Shown piece after piece: positions 1-45,939 of a stretch of 45,939 nucleotides of DNA. Source of the stretch: a virus; IMG/VR virus record IMGVR_UViG_3300025666_000631, positions 1 through 45,939 of that record; one strand, given 5' to 3'. The notes under the pieces are model-generated. The model was not told the origin of the DNA and searched no databases. It saw only the letters and a program-made list of their open reading frames with translations. A program made the position numbers and the translations under genes. Every line of letters starts with the position of its first letter. Within the stretch, counting starts at the first letter, position 1.

Positions 1-300
1 GCAACCGAAATAAAAGGAGCTCTCAATAAAATAGAGGCAATGAGGGGCGTCAGTTATACTTGGAATAAAGGCTCAAGAAAAGACCAAAAAGATATCGGGG
101 TTATAGCTCAAGAAGTCGAGCAAGTGATTCCTGAAATAGTTAGAGAGCATAAATTTGAGGTTGGAGAATTCGAAGGCGACGAAACCAAATACAAAACCGT
201 TGATTATGAAAAACTTAGCGCTGTCCTCATTGAGGCCGTAAAGGAGTTGTCTGCAAAAGTAAAAACTTTAGAAAAAATAGTATCAGATACCCAAGTTTAA
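1..300 (+). CDS. Fibre protein C-terminus with S74 intramolecular chaperone domain (partial)
   Basis: The frame is open from the first base of the window, so only the C-terminal ~99 residues are present; an internal ATG at 40 is probably not the start. The residues match the end of an intramolecular chaperone (peptidase S74) domain: LRG-like 'MRGVSYTWN', then 'GVIAQEVEQVIPEIV', a 'VDYEKLSAVLIEAVKEL' segment and a final coiled-coil helix. In this family the domain drives trimerisation of phage tail spikes and fibres and then cuts itself off at a Ser-Asp bond; that bond lies upstream of the window. The stop codon overlaps the stop of the convergent J-domain gene (297-300). It resembles the S74 domain at 29523-30155, so the phage has at least two. 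The fibre identity is family inference; the domain call is from sequence. Confidence 0.85.
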   Translation, partial: ATEIKGALNKIEAMRGVSYTWNKGSRKDQKDIGVIAQEVEQVIPEIVREHKFEVGEFEGDETKYKTVDYEKLSAVLIEAVKELSAKVKTLEKIVSDTQV

Positions 301-980
301 TCTAGGGCTTTTTGGTTTCTTGTTATAATCTCAAACATTTGTTGTTTTTGTTGTGGTGTAGATTTGTGCCACTTGTACATAATGTCCTCGCGAATATATT
401 TCATGTTTTTATTCATTTTTTGTATTTCGGATTTTAATTGATGTATAAATTCAGGGGTTATTGTTTTGATTTTGACGTTTAACTCTAATGCCACTTGAAG
501 TATTTTTCTGAAATCCCCCCCCTGTTTGCCTTTCACGGCTTCATTGTATAGTTCCAGCCGATCTTCAATTTCGTCGTCTGTTAGGTTTTTATTTAAGTCG
601 GGGTGAGTTTTCTTGACTATCTCGCGGAACAATTCATTCATGTCTCCATCTGATAAGTTTTCTTTTTGTTTTTTTTCCGGAGCGACTGACTCAAATGGGT
701 CTTGTATTTTTTTGTTTTTACAATACTCTAGCATCTTGCTTATGAACCTATGACGAACTTCTTCAAATTCTTCAACTAGTTCTTCATATTCCATACTAAG
801 ATATAAAGCTTTATGCCGTAATTTTTTAAATTGTTTTCTTAATTGTTTTTGGGCTTGTGGAGCAGAGTATTTTACAGGAAGATTTTCTTTTGCGTATTTT
901 TTGTTTTCTGGTTGATATACTCCCAACTCATATTTTTCTTTTTCTCCAAAGAGATCATTAAACAAATCTTTTCTATTCAT
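297..980 (-). CDS. J-domain-like protein with N-terminal coiled coil
   Basis: 227 residues. Residues ~40-90 are rich in Lys, Glu, Leu and Arg and look like a long helical or coiled-coil region. Residues ~110-165 resemble the core of a DnaJ J-domain, with the HPD tripeptide at 126-128 in 'KKTHPDLNKN' followed by a helix ending in 'YNEAVKGKQGGDFRKIL'. J-domains use HPD to stimulate DnaK ATPase; here the domain sits mid-protein and no Gly/Phe or zinc region follows, so it is not a full DnaJ. It could recruit host DnaK to fold the fibre proteins encoded next to it (inference). The gene follows a minus-strand terminator (995-1020) and a GTGTAAAATAAT motif just before the ATG, so it is probably its own transcription unit. 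Its stop overlaps the convergent fibre gene. Confidence 0.7.
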   Translation of the reverse strand: MNRKDLFNDLFGEKEKYELGVYQPENKKYAKENLPVKYSAPQAQKQLRKQFKKLRHKALYLSMEYEELVEEFEEVRHRFISKMLEYCKNKKIQDPFESVAPEKKQKENLSDGDMNELFREIVKKTHPDLNKNLTDDEIEDRLELYNEAVKGKQGGDFRKILQVALELNVKIKTITPEFIHQLKSEIQKMNKNMKYIREDIMYKWHKSTPQQKQQMFEIITRNQKALD

Positions 981-982
981 AT

Positions 983-994
983 ATTATTTTACAC
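983..994 (-). promoter_or_regulatory. Candidate phage late promoter motif (copy 1)
   Basis: On the minus strand the sequence GTGTAAAATAAT lies 2 bases upstream of the ATG at 980. It is a variant of the GTGTAATA motif seen before the starts at 6288, 8904 and 11991. It directly follows the T-tract of the terminator at 995-1020, where a new promoter would be expected. Promoter function is inference. Confidence 0.4.
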
Positions 995-1020
995 AAAAAA
1001 GGCGACCCCGAAGGGTCGCC
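995..1020 (-). terminator. Rho-independent terminator after the lectin-like fibre gene
   Basis: A perfect 8-bp GC-rich stem (GGCGACCC/GGGTCGCC, 1001-1008 with 1013-1020) with a 4-base CGAA loop, followed on the minus strand by six T residues (995-1000). It lies 30 bases after the stop of the minus-strand gene at 1050-1835 and before the J-domain gene, so it separates two transcription units. It is the clearest intrinsic terminator in the window. Confidence 0.9.
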
Positions 1021-1049
1021 CAAGAATTAAATCTTGCTCGTGTTACTGA

Positions 1050-1835
1050 TTATCCGATTGACGCAATCAATTCCACTGAATAATTAGCGGAAGGAACTGA
1101 GTCTGCGAATGTTACAGTAGCAGCCGATGTACTTACTGCTGAAACCATGCATGCAATGATTGGATCACTTGCATCTGTACTTCTCAGGAGTGCAACAACA
1201 ACTGGTGTTGAAGCGAATATTCTACCGAAGCTTATTGAACCAGAATTGTCTGACCCATTAGTTACTGTAGAGCTAATTGCTACTACATCATTGGATGCAA
1301 CCGCAGCATTTAAAGAAGAAATGTCAACGCTAAGGTCGGATTCGTTCTTTACGTCTTCAGCTTGTAAGCTAGAAACGTCAACGCTAAGGTCGGATTCGTT
1401 CTTTACGTCTTCAGCTTGTAAGCTGGAGATGTCAACGCTAAGGTCGGATTCGTTCTTTACGTCTTCAGCTTGTAAGCTAGAAACGTCAACGCTAAGGTCG
1501 GATTCGTTCTTTACGTCTTCAGCTTGTAAGCTGGAGATTTCAGTGTTAGTATCACTTTCGTCGATTACTCTCTGAGCTTGCAAAGAAGAAATGTCAACGC
1601 TAAGGTCGGATTCGTTCTTTACGTCTTCAGCTTGTAAGCTGGAGATTTCAGTGTTAGTATCACTTTCGTCGATTACTCTCTGAGCTTGTAAGCTTGAGAT
1701 ATCAGCTTCGATTGTAGCTTTACTCATTAGTGTGGATCCGCCTGCGCTCTGAATTTCGAACGCGCCAGCTCCACTCGAGGCCAATCGGATATTGTCCGAT
1801 AGGCTTAATGTTTCGGTACGGAATACCTTTGCCAT
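1050..1835 (-). CDS. Repeat-containing fibre protein with H-type-lectin-like C-terminus
   Basis: 261 residues. Residues 1-45 are a short N-terminal segment, probably virion-attaching. Residues 46-171 are seven tandem 18-residue repeats of two kinds, 'ISSLQAEDVKNESDLSVD' and 'ISSLQAQRVIDESDTNTE', with regularly spaced Leu, Ile and Val as in a trimeric coiled coil or beta-prism shaft. Residues ~185-261 ('GSISFGRIFASTPVVVALL' to the end) look like an H-type lectin domain, a six-strand sugar-binding fold known from Helix agglutinin, discoidins and some phage proteins. The likely role is a short receptor-binding fibre. It sits downstream of the GT genes and ends at a strong terminator. The lectin call rests on pattern similarity only; the repeats are certain. 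Confidence 0.65.
   Translation of the reverse strand: MAKVFRTETLSLSDNIRLASSGAGAFEIQSAGGSTLMSKATIEADISSLQAQRVIDESDTNTEISSLQAEDVKNESDLSVDISSLQAQRVIDESDTNTEISSLQAEDVKNESDLSVDVSSLQAEDVKNESDLSVDISSLQAEDVKNESDLSVDVSSLQAEDVKNESDLSVDISSLNAAVASNDVVAISSTVTNGSDNSGSISFGRIFASTPVVVALLRSTDASDPIIACMVSAVSTSAATVTFADSVPSANYSVELIASIG
1323..1700 (-). repeat. Seven tandem 54-bp coding repeats
   Basis: Seven in-frame 54-bp units encode 18-residue repeats of the fibre protein. Type A (AEDVKNESDLSVD) and type B (AQRVIDESDTNTE) units are nearly identical within type at the DNA level, in the order B-A-B-A-A-A-A from the N-terminus. The near-identity suggests recent duplication, so copy number may vary between relatives. 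Confidence 0.95.
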
Positions 1836-1836
1836 T

Positions 1837-1850
1837 ACTATTAATTACGT
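1837..1850 (-). promoter_or_regulatory. Variant of the candidate late promoter motif
   Basis: On the minus strand ACGTAATTAATAGT precedes the ATG at 1835, in the position where other units of this block carry GTGTAATA. The match is partial (GTAAT plus an AT-rich tail), so this is the weakest copy. Confidence 0.25.
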
Positions 1851-1886
1851 TTAAAAAAAGCTTTTGGGAACTTTTATTTTTTCTGC

Positions 1887-1907
1887 AACCCTGATAAACA
1901 AAGGGTT
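1887..1907. repeat. Short inverted repeat in an 82-bp gap
   Basis: AACCCT (1887-1892) and AGGGTT (1902-1907) form a 6-bp stem with a 9-base loop in the gap between the lectin-like fibre gene and the three-GT gene. On the minus strand, the coding strand here, no T-tract follows, so it is a poor intrinsic terminator. On the plus strand a T-rich stretch follows, but no plus-strand gene ends there. Confidence 0.35.
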
Positions 1908-1917
1908 TTAAGGTTTT

Positions 1918-4113
1918 TTAGCTACACCAATAGCTCATGAATATTTTTTTTAATTCATGCGGGTAGGCCATAAAATGTAATATAAATGTATCTTCGTTCA
2001 CTAATCTTGGATCTGTGTTAAATTCGTTCATTTCAAATATTTTTCTATTAAGTCCGTAACCATCAGATTTTCGTAGAATTTCGCATAATATTTCTTGATC
2101 CCCTCCGCTAGCATACAGCGAAGATTTGTCTCCTTTGAAGTCTCTCCATTTTGTGATTAAGTTTTTTGTGTATTGATGAGATTTAAGAAAAAATACTCCG
2201 CTGTTCAACATGCAATTGTCGCCGATGTCTTTTGTGGCAAGTATAAATTTCTTAGGAGCTTTTTCTATAATTGACTCGAGTTTTTTTTCTGGATTAAAAA
2301 TTAAAGTGTCTGAATCCATCCATACGATATAGTCGTGATCATCGATATGATTCAGTAGCGCTTGAGATTTCGACCAGTTTGGGCTTCCGTTTTTGTCTAA
2401 ACTTTCTCTGTAGACGTAAAAGCTGTAACCTTGTTTGTCGCAGTATTCTTTTATAGAATTTTCTGAGTGAATTGCGTAGTCTGCTATTTCTTTTGTATAT
2501 AAGCTAACTATAGCTATTTTTTGGCCTGAATTATATTTGCTAAATTTATCCTCAGGTATCTTAGGGTTGGGTAATTGACTTGAGAAATATTTAAGGAAGT
2601 TATAATCTTTAAATTTTTGCCACTGATCTTTAAGGTTTATGAGTTCTTTTTGTTTTATATTATTATTTTTATGCACGCAAGACTGATCTCTCCAGGAGCA
2701 AGTCCAATAAGTTACGGCATACGCCTCGGGAAAACAAGCCTTTGGGTCTTCAAGCCATTTTTTATTTATAGAATTATTTGCCGCAGAACCATTCGTATCC
2801 CAACTTATTGGATAAAAAATATCAGGGTCAAGTATTTTCATATTTTTTGGCTTAAGCCTTTCGAGGCACTCAAAGAGGAAGATTGGACCAGTTGCTATTT
2901 CTGGAGGAGTGGGGTCTCCGTTTTTGAAATATTTATATTCTGGTAGAAGATCTACGCAATCTATCCAGAAGTCTTCTCCGGGGGAAGAGTATTTGAATGC
3001 ATTGGGAATTTCATTTTTATTTATTATATGATCTCTTTCTTTCATTTTTTGTTTACCTAGAACCATAGTCTCGCCAGCAAACAAATCATCTAGAGGCTTT
3101 AAGCATTTAAAATCCAAATCAACATACACCCCTCCGTACCTATGCATGTAAAAAAACCTAGCAACATCTGCCCTGTCTATCGGATTCTCGTAAGAGTCGT
3201 ATATTTCTAGATATTTTGGATAATGATTTTTTACTAAATCGCGATTATTTTCATCTGTCCATAATATATATTGCCAGTCGGGATTTTTGTTTTTCCAGGA
3301 ATCTACCCAATCTTTTTTGTATATATGGTTCGGGATATTTCGGTCTTTCCAGCTTTGGTGAATTATTTTTGTTACCTTTTGTTCCTCAAACTTATCTTGG
3401 TTGCTTCTGATGTCTGAATTATTATCTATTGATGTATTTCCGTTTTCTTCATGTAATTGCCTTGACATAAGGGGGTTTAAGTGAAATACAGATTCAGGGT
3501 TTCTTTTTGGTAAATCATCTTTAAAGAACTTAATCATAAAATGATCAACCGCAGAACTCATGCCGTCTTTTTCTATTGAGCTGCAAAATAACTCTGCCGC
3601 ATTTTTACTTATCACATAAGAGCTGGTAGTCATATGCCAATAATTGTCTCCTTTAGAGAAGTGATCATTTTTTTTGATGTTATTGAAATATTTATTATAA
3701 CAATTTAAGACTTCAGGGTATTTTGCTTTGTTCCATGGCTGGCAACCGCCGAGATATATTAAATTATAATTATCCGGAATATTTTTGCAAAAAACATAGT
3801 TCCAGTAATCTTCAAATTTTTCATTAAATACAACATCATCCTCTAGGATTAAATAACTATCAGAACTTTCATCGAGGGTTAATTTTTTCCATAACCTGTA
3901 ATGACTCAAGCAGCAAGCTATTTCTGCTTTTGTTAGTTTATTTAAGCATTTTTTAAATATCTTTTTTATTTCTTCATTAAGCTCTAGGTTTTTTGCGTCA
4001 ACAGCGGAGGACCTTTCTGCTGAAAATGGTAGACTTTTATTTATATGTTCTAGTCTGTCTGTTCTTCGGTCGAGATTTATAAAGAAAGCTTTACTTATTT
4101 TTTTTAATGTCAT
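1918..4113 (-). CDS. Three-domain glycosyltransferase fusion (GT25 + GT32 + GT34-like)
   Basis: 731 residues with three apparent GT-A domains. Residues 1-~225 match GT25 (LPS-type galactosyltransferase family): 'FINLDRRTDR' at 11-20, 'EIACCLSHYRLW' at 64-75 and the acidic 'EDDV' at 91-94. Residues ~247-470 match GT32 (DXD sugar-binding, Och1-like): 'KIIHQSWKD', 'DRADVARFFYMHRYGGVYVD' and DLD at 332-334. Residues ~530-725 look like the GMA12/MNN10 (GT34-like) fold: 'YIVWMDSDTLIF' with DSD at 600-602 and 'MLNSGVFFLK' at 635-644. All three keep their metal-binding acidic motif, so all may be active. No signal peptide or membrane segment is seen. The start overlaps the end of the DUF2827 gene at 4091-5212 by 23 bases. 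Acceptors and donors cannot be read from sequence. Confidence 0.88.
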   Translation of the reverse strand: MTLKKISKAFFINLDRRTDRLEHINKSLPFSAERSSAVDAKNLELNEEIKKIFKKCLNKLTKAEIACCLSHYRLWKKLTLDESSDSYLILEDDVVFNEKFEDYWNYVFCKNIPDNYNLIYLGGCQPWNKAKYPEVLNCYNKYFNNIKKNDHFSKGDNYWHMTTSSYVISKNAAELFCSSIEKDGMSSAVDHFMIKFFKDDLPKRNPESVFHLNPLMSRQLHEENGNTSIDNNSDIRSNQDKFEEQKVTKIIHQSWKDRNIPNHIYKKDWVDSWKNKNPDWQYILWTDENNRDLVKNHYPKYLEIYDSYENPIDRADVARFFYMHRYGGVYVDLDFKCLKPLDDLFAGETMVLGKQKMKERDHIINKNEIPNAFKYSSPGEDFWIDCVDLLPEYKYFKNGDPTPPEIATGPIFLFECLERLKPKNMKILDPDIFYPISWDTNGSAANNSINKKWLEDPKACFPEAYAVTYWTCSWRDQSCVHKNNNIKQKELINLKDQWQKFKDYNFLKYFSSQLPNPKIPEDKFSKYNSGQKIAIVSLYTKEIADYAIHSENSIKEYCDKQGYSFYVYRESLDKNGSPNWSKSQALLNHIDDHDYIVWMDSDTLIFNPEKKLESIIEKAPKKFILATKDIGDNCMLNSGVFFLKSHQYTKNLITKWRDFKGDKSSLYASGGDQEILCEILRKSDGYGLNRKIFEMNEFNTDPRLVNEDTFILHFMAYPHELKKIFMSYWCS

Positions 4114-5212
4114 CTATTATTTTTGAAAAAATGTTTATGGTTTTTGTTTCGAATGGGCTAAACTCTTTTAATTTCTCTCTTGCTTGCTGAGTGTATTGAT
4201 CTTGAACTTCTTCGTGATTTATCATTGCGCTATAAAGCTGATTGGATCCCCCTAGGATGTCGTGTTTTTCATAATAATATCCGATATCACAAAGACCTGG
4301 GCAGTTGTGAATTAATGGTAAGCCCATATATAACTGCTCAAAGTTTGCGTAATTATATTGATTATCTTCCTGGTGGCTCACTATAACGCTTCCAAACTTA
4401 CTTAACGCATCGAGTGATGACCATCTATTATTAAAATAACAAAAATCTTTCTTTTGCAGTATATCTAATCTTTTAACGAACGCTTCAAAATATTTTCTTT
4501 CTCTGATTCTTTCTGCACAAAAAACATTTATGGATTCTATATTATTGGGTTTCCTAAACTCCAGTCTTTCGCAGATCATTAATGGTACCATGCAGGTTTT
4601 TAGCATGTTGATATTTGGCTCAAAAATACAAACTTTTTTAGAGAACTCTTTTTTGAAAAATGGAGATAAGTTTTTGTTTTTTAATTTATTTATCTCTTCC
4701 TGGACAAATGACGGCTCCCATATCATGGGTGTTGTTATTACATTATCGTTTCCATAGTAGGTTTTTATATACTCTTTGCCTGATTCGTGGTGGGGTAATA
4801 TCCATATTTGATCTATATCCTTACCGAAAGATTTTGGGTTTAACTCGTAATGTTTGTTGGGATATCTTGTTGAGAATATCGTGTTAAATGTATCAATGTT
4901 TAATTTATGGCCGAAATGAGCGACTATAACTTTTAGTTTTTCGTTTCTTTGTTTAAGTTTTTTTACAGCATTCGCGGGAATATCATATCCAGCAATAATT
5001 AATAAGTCAAACTTTTCATTGCCATCCTCCATTAAATCTGTAAATAGCATACCTGTATGCTTGAAGTGTATTTTGTTTTTGGGTTTTTCTTTTACTATAT
5101 AATGACATTCGTGACCTATTCTTTTGAATAAATCGTATAAAAATGTTATGTGTTGTTGCATTCCGCTAGCCCAAAAAGCCGTGGACATATCAAGTGTGAT
5201 TCCTATTTTCAT
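4091..5212 (-). CDS. DUF2827-family GT-B-like glycosyltransferase (copy 1)
   Basis: 373 residues. It matches, from memory, the DUF2827 pattern: N-terminal 'KIGITLDMST' and 'GMQQHITFLYDLFKRIGHEC', 'QIWILPHHE', 'CIFEPNINMLKTCMVPLMIC', then 'VIVSHQEDNQYNYANFEQLY', 'GLPLIHNCP' and 'GYYYE'. The second half has the look of a GT-B C-terminal nucleotide-sugar domain, with an acidic residue in 'NFEQLYMGLPLIHN' where retaining GT-B enzymes place the donor-binding Glu. The family has no firmly known function that I can state, and GT activity is inferred from fold features. Its start overlaps the stop of the next DUF2827 gene in an ATGA (5209-5212), implying translational coupling. Confidence 0.75.
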   Translation of the reverse strand: MKIGITLDMSTAFWASGMQQHITFLYDLFKRIGHECHYIVKEKPKNKIHFKHTGMLFTDLMEDGNEKFDLLIIAGYDIPANAVKKLKQRNEKLKVIVAHFGHKLNIDTFNTIFSTRYPNKHYELNPKSFGKDIDQIWILPHHESGKEYIKTYYGNDNVITTPMIWEPSFVQEEINKLKNKNLSPFFKKEFSKKVCIFEPNINMLKTCMVPLMICERLEFRKPNNIESINVFCAERIRERKYFEAFVKRLDILQKKDFCYFNNRWSSLDALSKFGSVIVSHQEDNQYNYANFEQLYMGLPLIHNCPGLCDIGYYYEKHDILGGSNQLYSAMINHEEVQDQYTQQAREKLKEFSPFETKTINIFSKIIDDIKKNK

Positions 5213-6288
5213 GACAATAATTTTTTATATTTTTCTATAACAATTGGGTTTGTTGGTGAATACTTGTTTAGTACTTGGGCTGATTTTTCCTTGTACTGTT
5301 GTAGGTTTTTGCTATGGTTCGTTATGGCATTTTTTATAGCTTTTGCGGCTAAATTAGTGTCGTAATCTGGGTAAAAATAACCCGCTTCTTTTATGTATTC
5401 TGAATTATGTACCAGTGGTATGTTGAAGTATAAGGCTTCGAGGTATGTGTAGTTCAGTCCGTTTAGCAATTGATGGGATACTACTAAATCGCATTCGTGG
5501 GAGAAGATTTCTGCAACCTTTTTTCTTTTTGCGAAGAATATTTTTTTATGTTTAAATATGTTTAGTTTATTAATTAAGGTTTTGAAATAGAGCTTGTCTA
5601 TTAATTTTGCACTGCAATAAACATTTATATCTTTTTCAAGCTCTTTTCCATTTTGATTAAAAAATTCTTCTAACGCCATAATCGACGGAAGGCAATGCTT
5701 TGTTATGTTTAGGTTGGGCTCTAATATTGCTATGTGTTTTTTATCTTTTTCATTATAAAAGCAGCTTTTATTTATTGAGTTCCATATTTTTTCGTGAATT
5801 TTTACATACTTTGGAGACCATATATAAGGTAGCTCAAAAACCTTTTCTGTTTTGTAATAGGTTTTAAAGTATTCGAATGATATTTCATAGTGCGGCGAGA
5901 TCCAGACTTCATCGACTTCGTCTGGATTCACTGATATGTGATCGTTCCAGCTACATCTTTCGATATCTGCAAGCATTGAATTGCCGTATAATATGTGAAC
6001 GTTCTTGCATTTGGGGTTTGATTTTTTTATAAAATTTATCTTATTAGTATTAATCATCCATGCAGTATTTAATATAAAAGATATATCTTCACAATATTCT
6101 AATAATTCATCTTCTTCTATGATTAATATATCAGCTGGGGGATCAATGCATTCTTCTATTTTGTGATTTATGGCAATAATTGGAGTAAAGCCAATACCTT
6201 TTAATAGTTCAGCAAGGAACACTATATTTTGCTGTAGTCCGTTACTGAATAACCCGTTTTTATAATTGGCAGTAAGCAATATATTCAT
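5209..6288 (-). CDS. DUF2827-family GT-B-like glycosyltransferase (copy 2)
   Basis: 359 residues and a clear paralogue of the gene at 4091-5212: 'NGLQQNIVFLAELLKGIGF', 'DEVWISPHYE', 'PYIWSPKYV', 'IAILEPNLNITKHCLPSIMA', 'LVVSHQLLNGLNYTYLEALY', 'PLVHNSEYI' and 'AGYFYPDYD'. The core motifs are shared while the rest diverges strongly, so the pair is not recent and may act on different sugars. It is the first gene of a three-gene GT unit (6288 to 1918) and is preceded by the GTGTAATA motif 2 bases from the ATG. There is no signal peptide or membrane segment. GT function is inferred. Confidence 0.72.
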   Translation of the reverse strand: MNILLTANYKNGLFSNGLQQNIVFLAELLKGIGFTPIIAINHKIEECIDPPADILIIEEDELLEYCEDISFILNTAWMINTNKINFIKKSNPKCKNVHILYGNSMLADIERCSWNDHISVNPDEVDEVWISPHYEISFEYFKTYYKTEKVFELPYIWSPKYVKIHEKIWNSINKSCFYNEKDKKHIAILEPNLNITKHCLPSIMALEEFFNQNGKELEKDINVYCSAKLIDKLYFKTLINKLNIFKHKKIFFAKRKKVAEIFSHECDLVVSHQLLNGLNYTYLEALYFNIPLVHNSEYIKEAGYFYPDYDTNLAAKAIKNAITNHSKNLQQYKEKSAQVLNKYSPTNPIVIEKYKKLLS

Positions 6289-6290
6289 CG

Positions 6291-6303
6291 CATTTTATTA
6301 CAC
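6291..6303 (-). promoter_or_regulatory. Candidate phage late promoter motif (copy 2)
   Basis: Minus-strand GTGTAATAAAATG ends 2 bases before the ATG at 6288, at the head of the three-gene GT unit. It shares the GTGTAATA core with the sites at 8907-8918 and 11997-12008. Confidence 0.45.
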
Positions 6304-6318
6304 AGCAATTTTCAATAT

Positions 6319-8904
6319 TTATTCAAAAATTACGAAACTAGCGGGATTTAATGTGGATGTGTTAGCGGATCTATTTAATTTATCCAAATTGAAAACATAA
6401 TTTCCGTCCGAGTCAGTTACCCCGCTCGAATTGCACACTGCGAATTTATTATTTAAGTCGTAGGTATTGTTTAATTGTACCCCGTCCGAGTAGGACTGGT
6501 ATGTATAGGCGGTGCCTCCGTTTGGTGCGGACCCGCCTTCGGATATATTTTCAAATATAAGGTTATTTGGGTTTGAGACTGTTGTTCCTATATCTGCTAG
6601 CCCAGCCCCAAGACTATTTGGCGAAGCGGAGATAGTTCTAGAAGAAAAGCCGGCTAATTTATAAGTTGGGTTTGATGATATTGATGTTGTTGTTATATTA
6701 GCAAGGTTTGTTGCAGAAACTTGCCAATTGAAGGTGCCTTTTGTATCTAAATCAGATACTGTTATCGTATAGGAATTACTATTTTTGCCTGTACCTGATG
6801 AATTTTGATTTAGGCTCGAGGGGTTTATTTGGTTAGAGTCTGTGGATAATGTTGGGTTTGACAGCATTAATTGAGAGCTTGACATATAAAACTGGTCAGA
6901 TACTCCATTAGGTGAGCTAGATAAAGATGATGCTAAATTGTTTATAGATAAGGTAAGGGGTGAGTTTGCAATATTTACTATTTTGAAAGATTCTGTCGTG
7001 GCTCCGTTGGATGATTTTGTTGCGCTGATTTTTAAATTATTAACTCCGCCGTCCCCTTCTACATTGTAACCCCCAGCTAAATAATCCGCATTTTTATTTT
7101 GTTCGTATGTGGATGTGTTTGATATACTTAATTGGCTATTAGGGGAAGAGTAAGTTATGGAGTCAAAATTTGTTACATTATTGCTTATCGAGGTGGACTC
7201 ACTTGATTTAATGGCTTGCTGTGAGGCTGGATACGTTATAGAGTTTATTGATATAACCGGTATCGTTCCATTGTTAATTTCGGCAGTACCCGTTGTTGTT
7301 GCTGTATCGCTAATTGTACCAAAGTTATTCCTGGCCTTAAATGTTACAGCTTGTTCTCCATCTCTAGATGAATTCCCTAGCGCCCCATAAACATCAATTG
7401 GTACTAAAAATTCAAAACTGCCATCAGCTAGGGTACTTTTTGAGTATGAGGATGAGTACGATGTTTGAGATCCATTCGATAGACCTTGGCTTAGTACAGA
7501 TATTGATATATCATTTATTGAAACCCCGTTTCCGTCGATAAATATTTTTGAATCAACTACGTCTCCAGCTTTAACTTCTGACGTTCCTATTTGATTTGGG
7601 GAGGTTGCAGAAGAGGCTTGTTTACTTAGTTCTGAGCCGGTTATGACTGGACCATTGGCAATTTTTACTTTTACAAAATCTTCATCTGTTGCGCCGTTTC
7701 CTGTTCTGTATGCGTAAATTTTTACATTATCTGAATTATTATATATACCGTTTAAGTAGGAGACTGTTTTATTTTGCTCGAAGGTGTTTAAGTTAGAAAT
7801 AGAAATATCACTAGAAAGAGTTTCGTATTCCATAAAATCTATCGAGCTGTTCCAGTTGCTTATATTATTATAAAATGATACGCTTTCGCTCTCTCTTAAT
7901 CCATCTGATCTTCCATTATAGGAGGTTGGGTCAGATGAGGAGATATTCGGATAAGTCTGATCTAAGTCTCTTGTTCCGCTATTGTTAGAAAAAGAATCAG
8001 ATCTAATCGCGTCCCCTGTTGATCCAAAGCCATTAACAGCCTGAACCGCAACTCCGTGGACGCCAACTCTGCTTGAAACGATTGTTGGTATAGTTGCCCT
8101 GTAGAAGCCGCCGTGGTTCACAAGGTTGTAATTAGAGAAATTGGAACCCTGAGATAGCCCAGAATTTAAAATTTTTATTGAGGATACATCACTCGTATTA
8201 AAATCAGCATAGATATTAATTTGGTCACCCTGCTTTAAGTGTGTGGAGCCAAGCAGTTCTCCAACTTTGGGCGTAGCGTTGCCAATTGAGTCTATTGAGA
8301 GATTAATGGCTTCAGGGCCTGCCCCTAGTTCTTTAATGGATATTAGCGTTTTTCTATCATTCGCCTCTCCGGTTATGAAATTTAAACCTTCTGCGTTGAA
8401 ATTATCCAAAAAACCTTTAAACCTTCTAGTGTGTTGGCCTAATTCTTCTATATTTGAAAGAGGAATTTGTTGCCCGTTTACAAAAGCTTCTCCCATGTAG
8501 TCGTCGTTTGGGCCGTCCCACCTTAATTCTACCCTTAGGTTTTCTGCAGAGGCAACTGTTGCGCCTGATAGATATAAGTCTGGATTTACTGTTTCATAAA
8601 ATGTTTTATCTGTGACCCCATTATTATCCGAGACATTTGAGAAAAATAAAAATTCGGCAGAACCCGATATAGTTTGCTGTATTGAAGTTCCAAGTTTTGA
8701 GACATCGACTCCTCCAAGTGTTAAGCCGCTGGCAAAATTACCGCTATTAAATTCTACATCATCTGAGGTTCTGACGTTTTGATCCATTGAGACTGATAGG
8801 CCTCCAAAATATAAGTTATCAAAAACGCCAGTAGCCCAAGCTTTGTCAAGCCTGCCTACTCCGCCTTCTCCACTATTTCTTGGTACTAAATTCCTTGTAG
8901 CCAT
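6319..8904 (-). CDS. Large tail-fibre protein with repeated beta-sandwich-like domains
   Basis: 861 residues. Residues 1-~75 ('LVPRNSGEGGVGRLDKAWAT', 'DNLYFGGLSVS', 'RTSDDVEFNSGNFASGLTLG') look like the N-terminal virion-attachment module common in marine phage fibres. The rest is low in Cys and rich in Ser, Asn and Thr, as in extracellular beta-sandwich stalks. One module occurs at least twice: around 'SESVSFYNNISNW...EQNKTVSYLNGIYN...TGNGATDEDFVKVKIAN' and again at 'SESTSISNNVTNF...EQNKNADYLAGGYN...SSNGATTESFKIVNIAN'. No enzymatic motif was found. It is the only gene between two GTGTAATA-type motifs, so it may be transcribed alone or read through into the GT genes. The high Ser/Thr/Asn content would suit glycosylation by the adjacent enzymes (inference). 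Confidence 0.72.
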   Translation of the reverse strand: MATRNLVPRNSGEGGVGRLDKAWATGVFDNLYFGGLSVSMDQNVRTSDDVEFNSGNFASGLTLGGVDVSKLGTSIQQTISGSAEFLFFSNVSDNNGVTDKTFYETVNPDLYLSGATVASAENLRVELRWDGPNDDYMGEAFVNGQQIPLSNIEELGQHTRRFKGFLDNFNAEGLNFITGEANDRKTLISIKELGAGPEAINLSIDSIGNATPKVGELLGSTHLKQGDQINIYADFNTSDVSSIKILNSGLSQGSNFSNYNLVNHGGFYRATIPTIVSSRVGVHGVAVQAVNGFGSTGDAIRSDSFSNNSGTRDLDQTYPNISSSDPTSYNGRSDGLRESESVSFYNNISNWNSSIDFMEYETLSSDISISNLNTFEQNKTVSYLNGIYNNSDNVKIYAYRTGNGATDEDFVKVKIANGPVITGSELSKQASSATSPNQIGTSEVKAGDVVDSKIFIDGNGVSINDISISVLSQGLSNGSQTSYSSSYSKSTLADGSFEFLVPIDVYGALGNSSRDGEQAVTFKARNNFGTISDTATTTGTAEINNGTIPVISINSITYPASQQAIKSSESTSISNNVTNFDSITYSSPNSQLSISNTSTYEQNKNADYLAGGYNVEGDGGVNNLKISATKSSNGATTESFKIVNIANSPLTLSINNLASSLSSSPNGVSDQFYMSSSQLMLSNPTLSTDSNQINPSSLNQNSSGTGKNSNSYTITVSDLDTKGTFNWQVSATNLANITTTSISSNPTYKLAGFSSRTISASPNSLGAGLADIGTTVSNPNNLIFENISEGGSAPNGGTAYTYQSYSDGVQLNNTYDLNNKFAVCNSSGVTDSDGNYVFNLDKLNRSANTSTLNPASFVIFE

Positions 8905-8906
8905 TA

Positions 8907-8918
8907 CTTATATTACAC
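8907..8918 (-). promoter_or_regulatory. Candidate phage late promoter motif (copy 3)
   Basis: Minus-strand GTGTAATATAAG lies 2 bases upstream of the ATG at 8904 and has the same core as the copies at 6291-6303 and 11997-12008. The whole gap to the upstream stop is only 22 bases, so this motif is its main content. Confidence 0.45.
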
Positions 8919-8926
8919 GAATATTA

Positions 8927-10228
8927 TCAAAAAGATATATCTTTAGTAAATGCTTCTGGGCCAGTGTCGTATCTCCACACATTAGCTCTTAGCTCTAGGT
9001 CGCCATCTGCTTTTAATATCCACATCGGATCGGAAATAAAAGGGTGGTTTGTTGGGACTATATCTCCAAACTCATCCTCTTCAAAAGCTTCTTCAAGCAA
9101 GAATCTTTGCTCTTTATAGTTTCCAGAGACCAGAGATGTTCCGGTGTTGGAGTTTATGTTGTTTATTCTTTCTTCTAGATTTTCTATATGTTCGTGGAGA
9201 TGTAACCCTGTAGATATCAAATCCCCGCTCAGAGAATCTACATGCTGCTGGAGATGTAACCCTGTAGATATCAAATCCCCGCTTAGGGAATCTATATGTT
9301 GCTGGAGATGTAATCCTGTAGATATGAAATCCCCACTCAGGGAATCTATATGTTCGTGAAGATGTAATCCTGTAGATATCAAATCCCCACTCAGGGAATC
9401 TATATGTTCGTGAAGACGTAATCCTGTAGATATCAAATCCCCACTCAGGGAATCTATATGTTCGTGAAGATGTAATCCTGTAGATATCAAATCCCCACTC
9501 AGGGAATCTATATGTTCGTGAAGATGTAATCCTGTAGATATCAAATCCCCACCAACCTTGATTAGCGATTCAGCTATATTGATTCCGCTTACATAAAACG
9601 CTTGACTCGACCCTTTCTCAGAGTAAAAAGTTTCTCCCGATATATCCTGAAAGATTCCGGTTTGTAGTACTAAGTTGTCTATAAAGGAATTTTCTGTAAA
9701 ACCACTAGCAGAGCGAAATACTTCTCCCGATATATCCTGAAAGATTCCGGTTTGTAGTACTAAGTTGTCTATAAAGGAATTTTCTGTAAAACCACTAGCA
9801 GAGCGAAATACTTCTCCCGATATATCCTGAAAGATTCCGGTTTGTAGTACTAAGTTGTCTATAAAGGAATTTTCTGTAAAACCACTAGCAGAGCGAAATA
9901 CTTCTCCCGATATATCCTGAAAGATTCCGGTTTGTAGTACTAAGTTGTCTATAAAGGAATTTTCTGTAAAACCACTAGCAGAGCGAAATACTTCTCCCGA
10001 TATATCCTGAAAGATTCCGGTTTGTAGTACTAAGTTATCTATAAAGGAATTTTCTGTAAAACCACTAATCGCAGTCGAACTGTCAGACAGAACATTTTTG
10101 AACTGACCTATTTCGGTCTGTATTTTTTTTCCCTCGATTAAAACAAGAGGGTCTAGCGCTTGCTTTCCTATTACATATTTATCTTGTCCTATTTTTTTAA
10201 TAGGATGACTTATCTCGAAGAAGTCCAT
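8927..10228 (-). CDS. Fibre protein with five 30-residue and seven 18-residue repeats
   Basis: 433 residues. The N-terminus ('MDFFEISHPIKKIGQDKYVI') is followed by a shaft of five 30-residue repeats (core 'GFTENSFIDNLVLQTGIFQD') and then seven 18-residue repeats ('HIDSLSGDLISTGLHLHE') with heptad-like spacing of His, Leu and Ile, probably a trimeric coiled coil. The C-terminal ~70 residues are unique ('EEDEFGDIVPTNHPFISDP...DLELRANVWRYDTG') and could be the tip or a partner-binding domain. Its start overlaps the stop of the upstream fibre gene by one base (TAATG), so the two are coupled and probably belong to one fibre. No function beyond a structural one can be supported. Confidence 0.7.
   Translation of the reverse strand: MDFFEISHPIKKIGQDKYVIGKQALDPLVLIEGKKIQTEIGQFKNVLSDSSTAISGFTENSFIDNLVLQTGIFQDISGEVFRSASGFTENSFIDNLVLQTGIFQDISGEVFRSASGFTENSFIDNLVLQTGIFQDISGEVFRSASGFTENSFIDNLVLQTGIFQDISGEVFRSASGFTENSFIDNLVLQTGIFQDISGETFYSEKGSSQAFYVSGINIAESLIKVGGDLISTGLHLHEHIDSLSGDLISTGLHLHEHIDSLSGDLISTGLRLHEHIDSLSGDLISTGLHLHEHIDSLSGDFISTGLHLQQHIDSLSGDLISTGLHLQQHVDSLSGDLISTGLHLHEHIENLEERINNINSNTGTSLVSGNYKEQRFLLEEAFEEDEFGDIVPTNHPFISDPMWILKADGDLELRANVWRYDTGPEAFTKDISF
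9183..9551 (-). repeat. Seven tandem 54-bp coding repeats
   Basis: Seven in-frame 54-bp units encode an 18-residue repeat, HIDSLSGDLISTGLHLHE with variants QQ for HE and R for H. DNA identity between units is high. The period equals that of the repeats at 1323-1700, although the sequence is unrelated. Confidence 0.93.
9634..10068 (-). repeat. Five nearly identical 90-bp coding repeats
   Basis: Units begin at 9634, 9724, 9814, 9904 and 9994 with an exact 90-bp period. The three central copies look identical base for base; the outer copies differ only at their edges and at one base (ttgtct to ttatct in the last). Synonymous positions are also conserved, which points to very recent expansion or ongoing gene conversion rather than selection on protein alone. 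Confidence 0.96.
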
Positions 10229-11991
10229 TATTTAGCCTTCATGGTATCTCCCTCAATCTTCCACAGGCTAAAGTCTGTATCAAAAGGAGGTTCTCCATGT
10301 ATTGGGATAAGATAATTGCCTTTAGTCTCCCATACGCTAAATTCAGAATCGGGATCTTCCGGAAGCTCTTCAACTGGGAGAATGGAGTCTTTGTGGGAAT
10401 TGCTTTTTTGCGGCTTTTCGATTTCCCATAGATTAAAATTGTTCGTGGGGACAACATCGTAAACACCCGTATCCTTGTAGGTTAAAGAATAGGTAACCGT
10501 GAAACCTGAGATTGTGTGTGGTCTTTTTATAAAAATACCTCCAGCCTCATCGTTTTGTATTTTTACCGCCATGTCCGACTCCAGGTATATTATATCTTTA
10601 TTTAACGGAGAAACAAGCTCTCTATTGTCGTATCTTCTGTTTTTTGCAGTGTGAAACTGAATCGGATAGGGGGAGTGGTTAAAAATAGTGACATGGTCAA
10701 GCAGTCCCCTTTTATACATTTCATTAAAATCTTCGAGCTCGTAAGAGTTTATCAAGCTAGCTCCTACGTTTTCCTGTCTAATCCCAAACATAGTATCAGT
10801 ATGAAAACATTCTGTTTTATCTACGCCCCTATTTGGGTCTGTATATTCTGCATGTATAAAGTAATCCGGATGAAACTCTTCTGGCGTATTCGCGTTCATT
10901 CTTCCATTGTTAAAATAAGTTCCGTATATATCATCAAACAAGCTTCTGTCTGTGCCGTAACTCTGCCCTGTAGAATACCCGTATCTATGATGATCTGGGA
11001 TGTTCTCAAGCAATATAAAATCTTCTTCTATTTTTTGGTTTACGGTTTTAGTTTTTAATTTCCACTGTTGGGATAATTGCCTTGATCTAGGGATTCCATT
11101 TTCGCATACATTTAAGGTTCCTCCTACGTTATCTAATTTACCTATTACGGCATTCAGTAACCTATGGGTTTCTCCATCGTGATCTAAATCGACCCCTTTT
11201 CGAATCCCTGATAATTGACGAGAAATGCCAGAAAGTAATTCGTGGGTTTGTACATCATGATCGAAATCAACCCCTATATGTATGTCCGCAAGCTCCCCTG
11301 AGATGCCAGAAAGCAACCTGTGTGTCTCTGTGTCGTGATCAAAGTCAACGCCTATATGTATGTTGGAAAGTTCTCCAGACAACCCAGAAAGCAACCTGTG
11401 TGTCTCTGTGTCGTGATCAAAGTCAACCCCTATATGTATATTAGAAAGTTCTCCAGACAACCCAGAAAGCAACCTGTGAGTCTCTGTATCGTGGTCTAAG
11501 TCAACCCCTATATGTATATTAGAAAGCTCTTCAGACAACCCCGAAAGTAGTCGATGGGTCTCTATATCATTATTATTGCCTAGGGCGCCAGATATTCCTG
11601 ATAGTAGCCTGTGGGTTTCTCCATCATTATTATTTCCTAATGATCCAGATATTCCCGATAGTAGCCTATGGGTTTCTCCATCGTTATTATTTCCTAATGA
11701 TCCAGATATGCCTGATAGTAGTCTATGGGATTCCGTATCTTGGTCTAGGTTTACCCCGATATTTATATCGCTTAGGGCCCCCGTAAAACCTTGTATGGTT
11801 CCTGATATCCCAAGCAATATCTTGTGAGTATCGCTTAAGTCGATGTAACCACTGAATATATCTGACTGGGGCTCCCAACGCCCCGAGTCATGACTCCAGC
11901 TGTAATTAAAAGAAGGGGACGGTGATAAATGATCAAGCTTCGTTATATCAGTGTATAACGGATTGTTTTTAAAATCTTCTGGGTTCTTCAT
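10228..11991 (-). CDS. Fibre or baseplate-associated protein with 'ETHRLLSG' repeats
   Basis: 587 residues. Residues ~55-290 are tandem repeats built on 'ETHRLLSGLSGELSNIHIGV' and a shorter Asn-rich form ('GSLGNNNDGETHRLLSGISG'), again with regular hydrophobic spacing. Residues ~300-587 form a unique, aromatic-rich region ('DHHRYGYSTGQSYGTDRSLF', 'YFIHAEYTDPNRG', 'YKDTGVYDVVP') ending in two short similar motifs around 'DSEFSVWETKGN' and 'DTDFSLWKIEGD', likely a globular tip. No known enzyme or domain is recognised. It heads a two-gene unit with the repeat protein at 8927-10228 (1-base overlap) and is preceded by GTGTAATAACTT. A structural role is inferred from repeats and neighbours. Confidence 0.62.
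   Translation of the reverse strand: MKNPEDFKNNPLYTDITKLDHLSPSPSFNYSWSHDSGRWEPQSDIFSGYIDLSDTHKILLGISGTIQGFTGALSDINIGVNLDQDTESHRLLSGISGSLGNNNDGETHRLLSGISGSLGNNNDGETHRLLSGISGALGNNNDIETHRLLSGLSEELSNIHIGVDLDHDTETHRLLSGLSGELSNIHIGVDFDHDTETHRLLSGLSGELSNIHIGVDFDHDTETHRLLSGISGELADIHIGVDFDHDVQTHELLSGISRQLSGIRKGVDLDHDGETHRLLNAVIGKLDNVGGTLNVCENGIPRSRQLSQQWKLKTKTVNQKIEEDFILLENIPDHHRYGYSTGQSYGTDRSLFDDIYGTYFNNGRMNANTPEEFHPDYFIHAEYTDPNRGVDKTECFHTDTMFGIRQENVGASLINSYELEDFNEMYKRGLLDHVTIFNHSPYPIQFHTAKNRRYDNRELVSPLNKDIIYLESDMAVKIQNDEAGGIFIKRPHTISGFTVTYSLTYKDTGVYDVVPTNNFNLWEIEKPQKSNSHKDSILPVEELPEDPDSEFSVWETKGNYLIPIHGEPPFDTDFSLWKIEGDTMKAK
11150..11830 (-). repeat. Tandem coding repeats of about 78 and 57 bp
   Basis: In-frame repeats of two lengths: about 26 residues for the THRLLSG...DHDTE form and about 19 residues for the THRLLSG...NNNDGE form. 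Several neighbouring units are nearly identical in DNA. Boundaries are approximate because the two unit lengths interleave. Confidence 0.85.
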
Positions 11992-11996
11992 GCCAG

Positions 11997-12008
11997 AAGT
12001 TATTACAC
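11997..12008 (-). promoter_or_regulatory. Candidate phage late promoter motif (copy 4)
   Basis: Minus-strand GTGTAATAACTT lies 5 bases upstream of the ATG at 11991, in the 24-base gap after the FmdB-like gene. It marks the change from replication and expression genes to fibre genes, where a late promoter would be expected. Confidence 0.45.
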
Positions 12009-12015
12009 CGAAATT

Positions 12016-12360
12016 TTAGTCTCTATCTAGAGGATGTTTGACTCCCCTTCTTTTTGAGCTATATTCTTTAAAGAATTTTTTTTGTATTGGGTCGTAACCG
12101 CACTTATCTTTTCTTTTTTGACTTAATTCCTTACTCTTGTCTAGAAAATCTCCGTAGGTACCTTTTTTGTTATTGGTCTTATCCTTAAATGCCTGTTTGT
12201 CGAACGGGTCAATCTCTGCATCTATTGATGTTTGAGGGGAATGGAAGACCCTGTTCCATTTTAATCCAGAGTCATCTACATAAATATGCTTATCGTTCAT
12301 TGATTGTATTAAGTCGATAGTTTTTCCGTTTTCTGGGTGCTCGTATGTATATAGAGGCAT
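12016..12360 (-). CDS. FmdB-like small protein without zinc cysteines
   Basis: 114 residues. The start 'MPLYTYEHPENGKTIDLIQS' and 'KWNRVFHSP' follow the FmdB/zinc-ribbon pattern (MPxYxYxCxxCG ... RVF), but both Cys pairs are replaced (EHPENG in place of CxxCG). The C-terminal half is highly charged and basic ('KRKDKCGYDPIQKKFFKEYS', 'KRRGVKHP') and may bind nucleic acid. Cys-less relatives occur in large phages as far as I recall; function is unknown. Its start overlaps the stop of the GT gene at 12360-13415 by one base, so they are co-translated. The family call is tentative. Confidence 0.5.
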   Translation of the reverse strand: MPLYTYEHPENGKTIDLIQSMNDKHIYVDDSGLKWNRVFHSPQTSIDAEIDPFDKQAFKDKTNNKKGTYGDFLDKSKELSQKRKDKCGYDPIQKKFFKEYSSKRRGVKHPLDRD

Positions 12361-13415
12361 TATTCTAGTATCCTTTCTAGTGTGTTCTTGTATGTGAATT
12401 TGTTCCTAAGTTTGATACCTTCATTGTTCTCGTTTCTGCAAATTGATTCAGCCTTTTCCATTGCGGATACAAACTCTTCTTCATCAAAGGTATACATGCT
12501 TCCCTGGTTAAACGCAGCCCCTTTATGGAAGAACATGTTGTCGTATATTTCTTCTTTTCCGTCTGGCTCTACTAATATGCAGTTTTCTTTGGTCGCCCAA
12601 TCTTTATGGCTCGTTGAGTTAAGTACGATACTCCACTTGCCCAAACAGGATGCGTTAAAAGAAGGAAGGTTCCAGCCCTCCGCTCCGCTCATTCCTCCTA
12701 TATCAATATCTATAGAGTTCAAGAAGTCATTTACTTGTGCGTTTTGCGGTAGGAACGGAAGGAAGTTTATATTTCCATAAGCCTTTCCTCCCAACGTTTC
12801 TCTCAAGATAGATTCCATTTGCTCTTTTTTGAAAAACGGGTTGGTTACGCAACATGTTAGTTGGTAGTTATAGTTGTTTCCGTATTTCTTTATCCAGGCT
12901 TTTATTAACTTGGCTGTGTGTTTTCTTTTTTCAAACTTTCCCATTAATCCAAAGTGGATCTTGTTTCCCATGTAGGGCTTGTCTGTTTTGAAAAACGTTT
13001 CATCAAAACCTAGCGGCGCAAAGCTGCTGCCCGGGAATTTATCCGAAGCATAAGAGCTACTAAACACAAGCTTATCCTGCATGGATCCAAGATTAATCTC
13101 ACTGCCTGTAGGTTTATCGAGCTCAAAAAAGGTATAAAGTATTTGTTTTCTACTTATCCTGTTTTCAGAGCCGTTTAGATGCCACATTTGCAATGTTGTT
13201 GTGTCTTTGTTTAATTTTGTAAACCTGTTGTTTATGGAGTCTTCTAGCCAGTTTTTGAATTCCTCGCTCTGTTCTCCAAACGAGTTAATATCAACCTTGC
13301 CAATAGGAAATAGAGCCAAGTCTATACCTTTTTTGAAAATTTCCCTAAGTATGTTAAAGGAAACGTTACCGAAGGACAAAGAGTTTAGCGGGGCTTTGAA
13401 TATTAATTTGTTCAT
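12360..13415 (-). CDS. GT-B glycosyltransferase (GT4-like)
   Basis: 351 residues. The central 'FGLMGKFEKRKHTAKLIKAW' and C-terminal 'DIGGMSGAEGWNLPSFNASC' match a GT4-type C-terminal Rossmann domain, where the first Glu region and small-residue loop bind the nucleotide sugar. The N-terminal half ('PLNSLSFGNVSFNILREIFK', 'LFPIGKVDIN') fits the acceptor domain. There are no membrane segments. It is the only GT in the replication/expression group, placed between SSB and the FmdB-like gene with 1-base overlaps on both sides, so it would be expressed earlier than the GT genes of the late-like block. Substrate unknown. Confidence 0.78.
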   Translation of the reverse strand: MNKLIFKAPLNSLSFGNVSFNILREIFKKGIDLALFPIGKVDINSFGEQSEEFKNWLEDSINNRFTKLNKDTTTLQMWHLNGSENRISRKQILYTFFELDKPTGSEINLGSMQDKLVFSSSYASDKFPGSSFAPLGFDETFFKTDKPYMGNKIHFGLMGKFEKRKHTAKLIKAWIKKYGNNYNYQLTCCVTNPFFKKEQMESILRETLGGKAYGNINFLPFLPQNAQVNDFLNSIDIDIGGMSGAEGWNLPSFNASCLGKWSIVLNSTSHKDWATKENCILVEPDGKEEIYDNMFFHKGAAFNQGSMYTFDEEEFVSAMEKAESICRNENNEGIKLRNKFTYKNTLERILE

Positions 13416-13795
13416 CAGAATGGAATGTCCGCAAATTCATCTTCTTCGATTGGTGCGGATTGCTGTTGGTTGTTGCTTGATTCTTGATTCTCGCTAGATT
13501 TATCCAAGAAGGTTACTAGGTCGGCTATACAAAACAACTTACTTCTAGTCTCTCCGCTCTTGGAGTTCCAGGTGTTTAATTGAAGCCTCCCTTCTACTAG
13601 AACCTTCCTTCCCTTACTGAGGAACCTTGCGCAATTTTCTGCAGACTTATTCCATGTCTCTACATCAACAAATGTAACAGAGTCGTTAACTTTATTATTT
13701 ATGGCTATGCTAAATACACAAACCGACTTTCCTGATTTAATCTCTTTAAGCTCTGGATCTTTCGTTAGATTGCCTAGCCCTATGAACTTATTCAA
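13415..13795 (-). CDS. ssb: Single-stranded DNA-binding protein (bacterial SSB type)
   Basis: 126 residues with an OB-fold of bacterial type: 'IGLGNLTKDPELKEIKSGKS' at 5-24, 'VCVFSIAINN', 'VDVETWNKSAENCARFLSKG' and 'RKVLVEGRLQ'. It is followed by a Gln/Ser/Asn-rich linker and an acidic tip ending 'EEDEFADIPF', which matches the conserved DDDIPF tail bacterial SSB uses to recruit replication and repair partners. It coats ssDNA during replication and recombination. The start overlaps the sigma-factor gene by 8 bases, and 'AAGGGGAG' about 11 bases upstream may serve as ribosome site. Length is somewhat short for SSB, mainly because of a short linker. Confidence 0.95.
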   Translation of the reverse strand: MNKFIGLGNLTKDPELKEIKSGKSVCVFSIAINNKVNDSVTFVDVETWNKSAENCARFLSKGRKVLVEGRLQLNTWNSKSGETRSKLFCIADLVTFLDKSSENQESSNNQQQSAPIEEDEFADIPF

Positions 13796-14390
13796 AACTT
13801 AACTCCCCTTTCAATTCTTCTTGGACGTGAACAACCGCTGAGTTGTGAATGTTTATGCAGCCTTGTATACTTAATTTCATTTTGTTTCCTATGTCTTTCC
13901 ATGCCATAACTTTGTTTTTTGTTCCTATAATATATCTCATTTTAAATATTTTTTCAACTCTTTTGTCGGGGTGATGCTTGATGATTGATAAAACTTTATC
14001 AAACATGTCTCTCTTTAGTGATTCAGCCATATTCTCTTCGTTAAAATTTGGGTTTTCGGGCATATTTTCTATATATTCAGAGTTGAACACCGGCTTTCTT
14101 TTGTTTTTATTGTAAGTGTTCAGGCAAGACCATTTAGTTTCGTTCCCCAGGTAAGTGCTGAATTTAGCACCTCTACTTTCGTCAAAATTAAGCGCCGCTA
14201 GGTATATCTTGTACTCCTTGTCTTTTACCAGCTCAGACCTGTCTATGTAGGGGTTGCCGTTTGATGAGTAGGCATTAACCATGTCTAGATAAATACCGCT
14301 ATGTCTTTCGACTAAATTTTGCAAATTCTCCTCAACGTTCTTATCCTCCTTGATTTCGTTTATTATTTCTAAATCAGATAAATTATTCAT
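13788..14390 (-). CDS. Phage RNA polymerase sigma factor (sigma-70-like)
   Basis: 200 residues. Residues ~60-105 resemble sigma region 2: 'YKIYLAALNFDESRGAKFST' and 'YLGNETKWSCLNTYNKNKRK' (compare 'FDprrG.kFsTYa...Ir'). Residues ~140-195 resemble region 4, a helix-turn-helix: 'DKRVEKIFKMRY' and 'KVMAWKDIGNKMKLSIQGCI'. Region 1 and a full region 3 are lacking, as in ECF or phage late sigma factors such as T4 gp55. It probably redirects host RNA polymerase to phage late promoters; the GTGTAATA motif before the downstream units is a candidate target (inference). Its start overlaps the dNMP kinase stop by 4 bases. Confidence 0.8.
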   Translation of the reverse strand: MNNLSDLEIINEIKEDKNVEENLQNLVERHSGIYLDMVNAYSSNGNPYIDRSELVKDKEYKIYLAALNFDESRGAKFSTYLGNETKWSCLNTYNKNKRKPVFNSEYIENMPENPNFNEENMAESLKRDMFDKVLSIIKHHPDKRVEKIFKMRYIIGTKNKVMAWKDIGNKMKLSIQGCINIHNSAVVHVQEELKGELSFE

Positions 14391-14935
14391 AGTATAGATT
14401 TTAGTATTTCATTTACCTCGTTGTTTATCTTGATCATATCTTCTGTATCAAAGTTATTCCATTTTATTCTGAAATTAGATTCTTTTCTTAGGATGGGGTC
14501 GTTCTGTTTTTCATCTTCGTTTGGGGGGACTATGCCGGACCTAGATACATGTATCGAAGACCCCCCTTCTTTGTGTACCCATTCTATTTCGTTCTTGAAT
14601 CTAACGTCCGTTATGAAGACAATTTCTTCGCTTTTTTCAAGGCGTCTCATTTTGCCTCTCACTTTCTCTATCCAGCAATCTGGGTTCATCTTTCTTCTTA
14701 TGTGTGTGCCGTAGGTAACTAGAAGCGGGCGTATAATCTTCTTTTCTTCGGTATCTTCAGTAAATGCTGATATGCCTACGTATTTGCTCAAGATAGTGTC
14801 TGCCTCTTCTTTCAGTTCGTCCGCGAATGCCATTCTCCTGTGCCCTATTCCTTCCTGATCCAGTAATGGTTTACAAAATTCATAAAATGAATCTTTCCCC
14901 GACCTCGCCAGCCCCGATATTCCTATTATCTTCAT
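14387..14935 (-). CDS. Deoxynucleoside monophosphate kinase (T4 gp1-like)
   Basis: 182 residues. The P-loop is at the N-terminus ('GLARSGKDSF', residues 8-17, with GxxxxGK and Asp in place of Ser/Thr). It is followed by 'ADELKEEA', 'YGTHIRRKMNPDCWIEKV' and 'IVFITDVRFKNEIEWV', all typical of phage dNMP kinases that phosphorylate dTMP, dGMP and modified dCMP to diphosphates for phage DNA synthesis. The length is slightly below T4 gp1. It follows the small unknown gene at 14941-15237 by 5 bases, so it is transcribed from the minus-strand promoters in 15238-15345. Confidence 0.9.
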   Translation of the reverse strand: MKIIGISGLARSGKDSFYEFCKPLLDQEGIGHRRMAFADELKEEADTILSKYVGISAFTEDTEEKKIIRPLLVTYGTHIRRKMNPDCWIEKVRGKMRRLEKSEEIVFITDVRFKNEIEWVHKEGGSSIHVSRSGIVPPNEDEKQNDPILRKESNFRIKWNNFDTEDMIKINNEVNEILKSIL

Positions 14936-14940
14936 ATTTT

Positions 14941-15237
14941 TTATGCTCCAAATATACTTTTCATATTAGATGAAAGCTCGTGCATTCCTGCATTGGCGAG
15001 CATTCTTGATACAGAGTGGTAAGCTACCAGCTCATCATAGTCTTCATCCATGACATCATGCTTTAGTTCGTTGGATATCATTACTGATGAGAGTTTTAAC
15101 TGCTTACCTCTTTTTTTCAGCATTCCCGTTAAGGCTACGGTGCATGCTTCGACCTCATCTTCGGCGGATAGAATCACCGACCAGTCAGAACACTTTATTA
15201 AAAAGTATCTATCATCACTTAAATCTATAAATTTCAT
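14941..15237 (-). CDS. Small protein of unknown function, first gene of the leftward unit
   Basis: 98 residues; not recognised. It starts 'MKFIDLSDDRYFLIKCSDWS' and has a predicted beta-rich first half and a helical second half ('DEDYDELVAYHSVSRMLANA'). No Cys pairs, signal peptide or membrane segment. It is the first gene after the strong minus promoter at 15244-15272, whose expected transcription start falls on the A of this ATG, so the mRNA would be leaderless. First-gene position suggests an early function, perhaps regulatory or host-directed (inference). Confidence 0.7.
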   Translation of the reverse strand: MKFIDLSDDRYFLIKCSDWSVILSAEDEVEACTVALTGMLKKRGKQLKLSSVMISNELKHDVMDEDYDELVAYHSVSRMLANAGMHELSSNMKSIFGA

Positions 15238-15243
15238 GAGAAC

Positions 15244-15272
15244 AGTATATCATCAAAACCCAATAATGTCAA
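15244..15272 (-). promoter_or_regulatory. Strong sigma-70-type promoter for the leftward unit (P1)
   Basis: On the minus strand: TTGACA (15272-15267), 17-bp spacer, TATACT (15249-15244). The -35 is consensus and the -10 differs from TATAAT at one base. The seventh base after the -10 is the A of the ATG at 15237, so a leaderless transcript is expected. This should be read by host RNA polymerase early in infection. Confidence 0.85.
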
Positions 15273-15316
15273 TATCTTATATTTATATATTAATAAAAAA
15301 TATAGTAAGGAACTCT

Positions 15317-15345
15317 ATACTATTAACATCGTACAATTTTTTCAA
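15317..15345 (-). promoter_or_regulatory. Second sigma-70-type leftward promoter (P2)
   Basis: On the minus strand: TTGAAA (15345-15340), 17-bp spacer, TAGTAT (15322-15317). It is weaker than P1 and would give a leader of about 70 bases. It overlaps one arm of the inverted repeat at 15342-15358, so a protein bound there could block it. Confidence 0.5.
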
Positions 15346-15358
15346 CTACTAAAGTTGA
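15342..15358. promoter_or_regulatory. Inverted repeat, candidate operator in the divergent region
   Basis: TCAACT (15342-15347) and AGTTGA (15353-15358) are perfect inverted 6-bp half-sites separated by 5 bases, a spacing usual for dimeric helix-turn-helix regulators. It overlaps the -35 of leftward P2 and lies 17 bases upstream of the rightward -35. The neighbouring winged-helix protein (15411) is the obvious candidate binder, but this is inference. Confidence 0.45.
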
Positions 15359-15374
15359 TTTTTATGAATTCTAC

Positions 15375-15403
15375 TTGACGAAAAACGAATCGTATGTTAC
15401 TAT
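15375..15403 (+). promoter_or_regulatory. Sigma-70-type promoter for the rightward unit
   Basis: TTGACG (15375-15380), 17-bp spacer, TACTAT (15398-15403). The A of the ATG at 15411 is 8 bases after the -10, so the transcript should begin within three bases of the start codon (G at 15408 or 15409, or A at 15411). It mirrors the leaderless arrangement of leftward P1. Confidence 0.82.
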
Positions 15404-15410
15404 TGTCGGC

Positions 15411-15719
15411 ATGAGGAAATTTATACAGATACCAATGGTAATACAAGAAGATGTGATTAGTGGAAGATTAATAGGAAACGATTTAGTAGTATATAGTTAT
15501 TTATTGATGAAAGGGGGGCACGGCAAACCTATATTCTTTTCCAATAACAAAATAGCAGAAGACCTAGGGGGGATGTCCTACGGCAAGATATCGGCAAGCA
15601 TGAAGAGGCTTTCCAAAAACAACCACATAAAAAGAAGAAAGACTGCAAACAAGATGTTAACCCAGCTAAAAACATTTGTGATAGAGGGCAAGGTTCTAGT
15701 AAACGGGAGGGTGTCGTGA
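15411..15719 (+). CDS. Winged-helix DNA-binding protein, candidate switch regulator
   Basis: 103 residues from the ATG at 15411. A longer reading from TTG at 15375 would place the start inside the promoter -35 and is rejected. The sequence fits a helix_turn_helix_36/MarR-like winged helix: 'IPMVIQEDVISGRLIGNDLV', 'SNNKIAEDLGGMSYGKISAS' (recognition region) and 'KRLSKNNHIKRRKTANK' (basic wing). It lies alone at the head of the rightward unit, next to divergent promoters and a 6-5-6 inverted repeat, and is expected to have a leaderless mRNA, a layout like phage repressors such as lambda CI from PRM. Its stop overlaps the next start in GTGA (15716-15719). A replication-initiator wing is an alternative. 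Confidence 0.72.
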   Translation: MRKFIQIPMVIQEDVISGRLIGNDLVVYSYLLMKGGHGKPIFFSNNKIAEDLGGMSYGKISASMKRLSKNNHIKRRKTANKMLTQLKTFVIEGKVLVNGRVS

Positions 15720-16666
15720 GAGTTTCCGTAAGGATGGAAGGGGGTTTGGGCGACCATTTTGCAGCAAACAGGTTTATACCTGCAATAAAACAGCTTCACC
15801 CAGATTGTACTATAGATCTTTTTTCAGATACAGAAGGAAACAGAGCCCAATCAAACATACTAAACGCCATGTGGCCGTCTCATTTTGAAAACATATTTAT
15901 TATTAAGGACAAAAAATACAATAAATTCAAAATCAAATGTTCTAATTTCCCCGAAGAACTTCATCCCGGAAATATAAATAATGTCCCAGATGAGATTAGA
16001 GCAAGAATGGAATCCTCTTATGACAAGTTTTACGATCTTCATATAGACTCACTAGAATGGCTAAATCATGAGTATGACTGGTTCAAGAGTTTTAATTTTT
16101 TTCCCGCGCCAGAGGTTCAACCAAAAACCGGAGTAGAGCTCCCTGACAAATTTGTACTCGCACATCTATATGCTAGGGACGGTGCTGACTCTAACATGGA
16201 AGATTGGTATATAAATAAATTAATAAAAAACATAATACAAGACTTTCACCTAGTAATACTTTACGACGAAAAGTCGGAGCACAAATACTCAAAACTGATG
16301 AACGAAAACTTAGAAAACATATCTTTTCTCCCTCTATCTCTTGAGGAAATATTTTACGCATCAAGTAAATGTATAGCTTTCTTTGGTGTTGATTCTGGGG
16401 TTAGATATATACCCTACCACCTAGGAAAGCCCACGTTCACCTTTTCAAAATATTGCGAGCAATACGGAACCGTACAATATTCTTATCTTATACGTTGGTT
16501 ATTTAACGAAAAGTTTGTGTTCCCATTGCATTATGATATAAAAAGCGCGTCTAGAATAATAAAAAACACATTAAGGAATCCGGCGTACAAGCTCTACCCC
16601 TTCCTGTTGGATAATATAGAGCAGCTTGTAGCGCAGAGAGACATAACAGGGTATATCACAGAATGA
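15716..16666 (+). CDS. GT9-like (heptosyltransferase-type) glycosyltransferase
   Basis: 316 residues, GTG start overlapping the regulator stop (GTGA). The N-terminus 'MEGGLGDHFAANRFIPAIKQ' matches the GT9 start (GxGDxxxxxPxxxxLk), and 'CIAFFGVDSGVRYIPYHLGK' (219-238) matches the donor-site loop 'D-S-G-x-x-H-x-A..LG', here with Tyr-Ile-Pro-Tyr after the DSG. GT9 enzymes transfer heptose or related sugars from ADP- or other nucleotide sugars; the exact sugar cannot be read. No membrane segments are seen. It opens a run of mostly overlapping or abutting glycan genes reaching 25063 and is followed by a 4-base ATGA overlap. Confidence 0.75.
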   Translation: MRVSVRMEGGLGDHFAANRFIPAIKQLHPDCTIDLFSDTEGNRAQSNILNAMWPSHFENIFIIKDKKYNKFKIKCSNFPEELHPGNINNVPDEIRARMESSYDKFYDLHIDSLEWLNHEYDWFKSFNFFPAPEVQPKTGVELPDKFVLAHLYARDGADSNMEDWYINKLIKNIIQDFHLVILYDEKSEHKYSKLMNENLENISFLPLSLEEIFYASSKCIAFFGVDSGVRYIPYHLGKPTFTFSKYCEQYGTVQYSYLIRWLFNEKFVFPLHYDIKSASRIIKNTLRNPAYKLYPFLLDNIEQLVAQRDITGYITE

Positions 16667-17454
16667 GAACAGCATTATTATTTAGCGGCAAACTCGGAGA
16701 CTGGAAGCATTGCGTGGAGTCAATTACAAAAAACATAATCTGGCCATTAAGGCCAGATATCTTCCTTACAACCTGGGAAGACCAACCGTCTTACGACTTT
16801 GCTAATTATTACAACCCTGTAAAACGGGAAATACTTAATTTTGAGAAAACAATGAAGCTATTGGATCCAACAAAGAACTTGCCCTGCGAGCCAGGCCCCG
16901 GACTAATTCCGATGCTGGTAGGGGTAAAGGCCTCAAACACGATGTTTCATAATTATGCTTCGTTGAAAAAAATTAATTATGACTTAGTCATAAGGCTAAG
17001 GCCGGACATACAAGTACTAGAGCAAATAAAAACTCACGAAATAAAAGATTGCTTAAAAAACAAACACATTAGATTGCCGTTATTCGAAAGTGACAATATT
17101 TATGATCATGAAAAAGAAATGAAAAATGAATTTAGTTTTAGTTTTGTGCATGAAAAAGCTTCACTGCCAAATCAAGTTAACGACCAACTAGCGATAGGAA
17201 GCCCAGACCAAATGAATAAATATGCCAACTGCCTGTCCAGAGTGACGACATCTATACAAACTATGTGGGATAGTGGGTACCCAGAATACATGATTAAAGT
17301 CCCCGAGTCCGTAATAACAACATGCCTGAACATACAACAATGTAAATACAAACAATTGACAGGTACAAATTCCTTTGGTAATATAAAAACGATCCTATGC
17401 AAAGATGGTAAAAAATGGAGAAACAGGGGACATACATCTACAATAGCTGAATGA
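16663..17454 (+). CDS. Putative glycosyltransferase-like protein with RLRPD motif
   Basis: 263 residues. It begins 'MRTALLFSGKLGDWKHCVES', continues 'LRPDIFLTTWED' (29-40) and carries 'YDLVIRLRPDIQV' (106-118), a pattern found in a poorly characterised group of capsule and LPS-locus proteins thought to be glycosyltransferases (recalled as '(V)I+xRxD'). 'VNDQLAIGSPDQMNKYANCL' fits the later part of such proteins. No classic DXD is seen except possibly the RPD. It is coupled to both neighbours (4-base overlaps) within the glycan cassette. The functional call rests mainly on motif and context. Confidence 0.55.
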   Translation: MRTALLFSGKLGDWKHCVESITKNIIWPLRPDIFLTTWEDQPSYDFANYYNPVKREILNFEKTMKLLDPTKNLPCEPGPGLIPMLVGVKASNTMFHNYASLKKINYDLVIRLRPDIQVLEQIKTHEIKDCLKNKHIRLPLFESDNIYDHEKEMKNEFSFSFVHEKASLPNQVNDQLAIGSPDQMNKYANCLSRVTTSIQTMWDSGYPEYMIKVPESVITTCLNIQQCKYKQLTGTNSFGNIKTILCKDGKKWRNRGHTSTIAE

Positions 17455-18407
17455 AAATATTCTTTCCAGATATACATATAACCCTAACTAAAAACTTAAG
17501 CTTAAGCCTGGAGAAGCTTGGGCACCAATTAATAATTCCCTCTGAAGAATACGAAATATCAGAACTACCTCCCCAAGGGTGGGCGTGGAACAAGTCTCAC
17601 TCAAGGAAATCTACTGAAAAGTATGGATTTGCAAAAAACACTATCTATGCCAGCAAAGAAGAAATTCTCGACATAAAACCAGAGGTTATATTTGTAAGCG
17701 CGTTTGAGAATCAATTCGAAGTTATAAACGTATTGTGGCAAGAGGCTAAAAAATGGGGAGCTAAATTAGCGTTTTATAGCGGAAATGATTATTGGGATAC
17801 AGCTTACCCATGGGACATAATACAGAACTATATGCCCGCAGATCAGCTGGCAGCAAGGCTTTGCGAAAAAAACAAAAAACACTACTTCCACTACAGGCCA
17901 TGGATTGATTACGAAATGTTTTCCTACGAAGGCGTGAGCGATTCAGATATAATAGGAACTTATATATGCAATTATAAAGACAATTTCCCCGAAGACTTCG
18001 AATGCTACAACAAAATAAAAAAAGCAACCTCAGCGGATTATTTATTATGCGAAGATAAGACTAAAAAAGAGACGTCCGAAGTGATGAATAAAAGCTGTGC
18101 AACACTGCACATTAAGAGACTAGAAGGCTATGGCTTCGCAGTTATAGAAAGCATGGCAAAAGGTAGGCCCGTATTCTTCTGGGAACCTTTAACGGAAGGA
18201 AAGAGCTATCTTCAATGGTTAAAGTTGGGCGTAACAGCCTTTACATTCAGAGATCTAGGGGACTACACATCTCAGTTAAATTTCTTTCTCTCCAATAAAG
18301 AATTTAGGAATGAGGTTCAATTTAATTGCTCTAAAAAAATAAGAGAGATAATAAACAACGAAGAACAAAATCTTAAATTAAATAATTTCTTAAACAACTT
18401 ATTATAA
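17451..18407 (+). CDS. GT-B glycosyltransferase (GT4-like)
   Basis: 318 residues. The C-terminal part has the EX7E signature of retaining GT-B enzymes: Glu225 and Glu233 in 'LEGYGFAVIESMAKGRPVFF' (224-243). The N-terminal half has Rossmann-type beta strands ('KIFFPDIHITLTKNLSLSLE', 'PEVIFVSAF', 'AKLAFYSGNDYWD'). No signal peptide or membrane segment. The start overlaps the previous gene by 4 bases and the stop shares one base with the next start. Donor and acceptor unknown. Confidence 0.78.
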   Translation: MKIFFPDIHITLTKNLSLSLEKLGHQLIIPSEEYEISELPPQGWAWNKSHSRKSTEKYGFAKNTIYASKEEILDIKPEVIFVSAFENQFEVINVLWQEAKKWGAKLAFYSGNDYWDTAYPWDIIQNYMPADQLAARLCEKNKKHYFHYRPWIDYEMFSYEGVSDSDIIGTYICNYKDNFPEDFECYNKIKKATSADYLLCEDKTKKETSEVMNKSCATLHIKRLEGYGFAVIESMAKGRPVFFWEPLTEGKSYLQWLKLGVTAFTFRDLGDYTSQLNFFLSNKEFRNEVQFNCSKKIREIINNEEQNLKLNNFLNNLL

Positions 18408-19102
18408 TGAAATTACTAATAGTATTACCCACTAGAAATAGATTAAATAAATGCATAGAAGTATTAAAGTCATATATAAACCTATCGACACATAAAGAAA
18501 CTAGATTCGTGATCAGCTGTGACAAGGACGATAGATCAATGAATCAAAAAACAACTATCGACTTAATTCGCTCCTTCCCAAATGTAAGTATTATATTTAA
18601 TGAGAATAGGATAGTAAAAAATAACCTAATTAGCAATTTCACAACAAAAATATGTGCAATAAACTCAGGAGTCAAAGATCAAGATTTCGACGTATGCCTA
18701 CTCGCGAGCGACGACATGCATCCAGAGCTCATTGGTTATGATTCTACAATAGTTGATGATATGAAAAAATTCTTTCCAAATACAGATGGAGTTCTTTGGT
18801 ATAATGATGGCTACCAAGGGCAAAACCTAAACACACTCTGTATCTTAGGAAAGAAATATTATGACAGATTCGGATATATATATCACCCTTCCTATATAAC
18901 CCTTTATTGCGACAATGAATTTACCAAAGTCTCACAAAAACTAAATAAATGTCAATACATAGACAAGATAATAATAAGACACAAACACTGGTCTCACAAG
19001 GACAATAATAACTCAAGAGATTCTCTTGACGAAAAAAACGACACATTCGCCGCAAGTGATGAAGCCAATTTTAGGATGAGACTTAAAAATGATTTTAAGT
19101 GA
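18407..19102 (+). CDS. GT2-like glycosyltransferase
   Basis: 231 residues. The N-terminus 'LLIVLPTRNRLNKCIEVLKS' is a standard GT2/GT-A opening, followed by 'TRFVISCDKDD', 'NFTTKICAINSGVKDQDFD' and an acidic metal site 'LLASDDMHPEL' (99-109). Near the end 'IIIRHKHWSHKD' places His and Lys where GT2 enzymes bind metal and phosphate. It is a compact single domain without membrane helices, unlike polymer synthases. It overlaps the sulfotransferase start by 14 bases. Confidence 0.8.
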   Translation: MKLLIVLPTRNRLNKCIEVLKSYINLSTHKETRFVISCDKDDRSMNQKTTIDLIRSFPNVSIIFNENRIVKNNLISNFTTKICAINSGVKDQDFDVCLLASDDMHPELIGYDSTIVDDMKKFFPNTDGVLWYNDGYQGQNLNTLCILGKKYYDRFGYIYHPSYITLYCDNEFTKVSQKLNKCQYIDKIIIRHKHWSHKDNNNSRDSLDEKNDTFAASDEANFRMRLKNDFK

Positions 19103-19631
19103 ACAAAAAATAATATTCATTCATGCCCCCAGAACTAGCGGGACATCGATCGAGAATGAAATACTAAAAGACCAATTAGTGCCAGATCATCAAAAACACC
19201 TAAGGGCAAGCCAAATAAAGCAGCACCTAAATAAAGAATGGGATGATTATTTTAAGTTTACAATAGTCAGGAACCCCTGGGATAGAGTTATATCTTTTTA
19301 TCACCAAGTTTTCCACGAAGCTTACGGAATAAGAACTGGAAAAAGTTTGTTATTTTTCTTGAAACATTATAGACCCGCCCCCTGGGAGCACGGGTTTCAG
19401 TGCTCTGATTATGCCGATGAAGAAATGGACTTAATTATCAAATTCGAAAATAGAGAAAAAGGGTTAAATTCCCTTCGAGATATTTGCGGCATCAAGGTTG
19501 ACCCCAATAAAAAATCAAGATCAAGAGATAGGGATAAAAAAAATTATAGAGATTATTACGACAATGAGACTAGAGACATAGTCAGGGAATCTTTCGCAAG
19601 AGATATAGAGCTATATGGATATGAATTCTAG
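19089..19631 (+). CDS. Sulfotransferase (Sulfotransfer_2 type, PAPS-dependent)
   Basis: 180 residues. The 5'-phosphosulfate loop is at 11-22 ('IHAPRTSGTSIE', compare HxPKTGGTS), with Arg in place of the usual Lys. The 3'-phosphate site is at 58-71 ('TIVRNPWDRVISFY', Arg61 and Ser69). 'IKFENREKGLNSLRDICGI' fits the C-terminal part of carbohydrate sulfotransferases. The enzyme should move sulfate from PAPS to a sugar hydroxyl; no PAPS-synthesis gene is present, so the donor must come from the host. It sits between a GT2 and an exostosin-like gene and overlaps both, which strongly suggests its acceptor is the glycan made by the cassette (inference). Confidence 0.87.
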   Translation: MILSEQKIIFIHAPRTSGTSIENEILKDQLVPDHQKHLRASQIKQHLNKEWDDYFKFTIVRNPWDRVISFYHQVFHEAYGIRTGKSLLFFLKHYRPAPWEHGFQCSDYADEEMDLIIKFENREKGLNSLRDICGIKVDPNKKSRSRDRDKKNYRDYYDNETRDIVRESFARDIELYGYEF

Positions 19632-20505
19632 AATAAAAGTATCGGTAATCAATGGAAGCGAAGATACCTTACACGACCCAATACTAGGAAGACCATTTTC
19701 CCATAATCTAGACCGCATAGATTATACAGAAAAACATAACGAAGCAGATGCGATATTATTACATCTAGATTATCTAGAATGCAATAGAGACTTTGACAGA
19801 CTATCAAACACAGATTTATATAAAAAATACGGAGATAAATGTTTTTGTTTAGCGATGCACGACAACCCAAGCTTCGCCTACAAAGATAGCGTTTGCACTA
19901 AATTCATATGCCAACCATTGATGGGGTCTATAGAGAATTCCCACAGAAAAATAATACCAATACCTCTAACTATGAGGCATTTTGAATACGAAATGATTAA
20001 AGATGCTTTTTTCATAAAAGAATGTAGAGCCTCAAACAAAATAAATAACTTTTGCTTCACAGGTCAAACAGGTTACGCCAATAGAGATAAAATATTCAAC
20101 TACAACCTACCAAAGTTCGACAAAGAGAAAACAAAACCTATCTGGCATATAAAAGATAAAGAAGAAAGAATAAAATTAAATAAAAATTTCTGCAAAAGAT
20201 TATCTGCTTCTAAGTTTTCATTTGCTCCTAGAGGGGCGGGAAGTAGTTCATTTAGGCTCTATCAATCAATGATGTCGGGAACAGTTCCTATAGTTTCAGG
20301 CATGAATGATTACCCATTTCAGGACGAGGTCAGCTGGGACTCTATGTGTGTTAGAAGAACTATAGACCCAATAGAACTTCTCTCTATTGAAGATGACAGC
20401 TACAAGAAAATAAGGAACAGCGCAATAAACTTCTGGGACCAATATGTAAATATAGAAAAATGTGACAAAATACTATTTGAAAAATTCATATTAAATAGAA
20501 AATAA
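19615..20505 (+). CDS. Exostosin-family (GT47-like) glycosyltransferase
   Basis: 296 residues; a second possible start at 19621. The C-terminal donor domain at ~193-245 carries exostosin hallmarks: 'SKFSFAPRGAGSSSFRLYQS', 'SGTVPIVSG', 'YPFQDEVSW'. Exostosins are GT-B inverting enzymes known from heparan sulfate and plant wall synthesis, with relatives in bacterial capsule loci and large viruses. The N-terminal part ('SHNLDRIDYTEKHNEADAIL') is less conserved. Its place next to a sulfotransferase recalls sulfated glycan pathways, but no uronic-acid enzyme is visible. It overlaps the sulfotransferase by up to 17 bases. Confidence 0.78.
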   Translation: MDMNSRIKVSVINGSEDTLHDPILGRPFSHNLDRIDYTEKHNEADAILLHLDYLECNRDFDRLSNTDLYKKYGDKCFCLAMHDNPSFAYKDSVCTKFICQPLMGSIENSHRKIIPIPLTMRHFEYEMIKDAFFIKECRASNKINNFCFTGQTGYANRDKIFNYNLPKFDKEKTKPIWHIKDKEERIKLNKNFCKRLSASKFSFAPRGAGSSSFRLYQSMMSGTVPIVSGMNDYPFQDEVSWDSMCVRRTIDPIELLSIEDDSYKKIRNSAINFWDQYVNIEKCDKILFEKFILNRK

Positions 20506-20528
20506 TAAATTAAAAAATACTATCCAGT

Positions 20529-21194
20529 ATGAACAAATCATACGGAAGCGAAGACCTGCAAAGAAACTGGTACGATGTAAATAAATATCTAGCAAGCAAA
20601 AAATGGGAAGAAAATAAAATCCTAACCAAATTACGACCCTCAATGGAGACGTTAAAAGGAAAAAAAGATTTGGTTGGAGTTGAGTCAGGAATTGGGAGTT
20701 GCCTGAACTCTCAAAATATATATACAAATCTAGATATAAGGAAGCTTTACCTGATTGACGTAAACGATCCCCCCAGAGAGCCTGGAACCTCACTAATAAA
20801 CAGAGACAATGTTGAGTTCATGAAAGGAAATTCCATCGACAAGCTTAAGGAGATAGACGAGCCGCTAGACTTTGTTTACCTAGACTCAAGCCACGAATTT
20901 AATCATTTACTAAAAGAAATTAAAGCTATTTATCCAAAAATCAAAAAAGGAGGAATTATAGGAGGGCATGACTACGAACATATCGGAGTAGTTTCTGCAG
21001 TAAACACGTTCATGTTTAATATATGGAGACATATAGGAAAGAAGCCCGACTCATTCTTCTTTGAATCATGCCTAGATGAACATCCAGGCATTCCAGAGGA
21101 ATACTCCGACTTTGGATTTCCTGTTGACTGGTGGCACATAAAGGAGCATGAACTTCCAGAAGATTTCGAGATACATGAACTGAGAAACGGCTAA
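20529..21194 (+). CDS. Class I SAM-dependent methyltransferase (Methyltransf_24-like)
   Basis: 221 residues. The Rossmann core is recognisable from 'DFVYLDSSHEFNHLLKEIKA' (114-133) and 'IKKGGIIGGHDYEHIGVVSA' (138-157), typical of the Methyltransf_24 family (YIDGxHxYxxxxxDxxxxxxxLxxGGxxxxHD). Motif I is atypical ('VESGIGSCLN', 51-60), with Glu and Ser replacing the usual E-x-G-x-x-x-G. In polysaccharide loci this family O-methylates sugars; the position between two GT genes supports that here. A 23-base gap precedes it, with a weak -10-like TACTAT close to the ATG. Confidence 0.78.
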   Translation: MNKSYGSEDLQRNWYDVNKYLASKKWEENKILTKLRPSMETLKGKKDLVGVESGIGSCLNSQNIYTNLDIRKLYLIDVNDPPREPGTSLINRDNVEFMKGNSIDKLKEIDEPLDFVYLDSSHEFNHLLKEIKAIYPKIKKGGIIGGHDYEHIGVVSAVNTFMFNIWRHIGKKPDSFFFESCLDEHPGIPEEYSDFGFPVDWWHIKEHELPEDFEIHELRNG

Positions 21195-21197
21195 CCT

Positions 21198-22010
21198 GTG
21201 AAGATCAAGATATTTATAGTTACCTACCTAGGGGATAAGAGGTTACGGGTCACCCTTCCATCTTTATTTAATAGTGATATAAATAACTTTGACTTCGAAG
21301 TTTTTTTGATAAACAATCACACGACTTTAAAAATACCAGAAGAATTTAAAGATAAAATCTCAGTAATGAACAATGACCTGAGACCCAATTGGTCTACTGG
21401 GCACCTTTCGAGAAATTGGAACCAGGCCATCATTAATGGATTTAAGTCTTTAAAAAATCCTGATTGTGATATAGTAGTTTGCAGTCAAGACGATTCTGTA
21501 TTCAAAAAAGACTGGGCATCAAAATGCGTAAATTTGCATAAAAAATATTCATTCATACAAAACGGACATGGGGACCAATTCCACTCTTACCTACCGGAAT
21601 CTATAATTAAAACCGGACTATGGGACGAGAGGTTTTGCGGGCTATTCAGGCAGGCTGCGGATTTCTTCTGGAGATGTGTTATGTACAACAAGGATGGGTC
21701 ATCGATACAGGACATCGGACACAATAGGGTATTAAACCCAATATTAAAAAACGACGAAACAGGTTCTAGAAAGTACCTTGTAGACCCAGATGTCAGAAAA
21801 ATAGACGAAAAACAATGGAGCGATTCGGACACTATAAATAACTCCATATCGCTAAAACTGATACTTGATAAATACGGGTTTGATCCGTACCCCTGGACAG
21901 CAGAGACTATAAGCAGGGCTGGAAACAAAACATTATCTAAAAACTATATAACATATCCCTACTTCGAGAAAGACATAGAAGAGCTCTCGGAAAAGAACTA
22001 TCTTGTTTAA
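21198..22010 (+). CDS. GT2-like glycosyltransferase
   Basis: 270 residues, GTG start three bases after the methyltransferase stop. It opens 'KIFIVTYLGDKRLRVTLPSL' as GT-A enzymes do, then 'FEVFLINNHT', 'LSRNWNQAIINGF' and the acidic metal site 'VVCSQDDSVF' (93-102). The C-terminal region is unusual, with 'GHNRVLNPILKNDETGSRKY' and a Trp/Tyr-rich end, and may shape acceptor specificity. No membrane segments. It directly abuts the HAD-nucleotidyltransferase gene. Confidence 0.78.
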   Translation: MKIKIFIVTYLGDKRLRVTLPSLFNSDINNFDFEVFLINNHTTLKIPEEFKDKISVMNNDLRPNWSTGHLSRNWNQAIINGFKSLKNPDCDIVVCSQDDSVFKKDWASKCVNLHKKYSFIQNGHGDQFHSYLPESIIKTGLWDERFCGLFRQAADFFWRCVMYNKDGSSIQDIGHNRVLNPILKNDETGSRKYLVDPDVRKIDEKQWSDSDTINNSISLKLILDKYGFDPYPWTAETISRAGNKTLSKNYITYPYFEKDIEELSEKNYLV

Positions 22011-23432
22011 ATGATTAAGGCGATACTATTTGATCTTGACGGAGTTTTAGTTGACTCTAGAGATATGCATTACCACTGCTTAAATAAATCCCTAAGCTCT
22101 TTGGATCCAAAATTCACCATAAAAAGAGAGGAGCATTTATCTACATACGACGGCCTGCCTACCGCCAAAAAACTAAACAAGCTATCGGAGCTTAAAGGTC
22201 TTCCTGAAGATATGCATAAAGAAGTATGGAAAGGGAAGCAAGAATTTACCATAGACTTTATAAACGCAGAATTAAAACCTGACCCTGAACAAATAAAAAT
22301 ATTTAAAAACCTAAAAAGCAGGGGATTCAAGATGTGTGTTTGCTCGAACTCCATCAGAGAGACAACCAAAATGATACTACTTAGAAAAGGGTTGATTGAG
22401 TATGTGGAATTTTATGTAACAAACGAAGATGTGAAAAATTCCAAGCCTAACCCAGAGATGTATTTAAAGGCAATGATTAATCTTGGTTTAGCACCAAAAG
22501 AGTGTGTCATCGTGGAGGATTCTCACATAGGAAGAAAGGCGGCAATGCTATCTGGCGCGCATTTATGCGGAGTCACAAACGCAAAAGATCTCGAATTATC
22601 AAAAATACAATATACTATAGACAAAGCAAATGCAAATTCAAAAATTAACCAAAAATGGCAAGGGGGAAAAATGAACGTACTAATACCAATGGCTGGAGCA
22701 GGCTCGCGCTTCCAAAAGGCTGGATTCACATTTCCGAAGCCCTTGATTGAAGTGAGGGGAAAACCAATGATTCAAGTAATTACAGAAAACTTGAACATAG
22801 AGGCAAAACATATATTTATAGTTCAAGAAGAACATTATCACAAATATAGTTTAAAAGAAACCCTGGAAATGATCTCTCCCGATTGTGAGATAGTAACGGT
22901 TAACGGAGTAACAGAAGGTGCGGCCTGCACAACCCTACTAGCCAAAAGCCTTATCGATAACGACGAACCTCTACTGATTGCAAACTCAGATCAGTTTGTA
23001 GAATGGGATAGTAATGAATTCATGTACTCGATGGTGGGGGATAATATTGACGGGGGCATATTAACCTTTTATTCAACTCACCCAAAATGGAGTTACGCAA
23101 AGCTAGATGAAAACGGCTTTGTCTCGGAGGTTCAAGAGAAAAAGCCAATTAGCGACAAAGCAACAGTGGGTATTTATTATTGGACTAAAGGTTCGGATTA
23201 CGTAAAATATGCAGAGCGGATGATAAAAAATGACGTAAGAGTTAACAATGAATTTTACGTTTGTCCGGTCTATAATGAAGCAATCAATGATAATAAAAAA
23301 ATAAAAATCTTTGATATTCCGGAAATGTGGGGACTAGGAACTCCAGAGGACCTAAAGTATTTTCTAGAACACCAAGGGAGAGAAGACTCGGATCCTGACC
23401 TATGGGCGAACACTCCAAATCCGAACGAATAA
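22011..23432 (+). CDS. HAD phosphatase + sugar-nucleotidyltransferase fusion
   Basis: 473 residues in two parts. Residues 1-~215 are a HAD-IA phosphohydrolase of the beta-phosphoglucomutase group: 'LFDLDGVLVDS' (6-16), 'CVCSNS' and 'VIVEDSHIGRKAA'. Residues 221-~460 are a nucleotidyltransferase of the sugar-1-phosphate type: 'IPMAGAGSRFQKAGFTFPKP' with the GxGxR and PKP motifs, 'LIANSDQF' and 'PEMWGLGTPEDL'. Together they could dephosphorylate or isomerise a sugar phosphate and activate it with NTP, supplying a donor for the cassette (inference). An AGGGGG site precedes an in-frame ATG at 22671 exactly at the domain junction, so the second domain may also be made alone. It overlaps the cupin gene by 31 bases. 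Confidence 0.88.
   Translation: MIKAILFDLDGVLVDSRDMHYHCLNKSLSSLDPKFTIKREEHLSTYDGLPTAKKLNKLSELKGLPEDMHKEVWKGKQEFTIDFINAELKPDPEQIKIFKNLKSRGFKMCVCSNSIRETTKMILLRKGLIEYVEFYVTNEDVKNSKPNPEMYLKAMINLGLAPKECVIVEDSHIGRKAAMLSGAHLCGVTNAKDLELSKIQYTIDKANANSKINQKWQGGKMNVLIPMAGAGSRFQKAGFTFPKPLIEVRGKPMIQVITENLNIEAKHIFIVQEEHYHKYSLKETLEMISPDCEIVTVNGVTEGAACTTLLAKSLIDNDEPLLIANSDQFVEWDSNEFMYSMVGDNIDGGILTFYSTHPKWSYAKLDENGFVSEVQEKKPISDKATVGIYYWTKGSDYVKYAERMIKNDVRVNNEFYVCPVYNEAINDNKKIKIFDIPEMWGLGTPEDLKYFLEHQGREDSDPDLWANTPNPNE
22661..22673 (+). promoter_or_regulatory. Internal Shine-Dalgarno and ATG at the domain junction
   Basis: AGGGGG (22661-22666), four bases, then in-frame ATG (22671). It is better than the ribosome sites before most genes here and coincides with the first residue of the nucleotidyltransferase domain. 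It could produce a separate nucleotidyltransferase from the fusion gene. Confidence 0.5.
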
Positions 23433-23779
23433 AAATCTTGAAAAAATATAATCTAAACAACTTTAAAGGAGGCTGGGTTGCGGGAAATTTTGCGCCCACT
23501 ATATTTAAAACCAAAGAGTTTGAAGTTTCCGTAAAAAGTTACGAAAAAGGAGAGTACCAAGATAGGCATGTCCACAAAGAGGCTGAGGAGCTATCGATAA
23601 TAATACAGGGCTCAGCAAGAATGAACGGAGAAATTTACAAAAAAGACGATATTATTTTAATAGAAAAAAACGAGGCTACAGATTTCATGCCGCTTGAAGA
23701 TAATACTATAACCTGCGTAATCAAAACGCCCTCAGTGATTGGGGATAAATATTTCACGGATGATACTGATCTCCCATAG
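23402..23779 (+). CDS. Cupin-domain protein
   Basis: 125 residues. A single cupin: 'SYEKGEYQDRHVHKEAEELS' (46-65) gives the GX5HXHX3-4E motif with His56 and His58, followed by 'QGSARMNGEIYKKDDIILIE' as the second motif. Small cupins of this kind occur in capsule and LPS loci next to nucleotidyltransferases, where they act as sugar epimerases, isomerases or binding proteins; which applies here is not known. The N-terminus (SKSERIKILKKYN) is basic. It overlaps the fusion gene upstream (31 bases) and the GDPD-like gene downstream (20 bases), so these proteins are probably made together. Confidence 0.78.
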   Translation: MGEHSKSERIKILKKYNLNNFKGGWVAGNFAPTIFKTKEFEVSVKSYEKGEYQDRHVHKEAEELSIIIQGSARMNGEIYKKDDIILIEKNEATDFMPLEDNTITCVIKTPSVIGDKYFTDDTDLP

Positions 23780-24182
23780 AGGTAATACCGAAGGTCCGAA
23801 CGAGAAAAGAGAAAACTCAATAAGCTACATACAAGAAGCTCTAGACTCGGGGTTTGACGTTGAAATCGATGTCTGGGCGAAAGAACAGCTATGGCTTGGT
23901 CACGACAATCCTGAAAATCCGTGTCCAATGAAATTCCTAATTCAGAATTTTAGACACTTATGGATTCATTGTAAAAACCTAGAAGCTATGGATTTATTAA
24001 GCGAATTTAAGGTATTAAATTATTTTTGGCACGAATCAGACGACTTCACATTAACTTCCAAAAACTTTATATGGACATATCCAGGGAAGAGGGTTAGCAA
24101 TAAGAGCGTTCTTGTTGTGGATGACGCAAGAAATTACGGAGGGCCGCCCTGCTTTGGGCTATGTTCTGATTATTTAAAATGA
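23760..24182 (+). CDS. Short GDPD/PI-PLC-like phosphodiesterase domain
   Basis: 140 residues from ATG 23760; a TTG at 23739 is less likely because the conserved 'ILISHRGN' begins right after 23760. The metal and catalytic residues of glycerophosphodiester phosphodiesterases are visible: His6-Arg7 ('SHRGN'), Glu35 and Asp37 ('VEIDVW'), and His48-Asp49 ('LGHDNP'). The protein is much shorter than a full GDPD barrel (about 240 residues), ending after roughly the first half. Such short forms accompany nucleotidyltransferase genes in some capsule loci. A role in cutting or transferring a glycerol-phosphate-type group is possible but not shown. It overlaps the WavE gene by 4 bases. Confidence 0.65.
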   Translation: MILISHRGNTEGPNEKRENSISYIQEALDSGFDVEIDVWAKEQLWLGHDNPENPCPMKFLIQNFRHLWIHCKNLEAMDLLSEFKVLNYFWHESDDFTLTSKNFIWTYPGKRVSNKSVLVVDDARNYGGPPCFGLCSDYLK

Positions 24183-25063
24183 ATCACTGGAACCCGCACA
24201 AATTAAAAGACGAATCAGGTAAAGAGTTAAAGTATGTACCTAGCTTTACTAATTTTGCGTTGTACCTACAAAAAAAAATACTAAAAAGATTCGAAAAGTT
24301 AGAAAACTCTGTATCAATAATAATACAAGGGCCGATAAACGATAGATCAATCAACACTATAGATAGTTATTTAAAATACGGAGAGGTTATAGTTAGCTGC
24401 TGGGATAAAGACGAAGTAAATAAACTAGACAAATATAAAGATAAAATAAAAATAGTAATTAATAAATACTCAGACTTACCAAAATTTCAAAAAAAACCGG
24501 GCGCACAAGCCCCATGGATATACCAGCACTTCACTGCATTAAATGGACTCAAAGCCGCAAAAGGTTTCTTTTGTATAAAGGTCAGGTCAGATGAGAGCTT
24601 CCCAAACCTAGACCTTCTAGTTCATATGTTAAAATCCAATACTCACAACAATAAAAACGAAAAAACAAAAAATTATAATTGGTTTAAAATAATAACCTCT
24701 AACATTTATTTTAGATTCTCTAGGGAAAATAAATTTCACCCTTCAGATCATATTGTAGCTGGACAGAAAGATCGAATGATCTCGGTTTTCGCGAGGGCCG
24801 TATCTCTATGCTCGCTTAAAAATGTCTCTAGATTCCCAGAACAATTATTATGCAAAGCTATAATAGAAACCTACTGGGACCCTATTAACAAAAAGTATGA
24901 CAAAATCAAAGAGAGCAATTGCACAGAATTAATGAAAAAACATTTTGACATAATTAGAATAAAACATTTACCTAATCACATATGGACATCTAGTTACAGA
25001 AAATACAGCAACCTATACTCAGAAGAAGATTGGTGCCATCATATAGATAAAATTAATAGTTGA
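24179..25063 (+). CDS. WavE-family LPS synthesis protein (putative glycosyltransferase)
   Basis: 294 residues. It matches the WavE pattern (Vibrio cholerae LPS core protein family): 'SVSIIIQGPINDRSINTIDS' (44-63), 'VIVSCWDKDE', 'QAPWIYQHFTALNGLKAAKG', 'IKVRSDESFPNL' (133-144) and 'HPSDHIVAG' (187-195). The family is regarded as glycosyltransferase-like; KVRSDE may be the metal-binding acidic motif. No membrane segments. It is the last gene of the tightly packed run starting at 15716, with a 48-base gap to the next gene. Confidence 0.8.
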   Translation: MNHWNPHKLKDESGKELKYVPSFTNFALYLQKKILKRFEKLENSVSIIIQGPINDRSINTIDSYLKYGEVIVSCWDKDEVNKLDKYKDKIKIVINKYSDLPKFQKKPGAQAPWIYQHFTALNGLKAAKGFFCIKVRSDESFPNLDLLVHMLKSNTHNNKNEKTKNYNWFKIITSNIYFRFSRENKFHPSDHIVAGQKDRMISVFARAVSLCSLKNVSRFPEQLLCKAIIETYWDPINKKYDKIKESNCTELMKKHFDIIRIKHLPNHIWTSSYRKYSNLYSEEDWCHHIDKINS

Positions 25064-25087
25064 GAAAAAAAGATTCTAGGATAGTAT
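25060..25087 (+). promoter_or_regulatory. Possible promoter before the Whirly-like gene
   Basis: TTGAGA (25060-25065), 16-bp spacer, TAGTAT (25082-25087), in the 48-base gap after the WavE gene. It is weaker than the promoters in the control region. It would let the ssDNA-binding gene be transcribed independently of the GT cassette. Confidence 0.4.
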
Positions 25088-25111
25088 CTCTTATAAAATC
25101 AATAATATATT

Positions 25112-25672
25112 ATGAGCATATCACTATACAAACCAAACAGTAAAAACGCAGGTTGCGCATTTAATTTTAAAATCGGAGTCAACAGAAACAAAGAACCTGT
25201 TGTTTATGTTAGTGCAATACAACAATACAGCTGGGACGACAAGAAAAGATCTGGAAACTTTTCTGGAAATAAAGACAATCCAGACAAAAACATAAACCTA
25301 AAGTTTAGTGAATTTGAGATTGGCGGAATTATCAGCTCATTAAACAAGCGTTACGAATATTCAGCGTTCCACAGCTACGAAGAAAACAAAACGTCCATTA
25401 AGTTTGTTCCGTGGGACAAGCAGCAAAAAACGCAGAACGGTTCTATTACCCTACCAGCCTTTGGCATAACTTTCACAAGAAACGGAAATCAGTCATTCAG
25501 AATACCTATTGAGCCTGGAGAAGTGGAAAATCTTGATCAGTTTTTGAAATTCTACCTCAAAGAATTGTATTCCCATAGAAGAAGAGAAGAAATCAAAAAC
25601 ATACAAAAATATAAAAAAGACCAACAAGAGGAAACTAAAAAGCCCACGGGCAATGACGAAGCTCCTTTTTAA
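25112..25672 (+). CDS. Putative Whirly-like ssDNA-binding protein with SSB-like tail
   Basis: 186 residues. The first ~165 residues are beta-rich with a final helical segment: 'SISLYKPNSKNAGCAFNFKI', 'YVSAIQQYSWDDKKRSGNFS' and 'FSEFEIGGIISSLNKRYEYS'. This resembles, from memory, Whirly/PC4-type ssDNA-binding proteins of large phages. The C-terminal end is a charged linker ('KYKKDQQEETKKP') finishing 'NDEAPF', like the acidic-hydrophobic tip of SSB. The phage also has a bacterial-type SSB (13415-13795), so this would be a second ssDNA-binding protein, perhaps for recombination. The fold call is tentative; the tail is clear. It sits between GT genes but looks like a replication gene. Confidence 0.55.
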   Translation: MSISLYKPNSKNAGCAFNFKIGVNRNKEPVVYVSAIQQYSWDDKKRSGNFSGNKDNPDKNINLKFSEFEIGGIISSLNKRYEYSAFHSYEENKTSIKFVPWDKQQKTQNGSITLPAFGITFTRNGNQSFRIPIEPGEVENLDQFLKFYLKELYSHRRREEIKNIQKYKKDQQEETKKPTGNDEAPF

Positions 25673-27580
25673 ATGAAGAAGAAAAAGGTATTAATACACA
25701 GCAATCACTGCAAGGCTTTTACTGGCTTCGGAAAGCATACTAAAAATATACTTCTCCACTTAGAGAAAACAGGAAAGTACGAACTGGTTGAATTCTCAAA
25801 CGGAATCAAATGGGGAGACCCGATACTTTCAACCCTGCCATGGAAATGCCAAGGCTCACTGCCAAACAATCCAGCCCTGCTGCGCAAGCTAAATGAAGAT
25901 CCCGGCTTAGCTAGAAGCGCTGGATACGGAGGGCAAACTATAGATAAATTTCTAGAAGAAGAGAAGCCTGATGTATATATAGGTATAGAGGATATTTGGG
26001 CTTTTTCTGGATATACAGAAAAGAAGTGGTGGAACAAAATTAACTGCATGATATGGACAACGCTAGACAGTTTACCCATTCTACCGGAAGCTGTCAAGCT
26101 CGCCCCTAAAATAAAAAACTATTACTCCTGGGCGTCATTCGCATCTAAAGAACTAAACAGGCTTGGCCACGAACATGTCAAAACTTTACATGGCGCTCTG
26201 GATACATCTAAATTTTTCAAACTTAAAGATGAAGATAGATTAAAAATAAGAAAAGAACAAAACATAAAAAAAGATGACTTCTTAGTGGGGTTTGTTTTTA
26301 GAAACCAATTAAGAAAAAGCGTTCCAAATTTAATTGAAGGGTTTAAAATATTCTGCAATCAGAACCCAGAATCTAAAACTAAACTGTTATTACATACTCA
26401 CTGGAAAGAGGGCTGGGACATTCCTAGATTAATTAAAGAAAAAGGCATTGACCCAGAAAAAGTAGTTACGACTTATTTTTGCAAGAACTGTAAAAAGTAC
26501 GAAATAAAAGCTTATAAAGAAGAAGATCTGGATTGTAGATTTTGTGGCGCAGAGAAATCTCAAGTAACAACCAACACTAAAGCTGGGGTCTCCGAAGAGC
26601 AGTTAAACGAGATATATAATTTAATGAATGTTTATTGCCACCCCTTTACTAGCGGCGGGCAAGAAATACCTATTCAGGAAGCTAAACTAGCAGAGCTTAT
26701 AACCCTGGTTACGAATTACAGCTGTGGAGAAGATTGTTGTACCGATGAAAGCGGAAGCTTGCCTCTTAGCTGGACCGAATACAGAGAGCCTGGCACTCAA
26801 TTTATAAAAGCAAGCACTAACCCCCAAAGCATAGCTAATCAACTCAAGAAGGTTCTCAAAATGAAGCCTAGCAAGGCGAAAGAAGTGGGCAAGAAATCGA
26901 GAGAATTTGTAATAAATAATTATAGCATAGAGGTCATCGGAAAGAAGCTGGAGTCTATCATAGATGAAATGCCCGAGGTTGACTGGGATTTTAATTTTGA
27001 AGTAGAAGAAAAGAATGCAGGCTACACACCTCCACATATCGAAGATAACTCAGAATGGGTTATAGACTTATACAAAAATATACTAAAAATAGATCTAGAC
27101 AGCACAGACGACGGACACAAGCATTGGATGAAAAGACTATCTGAAAATATGCCAAGAGAGGATGTCTTAAAATACTTCAAACAGGTAGCGACTCAAGATA
27201 ATCAAAAAAATCAAAAAATAGACTTTATAGAGCTTTTAGATAAAGACGACGAAGGAGGCAGGCTCTTGATATCTATGCCCCAAAGCATTGGAGATATCTA
27301 CTTATGCACATCGCTATTAAAAAACATCAAAGAAACTTACCCTAATTACAACATTTACTTCGCAACAAAACCAGAGTATTTCGACATACTAGACGGCAAC
27401 CCATATATACATAAAGTGATACCATATAGCAAGGGACTGGACAGTTTGCCATCAATGGAGGGGCAAGGAAATCATAAAGGTTTTTTTGAAGTAGCGTTTC
27501 TTCCGTTTATAGGGACGCAAAGAATGTTGAATTACATGCACAACGGTAAAGATAAAATACAATTTAATTTATGCACTTAA
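25673..27580 (+). CDS. GT4 + DUF4214 + N-terminal half of a GT9 domain
   Basis: 635 residues. Residues 1-~440 are a GT4-like GT-B enzyme ('HSNHCKAFTGFGKHTKNILL', 'VGFVFRNQLRKSVPNLIEGF', 'HPFTSGGQEIPIQEAKLAEL') interrupted at ~270-293 by a zinc-ribbon insert with two CxxC pairs (CKNC, CRFC). Residues ~460-509 match DUF4214 ('LYKNILKIDL...HKHWMKRLSENMPREDVLKY'), a module often linked to GTs. Residues ~520-635 are the N-terminal half of a GT9/heptosyltransferase fold ('LLISMPQSIGDIYLCTSLLK'). The donor half is absent and is found in the next ORF (27571-28758), which overlaps this stop by 10 bases in the -1 frame. Confidence 0.8.
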   Translation: MKKKKVLIHSNHCKAFTGFGKHTKNILLHLEKTGKYELVEFSNGIKWGDPILSTLPWKCQGSLPNNPALLRKLNEDPGLARSAGYGGQTIDKFLEEEKPDVYIGIEDIWAFSGYTEKKWWNKINCMIWTTLDSLPILPEAVKLAPKIKNYYSWASFASKELNRLGHEHVKTLHGALDTSKFFKLKDEDRLKIRKEQNIKKDDFLVGFVFRNQLRKSVPNLIEGFKIFCNQNPESKTKLLLHTHWKEGWDIPRLIKEKGIDPEKVVTTYFCKNCKKYEIKAYKEEDLDCRFCGAEKSQVTTNTKAGVSEEQLNEIYNLMNVYCHPFTSGGQEIPIQEAKLAELITLVTNYSCGEDCCTDESGSLPLSWTEYREPGTQFIKASTNPQSIANQLKKVLKMKPSKAKEVGKKSREFVINNYSIEVIGKKLESIIDEMPEVDWDFNFEVEEKNAGYTPPHIEDNSEWVIDLYKNILKIDLDSTDDGHKHWMKRLSENMPREDVLKYFKQVATQDNQKNQKIDFIELLDKDDEGGRLLISMPQSIGDIYLCTSLLKNIKETYPNYNIYFATKPEYFDILDGNPYIHKVIPYSKGLDSLPSMEGQGNHKGFFEVAFLPFIGTQRMLNYMHNGKDKIQFNLCT

Positions 27581-28758
27581 TCGAACAATACGCCTTATCG
27601 TGTGGAGTTAAAATAGATAAGCCCCACATAGAGACTTGCTTTTACCCCATAGCCGAAAACAAATACATAACCCTTCATGCGAGCAGTGGAATGCAAGCAA
27701 AGAATTACGACTACTATAATGACGTAATGGAAATGATTCTGCCTCATTTAAATAGCGAAGGAATTAAGGTTATACAAATAGGCGGAAAAGAAGATAAATC
27801 AATCAGGGGTTGCGAGCATTTGCACGGAAGAACAAATATAAAACAATCCGCATATATCATACAGAATTCGCTTTTGCATTTTGGGAATGATTCATTTAGC
27901 ACTCATGTAGCCTCTGGCTTTAATAAAAAAATAGTGTGCCTATATAGCGTACTATTTAAAGAGTGTTGTGGTCCATATTGGGGAGACAAAGAAAACCAGA
28001 TACTTATCGAGTCCCACAGGAACGGGCTAAAGCCGTCGTTTTCTGACAGTGAAGCGCCGAAGATGGTGAATTTAATTAAACCTGAGGAAATAGCTTCGTC
28101 TATTTTAAAATTGTTAAAAATCAAAAATACCATTTCAGAAATAGAAACTCTACATTTAGGGCCTCAATACCACATCCCAGCTATTTCCGTAGTTCCCAAC
28201 CATATAATGCCCGCAAGCTTTGCCAAGGGTCAACCCGTTAACATATGGGGTCATGAATGTTTTGACGAGCAAAATATAGCAAAATGGGCATACGATAGAA
28301 AATGTAATATATTTCTCGACAAACCAATGAAAGTTAGATACTTAGATGTTATACGTAAAAATATAAACAGAATAAATTATTTCGTATCACACGACAGCAA
28401 AGAAAGTTATTTTAAATCTCTAGAAAAAGGAGGCGTTAGATTCAATCTATTATGCAAAGATGAAAGTATAATAAATGAACTAAGATTAAAATTCTTCGAC
28501 TGGCCGATTACTTTATTAAAAGAAAAAACTAAAAAAGATCTTGACAATTCTGAAAAACTATGTAATAATAGTCGTTATAAAAATTCAATGAAAATCATAT
28601 CAGGAGGACAAATATACAGCAGTAAGGCTGCTTGGAAAAATGAGCTCGAAGGAGAACATGACCAAGTTATAGACTGCCCTGAATTCTGGGAAGAAATTGA
28701 TACTCTAAAAATTTATAACGACAAAAATCATGGTAAAAACAAAGACATCAGAAAATAA
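27571..28758 (+). CDS. C-terminal half of GT9 domain plus unknown domain
   Basis: 395 residues. Residues ~1-170 complete the GT9 fold begun in the previous ORF: 'YITLHASSGMQAKNYDYYND', 'VIQIGGKEDKSIRGCEHLHG', 'LHFGNDSFSTHVASGFNKKI' (the nucleotide-sugar loop, with NDS in place of the usual DSG). Residues ~190-395 form a separate region ('VVPNHIMPASFAKGQPVNIW', 'INYFVSHDSKESYFKSLEKG') that I do not recognise. The ORF overlaps the previous stop (ATGCACTTAA). Either a split GT9 whose halves associate, or a frameshifted single gene; no canonical slippery heptamer is present at the overlap. It overlaps the next gene by 29 bases. Confidence 0.7.
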   Translation: MHLIEQYALSCGVKIDKPHIETCFYPIAENKYITLHASSGMQAKNYDYYNDVMEMILPHLNSEGIKVIQIGGKEDKSIRGCEHLHGRTNIKQSAYIIQNSLLHFGNDSFSTHVASGFNKKIVCLYSVLFKECCGPYWGDKENQILIESHRNGLKPSFSDSEAPKMVNLIKPEEIASSILKLLKIKNTISEIETLHLGPQYHIPAISVVPNHIMPASFAKGQPVNIWGHECFDEQNIAKWAYDRKCNIFLDKPMKVRYLDVIRKNINRINYFVSHDSKESYFKSLEKGGVRFNLLCKDESIINELRLKFFDWPITLLKEKTKKDLDNSEKLCNNSRYKNSMKIISGGQIYSSKAAWKNELEGEHDQVIDCPEFWEEIDTLKIYNDKNHGKNKDIRK

Positions 28759-29533
28759 TTCAGAAAACGAAGAACAAAGTAATTTAGTTTATATCAAAAA
28801 CTACAAAGACGGTCCAGGCAAATTTCTTAGAAATGAATTTGGATTACTTGATAATGTAGATTACGAATTCTCGGAGGATGGCTCTGTGAATTGGAGAGCT
28901 ATGATTAAAGACGAAAACCTCTTTCCAAATAAATCTTGGTTCAGTTTAAGAAAAAAAGATCTACCTAGATCTATAATAGGGCTGAAGGATTATCAATTAT
29001 TAATAAAACTTAGCGGGATTAAAGAGTTAGCTAAATTAAGAGGGTTTTCAGATGTAGCGTATGAAACAGTTAGGTGTGAGTTAAATCATGTTGCCGTGGT
29101 ATGCAGAATGAAATTCCTACCAAACTATGAAACTTTCGGGGAACCAGTGATCTTTCAGGATATGGCTAACGCCACTTTAGATAACACTAGTAGCTTTGCG
29201 ACTAAGTTCTTAGAGACCATAGCCTGCAATAGAGCTTTCGTTAGGTGCGTAAGAAATTTCCTAAACGTTCATATTGTAGGGGACGACGAAATAGATAAAT
29301 CCAGCCAAACAGGATCAACTAATTCCTCGAGTGGGTCGCTAACTCCATCCTCCATGATAGAGTCTCTTGTGAGCGACAAATTAAACTGTTCTAATTTTGA
29401 AGAGTTTAAAGTGATACTTAGGGATTGGTGGAAGAGCGGAAAATATAAAAACGACTCAGTTAAAGAGTGGTTGAGTTACTCTGATATACCGCCATCAGAG
29501 TCAAGAGTGTTAATGAAAGTAATCAACTCATAG
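28730..29533 (+). CDS. Putative single-strand annealing / Rad52-like protein
   Basis: 267 residues. 'VDYEFSEDGSVNWRAMIKDE' near the N-terminus, 'LLIKLSGIKELAKLRGFSDV', a beta-hairpin section ('VRCELNHVAVVCRMKFLPNY') and 'FLETIACNRAFVRCVRNFLN' followed by 'IVGDDEID' recall Rad52-type annealing proteins, in which an Ala/Arg-rich helix follows the beta core. Similar proteins occur in large marine phages as I recall, often unannotated. After residue ~200 a Ser-rich linker leads to a small helical C-terminal domain. With two ssDNA-binding proteins in the same phage a recombination role makes sense, but this is a weak call. Its stop overlaps the convergent S74 gene by 11 bases. Confidence 0.45.
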   Translation: MVKTKTSENNSENEEQSNLVYIKNYKDGPGKFLRNEFGLLDNVDYEFSEDGSVNWRAMIKDENLFPNKSWFSLRKKDLPRSIIGLKDYQLLIKLSGIKELAKLRGFSDVAYETVRCELNHVAVVCRMKFLPNYETFGEPVIFQDMANATLDNTSSFATKFLETIACNRAFVRCVRNFLNVHIVGDDEIDKSSQTGSTNSSSGSLTPSSMIESLVSDKLNCSNFEEFKVILRDWWKSGKYKNDSVKEWLSYSDIPPSESRVLMKVINS

Positions 29534-30155
29534 AGTCTAGCTTTTTTAGCAAGCTCTCAACCCTGTCGCTTAAAACATTAATCTGCTCTTGTTGTTCTTT
29601 TATTGCGCCAACAAGCAAAGAGGTTAATTTTTCATATTTAATAGCTTTATACCCGCTACTTCTTGTGGTGACGATCTCGGGAGCAATAAGCTCTACCTGT
29701 TGCGCGATCAAGCCTATGTCGTGACCCTTATGGGTGGACTGTTTATTATTCCAGTCAAACTCTACAGCGTCAAGGGATAGTATTTTGGACAAAGGGTTTT
29801 TTATATTTTTTATATTATCCTTTAGATTTTCGTCTGATGAATGATAAGCCACTACATCACCAATAGAAAATAATCCATTTAGGCAGCCTATATAAAAAGC
29901 GCTATCGACATCAGCTTCAATAAAATCCCCTATTATATGGGTGTTGTATTTTTCATCTATCGTGTTATTGGATCCTGCCAAGATCGAACATCTTCTTGAA
30001 TTTATTATCTCGTTGCTTTCTCCAGAAAATATAGCGCAAGCAGAATCAAATCCGCCACCAAACAAAGTAGTGTCTTGTGGGGAAGCTACATAATTAACGG
30101 AAGCGGATGCACTTGATGAAGGAGCTGATGGAGGGGAAGAATTTGGAATTGGCAT
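29523..30155 (-). CDS. Fibre tip protein with S74 self-cleaving chaperone domain
   Basis: 210 residues. Residues 1-~25 are Ser/Pro/Ala-rich; ~30-80 are short beta-helix-like repeats ('FGGGFDSACAIFSGESNEII', 'ILAGSNNTI'). Residues ~105-210 are a complete intramolecular chaperone: Ser107-Asp108 (cleavage bond) and Lys112, five residues later as in endosialidase chaperones, in 'SSDENLKDNIK'; 'GLIAQQVELIAPEIV'; 'AIKYEKLTSLLVGAIKEQQE' and a coiled-coil end. It lies four bases downstream of the 2249-residue fibre gene, which ends with the same kind of beta-helix repeats, so it probably assists trimerisation of that fibre in trans or as a released chaperone (inference). Confidence 0.85.
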   Translation of the reverse strand: MPIPNSSPPSAPSSSASASVNYVASPQDTTLFGGGFDSACAIFSGESNEIINSRRCSILAGSNNTIDEKYNTHIIGDFIEADVDSAFYIGCLNGLFSIGDVVAYHSSDENLKDNIKNIKNPLSKILSLDAVEFDWNNKQSTHKGHDIGLIAQQVELIAPEIVTTRSSGYKAIKYEKLTSLLVGAIKEQQEQINVLSDRVESLLKKLDSMS

Positions 30156-30159
30156 GATA

Positions 30160-33100
30160 TTAAGGGATATAACCTGTTGTTTGGGTGGTGCTTATGTAAT
30201 AAAATCCAGCGTCTGCAGAGGTGTTGTATATAAAAACCCAGCTAGAAACGCCTGAAAACCAAAGCCAGAAACCTTCACTTGTCGGACTTCTTATGGGATC
30301 AAAATAAGCCCATCCGCCTAGAGCATGGGCGGCCAAGGGAGCTATAAAGCCCCAAAAGGTAACTGGTTTAGATCCAAAATCAGGAAAATAAAGTAACCAA
30401 TAATCTTTCCCGCTGATATTTAAAAAATCTTCAGCATAAACCCAATGATTGCTATGAGCATTATTCCCCATAAACATTTGAGTAGGAGCTGCGAGTCTAT
30501 CGCAAAACCAAACATTATCCACATAATAACCTTCGCTCCAAGCGGTGGAAAGGCCCACGGGTGTACTGGCGGTAATTTCAGGATTTAAAGATCCTCCTCC
30601 GAGATGGTTTGTATTTAAAATATAAAAATCAGAACCAATAACAACCCTTCTTTGCTGACTCGACCAAACACTATTGATGTAAGTGCCGAAATCCCGTACA
30701 GGGGGATTATAGATAATTTTATTATTCCTTCCGGCAAAGACCCCTTGCTGAGAGCCCCCGTCAATTTTGTTTTTAGATCCAGCCCCAATAATGTTCGCCC
30801 CGTTATTATCTATATCTATATCAGGCATGGAATTATCGTAACCGGCTACTATTGCTGAAAAATTATCCCCAACGTTATTGTTGTAACCGTTGCCTACGAA
30901 AGAAAATCTTCCAGTGATATTATTAAGGCCTCCTCCAACTATTGATGAACCCAAACTATTTAGGTTTGAAGCTGTCTTGTGAATTTCGTTTTCGTAGCCC
31001 CCTCCTATAAACGTTGCTTGAGAATCGGTGGAGGTAGTTGCGGCGAACGATACGCTTTCCCGACTAGAATTGTTAACGAAAGATCCCTGAATTTCTATTT
31101 TTTTAGAAGCGGACCCGTACCTTATATAACTATAATCATCTGGATTACTTGTTGAGTGGTAATTGACCCCTGGACCGCCCACATCAAAATATACATCATT
31201 AGGGGGGGTTGCTGATTTATGAAGTTTAAAACCTGCGATGGAATAATCTTCGCTTGCAGAGAGAGATCCATCTGCATCGAAACCTCCAACAAAATCTGAA
31301 CTCTGAATTAATCCTCCCGCTCCATTGGTTGCTGGATTATCATCGTCGCTACTTCCCATAGTCAAGCTATGAGTTATGACCGCATTGTCCGCAAGCAGTA
31401 AATTAGTTGCCACGCTTTGAAATTCGGCTCCGAATTTCTTCCAATAATCGTCTGTTTGAGCATGCGTTCCTGGAGCTACAACCAAGCTCGACGGACCGCT
31501 ATTTTTCATAGCTATATAATGATGCCCATTTCCTCCTGCTGGAGATGAGGGATTATCGTAATAGACTAGATCTCCTCTCAATTCCTCTGCCGTGTCGGAC
31601 CCTTGAATTCCATCCTCCATGCCGATGTAATTCTTTGTGGAATCCCACACGCCTCTATAAACAGGTGTTTTTCCTGTTGGTCCAGGAGCTCCATTGGCAA
31701 GCACACTTACTGTTGTTGAATGTTCGGTGCTTGTGCCTATACCAGAAGCGTATATAATAACAGATTGAAAGTCAATAATATCATCATTTCCGTGAATGAT
31801 TTTATCAAAACCTGCGGTGTTGGTTTCTTTATTTCCAACTTTAAACGTAGCAGTTGCAACTTGAGTGTCTGAATTAAAATAAGTATTGTTTGGCTGATAC
31901 TCAAAGCCATGAGTATTATAACCATTTGAATAGTCAGTATAATTAAAAACATTAGTTCCATCAGGAAGTTCCATTTTGAATCTAACATCGTTTTCGGTAA
32001 TATCGCTATTATTAAATCTTACAGTAATGTTTGAAGTTTGATTTAGCTCGGGTTTAAAAATGCCATCTGCAGTCTCTTCGTAATTAAAAACCGAGGGTTC
32101 TGCATTCATTGACATTACGGTCAACTCGGAGCCGTCCTTTTGTCTTATATTTCCGTGAATAGTTAATTCGTCCTCTTCAAAAAACAACTTACCCCTTTCT
32201 GTTTTAAAAATAAAAGAACCGTTTCCACTGATCGCGAAACCCGCTCCAGGAGCGTCCACACAATCATACCCCCGAGTACCGGAATTATTTAACAATCCAA
32301 AACCAGCGCTTCTGATTTGTCCGCTGTTAGCGTCTCCACCCACCTGAATATCTTGAGATTGTATTACAGAAGATCTTATTTTATCAGCCGTTAAATTATG
32401 TATTTTTGCATTAGTTATTGCGGCTTCTTCTATATGAGCGGTACCTATTGTTGCGTTCGCAAAAGCGTGCCACATTGGGGTTGGTATGCCCCCCGCGTTT
32501 CTTGCAATAATAAAATCATTATCATCAAGCAGGCTTGGTTTTTCCGAATCCATGTCTGGCCCTGCGTAAGCAGACGGGTCGCTTGTTTCTCCTTCTCCAG
32601 CTGGGTGGTAATCAGAAACCCTATACTGCCCAGAGAATTGAATACTGCGAAGAGGATTCGTGATGGCAGAACTTACTGCAACCTCTTCCAGAATTTCTAT
32701 ACCATCTCCATTTAAAGGGGGTTGAGAAAATGATCTGTCTAGGGTTATTGTTGCGTAATTAGAAAATCTTTGATAATTAGATATTTTTCTTTCTTGAGTG
32801 TCTAGCAGCCCATTCTTAAAGCGTATATAATGATTATTGTATTGGTTGTTTGTTCCTAAATCATAATCCGTTTCTTTGATAGAAAATTGATTACTGGTTA
32901 TATTTTGTGCCCCATCTATCTCCGCATCAATCAATCGGACAACCTTATCTCCAGGAGCAGCAAGCCCCAACATCGAGTACTGTTCTGCCGTTAAGGCGGA
33001 CATATCACCGCTCTTCCAATAAATATATTTAGCTGTACTTAATCCCTGACTAGTTTTCAGATCGTGAGTGTCGCTACCCCCAATAACATAACCAACTCCG

Positions 33101-36100
33101 TCATTATATACAAAATGTCGGTCCCACGAAACTTCCCCTCCGTATGGCTGATTAGCTGTAAAAGGGTTGTTTGGAACTAAAGCTAGAGTGTTTGGAAATG
33201 TTTGGGTTATGTTTTGCTCAAAATCCGAAACATCTGTGGTTCTAGCCTGCCCCAAGGTCAAGTCCAAACCTATGATATCATTAGAGGATCCTAGGTTAGC
33301 GTCGCCAGTAAACGGACCTTTATTACCCGCGTGATCCACAGATCTAACCCAAAAATATCTTTTATCATTAGGCTCTCCTTGATGCGTTACTTGCACGCTT
33401 GGAGATATTGCTGAAATATTTAAAACGTTTGTTGCGTTGGTTATTCCCGAAGCTGGGTCATTAATCTCTGAGGGTATTGGACCGATACTGGTTAGGTCTC
33501 CAGTTATTCTTCTGTATCCGGATAAATTTCTTGTTTCGTCGAGAGTCGTATCCTCAGTTCCGAAATAAAGGTAGTTATCTTCCGACTCCCAAACTTCGTA
33601 ATGGCTTATATCGTTTGGAGAAGTGTTTATTATGTTATTTGCAGAATTAAATTCTGCATCAGGCATTTTCCAATTCAAGAAATAATTCCTAAAAGCCGTA
33701 TCTCCCTTAAAATCTTTAACAGGGCCAGGGATCGCATCTTCTGTTGTTGAGAAAACTGGCCCCATGTATCCATTTTCGTTCTGGTTATTGTACCCATGAG
33801 GATAAACCAAAACCCGCTCAAGACTTCCTTGATTATCTGTTACGTTAAATAAGTCGCCACTACCAAAAGAGTCAAAAGGAAGAAGCTTGTAATAATAACC
33901 GGTTATTTGATGTCCCAAACCCGGAATATTTGGTATCGGAGGCGAATCTGTAATTGATGTTATATTTTCCCCAAAAGTGGAGTCCCCAGGCCCCAATATT
34001 TCTGAAACAAAAGACCCTGCCCCAGAACCAGGAAAACCATTCGAATCTAGTATTGAAAAAACCGGATCACTAGATCTGTAGAGTTGAATCTTTGTTGTTT
34101 GTTCTCTTGAGCCATAAGCATAATTAAAATTAAAATGAACTTGGGTGACATTGCTCAAGGAGTCGACTTGAAAGCCTTGAGGTAATATACTAGGCTCTGG
34201 GTTATTACCAACGATCTTTCTTGAATTTAAAATTTGACCCAAAGGGCTTAAAATCGCCAACTCAAGGCCGACGCTTCTTTTTCCGCTTTCTGGAATCCCT
34301 TCGTGTTTAAAAATTCTATCGTCAAAGCCCGTGTTTAACTCCCAATAAGGAATCCACTGAGAGGCTTGGTATGAAGAGTTTATTTGTGAAGCGCTGTCAA
34401 CTACAGCTTCAAGAGGCGCTCCTGTCGGATTGTTAGCTAAACATTTATATATAGCTCCGTTAGAGAATACCTTATCTCCAACTTGGTGACTCGTAGAGAA
34501 GTCGCTCGATTGGTTATCGGTATTAGCCCAATAACTATTATTACTTAAGTTTGGAACCCTTGATCCTGCAGGGGTGTTTGGGCCGCTCGAATCGACCCCG
34601 CTCCATATATCATTAGCATATACAACAAAATCTGCGCTAGAAAAATCATCAAGCTGAGACCAATTACGAATCGGAAAATCATAATTTTCAGCGAGTAAAT
34701 AATATTTATTAGATGTCTCTGGGTTTTGAACTTGCCAATGGGTATACCCTGTCGAGGGAAGTATCTCTGAAGATTGTGGTACTGCAGCTATAGCTTTATA
34801 AATGTCTGCAGAAACGTTTGAAAAAGCTGAAGCGGTTTTCCAATGATTTATTCCTGTGCCTGGAGATATGTAATCAGAGCTTTCCTGCTGAATAATACAT
34901 GTGTATAAAGACCCCTCGTATAAAACGCTATCGCCAACATCGAAAAACTTTCCCCCCTTATAGATTTCCGTATTACCGTTTGGAGATATAATTAAATCGC
35001 CAATAGAATAGCTTTCAAGCTCATTATATAGTCCGATAACATCGCTTGCATCAGGCCCAATAATTTCGTTATTAACTGTTCCAAACACAGAGTAAACTCC
35101 GCTAGCATAAGAGAAACTATCAGAGTGATGAAGGCCGGTTCTGAATAAATAATTTATGCCAGGACTCCAAGGCGAGACAAGAGGGGTCATCAACTTATCG
35201 GAGCTTAAAGCCGTTTCGCTTGTAGCTCTGTATAATGAGTTTTCAAATATTACATGGTCACCATTATTATACTGACCAGAATAAGAAAAATCTTGATGCG
35301 CAGGAAAACCTCCTACTTTATAAATTGAATTATTTATTTCTCTTGTATATTCATAAGTTTCAAAAACTTTTGTGCCAGGAAGATCTTCGGATATACTTTC
35401 AACTCCATTTTCAGTAACAGAAGTTCTAGAATTTAAACCTTCAGTTATTCCAGTTAGAAATAAATTTGTATCACTATCATATAAAGATCCACTTATTCCA
35501 AGAATAGAAGGTTTATCAGTAGACCCAACTAAAAATTTATATTGATTTAAATCTACTAAATTATTATCCTGATCAGTTACATTCCAACGAAAAATTAAAT
35601 CATCATCTCTTTCTATAAAATTTAAATTATCTATTTTTACATCAGACTTAAAAGGATTCAGCGCACCTCCTGGATGTAAACCTGTTTCAGTTAGATTGGT
35701 TCTTACTCCTGTACCATAACCATCAATAGGCACAAAAGAATAATAATAATTATACCCCCATGTTTGATTAAATTCTTTATTATTTTCTGTTATATTTTCT
35801 TGAGTAAAAGAATGATCTATTACTGGCCCTATATTTGTCCAGTAGCTAGTGTCGCTTGTATTTACATCTGGAAAGCTGGAATATATGTAATTTTGTATAC
35901 ATTCAAATACAACTGAATTGTGAACGACTTTATCTCCGACTCTATAATTATTGTGCTTTTCCCAAATAGGGGCCCTGCTCAGGCTTTCGTAATGATCTAT
36001 GCTTTGTTGAAGGTTATAAGGATCGTATATTTCTTCGTCGCCAGGAATAGCGAGAGATGAGATTTGAGCTGCATAAAAATCGGTATCTTGAGAGGACCAA

Positions 36101-36909
36101 CTAAAAGACATTTTTGCCCCCCTTAAATTATAGCTTAATGAGTCAACTGTAGGTAAATAATTTATTCCAGTTAACACTCCAGTTGCTTGGCGACCAAACG
36201 CGTCGTTAGAGACAACCTCTAGCGCAAGAGTTCTGTCTAGATTTAATTCTGTTATTGTGTCATTTGACACTATAAAAGAAAAACCCGTATAAGCGTCCAT
36301 CATATCAGATACCGATGCGGTATTGAGAGTTGACTGAAGAGCTACCGAGCTATTCAATTGTGTATCAGAGATTACATCGCCATTTTCTGTGTTTCTTATT
36401 TGCAGAGAAAAGTCTCTTAAAAGCTTATCGCTGAGCAGTTCGTTGCCCAACGACCTTCCTTCCTTCGCGTGGCCTGGAGGGGGAGATAGTCTCCATTCTA
36501 TTTCGACATTTCTATTAATATACTCAGAATTAACTGCTAATAAATTACCGCTCTCAGAAGGTTCTATTTCGATAGTGCTTCCTATGTTTGAATCTTCTGG
36601 AAGATTTGAAACTTTGATTTCAGAAAAGGTAAAAGTATCATCAAATAACGGTGGGCTAATCGATATTTTTTCCTCAATAAATTCAGAACGAATGCCTACC
36701 TCGCTTACTGCAAATATTCTGATTGAAAATGTACCGTAATTACCATTCAGCGATATGGTCTTCTGCGCGGTTTCTCCTTCAAAATCTACAAGCTTACTCC
36801 CTTTCCCTAGGTTGTATTGAAATGAGTAATTGTCGGACGAGCCAATGACCTCGTAATTAGCCTTGAGATCGTTTACATCAAACTGAATTCCTATTGCGGT
36901 AGATAGCAT
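30160..36909 (-). CDS. Giant central tail fibre / host-specificity protein
   Basis: 2249 residues. Residues ~250-1250 alternate Fn3-like strands ('KSDVKIDNLNFIERDDDLIF', 'KDFKGDTAFRNYFLNWKMPD') with at least five CBM5/12-like sugar-binding modules (pattern Y-x-x-G-D-x-V-x-x-x-x-x-x-Y/F-x-C...Y-W) near 311-358, 533-581, 628-693, 740-796 and 796-855, and a sixth near 1746-1826. 'ATIGTAHIEEAAITNAKIHN' resembles lambda gpJ-type C-terminal repeats. Residues ~1950-2063 are YadA-like 'GGGYEN/GGGLNN' beta-helix repeats. The last ~100 residues are a Trp/Tyr-rich module. It follows the gpI-gpJ fusion by three bases, so it probably extends the hub as the main receptor-binding fibre. Confidence 0.82.
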   Translation of the reverse strand: MLSTAIGIQFDVNDLKANYEVIGSSDNYSFQYNLGKGSKLVDFEGETAQKTISLNGNYGTFSIRIFAVSEVGIRSEFIEEKISISPPLFDDTFTFSEIKVSNLPEDSNIGSTIEIEPSESGNLLAVNSEYINRNVEIEWRLSPPPGHAKEGRSLGNELLSDKLLRDFSLQIRNTENGDVISDTQLNSSVALQSTLNTASVSDMMDAYTGFSFIVSNDTITELNLDRTLALEVVSNDAFGRQATGVLTGINYLPTVDSLSYNLRGAKMSFSWSSQDTDFYAAQISSLAIPGDEEIYDPYNLQQSIDHYESLSRAPIWEKHNNYRVGDKVVHNSVVFECIQNYIYSSFPDVNTSDTSYWTNIGPVIDHSFTQENITENNKEFNQTWGYNYYYSFVPIDGYGTGVRTNLTETGLHPGGALNPFKSDVKIDNLNFIERDDDLIFRWNVTDQDNNLVDLNQYKFLVGSTDKPSILGISGSLYDSDTNLFLTGITEGLNSRTSVTENGVESISEDLPGTKVFETYEYTREINNSIYKVGGFPAHQDFSYSGQYNNGDHVIFENSLYRATSETALSSDKLMTPLVSPWSPGINYLFRTGLHHSDSFSYASGVYSVFGTVNNEIIGPDASDVIGLYNELESYSIGDLIISPNGNTEIYKGGKFFDVGDSVLYEGSLYTCIIQQESSDYISPGTGINHWKTASAFSNVSADIYKAIAAVPQSSEILPSTGYTHWQVQNPETSNKYYLLAENYDFPIRNWSQLDDFSSADFVVYANDIWSGVDSSGPNTPAGSRVPNLSNNSYWANTDNQSSDFSTSHQVGDKVFSNGAIYKCLANNPTGAPLEAVVDSASQINSSYQASQWIPYWELNTGFDDRIFKHEGIPESGKRSVGLELAILSPLGQILNSRKIVGNNPEPSILPQGFQVDSLSNVTQVHFNFNYAYGSREQTTKIQLYRSSDPVFSILDSNGFPGSGAGSFVSEILGPGDSTFGENITSITDSPPIPNIPGLGHQITGYYYKLLPFDSFGSGDLFNVTDNQGSLERVLVYPHGYNNQNENGYMGPVFSTTEDAIPGPVKDFKGDTAFRNYFLNWKMPDAEFNSANNIINTSPNDISHYEVWESEDNYLYFGTEDTTLDETRNLSGYRRITGDLTSIGPIPSEINDPASGITNATNVLNISAISPSVQVTHQGEPNDKRYFWVRSVDHAGNKGPFTGDANLGSSNDIIGLDLTLGQARTTDVSDFEQNITQTFPNTLALVPNNPFTANQPYGGEVSWDRHFVYNDGVGYVIGGSDTHDLKTSQGLSTAKYIYWKSGDMSALTAEQYSMLGLAAPGDKVVRLIDAEIDGAQNITSNQFSIKETDYDLGTNNQYNNHYIRFKNGLLDTQERKISNYQRFSNYATITLDRSFSQPPLNGDGIEILEEVAVSSAITNPLRSIQFSGQYRVSDYHPAGEGETSDPSAYAGPDMDSEKPSLLDDNDFIIARNAGGIPTPMWHAFANATIGTAHIEEAAITNAKIHNLTADKIRSSVIQSQDIQVGGDANSGQIRSAGFGLLNNSGTRGYDCVDAPGAGFAISGNGSFIFKTERGKLFFEEDELTIHGNIRQKDGSELTVMSMNAEPSVFNYEETADGIFKPELNQTSNITVRFNNSDITENDVRFKMELPDGTNVFNYTDYSNGYNTHGFEYQPNNTYFNSDTQVATATFKVGNKETNTAGFDKIIHGNDDIIDFQSVIIYASGIGTSTEHSTTVSVLANGAPGPTGKTPVYRGVWDSTKNYIGMEDGIQGSDTAEELRGDLVYYDNPSSPAGGNGHHYIAMKNSGPSSLVVAPGTHAQTDDYWKKFGAEFQSVATNLLLADNAVITHSLTMGSSDDDNPATNGAGGLIQSSDFVGGFDADGSLSASEDYSIAGFKLHKSATPPNDVYFDVGGPGVNYHSTSNPDDYSYIRYGSASKKIEIQGSFVNNSSRESVSFAATTSTDSQATFIGGGYENEIHKTASNLNSLGSSIVGGGLNNITGRFSFVGNGYNNNVGDNFSAIVAGYDNSMPDIDIDNNGANIIGAGSKNKIDGGSQQGVFAGRNNKIIYNPPVRDFGTYINSVWSSQQRRVVIGSDFYILNTNHLGGGSLNPEITASTPVGLSTAWSEGYYVDNVWFCDRLAAPTQMFMGNNAHSNHWVYAEDFLNISGKDYWLLYFPDFGSKPVTFWGFIAPLAAHALGGWAYFDPIRSPTSEGFWLWFSGVSSWVFIYNTSADAGFYYISTTQTTGYIP

Positions 36910-36912
36910 TTC

Positions 36913-39900
36913 TTATATCGTTAAATCGGTTAATATCAAAGTGTCAGGAGCTTCTGGAATTCTCATGTCCGCTTGAGGGGGTATAGGCATAACTGGTTGC
37001 CTGACGACAGTTTGCTTGTCGACTGCGTCAAATTTAGATTGATTATATTCAAGACCAACAACTTCATACTTGTTATGAGATTTTTCTTTTACACTCATTG
37101 TTCTAAAAAGTTGCCCCTGCAAGGATCTTTCAACCTCGGAAACAGGGGGAGGGATGAAATTGATTTTCCCAAAGGATGTTATGCTTGCAGAGCTCAGCCT
37201 AGAAACAATAGCGGAAGAATTTTCTAATTCAAATTGATAATCATTTATTTTTATTAACCGCCAAGGATTAACGGACGTCGTCCACCTTTTATCTACATTA
37301 TCGTACACATAAACAACATTTACATAATCATCAAAATCCCCAGAAGAATCTATTACATCTTCAACAAATACTTCTTGCCCATCCTGTATGACCTCTGTGT
37401 GAGTTTCGCTAAGGTTTATTCTTATGGATTCCTTTGCTTGCAGCGAAGAAGCTGCGCTTAAATAATCAAAAGAATTTATATCTACTTCCTTGTAATAGCC
37501 CGACCCGGTCAAAGTTTCTCTTCTTTGGTTAAGCGTTAAGCCCCCCAGATCCGAAGGAGAAGAATTTGTTAGGTTGGATCTTGGAGTGCCTACTATTTGA
37601 TTTATAATATTCGGATGCCTAATAAAATAACCCGAGACTCCAAAAGACTTTTGAACAATAATGTATTCAACATTGTTTAAAGTATAGCTATCTCCCACCG
37701 ACCTTGAAGCGTCAGAGTCGTAAACAAAAAACTCGCACACGCTATTTCTATCATCGTAATAAGGTATAACCCACCCACTTGCGGTACTGGATTCAGAATA
37801 TAATGAATAAAAAAACCAAAAGGTATCTTTAAGCGAATCGTTGGTCCATACCCAACCGTTAGAAGAGCTTCCCTTTGATGACGAGGTGTAAAACCAAAAA
37901 CCATCGTTTCCTGAAGACTTTCTTAACTGTCCAAGATATATCCAACCGAACTGCGTGACATACGCCCAATCATTGCCAAAAACGCGAACCCAACCAAGCC
38001 AGTCTGAGATCTTCCACCCTGGAAACTTCTTCGTGTCTTCGTTAGACTTTAACTCTAACTTATCTACGACCGCCTGTTCGAGCTCTTTGTCTGTTTTCGC
38101 AGCCATCACGCCCTTTGCGCTCCAAGATGAGCCGATCATTATTTTAGTCAAAGCCTCTTTTGTTTTTTCTTGATCCTCCGGGCATATATAATGCAAGCCT
38201 CCATCGTTTCCAAGAGAATCTAAACCTTGGCTTGAAACATTTACCTCATCCCCTCCTGCAGAATAGCTTATTTTGAAAGTGTGTTTTGTTGAATCTTTTA
38301 CATAATAAGCGGTGCTACCTCTTCTACTCATGCTAATCCCAGAAGGAAGAGATCCCTCTGTTGTAAATCTAACTCTATCTCCGTCGGCAAAGCCGTGATT
38401 AAATATTGAAAACGTATTGTCTGACAAAGACAGCTCAAAAGGAATTTTTAAAGAAAAGCCTCTCGCTATTACATTTTGTCCCTGGGGCCCTTTTTTTGTT
38501 ACCTCCGAGTTGTAACCAATAGAGCATTCAAATTTAATTACCTGAGGAACTAAAACAGACTCTATTTCGGCATCCTGATCAAGAGAGGAGCGCTCAAAAG
38601 GAGCTCTTAAGTTTATTTTCTCTTCCGTAGAATTAGCTAGACCAGTACATACTGTCAATTCGACCATAGATACGAACGGCTCATCAACCATATGCTTATC
38701 TAACAAAATATATGGGCTATATACATCAAAAGATTTTTTCAAAACTCTATCCTGACCAGACTGCTCAAATTCATATTGTTTTGTATAAAAATTTACATCC
38801 AAAACCCTTCCGCTCTTTGACTTACCCACCCTCATTTCATCAGAAACTTCGAAAATTGATCCGGGATATAAATATGAAGCCTCGACAGAAGTCTCAAAAG
38901 AAACAGTTTCTGTTTCTAGTTGGGTGGTAAACAGAACCCACTTGGCGAGTCTTCTTGCTTGACTGGAGGATGTTACCCCAAAACCAAGAGTCTCCTTTTC
39001 TTTGAACCCAAAAGTTCTAACTGCATTTTTATCTTCTTCTTGAGCGGTTGCAGGCTTAAAGCTATCATCTTTATTGTTATATCTAACGATAGAGCTTGTT
39101 ATTTTTTGATCCTTACTTACCCCAGAGTACGAAAAACCATCTTGACTTACGTTTGAATTATTAAATAATTGAATAGGATTCTTATATGAATCTTGAATCG
39201 CCATTATTTTTCCATTATAAAAAGTAATAATCCCCCTAAATACAGACGCCATATTGTTAATAAGCTGAAGAGCTTCCATTTCATCAGTTATATACAAGTT
39301 AGAAGTAAATCTTGGCTCGACTATAGCATGATTGATTTGAACCGCGCAACCACCAATCGTCTTGATAGAAGCTCCCTCTTGAAACGATGCACTCAAACCG
39401 CTTAAATCTGGACCCGAGACAATGACAGTGCCTCCCCCACTTTTATTTGGATTGCTTGATATAATGTCTCTCTGTTCTATTTTGATTTCGCCAGATAACT
39501 GAGTAGCTCTTGATCGCAATTGCTGTATGGCTTCGCTTTTATTTGTTCCCGTCAAAGCCGAGATATCCTGGTTTCTTGATGGAATAAAAAAAGCTATCTT
39601 TTTCCCTTTGAATTGGTTTCCCGTTCCAAAATCTTTGATAAAATTATCGGAGCTATATGATGCTTGGTCTATAGTTATGCTAAAAGAGTCTAGTTTGCTA
39701 TTCGGCTCAACCACCGAGTTAAAATTTATAGGAGAACCAGAAGAGGTTTCTATTTCGTAATCGGTTCTAACCAATTCGTCGCAGTATTTTGATATTCTAT
39801 ACAGCTGCCATCGATCGATATATTCTTCATATAGACCGTACTTCCCAACCCCATATCTAGCATTAGATAATAAATCATAAAAAACCCAAGCAGGATTATC

Positions 39901-41577
39901 CGTCCAATACTTGTCTTCATCGCTTACAGAATGTATGGACGAAAGAGAATCCGGCTGCCCCTTAAACAATCCATCCCAAGGCCCGTCATAATGCTTTGAG
40001 ATTGGATCATAATTCGAAGGAATTAAAACTTTCTTTAACCTCGCATGATAAGATCTATCGGGTAAATTTGAAAAATTCTTACTGTCGAATTTGAGTTTGA
40101 CGATAGCGCTATAAGGATAAAGCAGAGGCTCTTCTACGTATTCAGCAACGGAAGATAACTTTAAACTTCTGTCTCTGCCTATTCCCCCTAACGCTCCTTT
40201 TACCGAGGGATCATATTCATTGCTTAACTTTATTAATTTAAAAGTTATACCTTTAGAGCTTATTTTTGGGCGATCAAATTCAATAATAACATCAAAAGCA
40301 TACATCGAAGTGCAGAGGCCTGTAACAATAAACCTATTGCTTTCGTCGGTGGTTACGGCTCCGTTCAATGAATCATCAAACTTAACGATACAACCAGAAC
40401 TTGGAGATAAGACATTGTGTTCGACATAGTCCTTTTCCATTAATATTGCAAATTGAACATTGTTTTCCTGATTACTACCGTCATCGTTCTGTATCGACAA
40501 AGTTGTGTTCATTTCAATTCGAATTTTGTTAACGTTTTTGTTTGCCACAAAATGAGCTGCTATTTTGGCTCCGTTTTTCTTTGCGCTTTCTACATCAGGC
40601 CTATGCTCGGCTCCCCCCTCGTTTTTTGTGTAGGGTCCGGCTCCATATAACAACACGGAATGATCAACAACAAAACAATTAAAATCTGAAATAATCAAAG
40701 TGTCTTTTTCTTCTCCTGTTTTGATCACAGGAGCCTCGCCATTTTCATTGAGTATATAATTCGCAGTTCCAGTCTCGGCTTCGCTTATTGGGGTATTCAC
40801 AACAGGCACATTGTTTAAAAAAATACCCTCCCGAAGGTCGTAACCCAAGACCTTCTGCACTAGTCTCTCAATAATGCCAGAACGACTAAGGTTTATTAAG
40901 TTCCCATTTTGATCACAAAGTCCAGCTATCGGACCTTCACTCAATAAATCCAAAAACTCTATCTCGGTATAAGACTCTAAAACATGAGGCTTTCCTGGGA
41001 CGTTTTTTCTTTTTGAGAGTTTGTGTTGAGATATATTTGTTGAACCTATTTTTAATCTTCCATAACCTAAAGGTACTGCAACGCCTTGACTTTGCCTATT
41101 AGCTATTCCCTTGAGCAAATAAGATTTTGTTGTTGTAGGGGTTTTTCTTTCGGGCGGCTTAAATAACGCTTTCATTATCGCCCCAACAACAAAAGACACA
41201 GCAACGGCTACAACTATTTTACCAACAAGAGTTAATCCGCCCGCAGTTGTTCCACCAACAAACATAATTGACATTATAACTGCCGCATTGCCTTGTGGCG
41301 CGGGAACAATATGCATTTCTTGCTTCTTGTCCCTTATCTCAACCATAGACTCGGAGATCATATGCTTTTTTAATTCTTTTTTTGATGAAATATCGGTCGG
41401 AGATTTATTTAAAACAGCATAATCAATACCGCCCGATTGACTTTTGGCAAGATACTCAAGAAACCCCTCCTTGTTAGCGTCTATAGCGGCAAAAACCTCC
41501 ACAGCTGAGTCCGCGTTCAAGGTCCACTTTCTACCAAAGCGCTTTCCAAGCTTTCCATATAAATATACTGTTTTCAT
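36913..41577 (-). CDS. Fused tail assembly protein I + tip attachment protein J (hub)
   Basis: 1554 residues. Residues 1-~185 match lambda gpI: 'LYGKLGKRFGRKWTLNADSA', two hydrophobic Gly/Ala-rich stretches (98-140) and 'SQGVAVPLGYGRLKIGS'. From ~196 it matches gpJ: 'YTEIEFLDLLSEGPIAGLCD', 'DLREGIFLNNVPV', 'YWTDNPAWVFYDLLSNARYG' and 'QLINNMASVFRGIITFYNGK'. In lambda these are separate genes, I helping assemble the tail tip and J forming the hub that contacts the receptor. Residues ~1184-1290 hold a Trp/Phe-rich repeat module ('WLGWVRVFGNDWAYVTQFGW') related to the end of the giant fibre. It is preceded by the gpK-like JAMM gene. Confidence 0.88.
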   Translation of the reverse strand: MKTVYLYGKLGKRFGRKWTLNADSAVEVFAAIDANKEGFLEYLAKSQSGGIDYAVLNKSPTDISSKKELKKHMISESMVEIRDKKQEMHIVPAPQGNAAVIMSIMFVGGTTAGGLTLVGKIVVAVAVSFVVGAIMKALFKPPERKTPTTTKSYLLKGIANRQSQGVAVPLGYGRLKIGSTNISQHKLSKRKNVPGKPHVLESYTEIEFLDLLSEGPIAGLCDQNGNLINLSRSGIIERLVQKVLGYDLREGIFLNNVPVVNTPISEAETGTANYILNENGEAPVIKTGEEKDTLIISDFNCFVVDHSVLLYGAGPYTKNEGGAEHRPDVESAKKNGAKIAAHFVANKNVNKIRIEMNTTLSIQNDDGSNQENNVQFAILMEKDYVEHNVLSPSSGCIVKFDDSLNGAVTTDESNRFIVTGLCTSMYAFDVIIEFDRPKISSKGITFKLIKLSNEYDPSVKGALGGIGRDRSLKLSSVAEYVEEPLLYPYSAIVKLKFDSKNFSNLPDRSYHARLKKVLIPSNYDPISKHYDGPWDGLFKGQPDSLSSIHSVSDEDKYWTDNPAWVFYDLLSNARYGVGKYGLYEEYIDRWQLYRISKYCDELVRTDYEIETSSGSPINFNSVVEPNSKLDSFSITIDQASYSSDNFIKDFGTGNQFKGKKIAFFIPSRNQDISALTGTNKSEAIQQLRSRATQLSGEIKIEQRDIISSNPNKSGGGTVIVSGPDLSGLSASFQEGASIKTIGGCAVQINHAIVEPRFTSNLYITDEMEALQLINNMASVFRGIITFYNGKIMAIQDSYKNPIQLFNNSNVSQDGFSYSGVSKDQKITSSIVRYNNKDDSFKPATAQEEDKNAVRTFGFKEKETLGFGVTSSSQARRLAKWVLFTTQLETETVSFETSVEASYLYPGSIFEVSDEMRVGKSKSGRVLDVNFYTKQYEFEQSGQDRVLKKSFDVYSPYILLDKHMVDEPFVSMVELTVCTGLANSTEEKINLRAPFERSSLDQDAEIESVLVPQVIKFECSIGYNSEVTKKGPQGQNVIARGFSLKIPFELSLSDNTFSIFNHGFADGDRVRFTTEGSLPSGISMSRRGSTAYYVKDSTKHTFKISYSAGGDEVNVSSQGLDSLGNDGGLHYICPEDQEKTKEALTKIMIGSSWSAKGVMAAKTDKELEQAVVDKLELKSNEDTKKFPGWKISDWLGWVRVFGNDWAYVTQFGWIYLGQLRKSSGNDGFWFYTSSSKGSSSNGWVWTNDSLKDTFWFFYSLYSESSTASGWVIPYYDDRNSVCEFFVYDSDASRSVGDSYTLNNVEYIIVQKSFGVSGYFIRHPNIINQIVGTPRSNLTNSSPSDLGGLTLNQRRETLTGSGYYKEVDINSFDYLSAASSLQAKESIRINLSETHTEVIQDGQEVFVEDVIDSSGDFDDYVNVVYVYDNVDKRWTTSVNPWRLIKINDYQFELENSSAIVSRLSSASITSFGKINFIPPPVSEVERSLQGQLFRTMSVKEKSHNKYEVVGLEYNQSKFDAVDKQTVVRQPVMPIPPQADMRIPEAPDTLILTDLTI

Positions 41578-41598
41578 TTAACCTTAAACCTTAAATAA

Positions 41599-41955
41599 CT
41601 ATACACTTATATTGCCATATATACCAAATTCATCATCCCTAATGCTATAGATCAAAAATGGGATACATAATTCATCAGAATATAACTTATCTGTAATAGA
41701 TGGATTTACTGAGCAATTCACATGAGAATGATAAACATATAAAACTTTATTTTCTATAAAAATATTTAAATTAATCATAAAATGATGCTCAGGAAAAGGG
41801 CTTTCGTTTTTGCAAGGCAAAACCTTTAGGCCTGAAGTAGACTCAACGATCAATCCGCAACTCTCCTCAGTTAAAGACCGCAAGCAATAAGTCTTAACCT
41901 GTTCGAGTATAGTTTTATGCAGCTGGATATCTTTCTGTGCCCGGGAAACCTCCAA
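41599..41955 (-). CDS. JAMM/Mov34 protease, gpK-like tail assembly protein
   Basis: 118 residues. The JAMM metalloprotease motif is complete: Glu31 or nearby in 'LTEESCGLIVE', His76-x-His78 ('YHSHVN'), Ser86 and Asp89 ('PSITD'). Lambda gpK carries this domain followed by an NlpC/P60 peptidase; here only the JAMM half is present and no NlpC/P60 gene follows. It is thought to act in tail-tip assembly or cell-wall processing. The gene overlaps gpL by 41 bases, and the first ~12 residues are poorly conserved, so a later start is possible. It stands in the lambda order L-K-I-J. Confidence 0.87.
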   Translation of the reverse strand: MEVSRAQKDIQLHKTILEQVKTYCLRSLTEESCGLIVESTSGLKVLPCKNESPFPEHHFMINLNIFIENKVLYVYHSHVNCSVNPSITDKLYSDELCIPFLIYSIRDDEFGIYGNISV

Positions 41956-42994
41956 ACCTTAATCCTTTATGAGTTATGTTTATTTTGTTATAATCGGTGA
42001 TATTCCTAGACCCGCCCAAAGAATCCAAATGAGACTCAGAGAATCTTTTCTTGCAAGAGTCTATTGTTTTCTGACATTCGTCTTTTACCCAGTGATTATT
42101 GTCAAAAAACGGTATATGATCGGATGCAATAGCGTGGGTTTTTATACATAAAAAAACAACGGGCGTAGATTTATAAGGGTCAGCCGAGCTTTGTGGAATT
42201 ATTTTAACCAATGAGCCAGAGTCGTATCCGCCAGGAACTAGCTCGTTATCCAAAAACCCATGCTTGCTCCACTTGGGAATATCGTCTAATCCATTGCCGT
42301 AATTGTTATGGGCATATTTCTGAGTTAGATCTCTGCCTTCGCTATCTTCTATAGCTAGGCCTTTGTACCCACAACCAATAGAGCATCTATACATCCAAGA
42401 GCAGTGAGACGGCATTACTATTCTTGCTGGAACACTTGATCCTTGAAGCTCTAATGAAGACACAAGTTCAAAAGTAATTACATTTTTGTTTTCTATTGTT
42501 TTCTTGTTTATAAAAAATATATCATCAGGAAAGTGTGAGTTTGGATCGGATTCGCCAAAAGGATTCTTTCCTGATTCGTTTAAATTCCTATTTTGAAAGT
42601 TTTCATCATCAAGAAATTTAACAAAAGTTCTCTTCCTGGTAACCTTGCAATTGGCGAAATCTTTATTAGATCTAATAATTTTAGATAAAAGCCCCTCGGG
42701 GTTAGCTATTGAAATTGTTGGCCTTGGAAGCCTTCCGTCTGACTGACTCTCAAAACCCTCCATTTTTACAGGTAAAGGTTGATAGGCATTCCCCTGCCAA
42801 TAAACAGGGTTGCTTGAATTCTTCATGGGGCAAAACCTATATATAGCATCTGCGCCCAGATTAACTCCGTGTAAATCCTTAAGCATTTCAAAGTTTGACT
42901 GAAGATTGCTAAAATCGATTTCGTACATATCCACGACCGAATCGGGAGTGATTGAAATTAATTGCTTATTAAAATTTGATTCTGATTTTGCCAT
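41915..42994 (-). CDS. Minor tail protein L-like, iron-sulfur tail-tip protein
   Basis: 359 residues. It fits lambda gpL: N-terminal beta domain ('VVDMYEIDFSNLQ', 'YRFCPMKNSSNPVYWQGNAY'), 'RPTISIANPEGLLSKII', the Cys-rich part 'HCSWMYRCSIGCGYKG' (Cys198, 204, 208), 'DECQKTIDSCKKRF' (Cys307, 314) and the final 'LRFGGFPG'. In gpL four such cysteines bind a [4Fe-4S] cluster in the tail tip. An insertion of about 60 residues lies between the Cys pairs compared with lambda. Gene order M-L-K-I/J supports the call. Confidence 0.87.
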   Translation of the reverse strand: MAKSESNFNKQLISITPDSVVDMYEIDFSNLQSNFEMLKDLHGVNLGADAIYRFCPMKNSSNPVYWQGNAYQPLPVKMEGFESQSDGRLPRPTISIANPEGLLSKIIRSNKDFANCKVTRKRTFVKFLDDENFQNRNLNESGKNPFGESDPNSHFPDDIFFINKKTIENKNVITFELVSSLELQGSSVPARIVMPSHCSWMYRCSIGCGYKGLAIEDSEGRDLTQKYAHNNYGNGLDDIPKWSKHGFLDNELVPGGYDSGSLVKIIPQSSADPYKSTPVVFLCIKTHAIASDHIPFFDNNHWVKDECQKTIDSCKKRFSESHLDSLGGSRNITDYNKINITHKGLRFGGFPGTERYPAA

Positions 42995-42996
42995 AA

Positions 42997-45285
42997 TTAT
43001 TTTTCTGCTGCGACGAATATTTTCAACTCACCTTGTTGAAGATCGCTTGAAGCAGAGCTTCTTATATATAAATCTCCAAAATAGTATTTATTTACAAGAC
43101 CAACAAGAATAACGTCTGAATTATTGTCTATTATCTCGTCTGTAAATCCATCGATCAACGAAACATTTACGTCCGAGTTATTTATTCCATAAAACTCAAT
43201 ATCAATATAGCCTTCCTCTCCTGCCTCGATTGTGGTCTTTTGATTATTGATAAAGAAATTCTCAATCGCAAATTTACCGCACTCCCTGTATGCAGTATTA
43301 AACGGCTCATTTACTCCGGATTTTATTTGTCCTCTGTTGTTTTGAAAAAAAGTGTTTGGAACTGAATTAACTATTTCGGATCTGTAGTTACCAGGGGAAC
43401 CCGTGACCACCGTAAACATCTGCCCGCCGTCACTAACGCCAGGTGTATAAGACTTGCTTAGTTTTATTGTTTTGCCGTTTAGACCAAAAGGAAAACCGGC
43501 AGACGGAAGGCTATATATGTAATCTTCTCTATCAAGGCCTTCGCCAACAAAAGGAACGTTTGCGCCTCCGCCCTGCCCTATAATAGAAAAAGTCCCAATG
43601 TCTCTCTCTATCGCTTCTGCACTAATTAACGTCAAGGGCTTATCTCCTATATTCATCAATTTAACCCTGCCCTTTCCTTTTTCTCCGGGAATTATTTGTT
43701 CTCCTTGGTCCTTGATCGAAAACGACAACGGAGAGGTGAATATCAATTCTCCCTCTGCCAATTCTGGAGGAGTGTCTAAATTGGTAAAATCCTGCTCATC
43801 TATATTAAATGGAAACTGCTCGAATCGAGCAGATATGCTATGATTATTTTTGTAATTATAAGTGTGGCTCCACTCCTGACACACAAAGTTTTGCTTTCTA
43901 TTGTATGGGGCGGGAGGCGTAAAATTAAAAGGTTTGTACCCTAGTCTTTGCTCAAGGAAATGAAGTATAGCGTAAGCTTCCTCATCATCTCTATTGTTGA
44001 ACTGTAAGTCCAAATTTAAAAGGCTTTCATTTATGCCGTCGTTATAAATCTGAAGGTATCCTCCTAGTTCTATTTCGTTCATTCTTGGCTTTTGATCAAC
44101 GCTTAGTCCTAAAGATGGCTTCCAAAAGAAATCGCGAGTCCAGTAACCTGTATGTAAATCTTTCTTGTAATCAAGCCTGCCATTAAAACCCGTAGTTATC
44201 TCAGAAGGAACTTTATTACTGGTACTTGAATCGCTGTGCCAATAATAGTATGAATGGTTTCCAGTATAAAAAGCTACATCATTTTTTTCGTAAACCATTG
44301 TCGGGTCAAACGTTTCTGCTTTCCTTATGAACAACTGCTCGGATTTCCTCAATGAAGAAGTATCCAAGTTTCTGAGCTTTAAACTTATATTATTGCTGTT
44401 CTCAAAACTTAAAGCATGATTAAATTCTGAGCAATAAAAAGTCTTAGCTTCATTTTCTGTCGATCGATAAGGATTAAACATCGCGTTTCCGTCCCATCGA
44501 AACCCTGATATTCCTTGTTTATATTTAAGATTAGGAGAGGAGGCGTCAACCTCTAATTGCCCCAAATGGTTTTCTACAAAATGTATTATAGAATTAGCTT
44601 CTTTATTTGTTCTGTTGTCGAATTTTAAATTAACCTCAAACGTTAATGCATTTATGCCTTTTGGCTGCAGAATATAATAACCATTACCATACTCATGCTT
44701 TATATTATTTGCCTTAAAATTAACTGTTGATCCATAATCTGCGTCGTAAAAAAACTTATCGCTTGTCCACAAATCTGGATTAGATTCAGGATACGCATTG
44801 ATTGTTGAGATTGTTAGAACATTAGCAGACGAAGGTTCGTAATTTTCTATAAAACTAGTCTCAGATGTCCCTTTTATTTTTATTGCTGCACCAGTTAAAC
44901 CTTGAACGGTGGTGCTTGTATAATTTTTTTCTATATTTAATATAGAATAAGTTCCATCGCTAGACCCAGTAGACCCAGCTATATTTATTATATTTCCAGG
45001 GCTAAATGTTGCGTTTAGATCGTCGGGCCTATTAAACTCATCAATAATATAATGAGAATTAGCTGCCACCTCGTGAGGAAGCAATGTAAATCTTTGATCG
45101 TCTGAGACAGAGACTCCGCCGCCAAAAACCATATTTTGCTTTGCGTAATAATACAATCCATCACCCGTAGCATAAACAAAATCAAATTGTTCGTAATTTT
45201 GCCCTGTTTGAAAAACCCCGCTATAATTAACAAGGTTTCCCATTCTTCCTTCAGAAGCGTCCGAGGCTGGAGCGGAGATTGTCAT
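42997..45285 (-). CDS. Minor tail protein with duplicated gpM-like domain
   Basis: 762 residues. Two related modules, ~215-310 and ~420-500, have the gpM-type core: 'VNLKFDNRTNKEANSIIHFV...KTFYCSEFNHALSF' and 'LDLQFNNRDDEEAYAILHFL...QNFVCQEWSHTYNY'. Lambda gpM has one such domain and sits before gpL at the tail tip, as here. The N-terminal ~150 residues and C-terminal ~230 residues ('SFSIKDQGEQIIPGEKGKGR', a beta-sandwich-like piece) are extra. The start follows the next gene's stop by two bases. gpM homology is judged from pattern and gene order. Confidence 0.7.
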   Translation of the reverse strand: MTISAPASDASEGRMGNLVNYSGVFQTGQNYEQFDFVYATGDGLYYYAKQNMVFGGGVSVSDDQRFTLLPHEVAANSHYIIDEFNRPDDLNATFSPGNIINIAGSTGSSDGTYSILNIEKNYTSTTVQGLTGAAIKIKGTSETSFIENYEPSSANVLTISTINAYPESNPDLWTSDKFFYDADYGSTVNFKANNIKHEYGNGYYILQPKGINALTFEVNLKFDNRTNKEANSIIHFVENHLGQLEVDASSPNLKYKQGISGFRWDGNAMFNPYRSTENEAKTFYCSEFNHALSFENSNNISLKLRNLDTSSLRKSEQLFIRKAETFDPTMVYEKNDVAFYTGNHSYYYWHSDSSTSNKVPSEITTGFNGRLDYKKDLHTGYWTRDFFWKPSLGLSVDQKPRMNEIELGGYLQIYNDGINESLLNLDLQFNNRDDEEAYAILHFLEQRLGYKPFNFTPPAPYNRKQNFVCQEWSHTYNYKNNHSISARFEQFPFNIDEQDFTNLDTPPELAEGELIFTSPLSFSIKDQGEQIIPGEKGKGRVKLMNIGDKPLTLISAEAIERDIGTFSIIGQGGGANVPFVGEGLDREDYIYSLPSAGFPFGLNGKTIKLSKSYTPGVSDGGQMFTVVTGSPGNYRSEIVNSVPNTFFQNNRGQIKSGVNEPFNTAYRECGKFAIENFFINNQKTTIEAGEEGYIDIEFYGINNSDVNVSLIDGFTDEIIDNNSDVILVGLVNKYYFGDLYIRSSASSDLQQGELKIFVAAEK

Positions 45286-45287
45286 GA

Positions 45288-45939
45288 TTATTTAATTATC
45301 TGCTTTACAGACACTGAGCCCATCGCATGCGAGCCCTCTGATATTGAAATTGACTGACTGTGTATCCTTCCAGAACAAGAGAAATTAGCGATCTTTTCTC
45401 CCTGCAAGCTGTACAAAAAAGCCTGTATAGTAGAGTCGCTTAAGCCTTCGGGAGTTGTTCCTGATTGATAATTTCCGTCTGGATTTAAATTTCTTATCAT
45501 ATCGTTTGATTCTATATTCATCTCGGCTTCAATATTTTCAATTGATACGCGAGTAGGAACCACTCCATTCGCGGTTGTATTAATAGAGGTATGTTCGCCG
45601 TCTTTTATATGATTATGTACCTTCCTTCCCACTATTATATTATAATTTAATTTAGATACCTCAAATTGTTTTTTATTTGCGGTGTCCATATTTGTATTGC
45701 TTGCTTTTATTTCTCCAAATGATTTAAGTCCGTGAGCAGGATCAATATTTAATTCTTGAAACCTTCTATCTACTGTTTTTAATATTGTACCATATATATC
45801 ATAACTTGCATTAGCTTGTATAACCTGAAAAGGAGCTATACTAAAACTAAAATTAGTTAAATACATATTATCAAATAAATAACGACCAACTATATTTCCA
45901 TCAATAGGATTTTCACTCATACCATCTTTTATTTCAAAC
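45288..45939 (-). CDS. Structural (tail) protein of unknown class, partial
   Basis: The frame is open to the window edge; an ATG lies at 45920 with six more open codons upstream, so the true start may be outside. The 210+ residues are beta-rich: 'YLTNFSFSIAPFQVIQANAS', 'SKLNYNIIVGRKVHNHI', 'VPTRVSIENIEAEMNIESND', 'SISEGSHAMGSVSVKQI'. No enzymatic motif. Position directly upstream of the gpM-like gene fits a tail tube, chaperone or minor tail protein, and the sequence looks like marine phage tail proteins I have seen but cannot name. Partial. Confidence 0.6.
   Translation of the reverse strand, partial: FEIKDGMSENPIDGNIVGRYLFDNMYLTNFSFSIAPFQVIQANASYDIYGTILKTVDRRFQELNIDPAHGLKSFGEIKASNTNMDTANKKQFEVSKLNYNIIVGRKVHNHIKDGEHTSINTTANGVVPTRVSIENIEAEMNIESNDMIRNLNPDGNYQSGTTPEGLSDSTIQAFLYSLQGEKIANFSCSGRIHSQSISISEGSHAMGSVSVKQIIK

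Follow-up and report, generated by a model that had tools for sequence, protein, structure and literature searches.

A predicted three-glycosyltransferase protein of an uncultured phage lies in a locus whose catalytic domains are exchanged within reading frames

The chlorovirus proteins A064R and A111/114R take part in capsid protein glycosylation (PMC9614988, PMC7826918). PBCV-1 A111/114R, a soluble protein with three glycosyltransferase (GT) domains, is proposed to attach three sugars to a virion glycan as galactosyl-, xylosyl- and fucosyltransferase (PMC7826918). A064R (2p6w, 2p72, 2p73) joins a GT and a methyltransferase, and the fold of its domain D1 is similar to family 34 (PMC9614988). 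Another viral GT, mimivirus R655 (9crz), comes from a giant virus of amoebae. In streptococci, loci for Ser-rich repeat proteins carry variable cytoplasmic GTs (dGT1, GlyE), some of them bifunctional, which adjoin their Ser-rich repeat protein and glycosylate it stepwise (PMC6973325). Among marine phages, pelagimyophages carry several GT genes of variable content beside tail-fibre genes (PMC7029224).

The gene studied here encodes a protein that, by description, resembles A111/114R in uniting three GT domains in one soluble viral chain. However, A111/114R belongs to a virus of eukaryotic algae and is described as conserved in all chloroviruses (PMC7826918), whereas the domain set of the phage locus varies between phages. 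Where A064R combines GT and methyltransferase, phage relatives combine GT8, GXM and the third domain of our protein (D3); A064R-D1 is N-terminal and D3 C-terminal, and the two belong to different virus realms and hosts. R655 is the closest solved relative of domain 1, but its solved chain has 346 residues against 245. The streptococcal loci differ in that the protein they serve is an adhesin of bacteria, for which a dedicated secretion system exists. The pelagimyophage locus is likewise marine, but its variation, as described, concerns gene content, while here it concerns domains inside reading frames. Thus, a viral enzyme with several GT domains is ordinary in kind, and domain-level mosaicism is new to the open-access text searched, in which we found no description of domain-level shuffling in phage GTs and no paper treating DUF2827 together with phage.

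The window, that is, the whole stretch of DNA analyzed, is the 45,939-nt uncultured virus record IMGVR_UViG_3300025666_000631, for which no end repeats are stated. A first-pass annotation made from the sequence alone had proposed a protein of 731 residues with three GT domains in series, each retaining its acidic metal motif. The open reading frame is indeed present and lies on the minus strand, the plus strand of the same interval being riddled with stop codons. The domain search returned Pfam matches for GT25, GT32-type and GT34 in that order, so that each third is a GT by sequence and none proved to be anything else; domains 1 and 3 were additionally recognized as GTs by fold search. The acidic motifs were found at the proposed residues, and their acidic positions are invariant in the relatives. 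Coordinates are collected in the table.

Table. Features of the three-domain gene and its neighbours in the window (positions in nucleotides of the window; residues of the 731-aa protein).
Feature	Residues	Position	Strand	Basis or remark
Three-domain GT gene	1-731	1918..4113	-	731 aa; stop codon 1918-1920
Domain 1, GT25	1-245	3379..4113	-	Pfam PF01755, profile and Foldseek matches
EDD motif	91-93	3835..3843	-	E91, D92 and D93 invariant in 14/14 GT25 rows
Domain 2, GT32-like	246-480	2674..3378	-	Pfam PF04488, Och1 profile match
DLD motif	332-334	3112..3120	-	both Asp invariant in 6/6 rows; also in 3 close rows
Joint before D3	488-530	2524..2652	-	helix 'QKELINLKDQWQKF'
D3, GT-A fold, GT34/A064R-D1-like	531-731	1921..2523	-	Pfam, AlphaFold2, Foldseek, VIA
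DSD motif	600-602	2308..2316	-	both Asp invariant in 16/16 rows; middle residue S or A
DUF2827b gene		4091..5212	-	PF10933, 5.9e-67; overlaps start of three-domain gene by 23 nt
DUF2827a gene		5209..6288	-	PF10933, 4.8e-61; weak Glycos_transf_1 match
'MAKV' protein gene		1050..1835	-	downstream of three-domain gene; candidate glycan acceptor
861-aa protein gene		6319..8904	-	Ser/Thr-rich (23.7%); upstream of DUF2827 pair

Domain 1 gave the clearest family match. PF01755 (Glyco_transf_25) was found at residues 8-193 with an E-value of 1.4e-23 (84.2 bits, cut-off 24), covering profile positions 3-199 of 199. Profile matches were obtained with R655 (4e-18), procollagen galactosyltransferase 1 and a GT25 beta-1,4-galactosyltransferase, and R655 was also retrieved by Foldseek (8e-10). 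The EDD motif aligns with the EDD of procollagen galactosyltransferase 1.

In domain 2, PF04488 (Gly_transf_sug, the GT32-type DXD region) was matched at residues 267-349 (1.4e-19, 71 bits, cut-off 23), and the sequence profile matched the yeast-type mannosyltransferase Och1 (9n3s, 3.7e-7). The putative assignment to a GT32-like family is based on these two matches. The structure model was poor, with pLDDT below 50 over long stretches and three close rows only, because the viral contigs contain only two near-identical relatives of the GT32 clade of the window. Structure prediction, which the annotation had suggested for each third, gave a good model for D3 and a fold match for domain 1, but a poor model for domain 2. 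D3 and domains 1-2 were modelled separately; a joint MAFFT alignment of partial rows stacked domain 1 on D3.

The AlphaFold2 model of D3 had a pLDDT of 86. Its best Foldseek match was PBCV-1 A064R-D1 (2p6w, 5.9e-11), and VIA superimposed the two over 189 residues at 3.1 A with a Z-score of 21.4 and 16% sequence identity across the aligned fold. The next unrelated family in VIA was represented by xyloglucan xylosyltransferase 1 (XXT1, GT34; Z 15.6). More than 600 chains were retrieved at Z ≥ 8, those listed being GT-A enzymes; GlyE (5gvv) was also among the fold matches. A064R-D1 was the top match of the D3 sequence profile (16 rows) too, but with an E-value of only 0.003. By its modelled fold and invariant aspartates, D3 is a GT-A domain with a metal-binding DXD motif. 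The label GT34 given by the first-pass annotation was retained as a resemblance: PF05637 (Glyco_transf_34) was matched at residues 555-616 (2.1e-8, 34.7 bits, curated cut-off 23), a short match confined to profile positions 33-99 (67/238), and in one relative, which contains two of these domains, the same profile scored up to 76.1 bits. As A064R-D1 is the nearest solved relative by both fold and profile, we speak of likeness to family 34 and not of established membership. The D3 model also contains the helices of the joint that precedes it (H2-15 and H19-26). In alignments, this joint is homologous with the N-terminus of a stand-alone D3 gene (MNKKQQEFIxLKNQW).

The dN/dS ratio was 0.08-0.18 for GT25 and 0.02-0.16 for D3, indicating purifying selection on both; therefore their domain matches did not arise by chance. 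For GT32, pairs including the window were saturated and the one measurable pair (L028-L030; L numbers designate loci of relatives) gave 0.20. All three GT-A domains are very probably catalytically active, as judged from sequence, and since the chain contains three GT domains with conserved metal motifs, three transferase activities are most likely united in it.

A first scan revealed that relatives match only parts of the 731-aa protein, as other combinations of its domains. Scans with domain 1, D3 and DUF2827a, and then with module profiles, yielded 28 contigs (the window and 27 from IMG/VR) in which the slot from DUF2827a to D3 is spanned. These contained 21 different module arrangements, or 19 when two GT32 clades were lumped. 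Samples 3300048024, 3300022909 and 3300020185 each yielded two different arrays. The module set was picked from the first loci met and the catalogue is not exhaustive; distant loci with weak module labels (L066, L070, L071, L074) were excluded from the count. The slot lies between the DUF2827 gene pair and a downstream gene, usually encoding a Ser-rich repeat protein. The modules found in it are GT25, GT32 (two or three clades), GT2, GT8, GT47 (in two halves) and D3, as well as pyruvyltransferase-like, GXM methyltransferase-like, sulfotransferase and WbsX modules and several with no Pfam match. The simplest arrangement is D3 alone (L064, L065). The domain order of the window, which the annotation had not recognized as a described architecture, recurred in three contigs of the viral metagenome survey (L058-L060) with another GT32 clade, and the presence of three GTs in one viral protein had its precedent in A111/114R (PMC7826918). 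In other loci, GT2 is added (L056), GT8 replaces GT32 (L061 and L063) or GXM is added (L062).

Near-isogenic pairs display these changes directly. In L054 and L053, the sequences flanking a 1,554-bp in-frame pyruvyltransferase-GT32 insertion between GT25 and GT47N have 96-97% DNA identity, and further differences occur downstream. Between L048 and L073, identity is 94% as far as GT25 extends and 98% from the start of GT47N onwards, with differing modules in between; a GT2 module opens the next reading frame in L073 and is absent there in L048. Compared with L063, L062 has a GXM module of 576 bp inserted in frame between GT8 and D3, and the flanks are 87% and 94% identical. In all three pairs, the changes fall at domain borders. 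A search for microhomology at the junctions revealed no break at a shared word; identity fades over about 15 codons and therefore no recombination mechanism is claimed.

Since all the sequences are metagenomic, and mis-assembly is likely where near-identical strains diverge in their interiors, the mosaic arrangements might be assembly chimeras. However, identical arrangements were recovered in separate contigs (L058-L060, L051/L052, L064/L065, L039/L042 and L061/L063), reading frames are uninterrupted across the junctions, and the junctions coincide with domain borders. We therefore give this explanation almost no weight.

The trees of the modules are in conflict. By DUF2827a, the window and L038 are sisters (97% identity), a clade that D3 rejects (AU p 8e-7), the D3 of the window grouping with L039-L044. 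Conversely, L038, L048, L049, L068 and L073 share D3 and GT47N at 69-95% or more, and DUF2827a rejects this clade (AU p 6e-6). The likelihood differences are large (133 units in the D3 test and 702 in the DUF2827a test), but the p values are somewhat optimistic, as both clades were named after inspection of pairwise identities. Thus, the modules have separate histories. Altogether, these results demonstrate modular exchange and tree conflict at a fixed genomic slot.

GT47 is present in an unusual form. In all GT47-bearing loci of the module-profile set, GT47N ends or sits inside one reading frame and GT47C is found in a later one; in L007:3668-4545, for example, the N-half closes one frame and the C-half opens the next. 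When adjacent, the two frames often overlap by 4-8 nt, and in some phages a GT2, a P533-like module or a sulfotransferase gene is found between the halves. All 16 matches of a GT47C scan (16/16) lay in the same kind of locus or contig. An unsplit GT47 in one chain was found only in the distant L090, where positions 1581-6296 encode 1,571 residues comprising DUF2827, a GT10 fucosyltransferase, GT25 and GT47. GT47N is taken as a putative N-half because it precedes GT47C and because both are united in this single chain; the GT47N profile gave no clear match with the full-length exostosin of the window. One could go further and propose a modular assembly line, in which GT, methyltransferase and pyruvyltransferase chains would form by in-frame recombination, the split GT47 would dock the polypeptides wherever a line spans two of them, and module order would set the structure of the glycan. 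We regard this extension as doubtful.

Module order also bears on whether the domains cooperate. They might all be active but independent, fused for dosage or co-folding, with different acceptors and an order devoid of information. D3 is a stand-alone gene in L002-L006, L064 and L065, and modules are freely gained and lost, so fusion is not obligatory. On the other hand, every array with both GT25 and D3 has GT25 ahead of the other GT modules (only an optional N-terminal part of 260 aa may precede it) and D3 last, which is not expected from purely random fusion, and the domains of A064R act successively on one glycan (PMC9614988). Independent activities are quite possible, at somewhat less than even odds.

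The DUF2827 pair forms a conserved upstream flank, kept in nearly all relatives, and its products may be GT-B-like. On the other side, the MAKV protein has coiled-coil-like 18-aa repeats rich in Ser and Thr. With 25.7% Ser+Thr, it ranks highest of ten window proteins compared (8.8-23.7% for the other nine). Its C-terminus weakly resembles an H-type lectin (PF09458, E 0.011, below cut-off). The slot is always found beside repeat or fibre genes. In the family alignment, most relatives have a downstream protein whose 18-aa repeats are Ser-rich and whose C-terminus is conserved. In L048, L049, L073 and similar loci this protein is much longer and matches mainly through the repeats. The downstream protein of L051 and L052 has no match, and L034 and L035 carry the Ser-rich gene on the opposite strand. 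Therefore the link with the fibre is good but not strict. The 861-aa protein is a probable tail or virion protein, judging by its position and repeats.

Further genes of the window deserve mention. Two structural-looking proteins encoded at 8927-11991 (minus strand) contain near-perfect tandem repeats, with a 30-aa unit 'SGFTENSFIDNLVLQTGIFQDISGEVFRSA' present five times and 'GDLISTGLHLHEHIDSLS' repeats, the copy number varying among relatives. A Peptidase_S74 (endosialidase chaperone) type protein is encoded at 29523-30155 (minus strand), and a short reading frame at the window edge (40-300, plus strand) looks by eye like the C-terminal part of such a protein. A second, larger glycan gene cluster lies between tail genes on the opposite strand (15716-28758, plus). 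It comprises a full-length GT47 exostosin, a sulfotransferase, a methyltransferase, GT2, WavE-like and GT9 genes and a GT1-type protein of 635 aa; at 22011-23432 (plus strand) a HAD hydrolase is fused with a sugar-nucleotidyltransferase domain (473 aa). Sugar traffic of the phage is therefore not limited to the neighbourhood of the fibre.

Our preferred reading, with a probability of about 0.55 as a whole, is that the multi-GT enzyme builds part of a short glycan, that the acceptor is most likely a tail fibre and that the product is varied by domain shuffling. The enzyme would be soluble and cytoplasmic. Together with the two DUF2827 proteins, its three GT-A domains would make part of the glycan, which would be attached in the cytoplasm ahead of virion assembly. 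Gene neighbourhood points to a phage tail-fibre protein as the most likely acceptor, with the Ser-rich repeat protein of the next downstream gene as the foremost candidate. Whole modules would be exchanged, inserted and deleted in frame within a fixed framework, the DUF2827 pair first and D3 last, and the locus would act as a combinatorial site of glycan variation. The selective reason may be evasion of recognition by the host or a competitor, or adhesion. We infer in this way the activity, the sugars, the acceptor, the successive addition onto one glycan and the selective reason.

The enzyme could instead alter a surface polysaccharide of the host (LPS O-chain or capsule), resulting in a superinfection block or in virion release; proximity to the fibre gene would then reflect that receptor use and receptor modification vary together. 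Host O-chain modification is what the authors preferred for the GT genes of the pelagimyophage tail-fibre region (PMC7029224), and surface polysaccharide pathways typically include genes such as the pyruvyl- and WbsX-type modules of relatives and the WavE- and GT9-type genes of the window. However, the surroundings of the locus showed no flippase, polymerase, ligase or membrane-bound initiating GT, although the host could supply them, and no membrane segment is present in the enzyme (Kyte-Doolittle maximum 0.65 over a 19-residue window). Moreover, the nearest fold relative of D3, A064R-D1, was shown to glycosylate a virion protein (PMC9614988), which supports a virion acceptor. We consider modification of the host surface rather unlikely.

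Phage GTs acting on DNA are generally known (reviewed in PMC12619734), and the enzyme might glycosylate modified bases of phage DNA. This is very improbable: PF00303 (thymidylate synthase/dCMP hydroxymethylase) was absent from eight related phage records of 75-184 kb, possibly incomplete, while the control of this search was positive in 9/14 genomes. A Tet/JBP search gave no match either, but its control was likewise silent.

The locus was also sought in known organisms. In isolate phages, no match covered more than 30% of the query, and DUF2827a had no match in 50,697 phage records. The terminase (TerL) of one relative (L093:1336-3207) is at most 28% identical to that of any isolate phage, which places this relative in an uncultured lineage (at least 184 kb). 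In bacterial genomes, the D3 patterns matched only a 71,679-bp contig in a Halobacteriovorax MAG, which carries a distant version of the locus (L074, L097); the IMG/VR record of L074 is also 71,679 bp long. The contig may be a mis-binned phage, and since DUF2827a is absent from 78 relatives of this MAG, Halobacteriovorax was not retained as host.

The diversity of bacterial and viral glycans is usually attributed to whole GT genes being gained or lost. What distinguishes the near-identical phages described here is entire catalytic domains, inserted or replaced within reading frames, with the frame kept and the first and last domains fixed. Such phages form a natural series for testing how each domain affects the product, and their multi-GT chains and joints could be of use in glycoengineering. 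Our results suggest that domain recombination allows uncultured marine phages to vary a glycan, which is probably carried by their own fibres. The phage locus would thus parallel glycan synthesis in chloroviruses.
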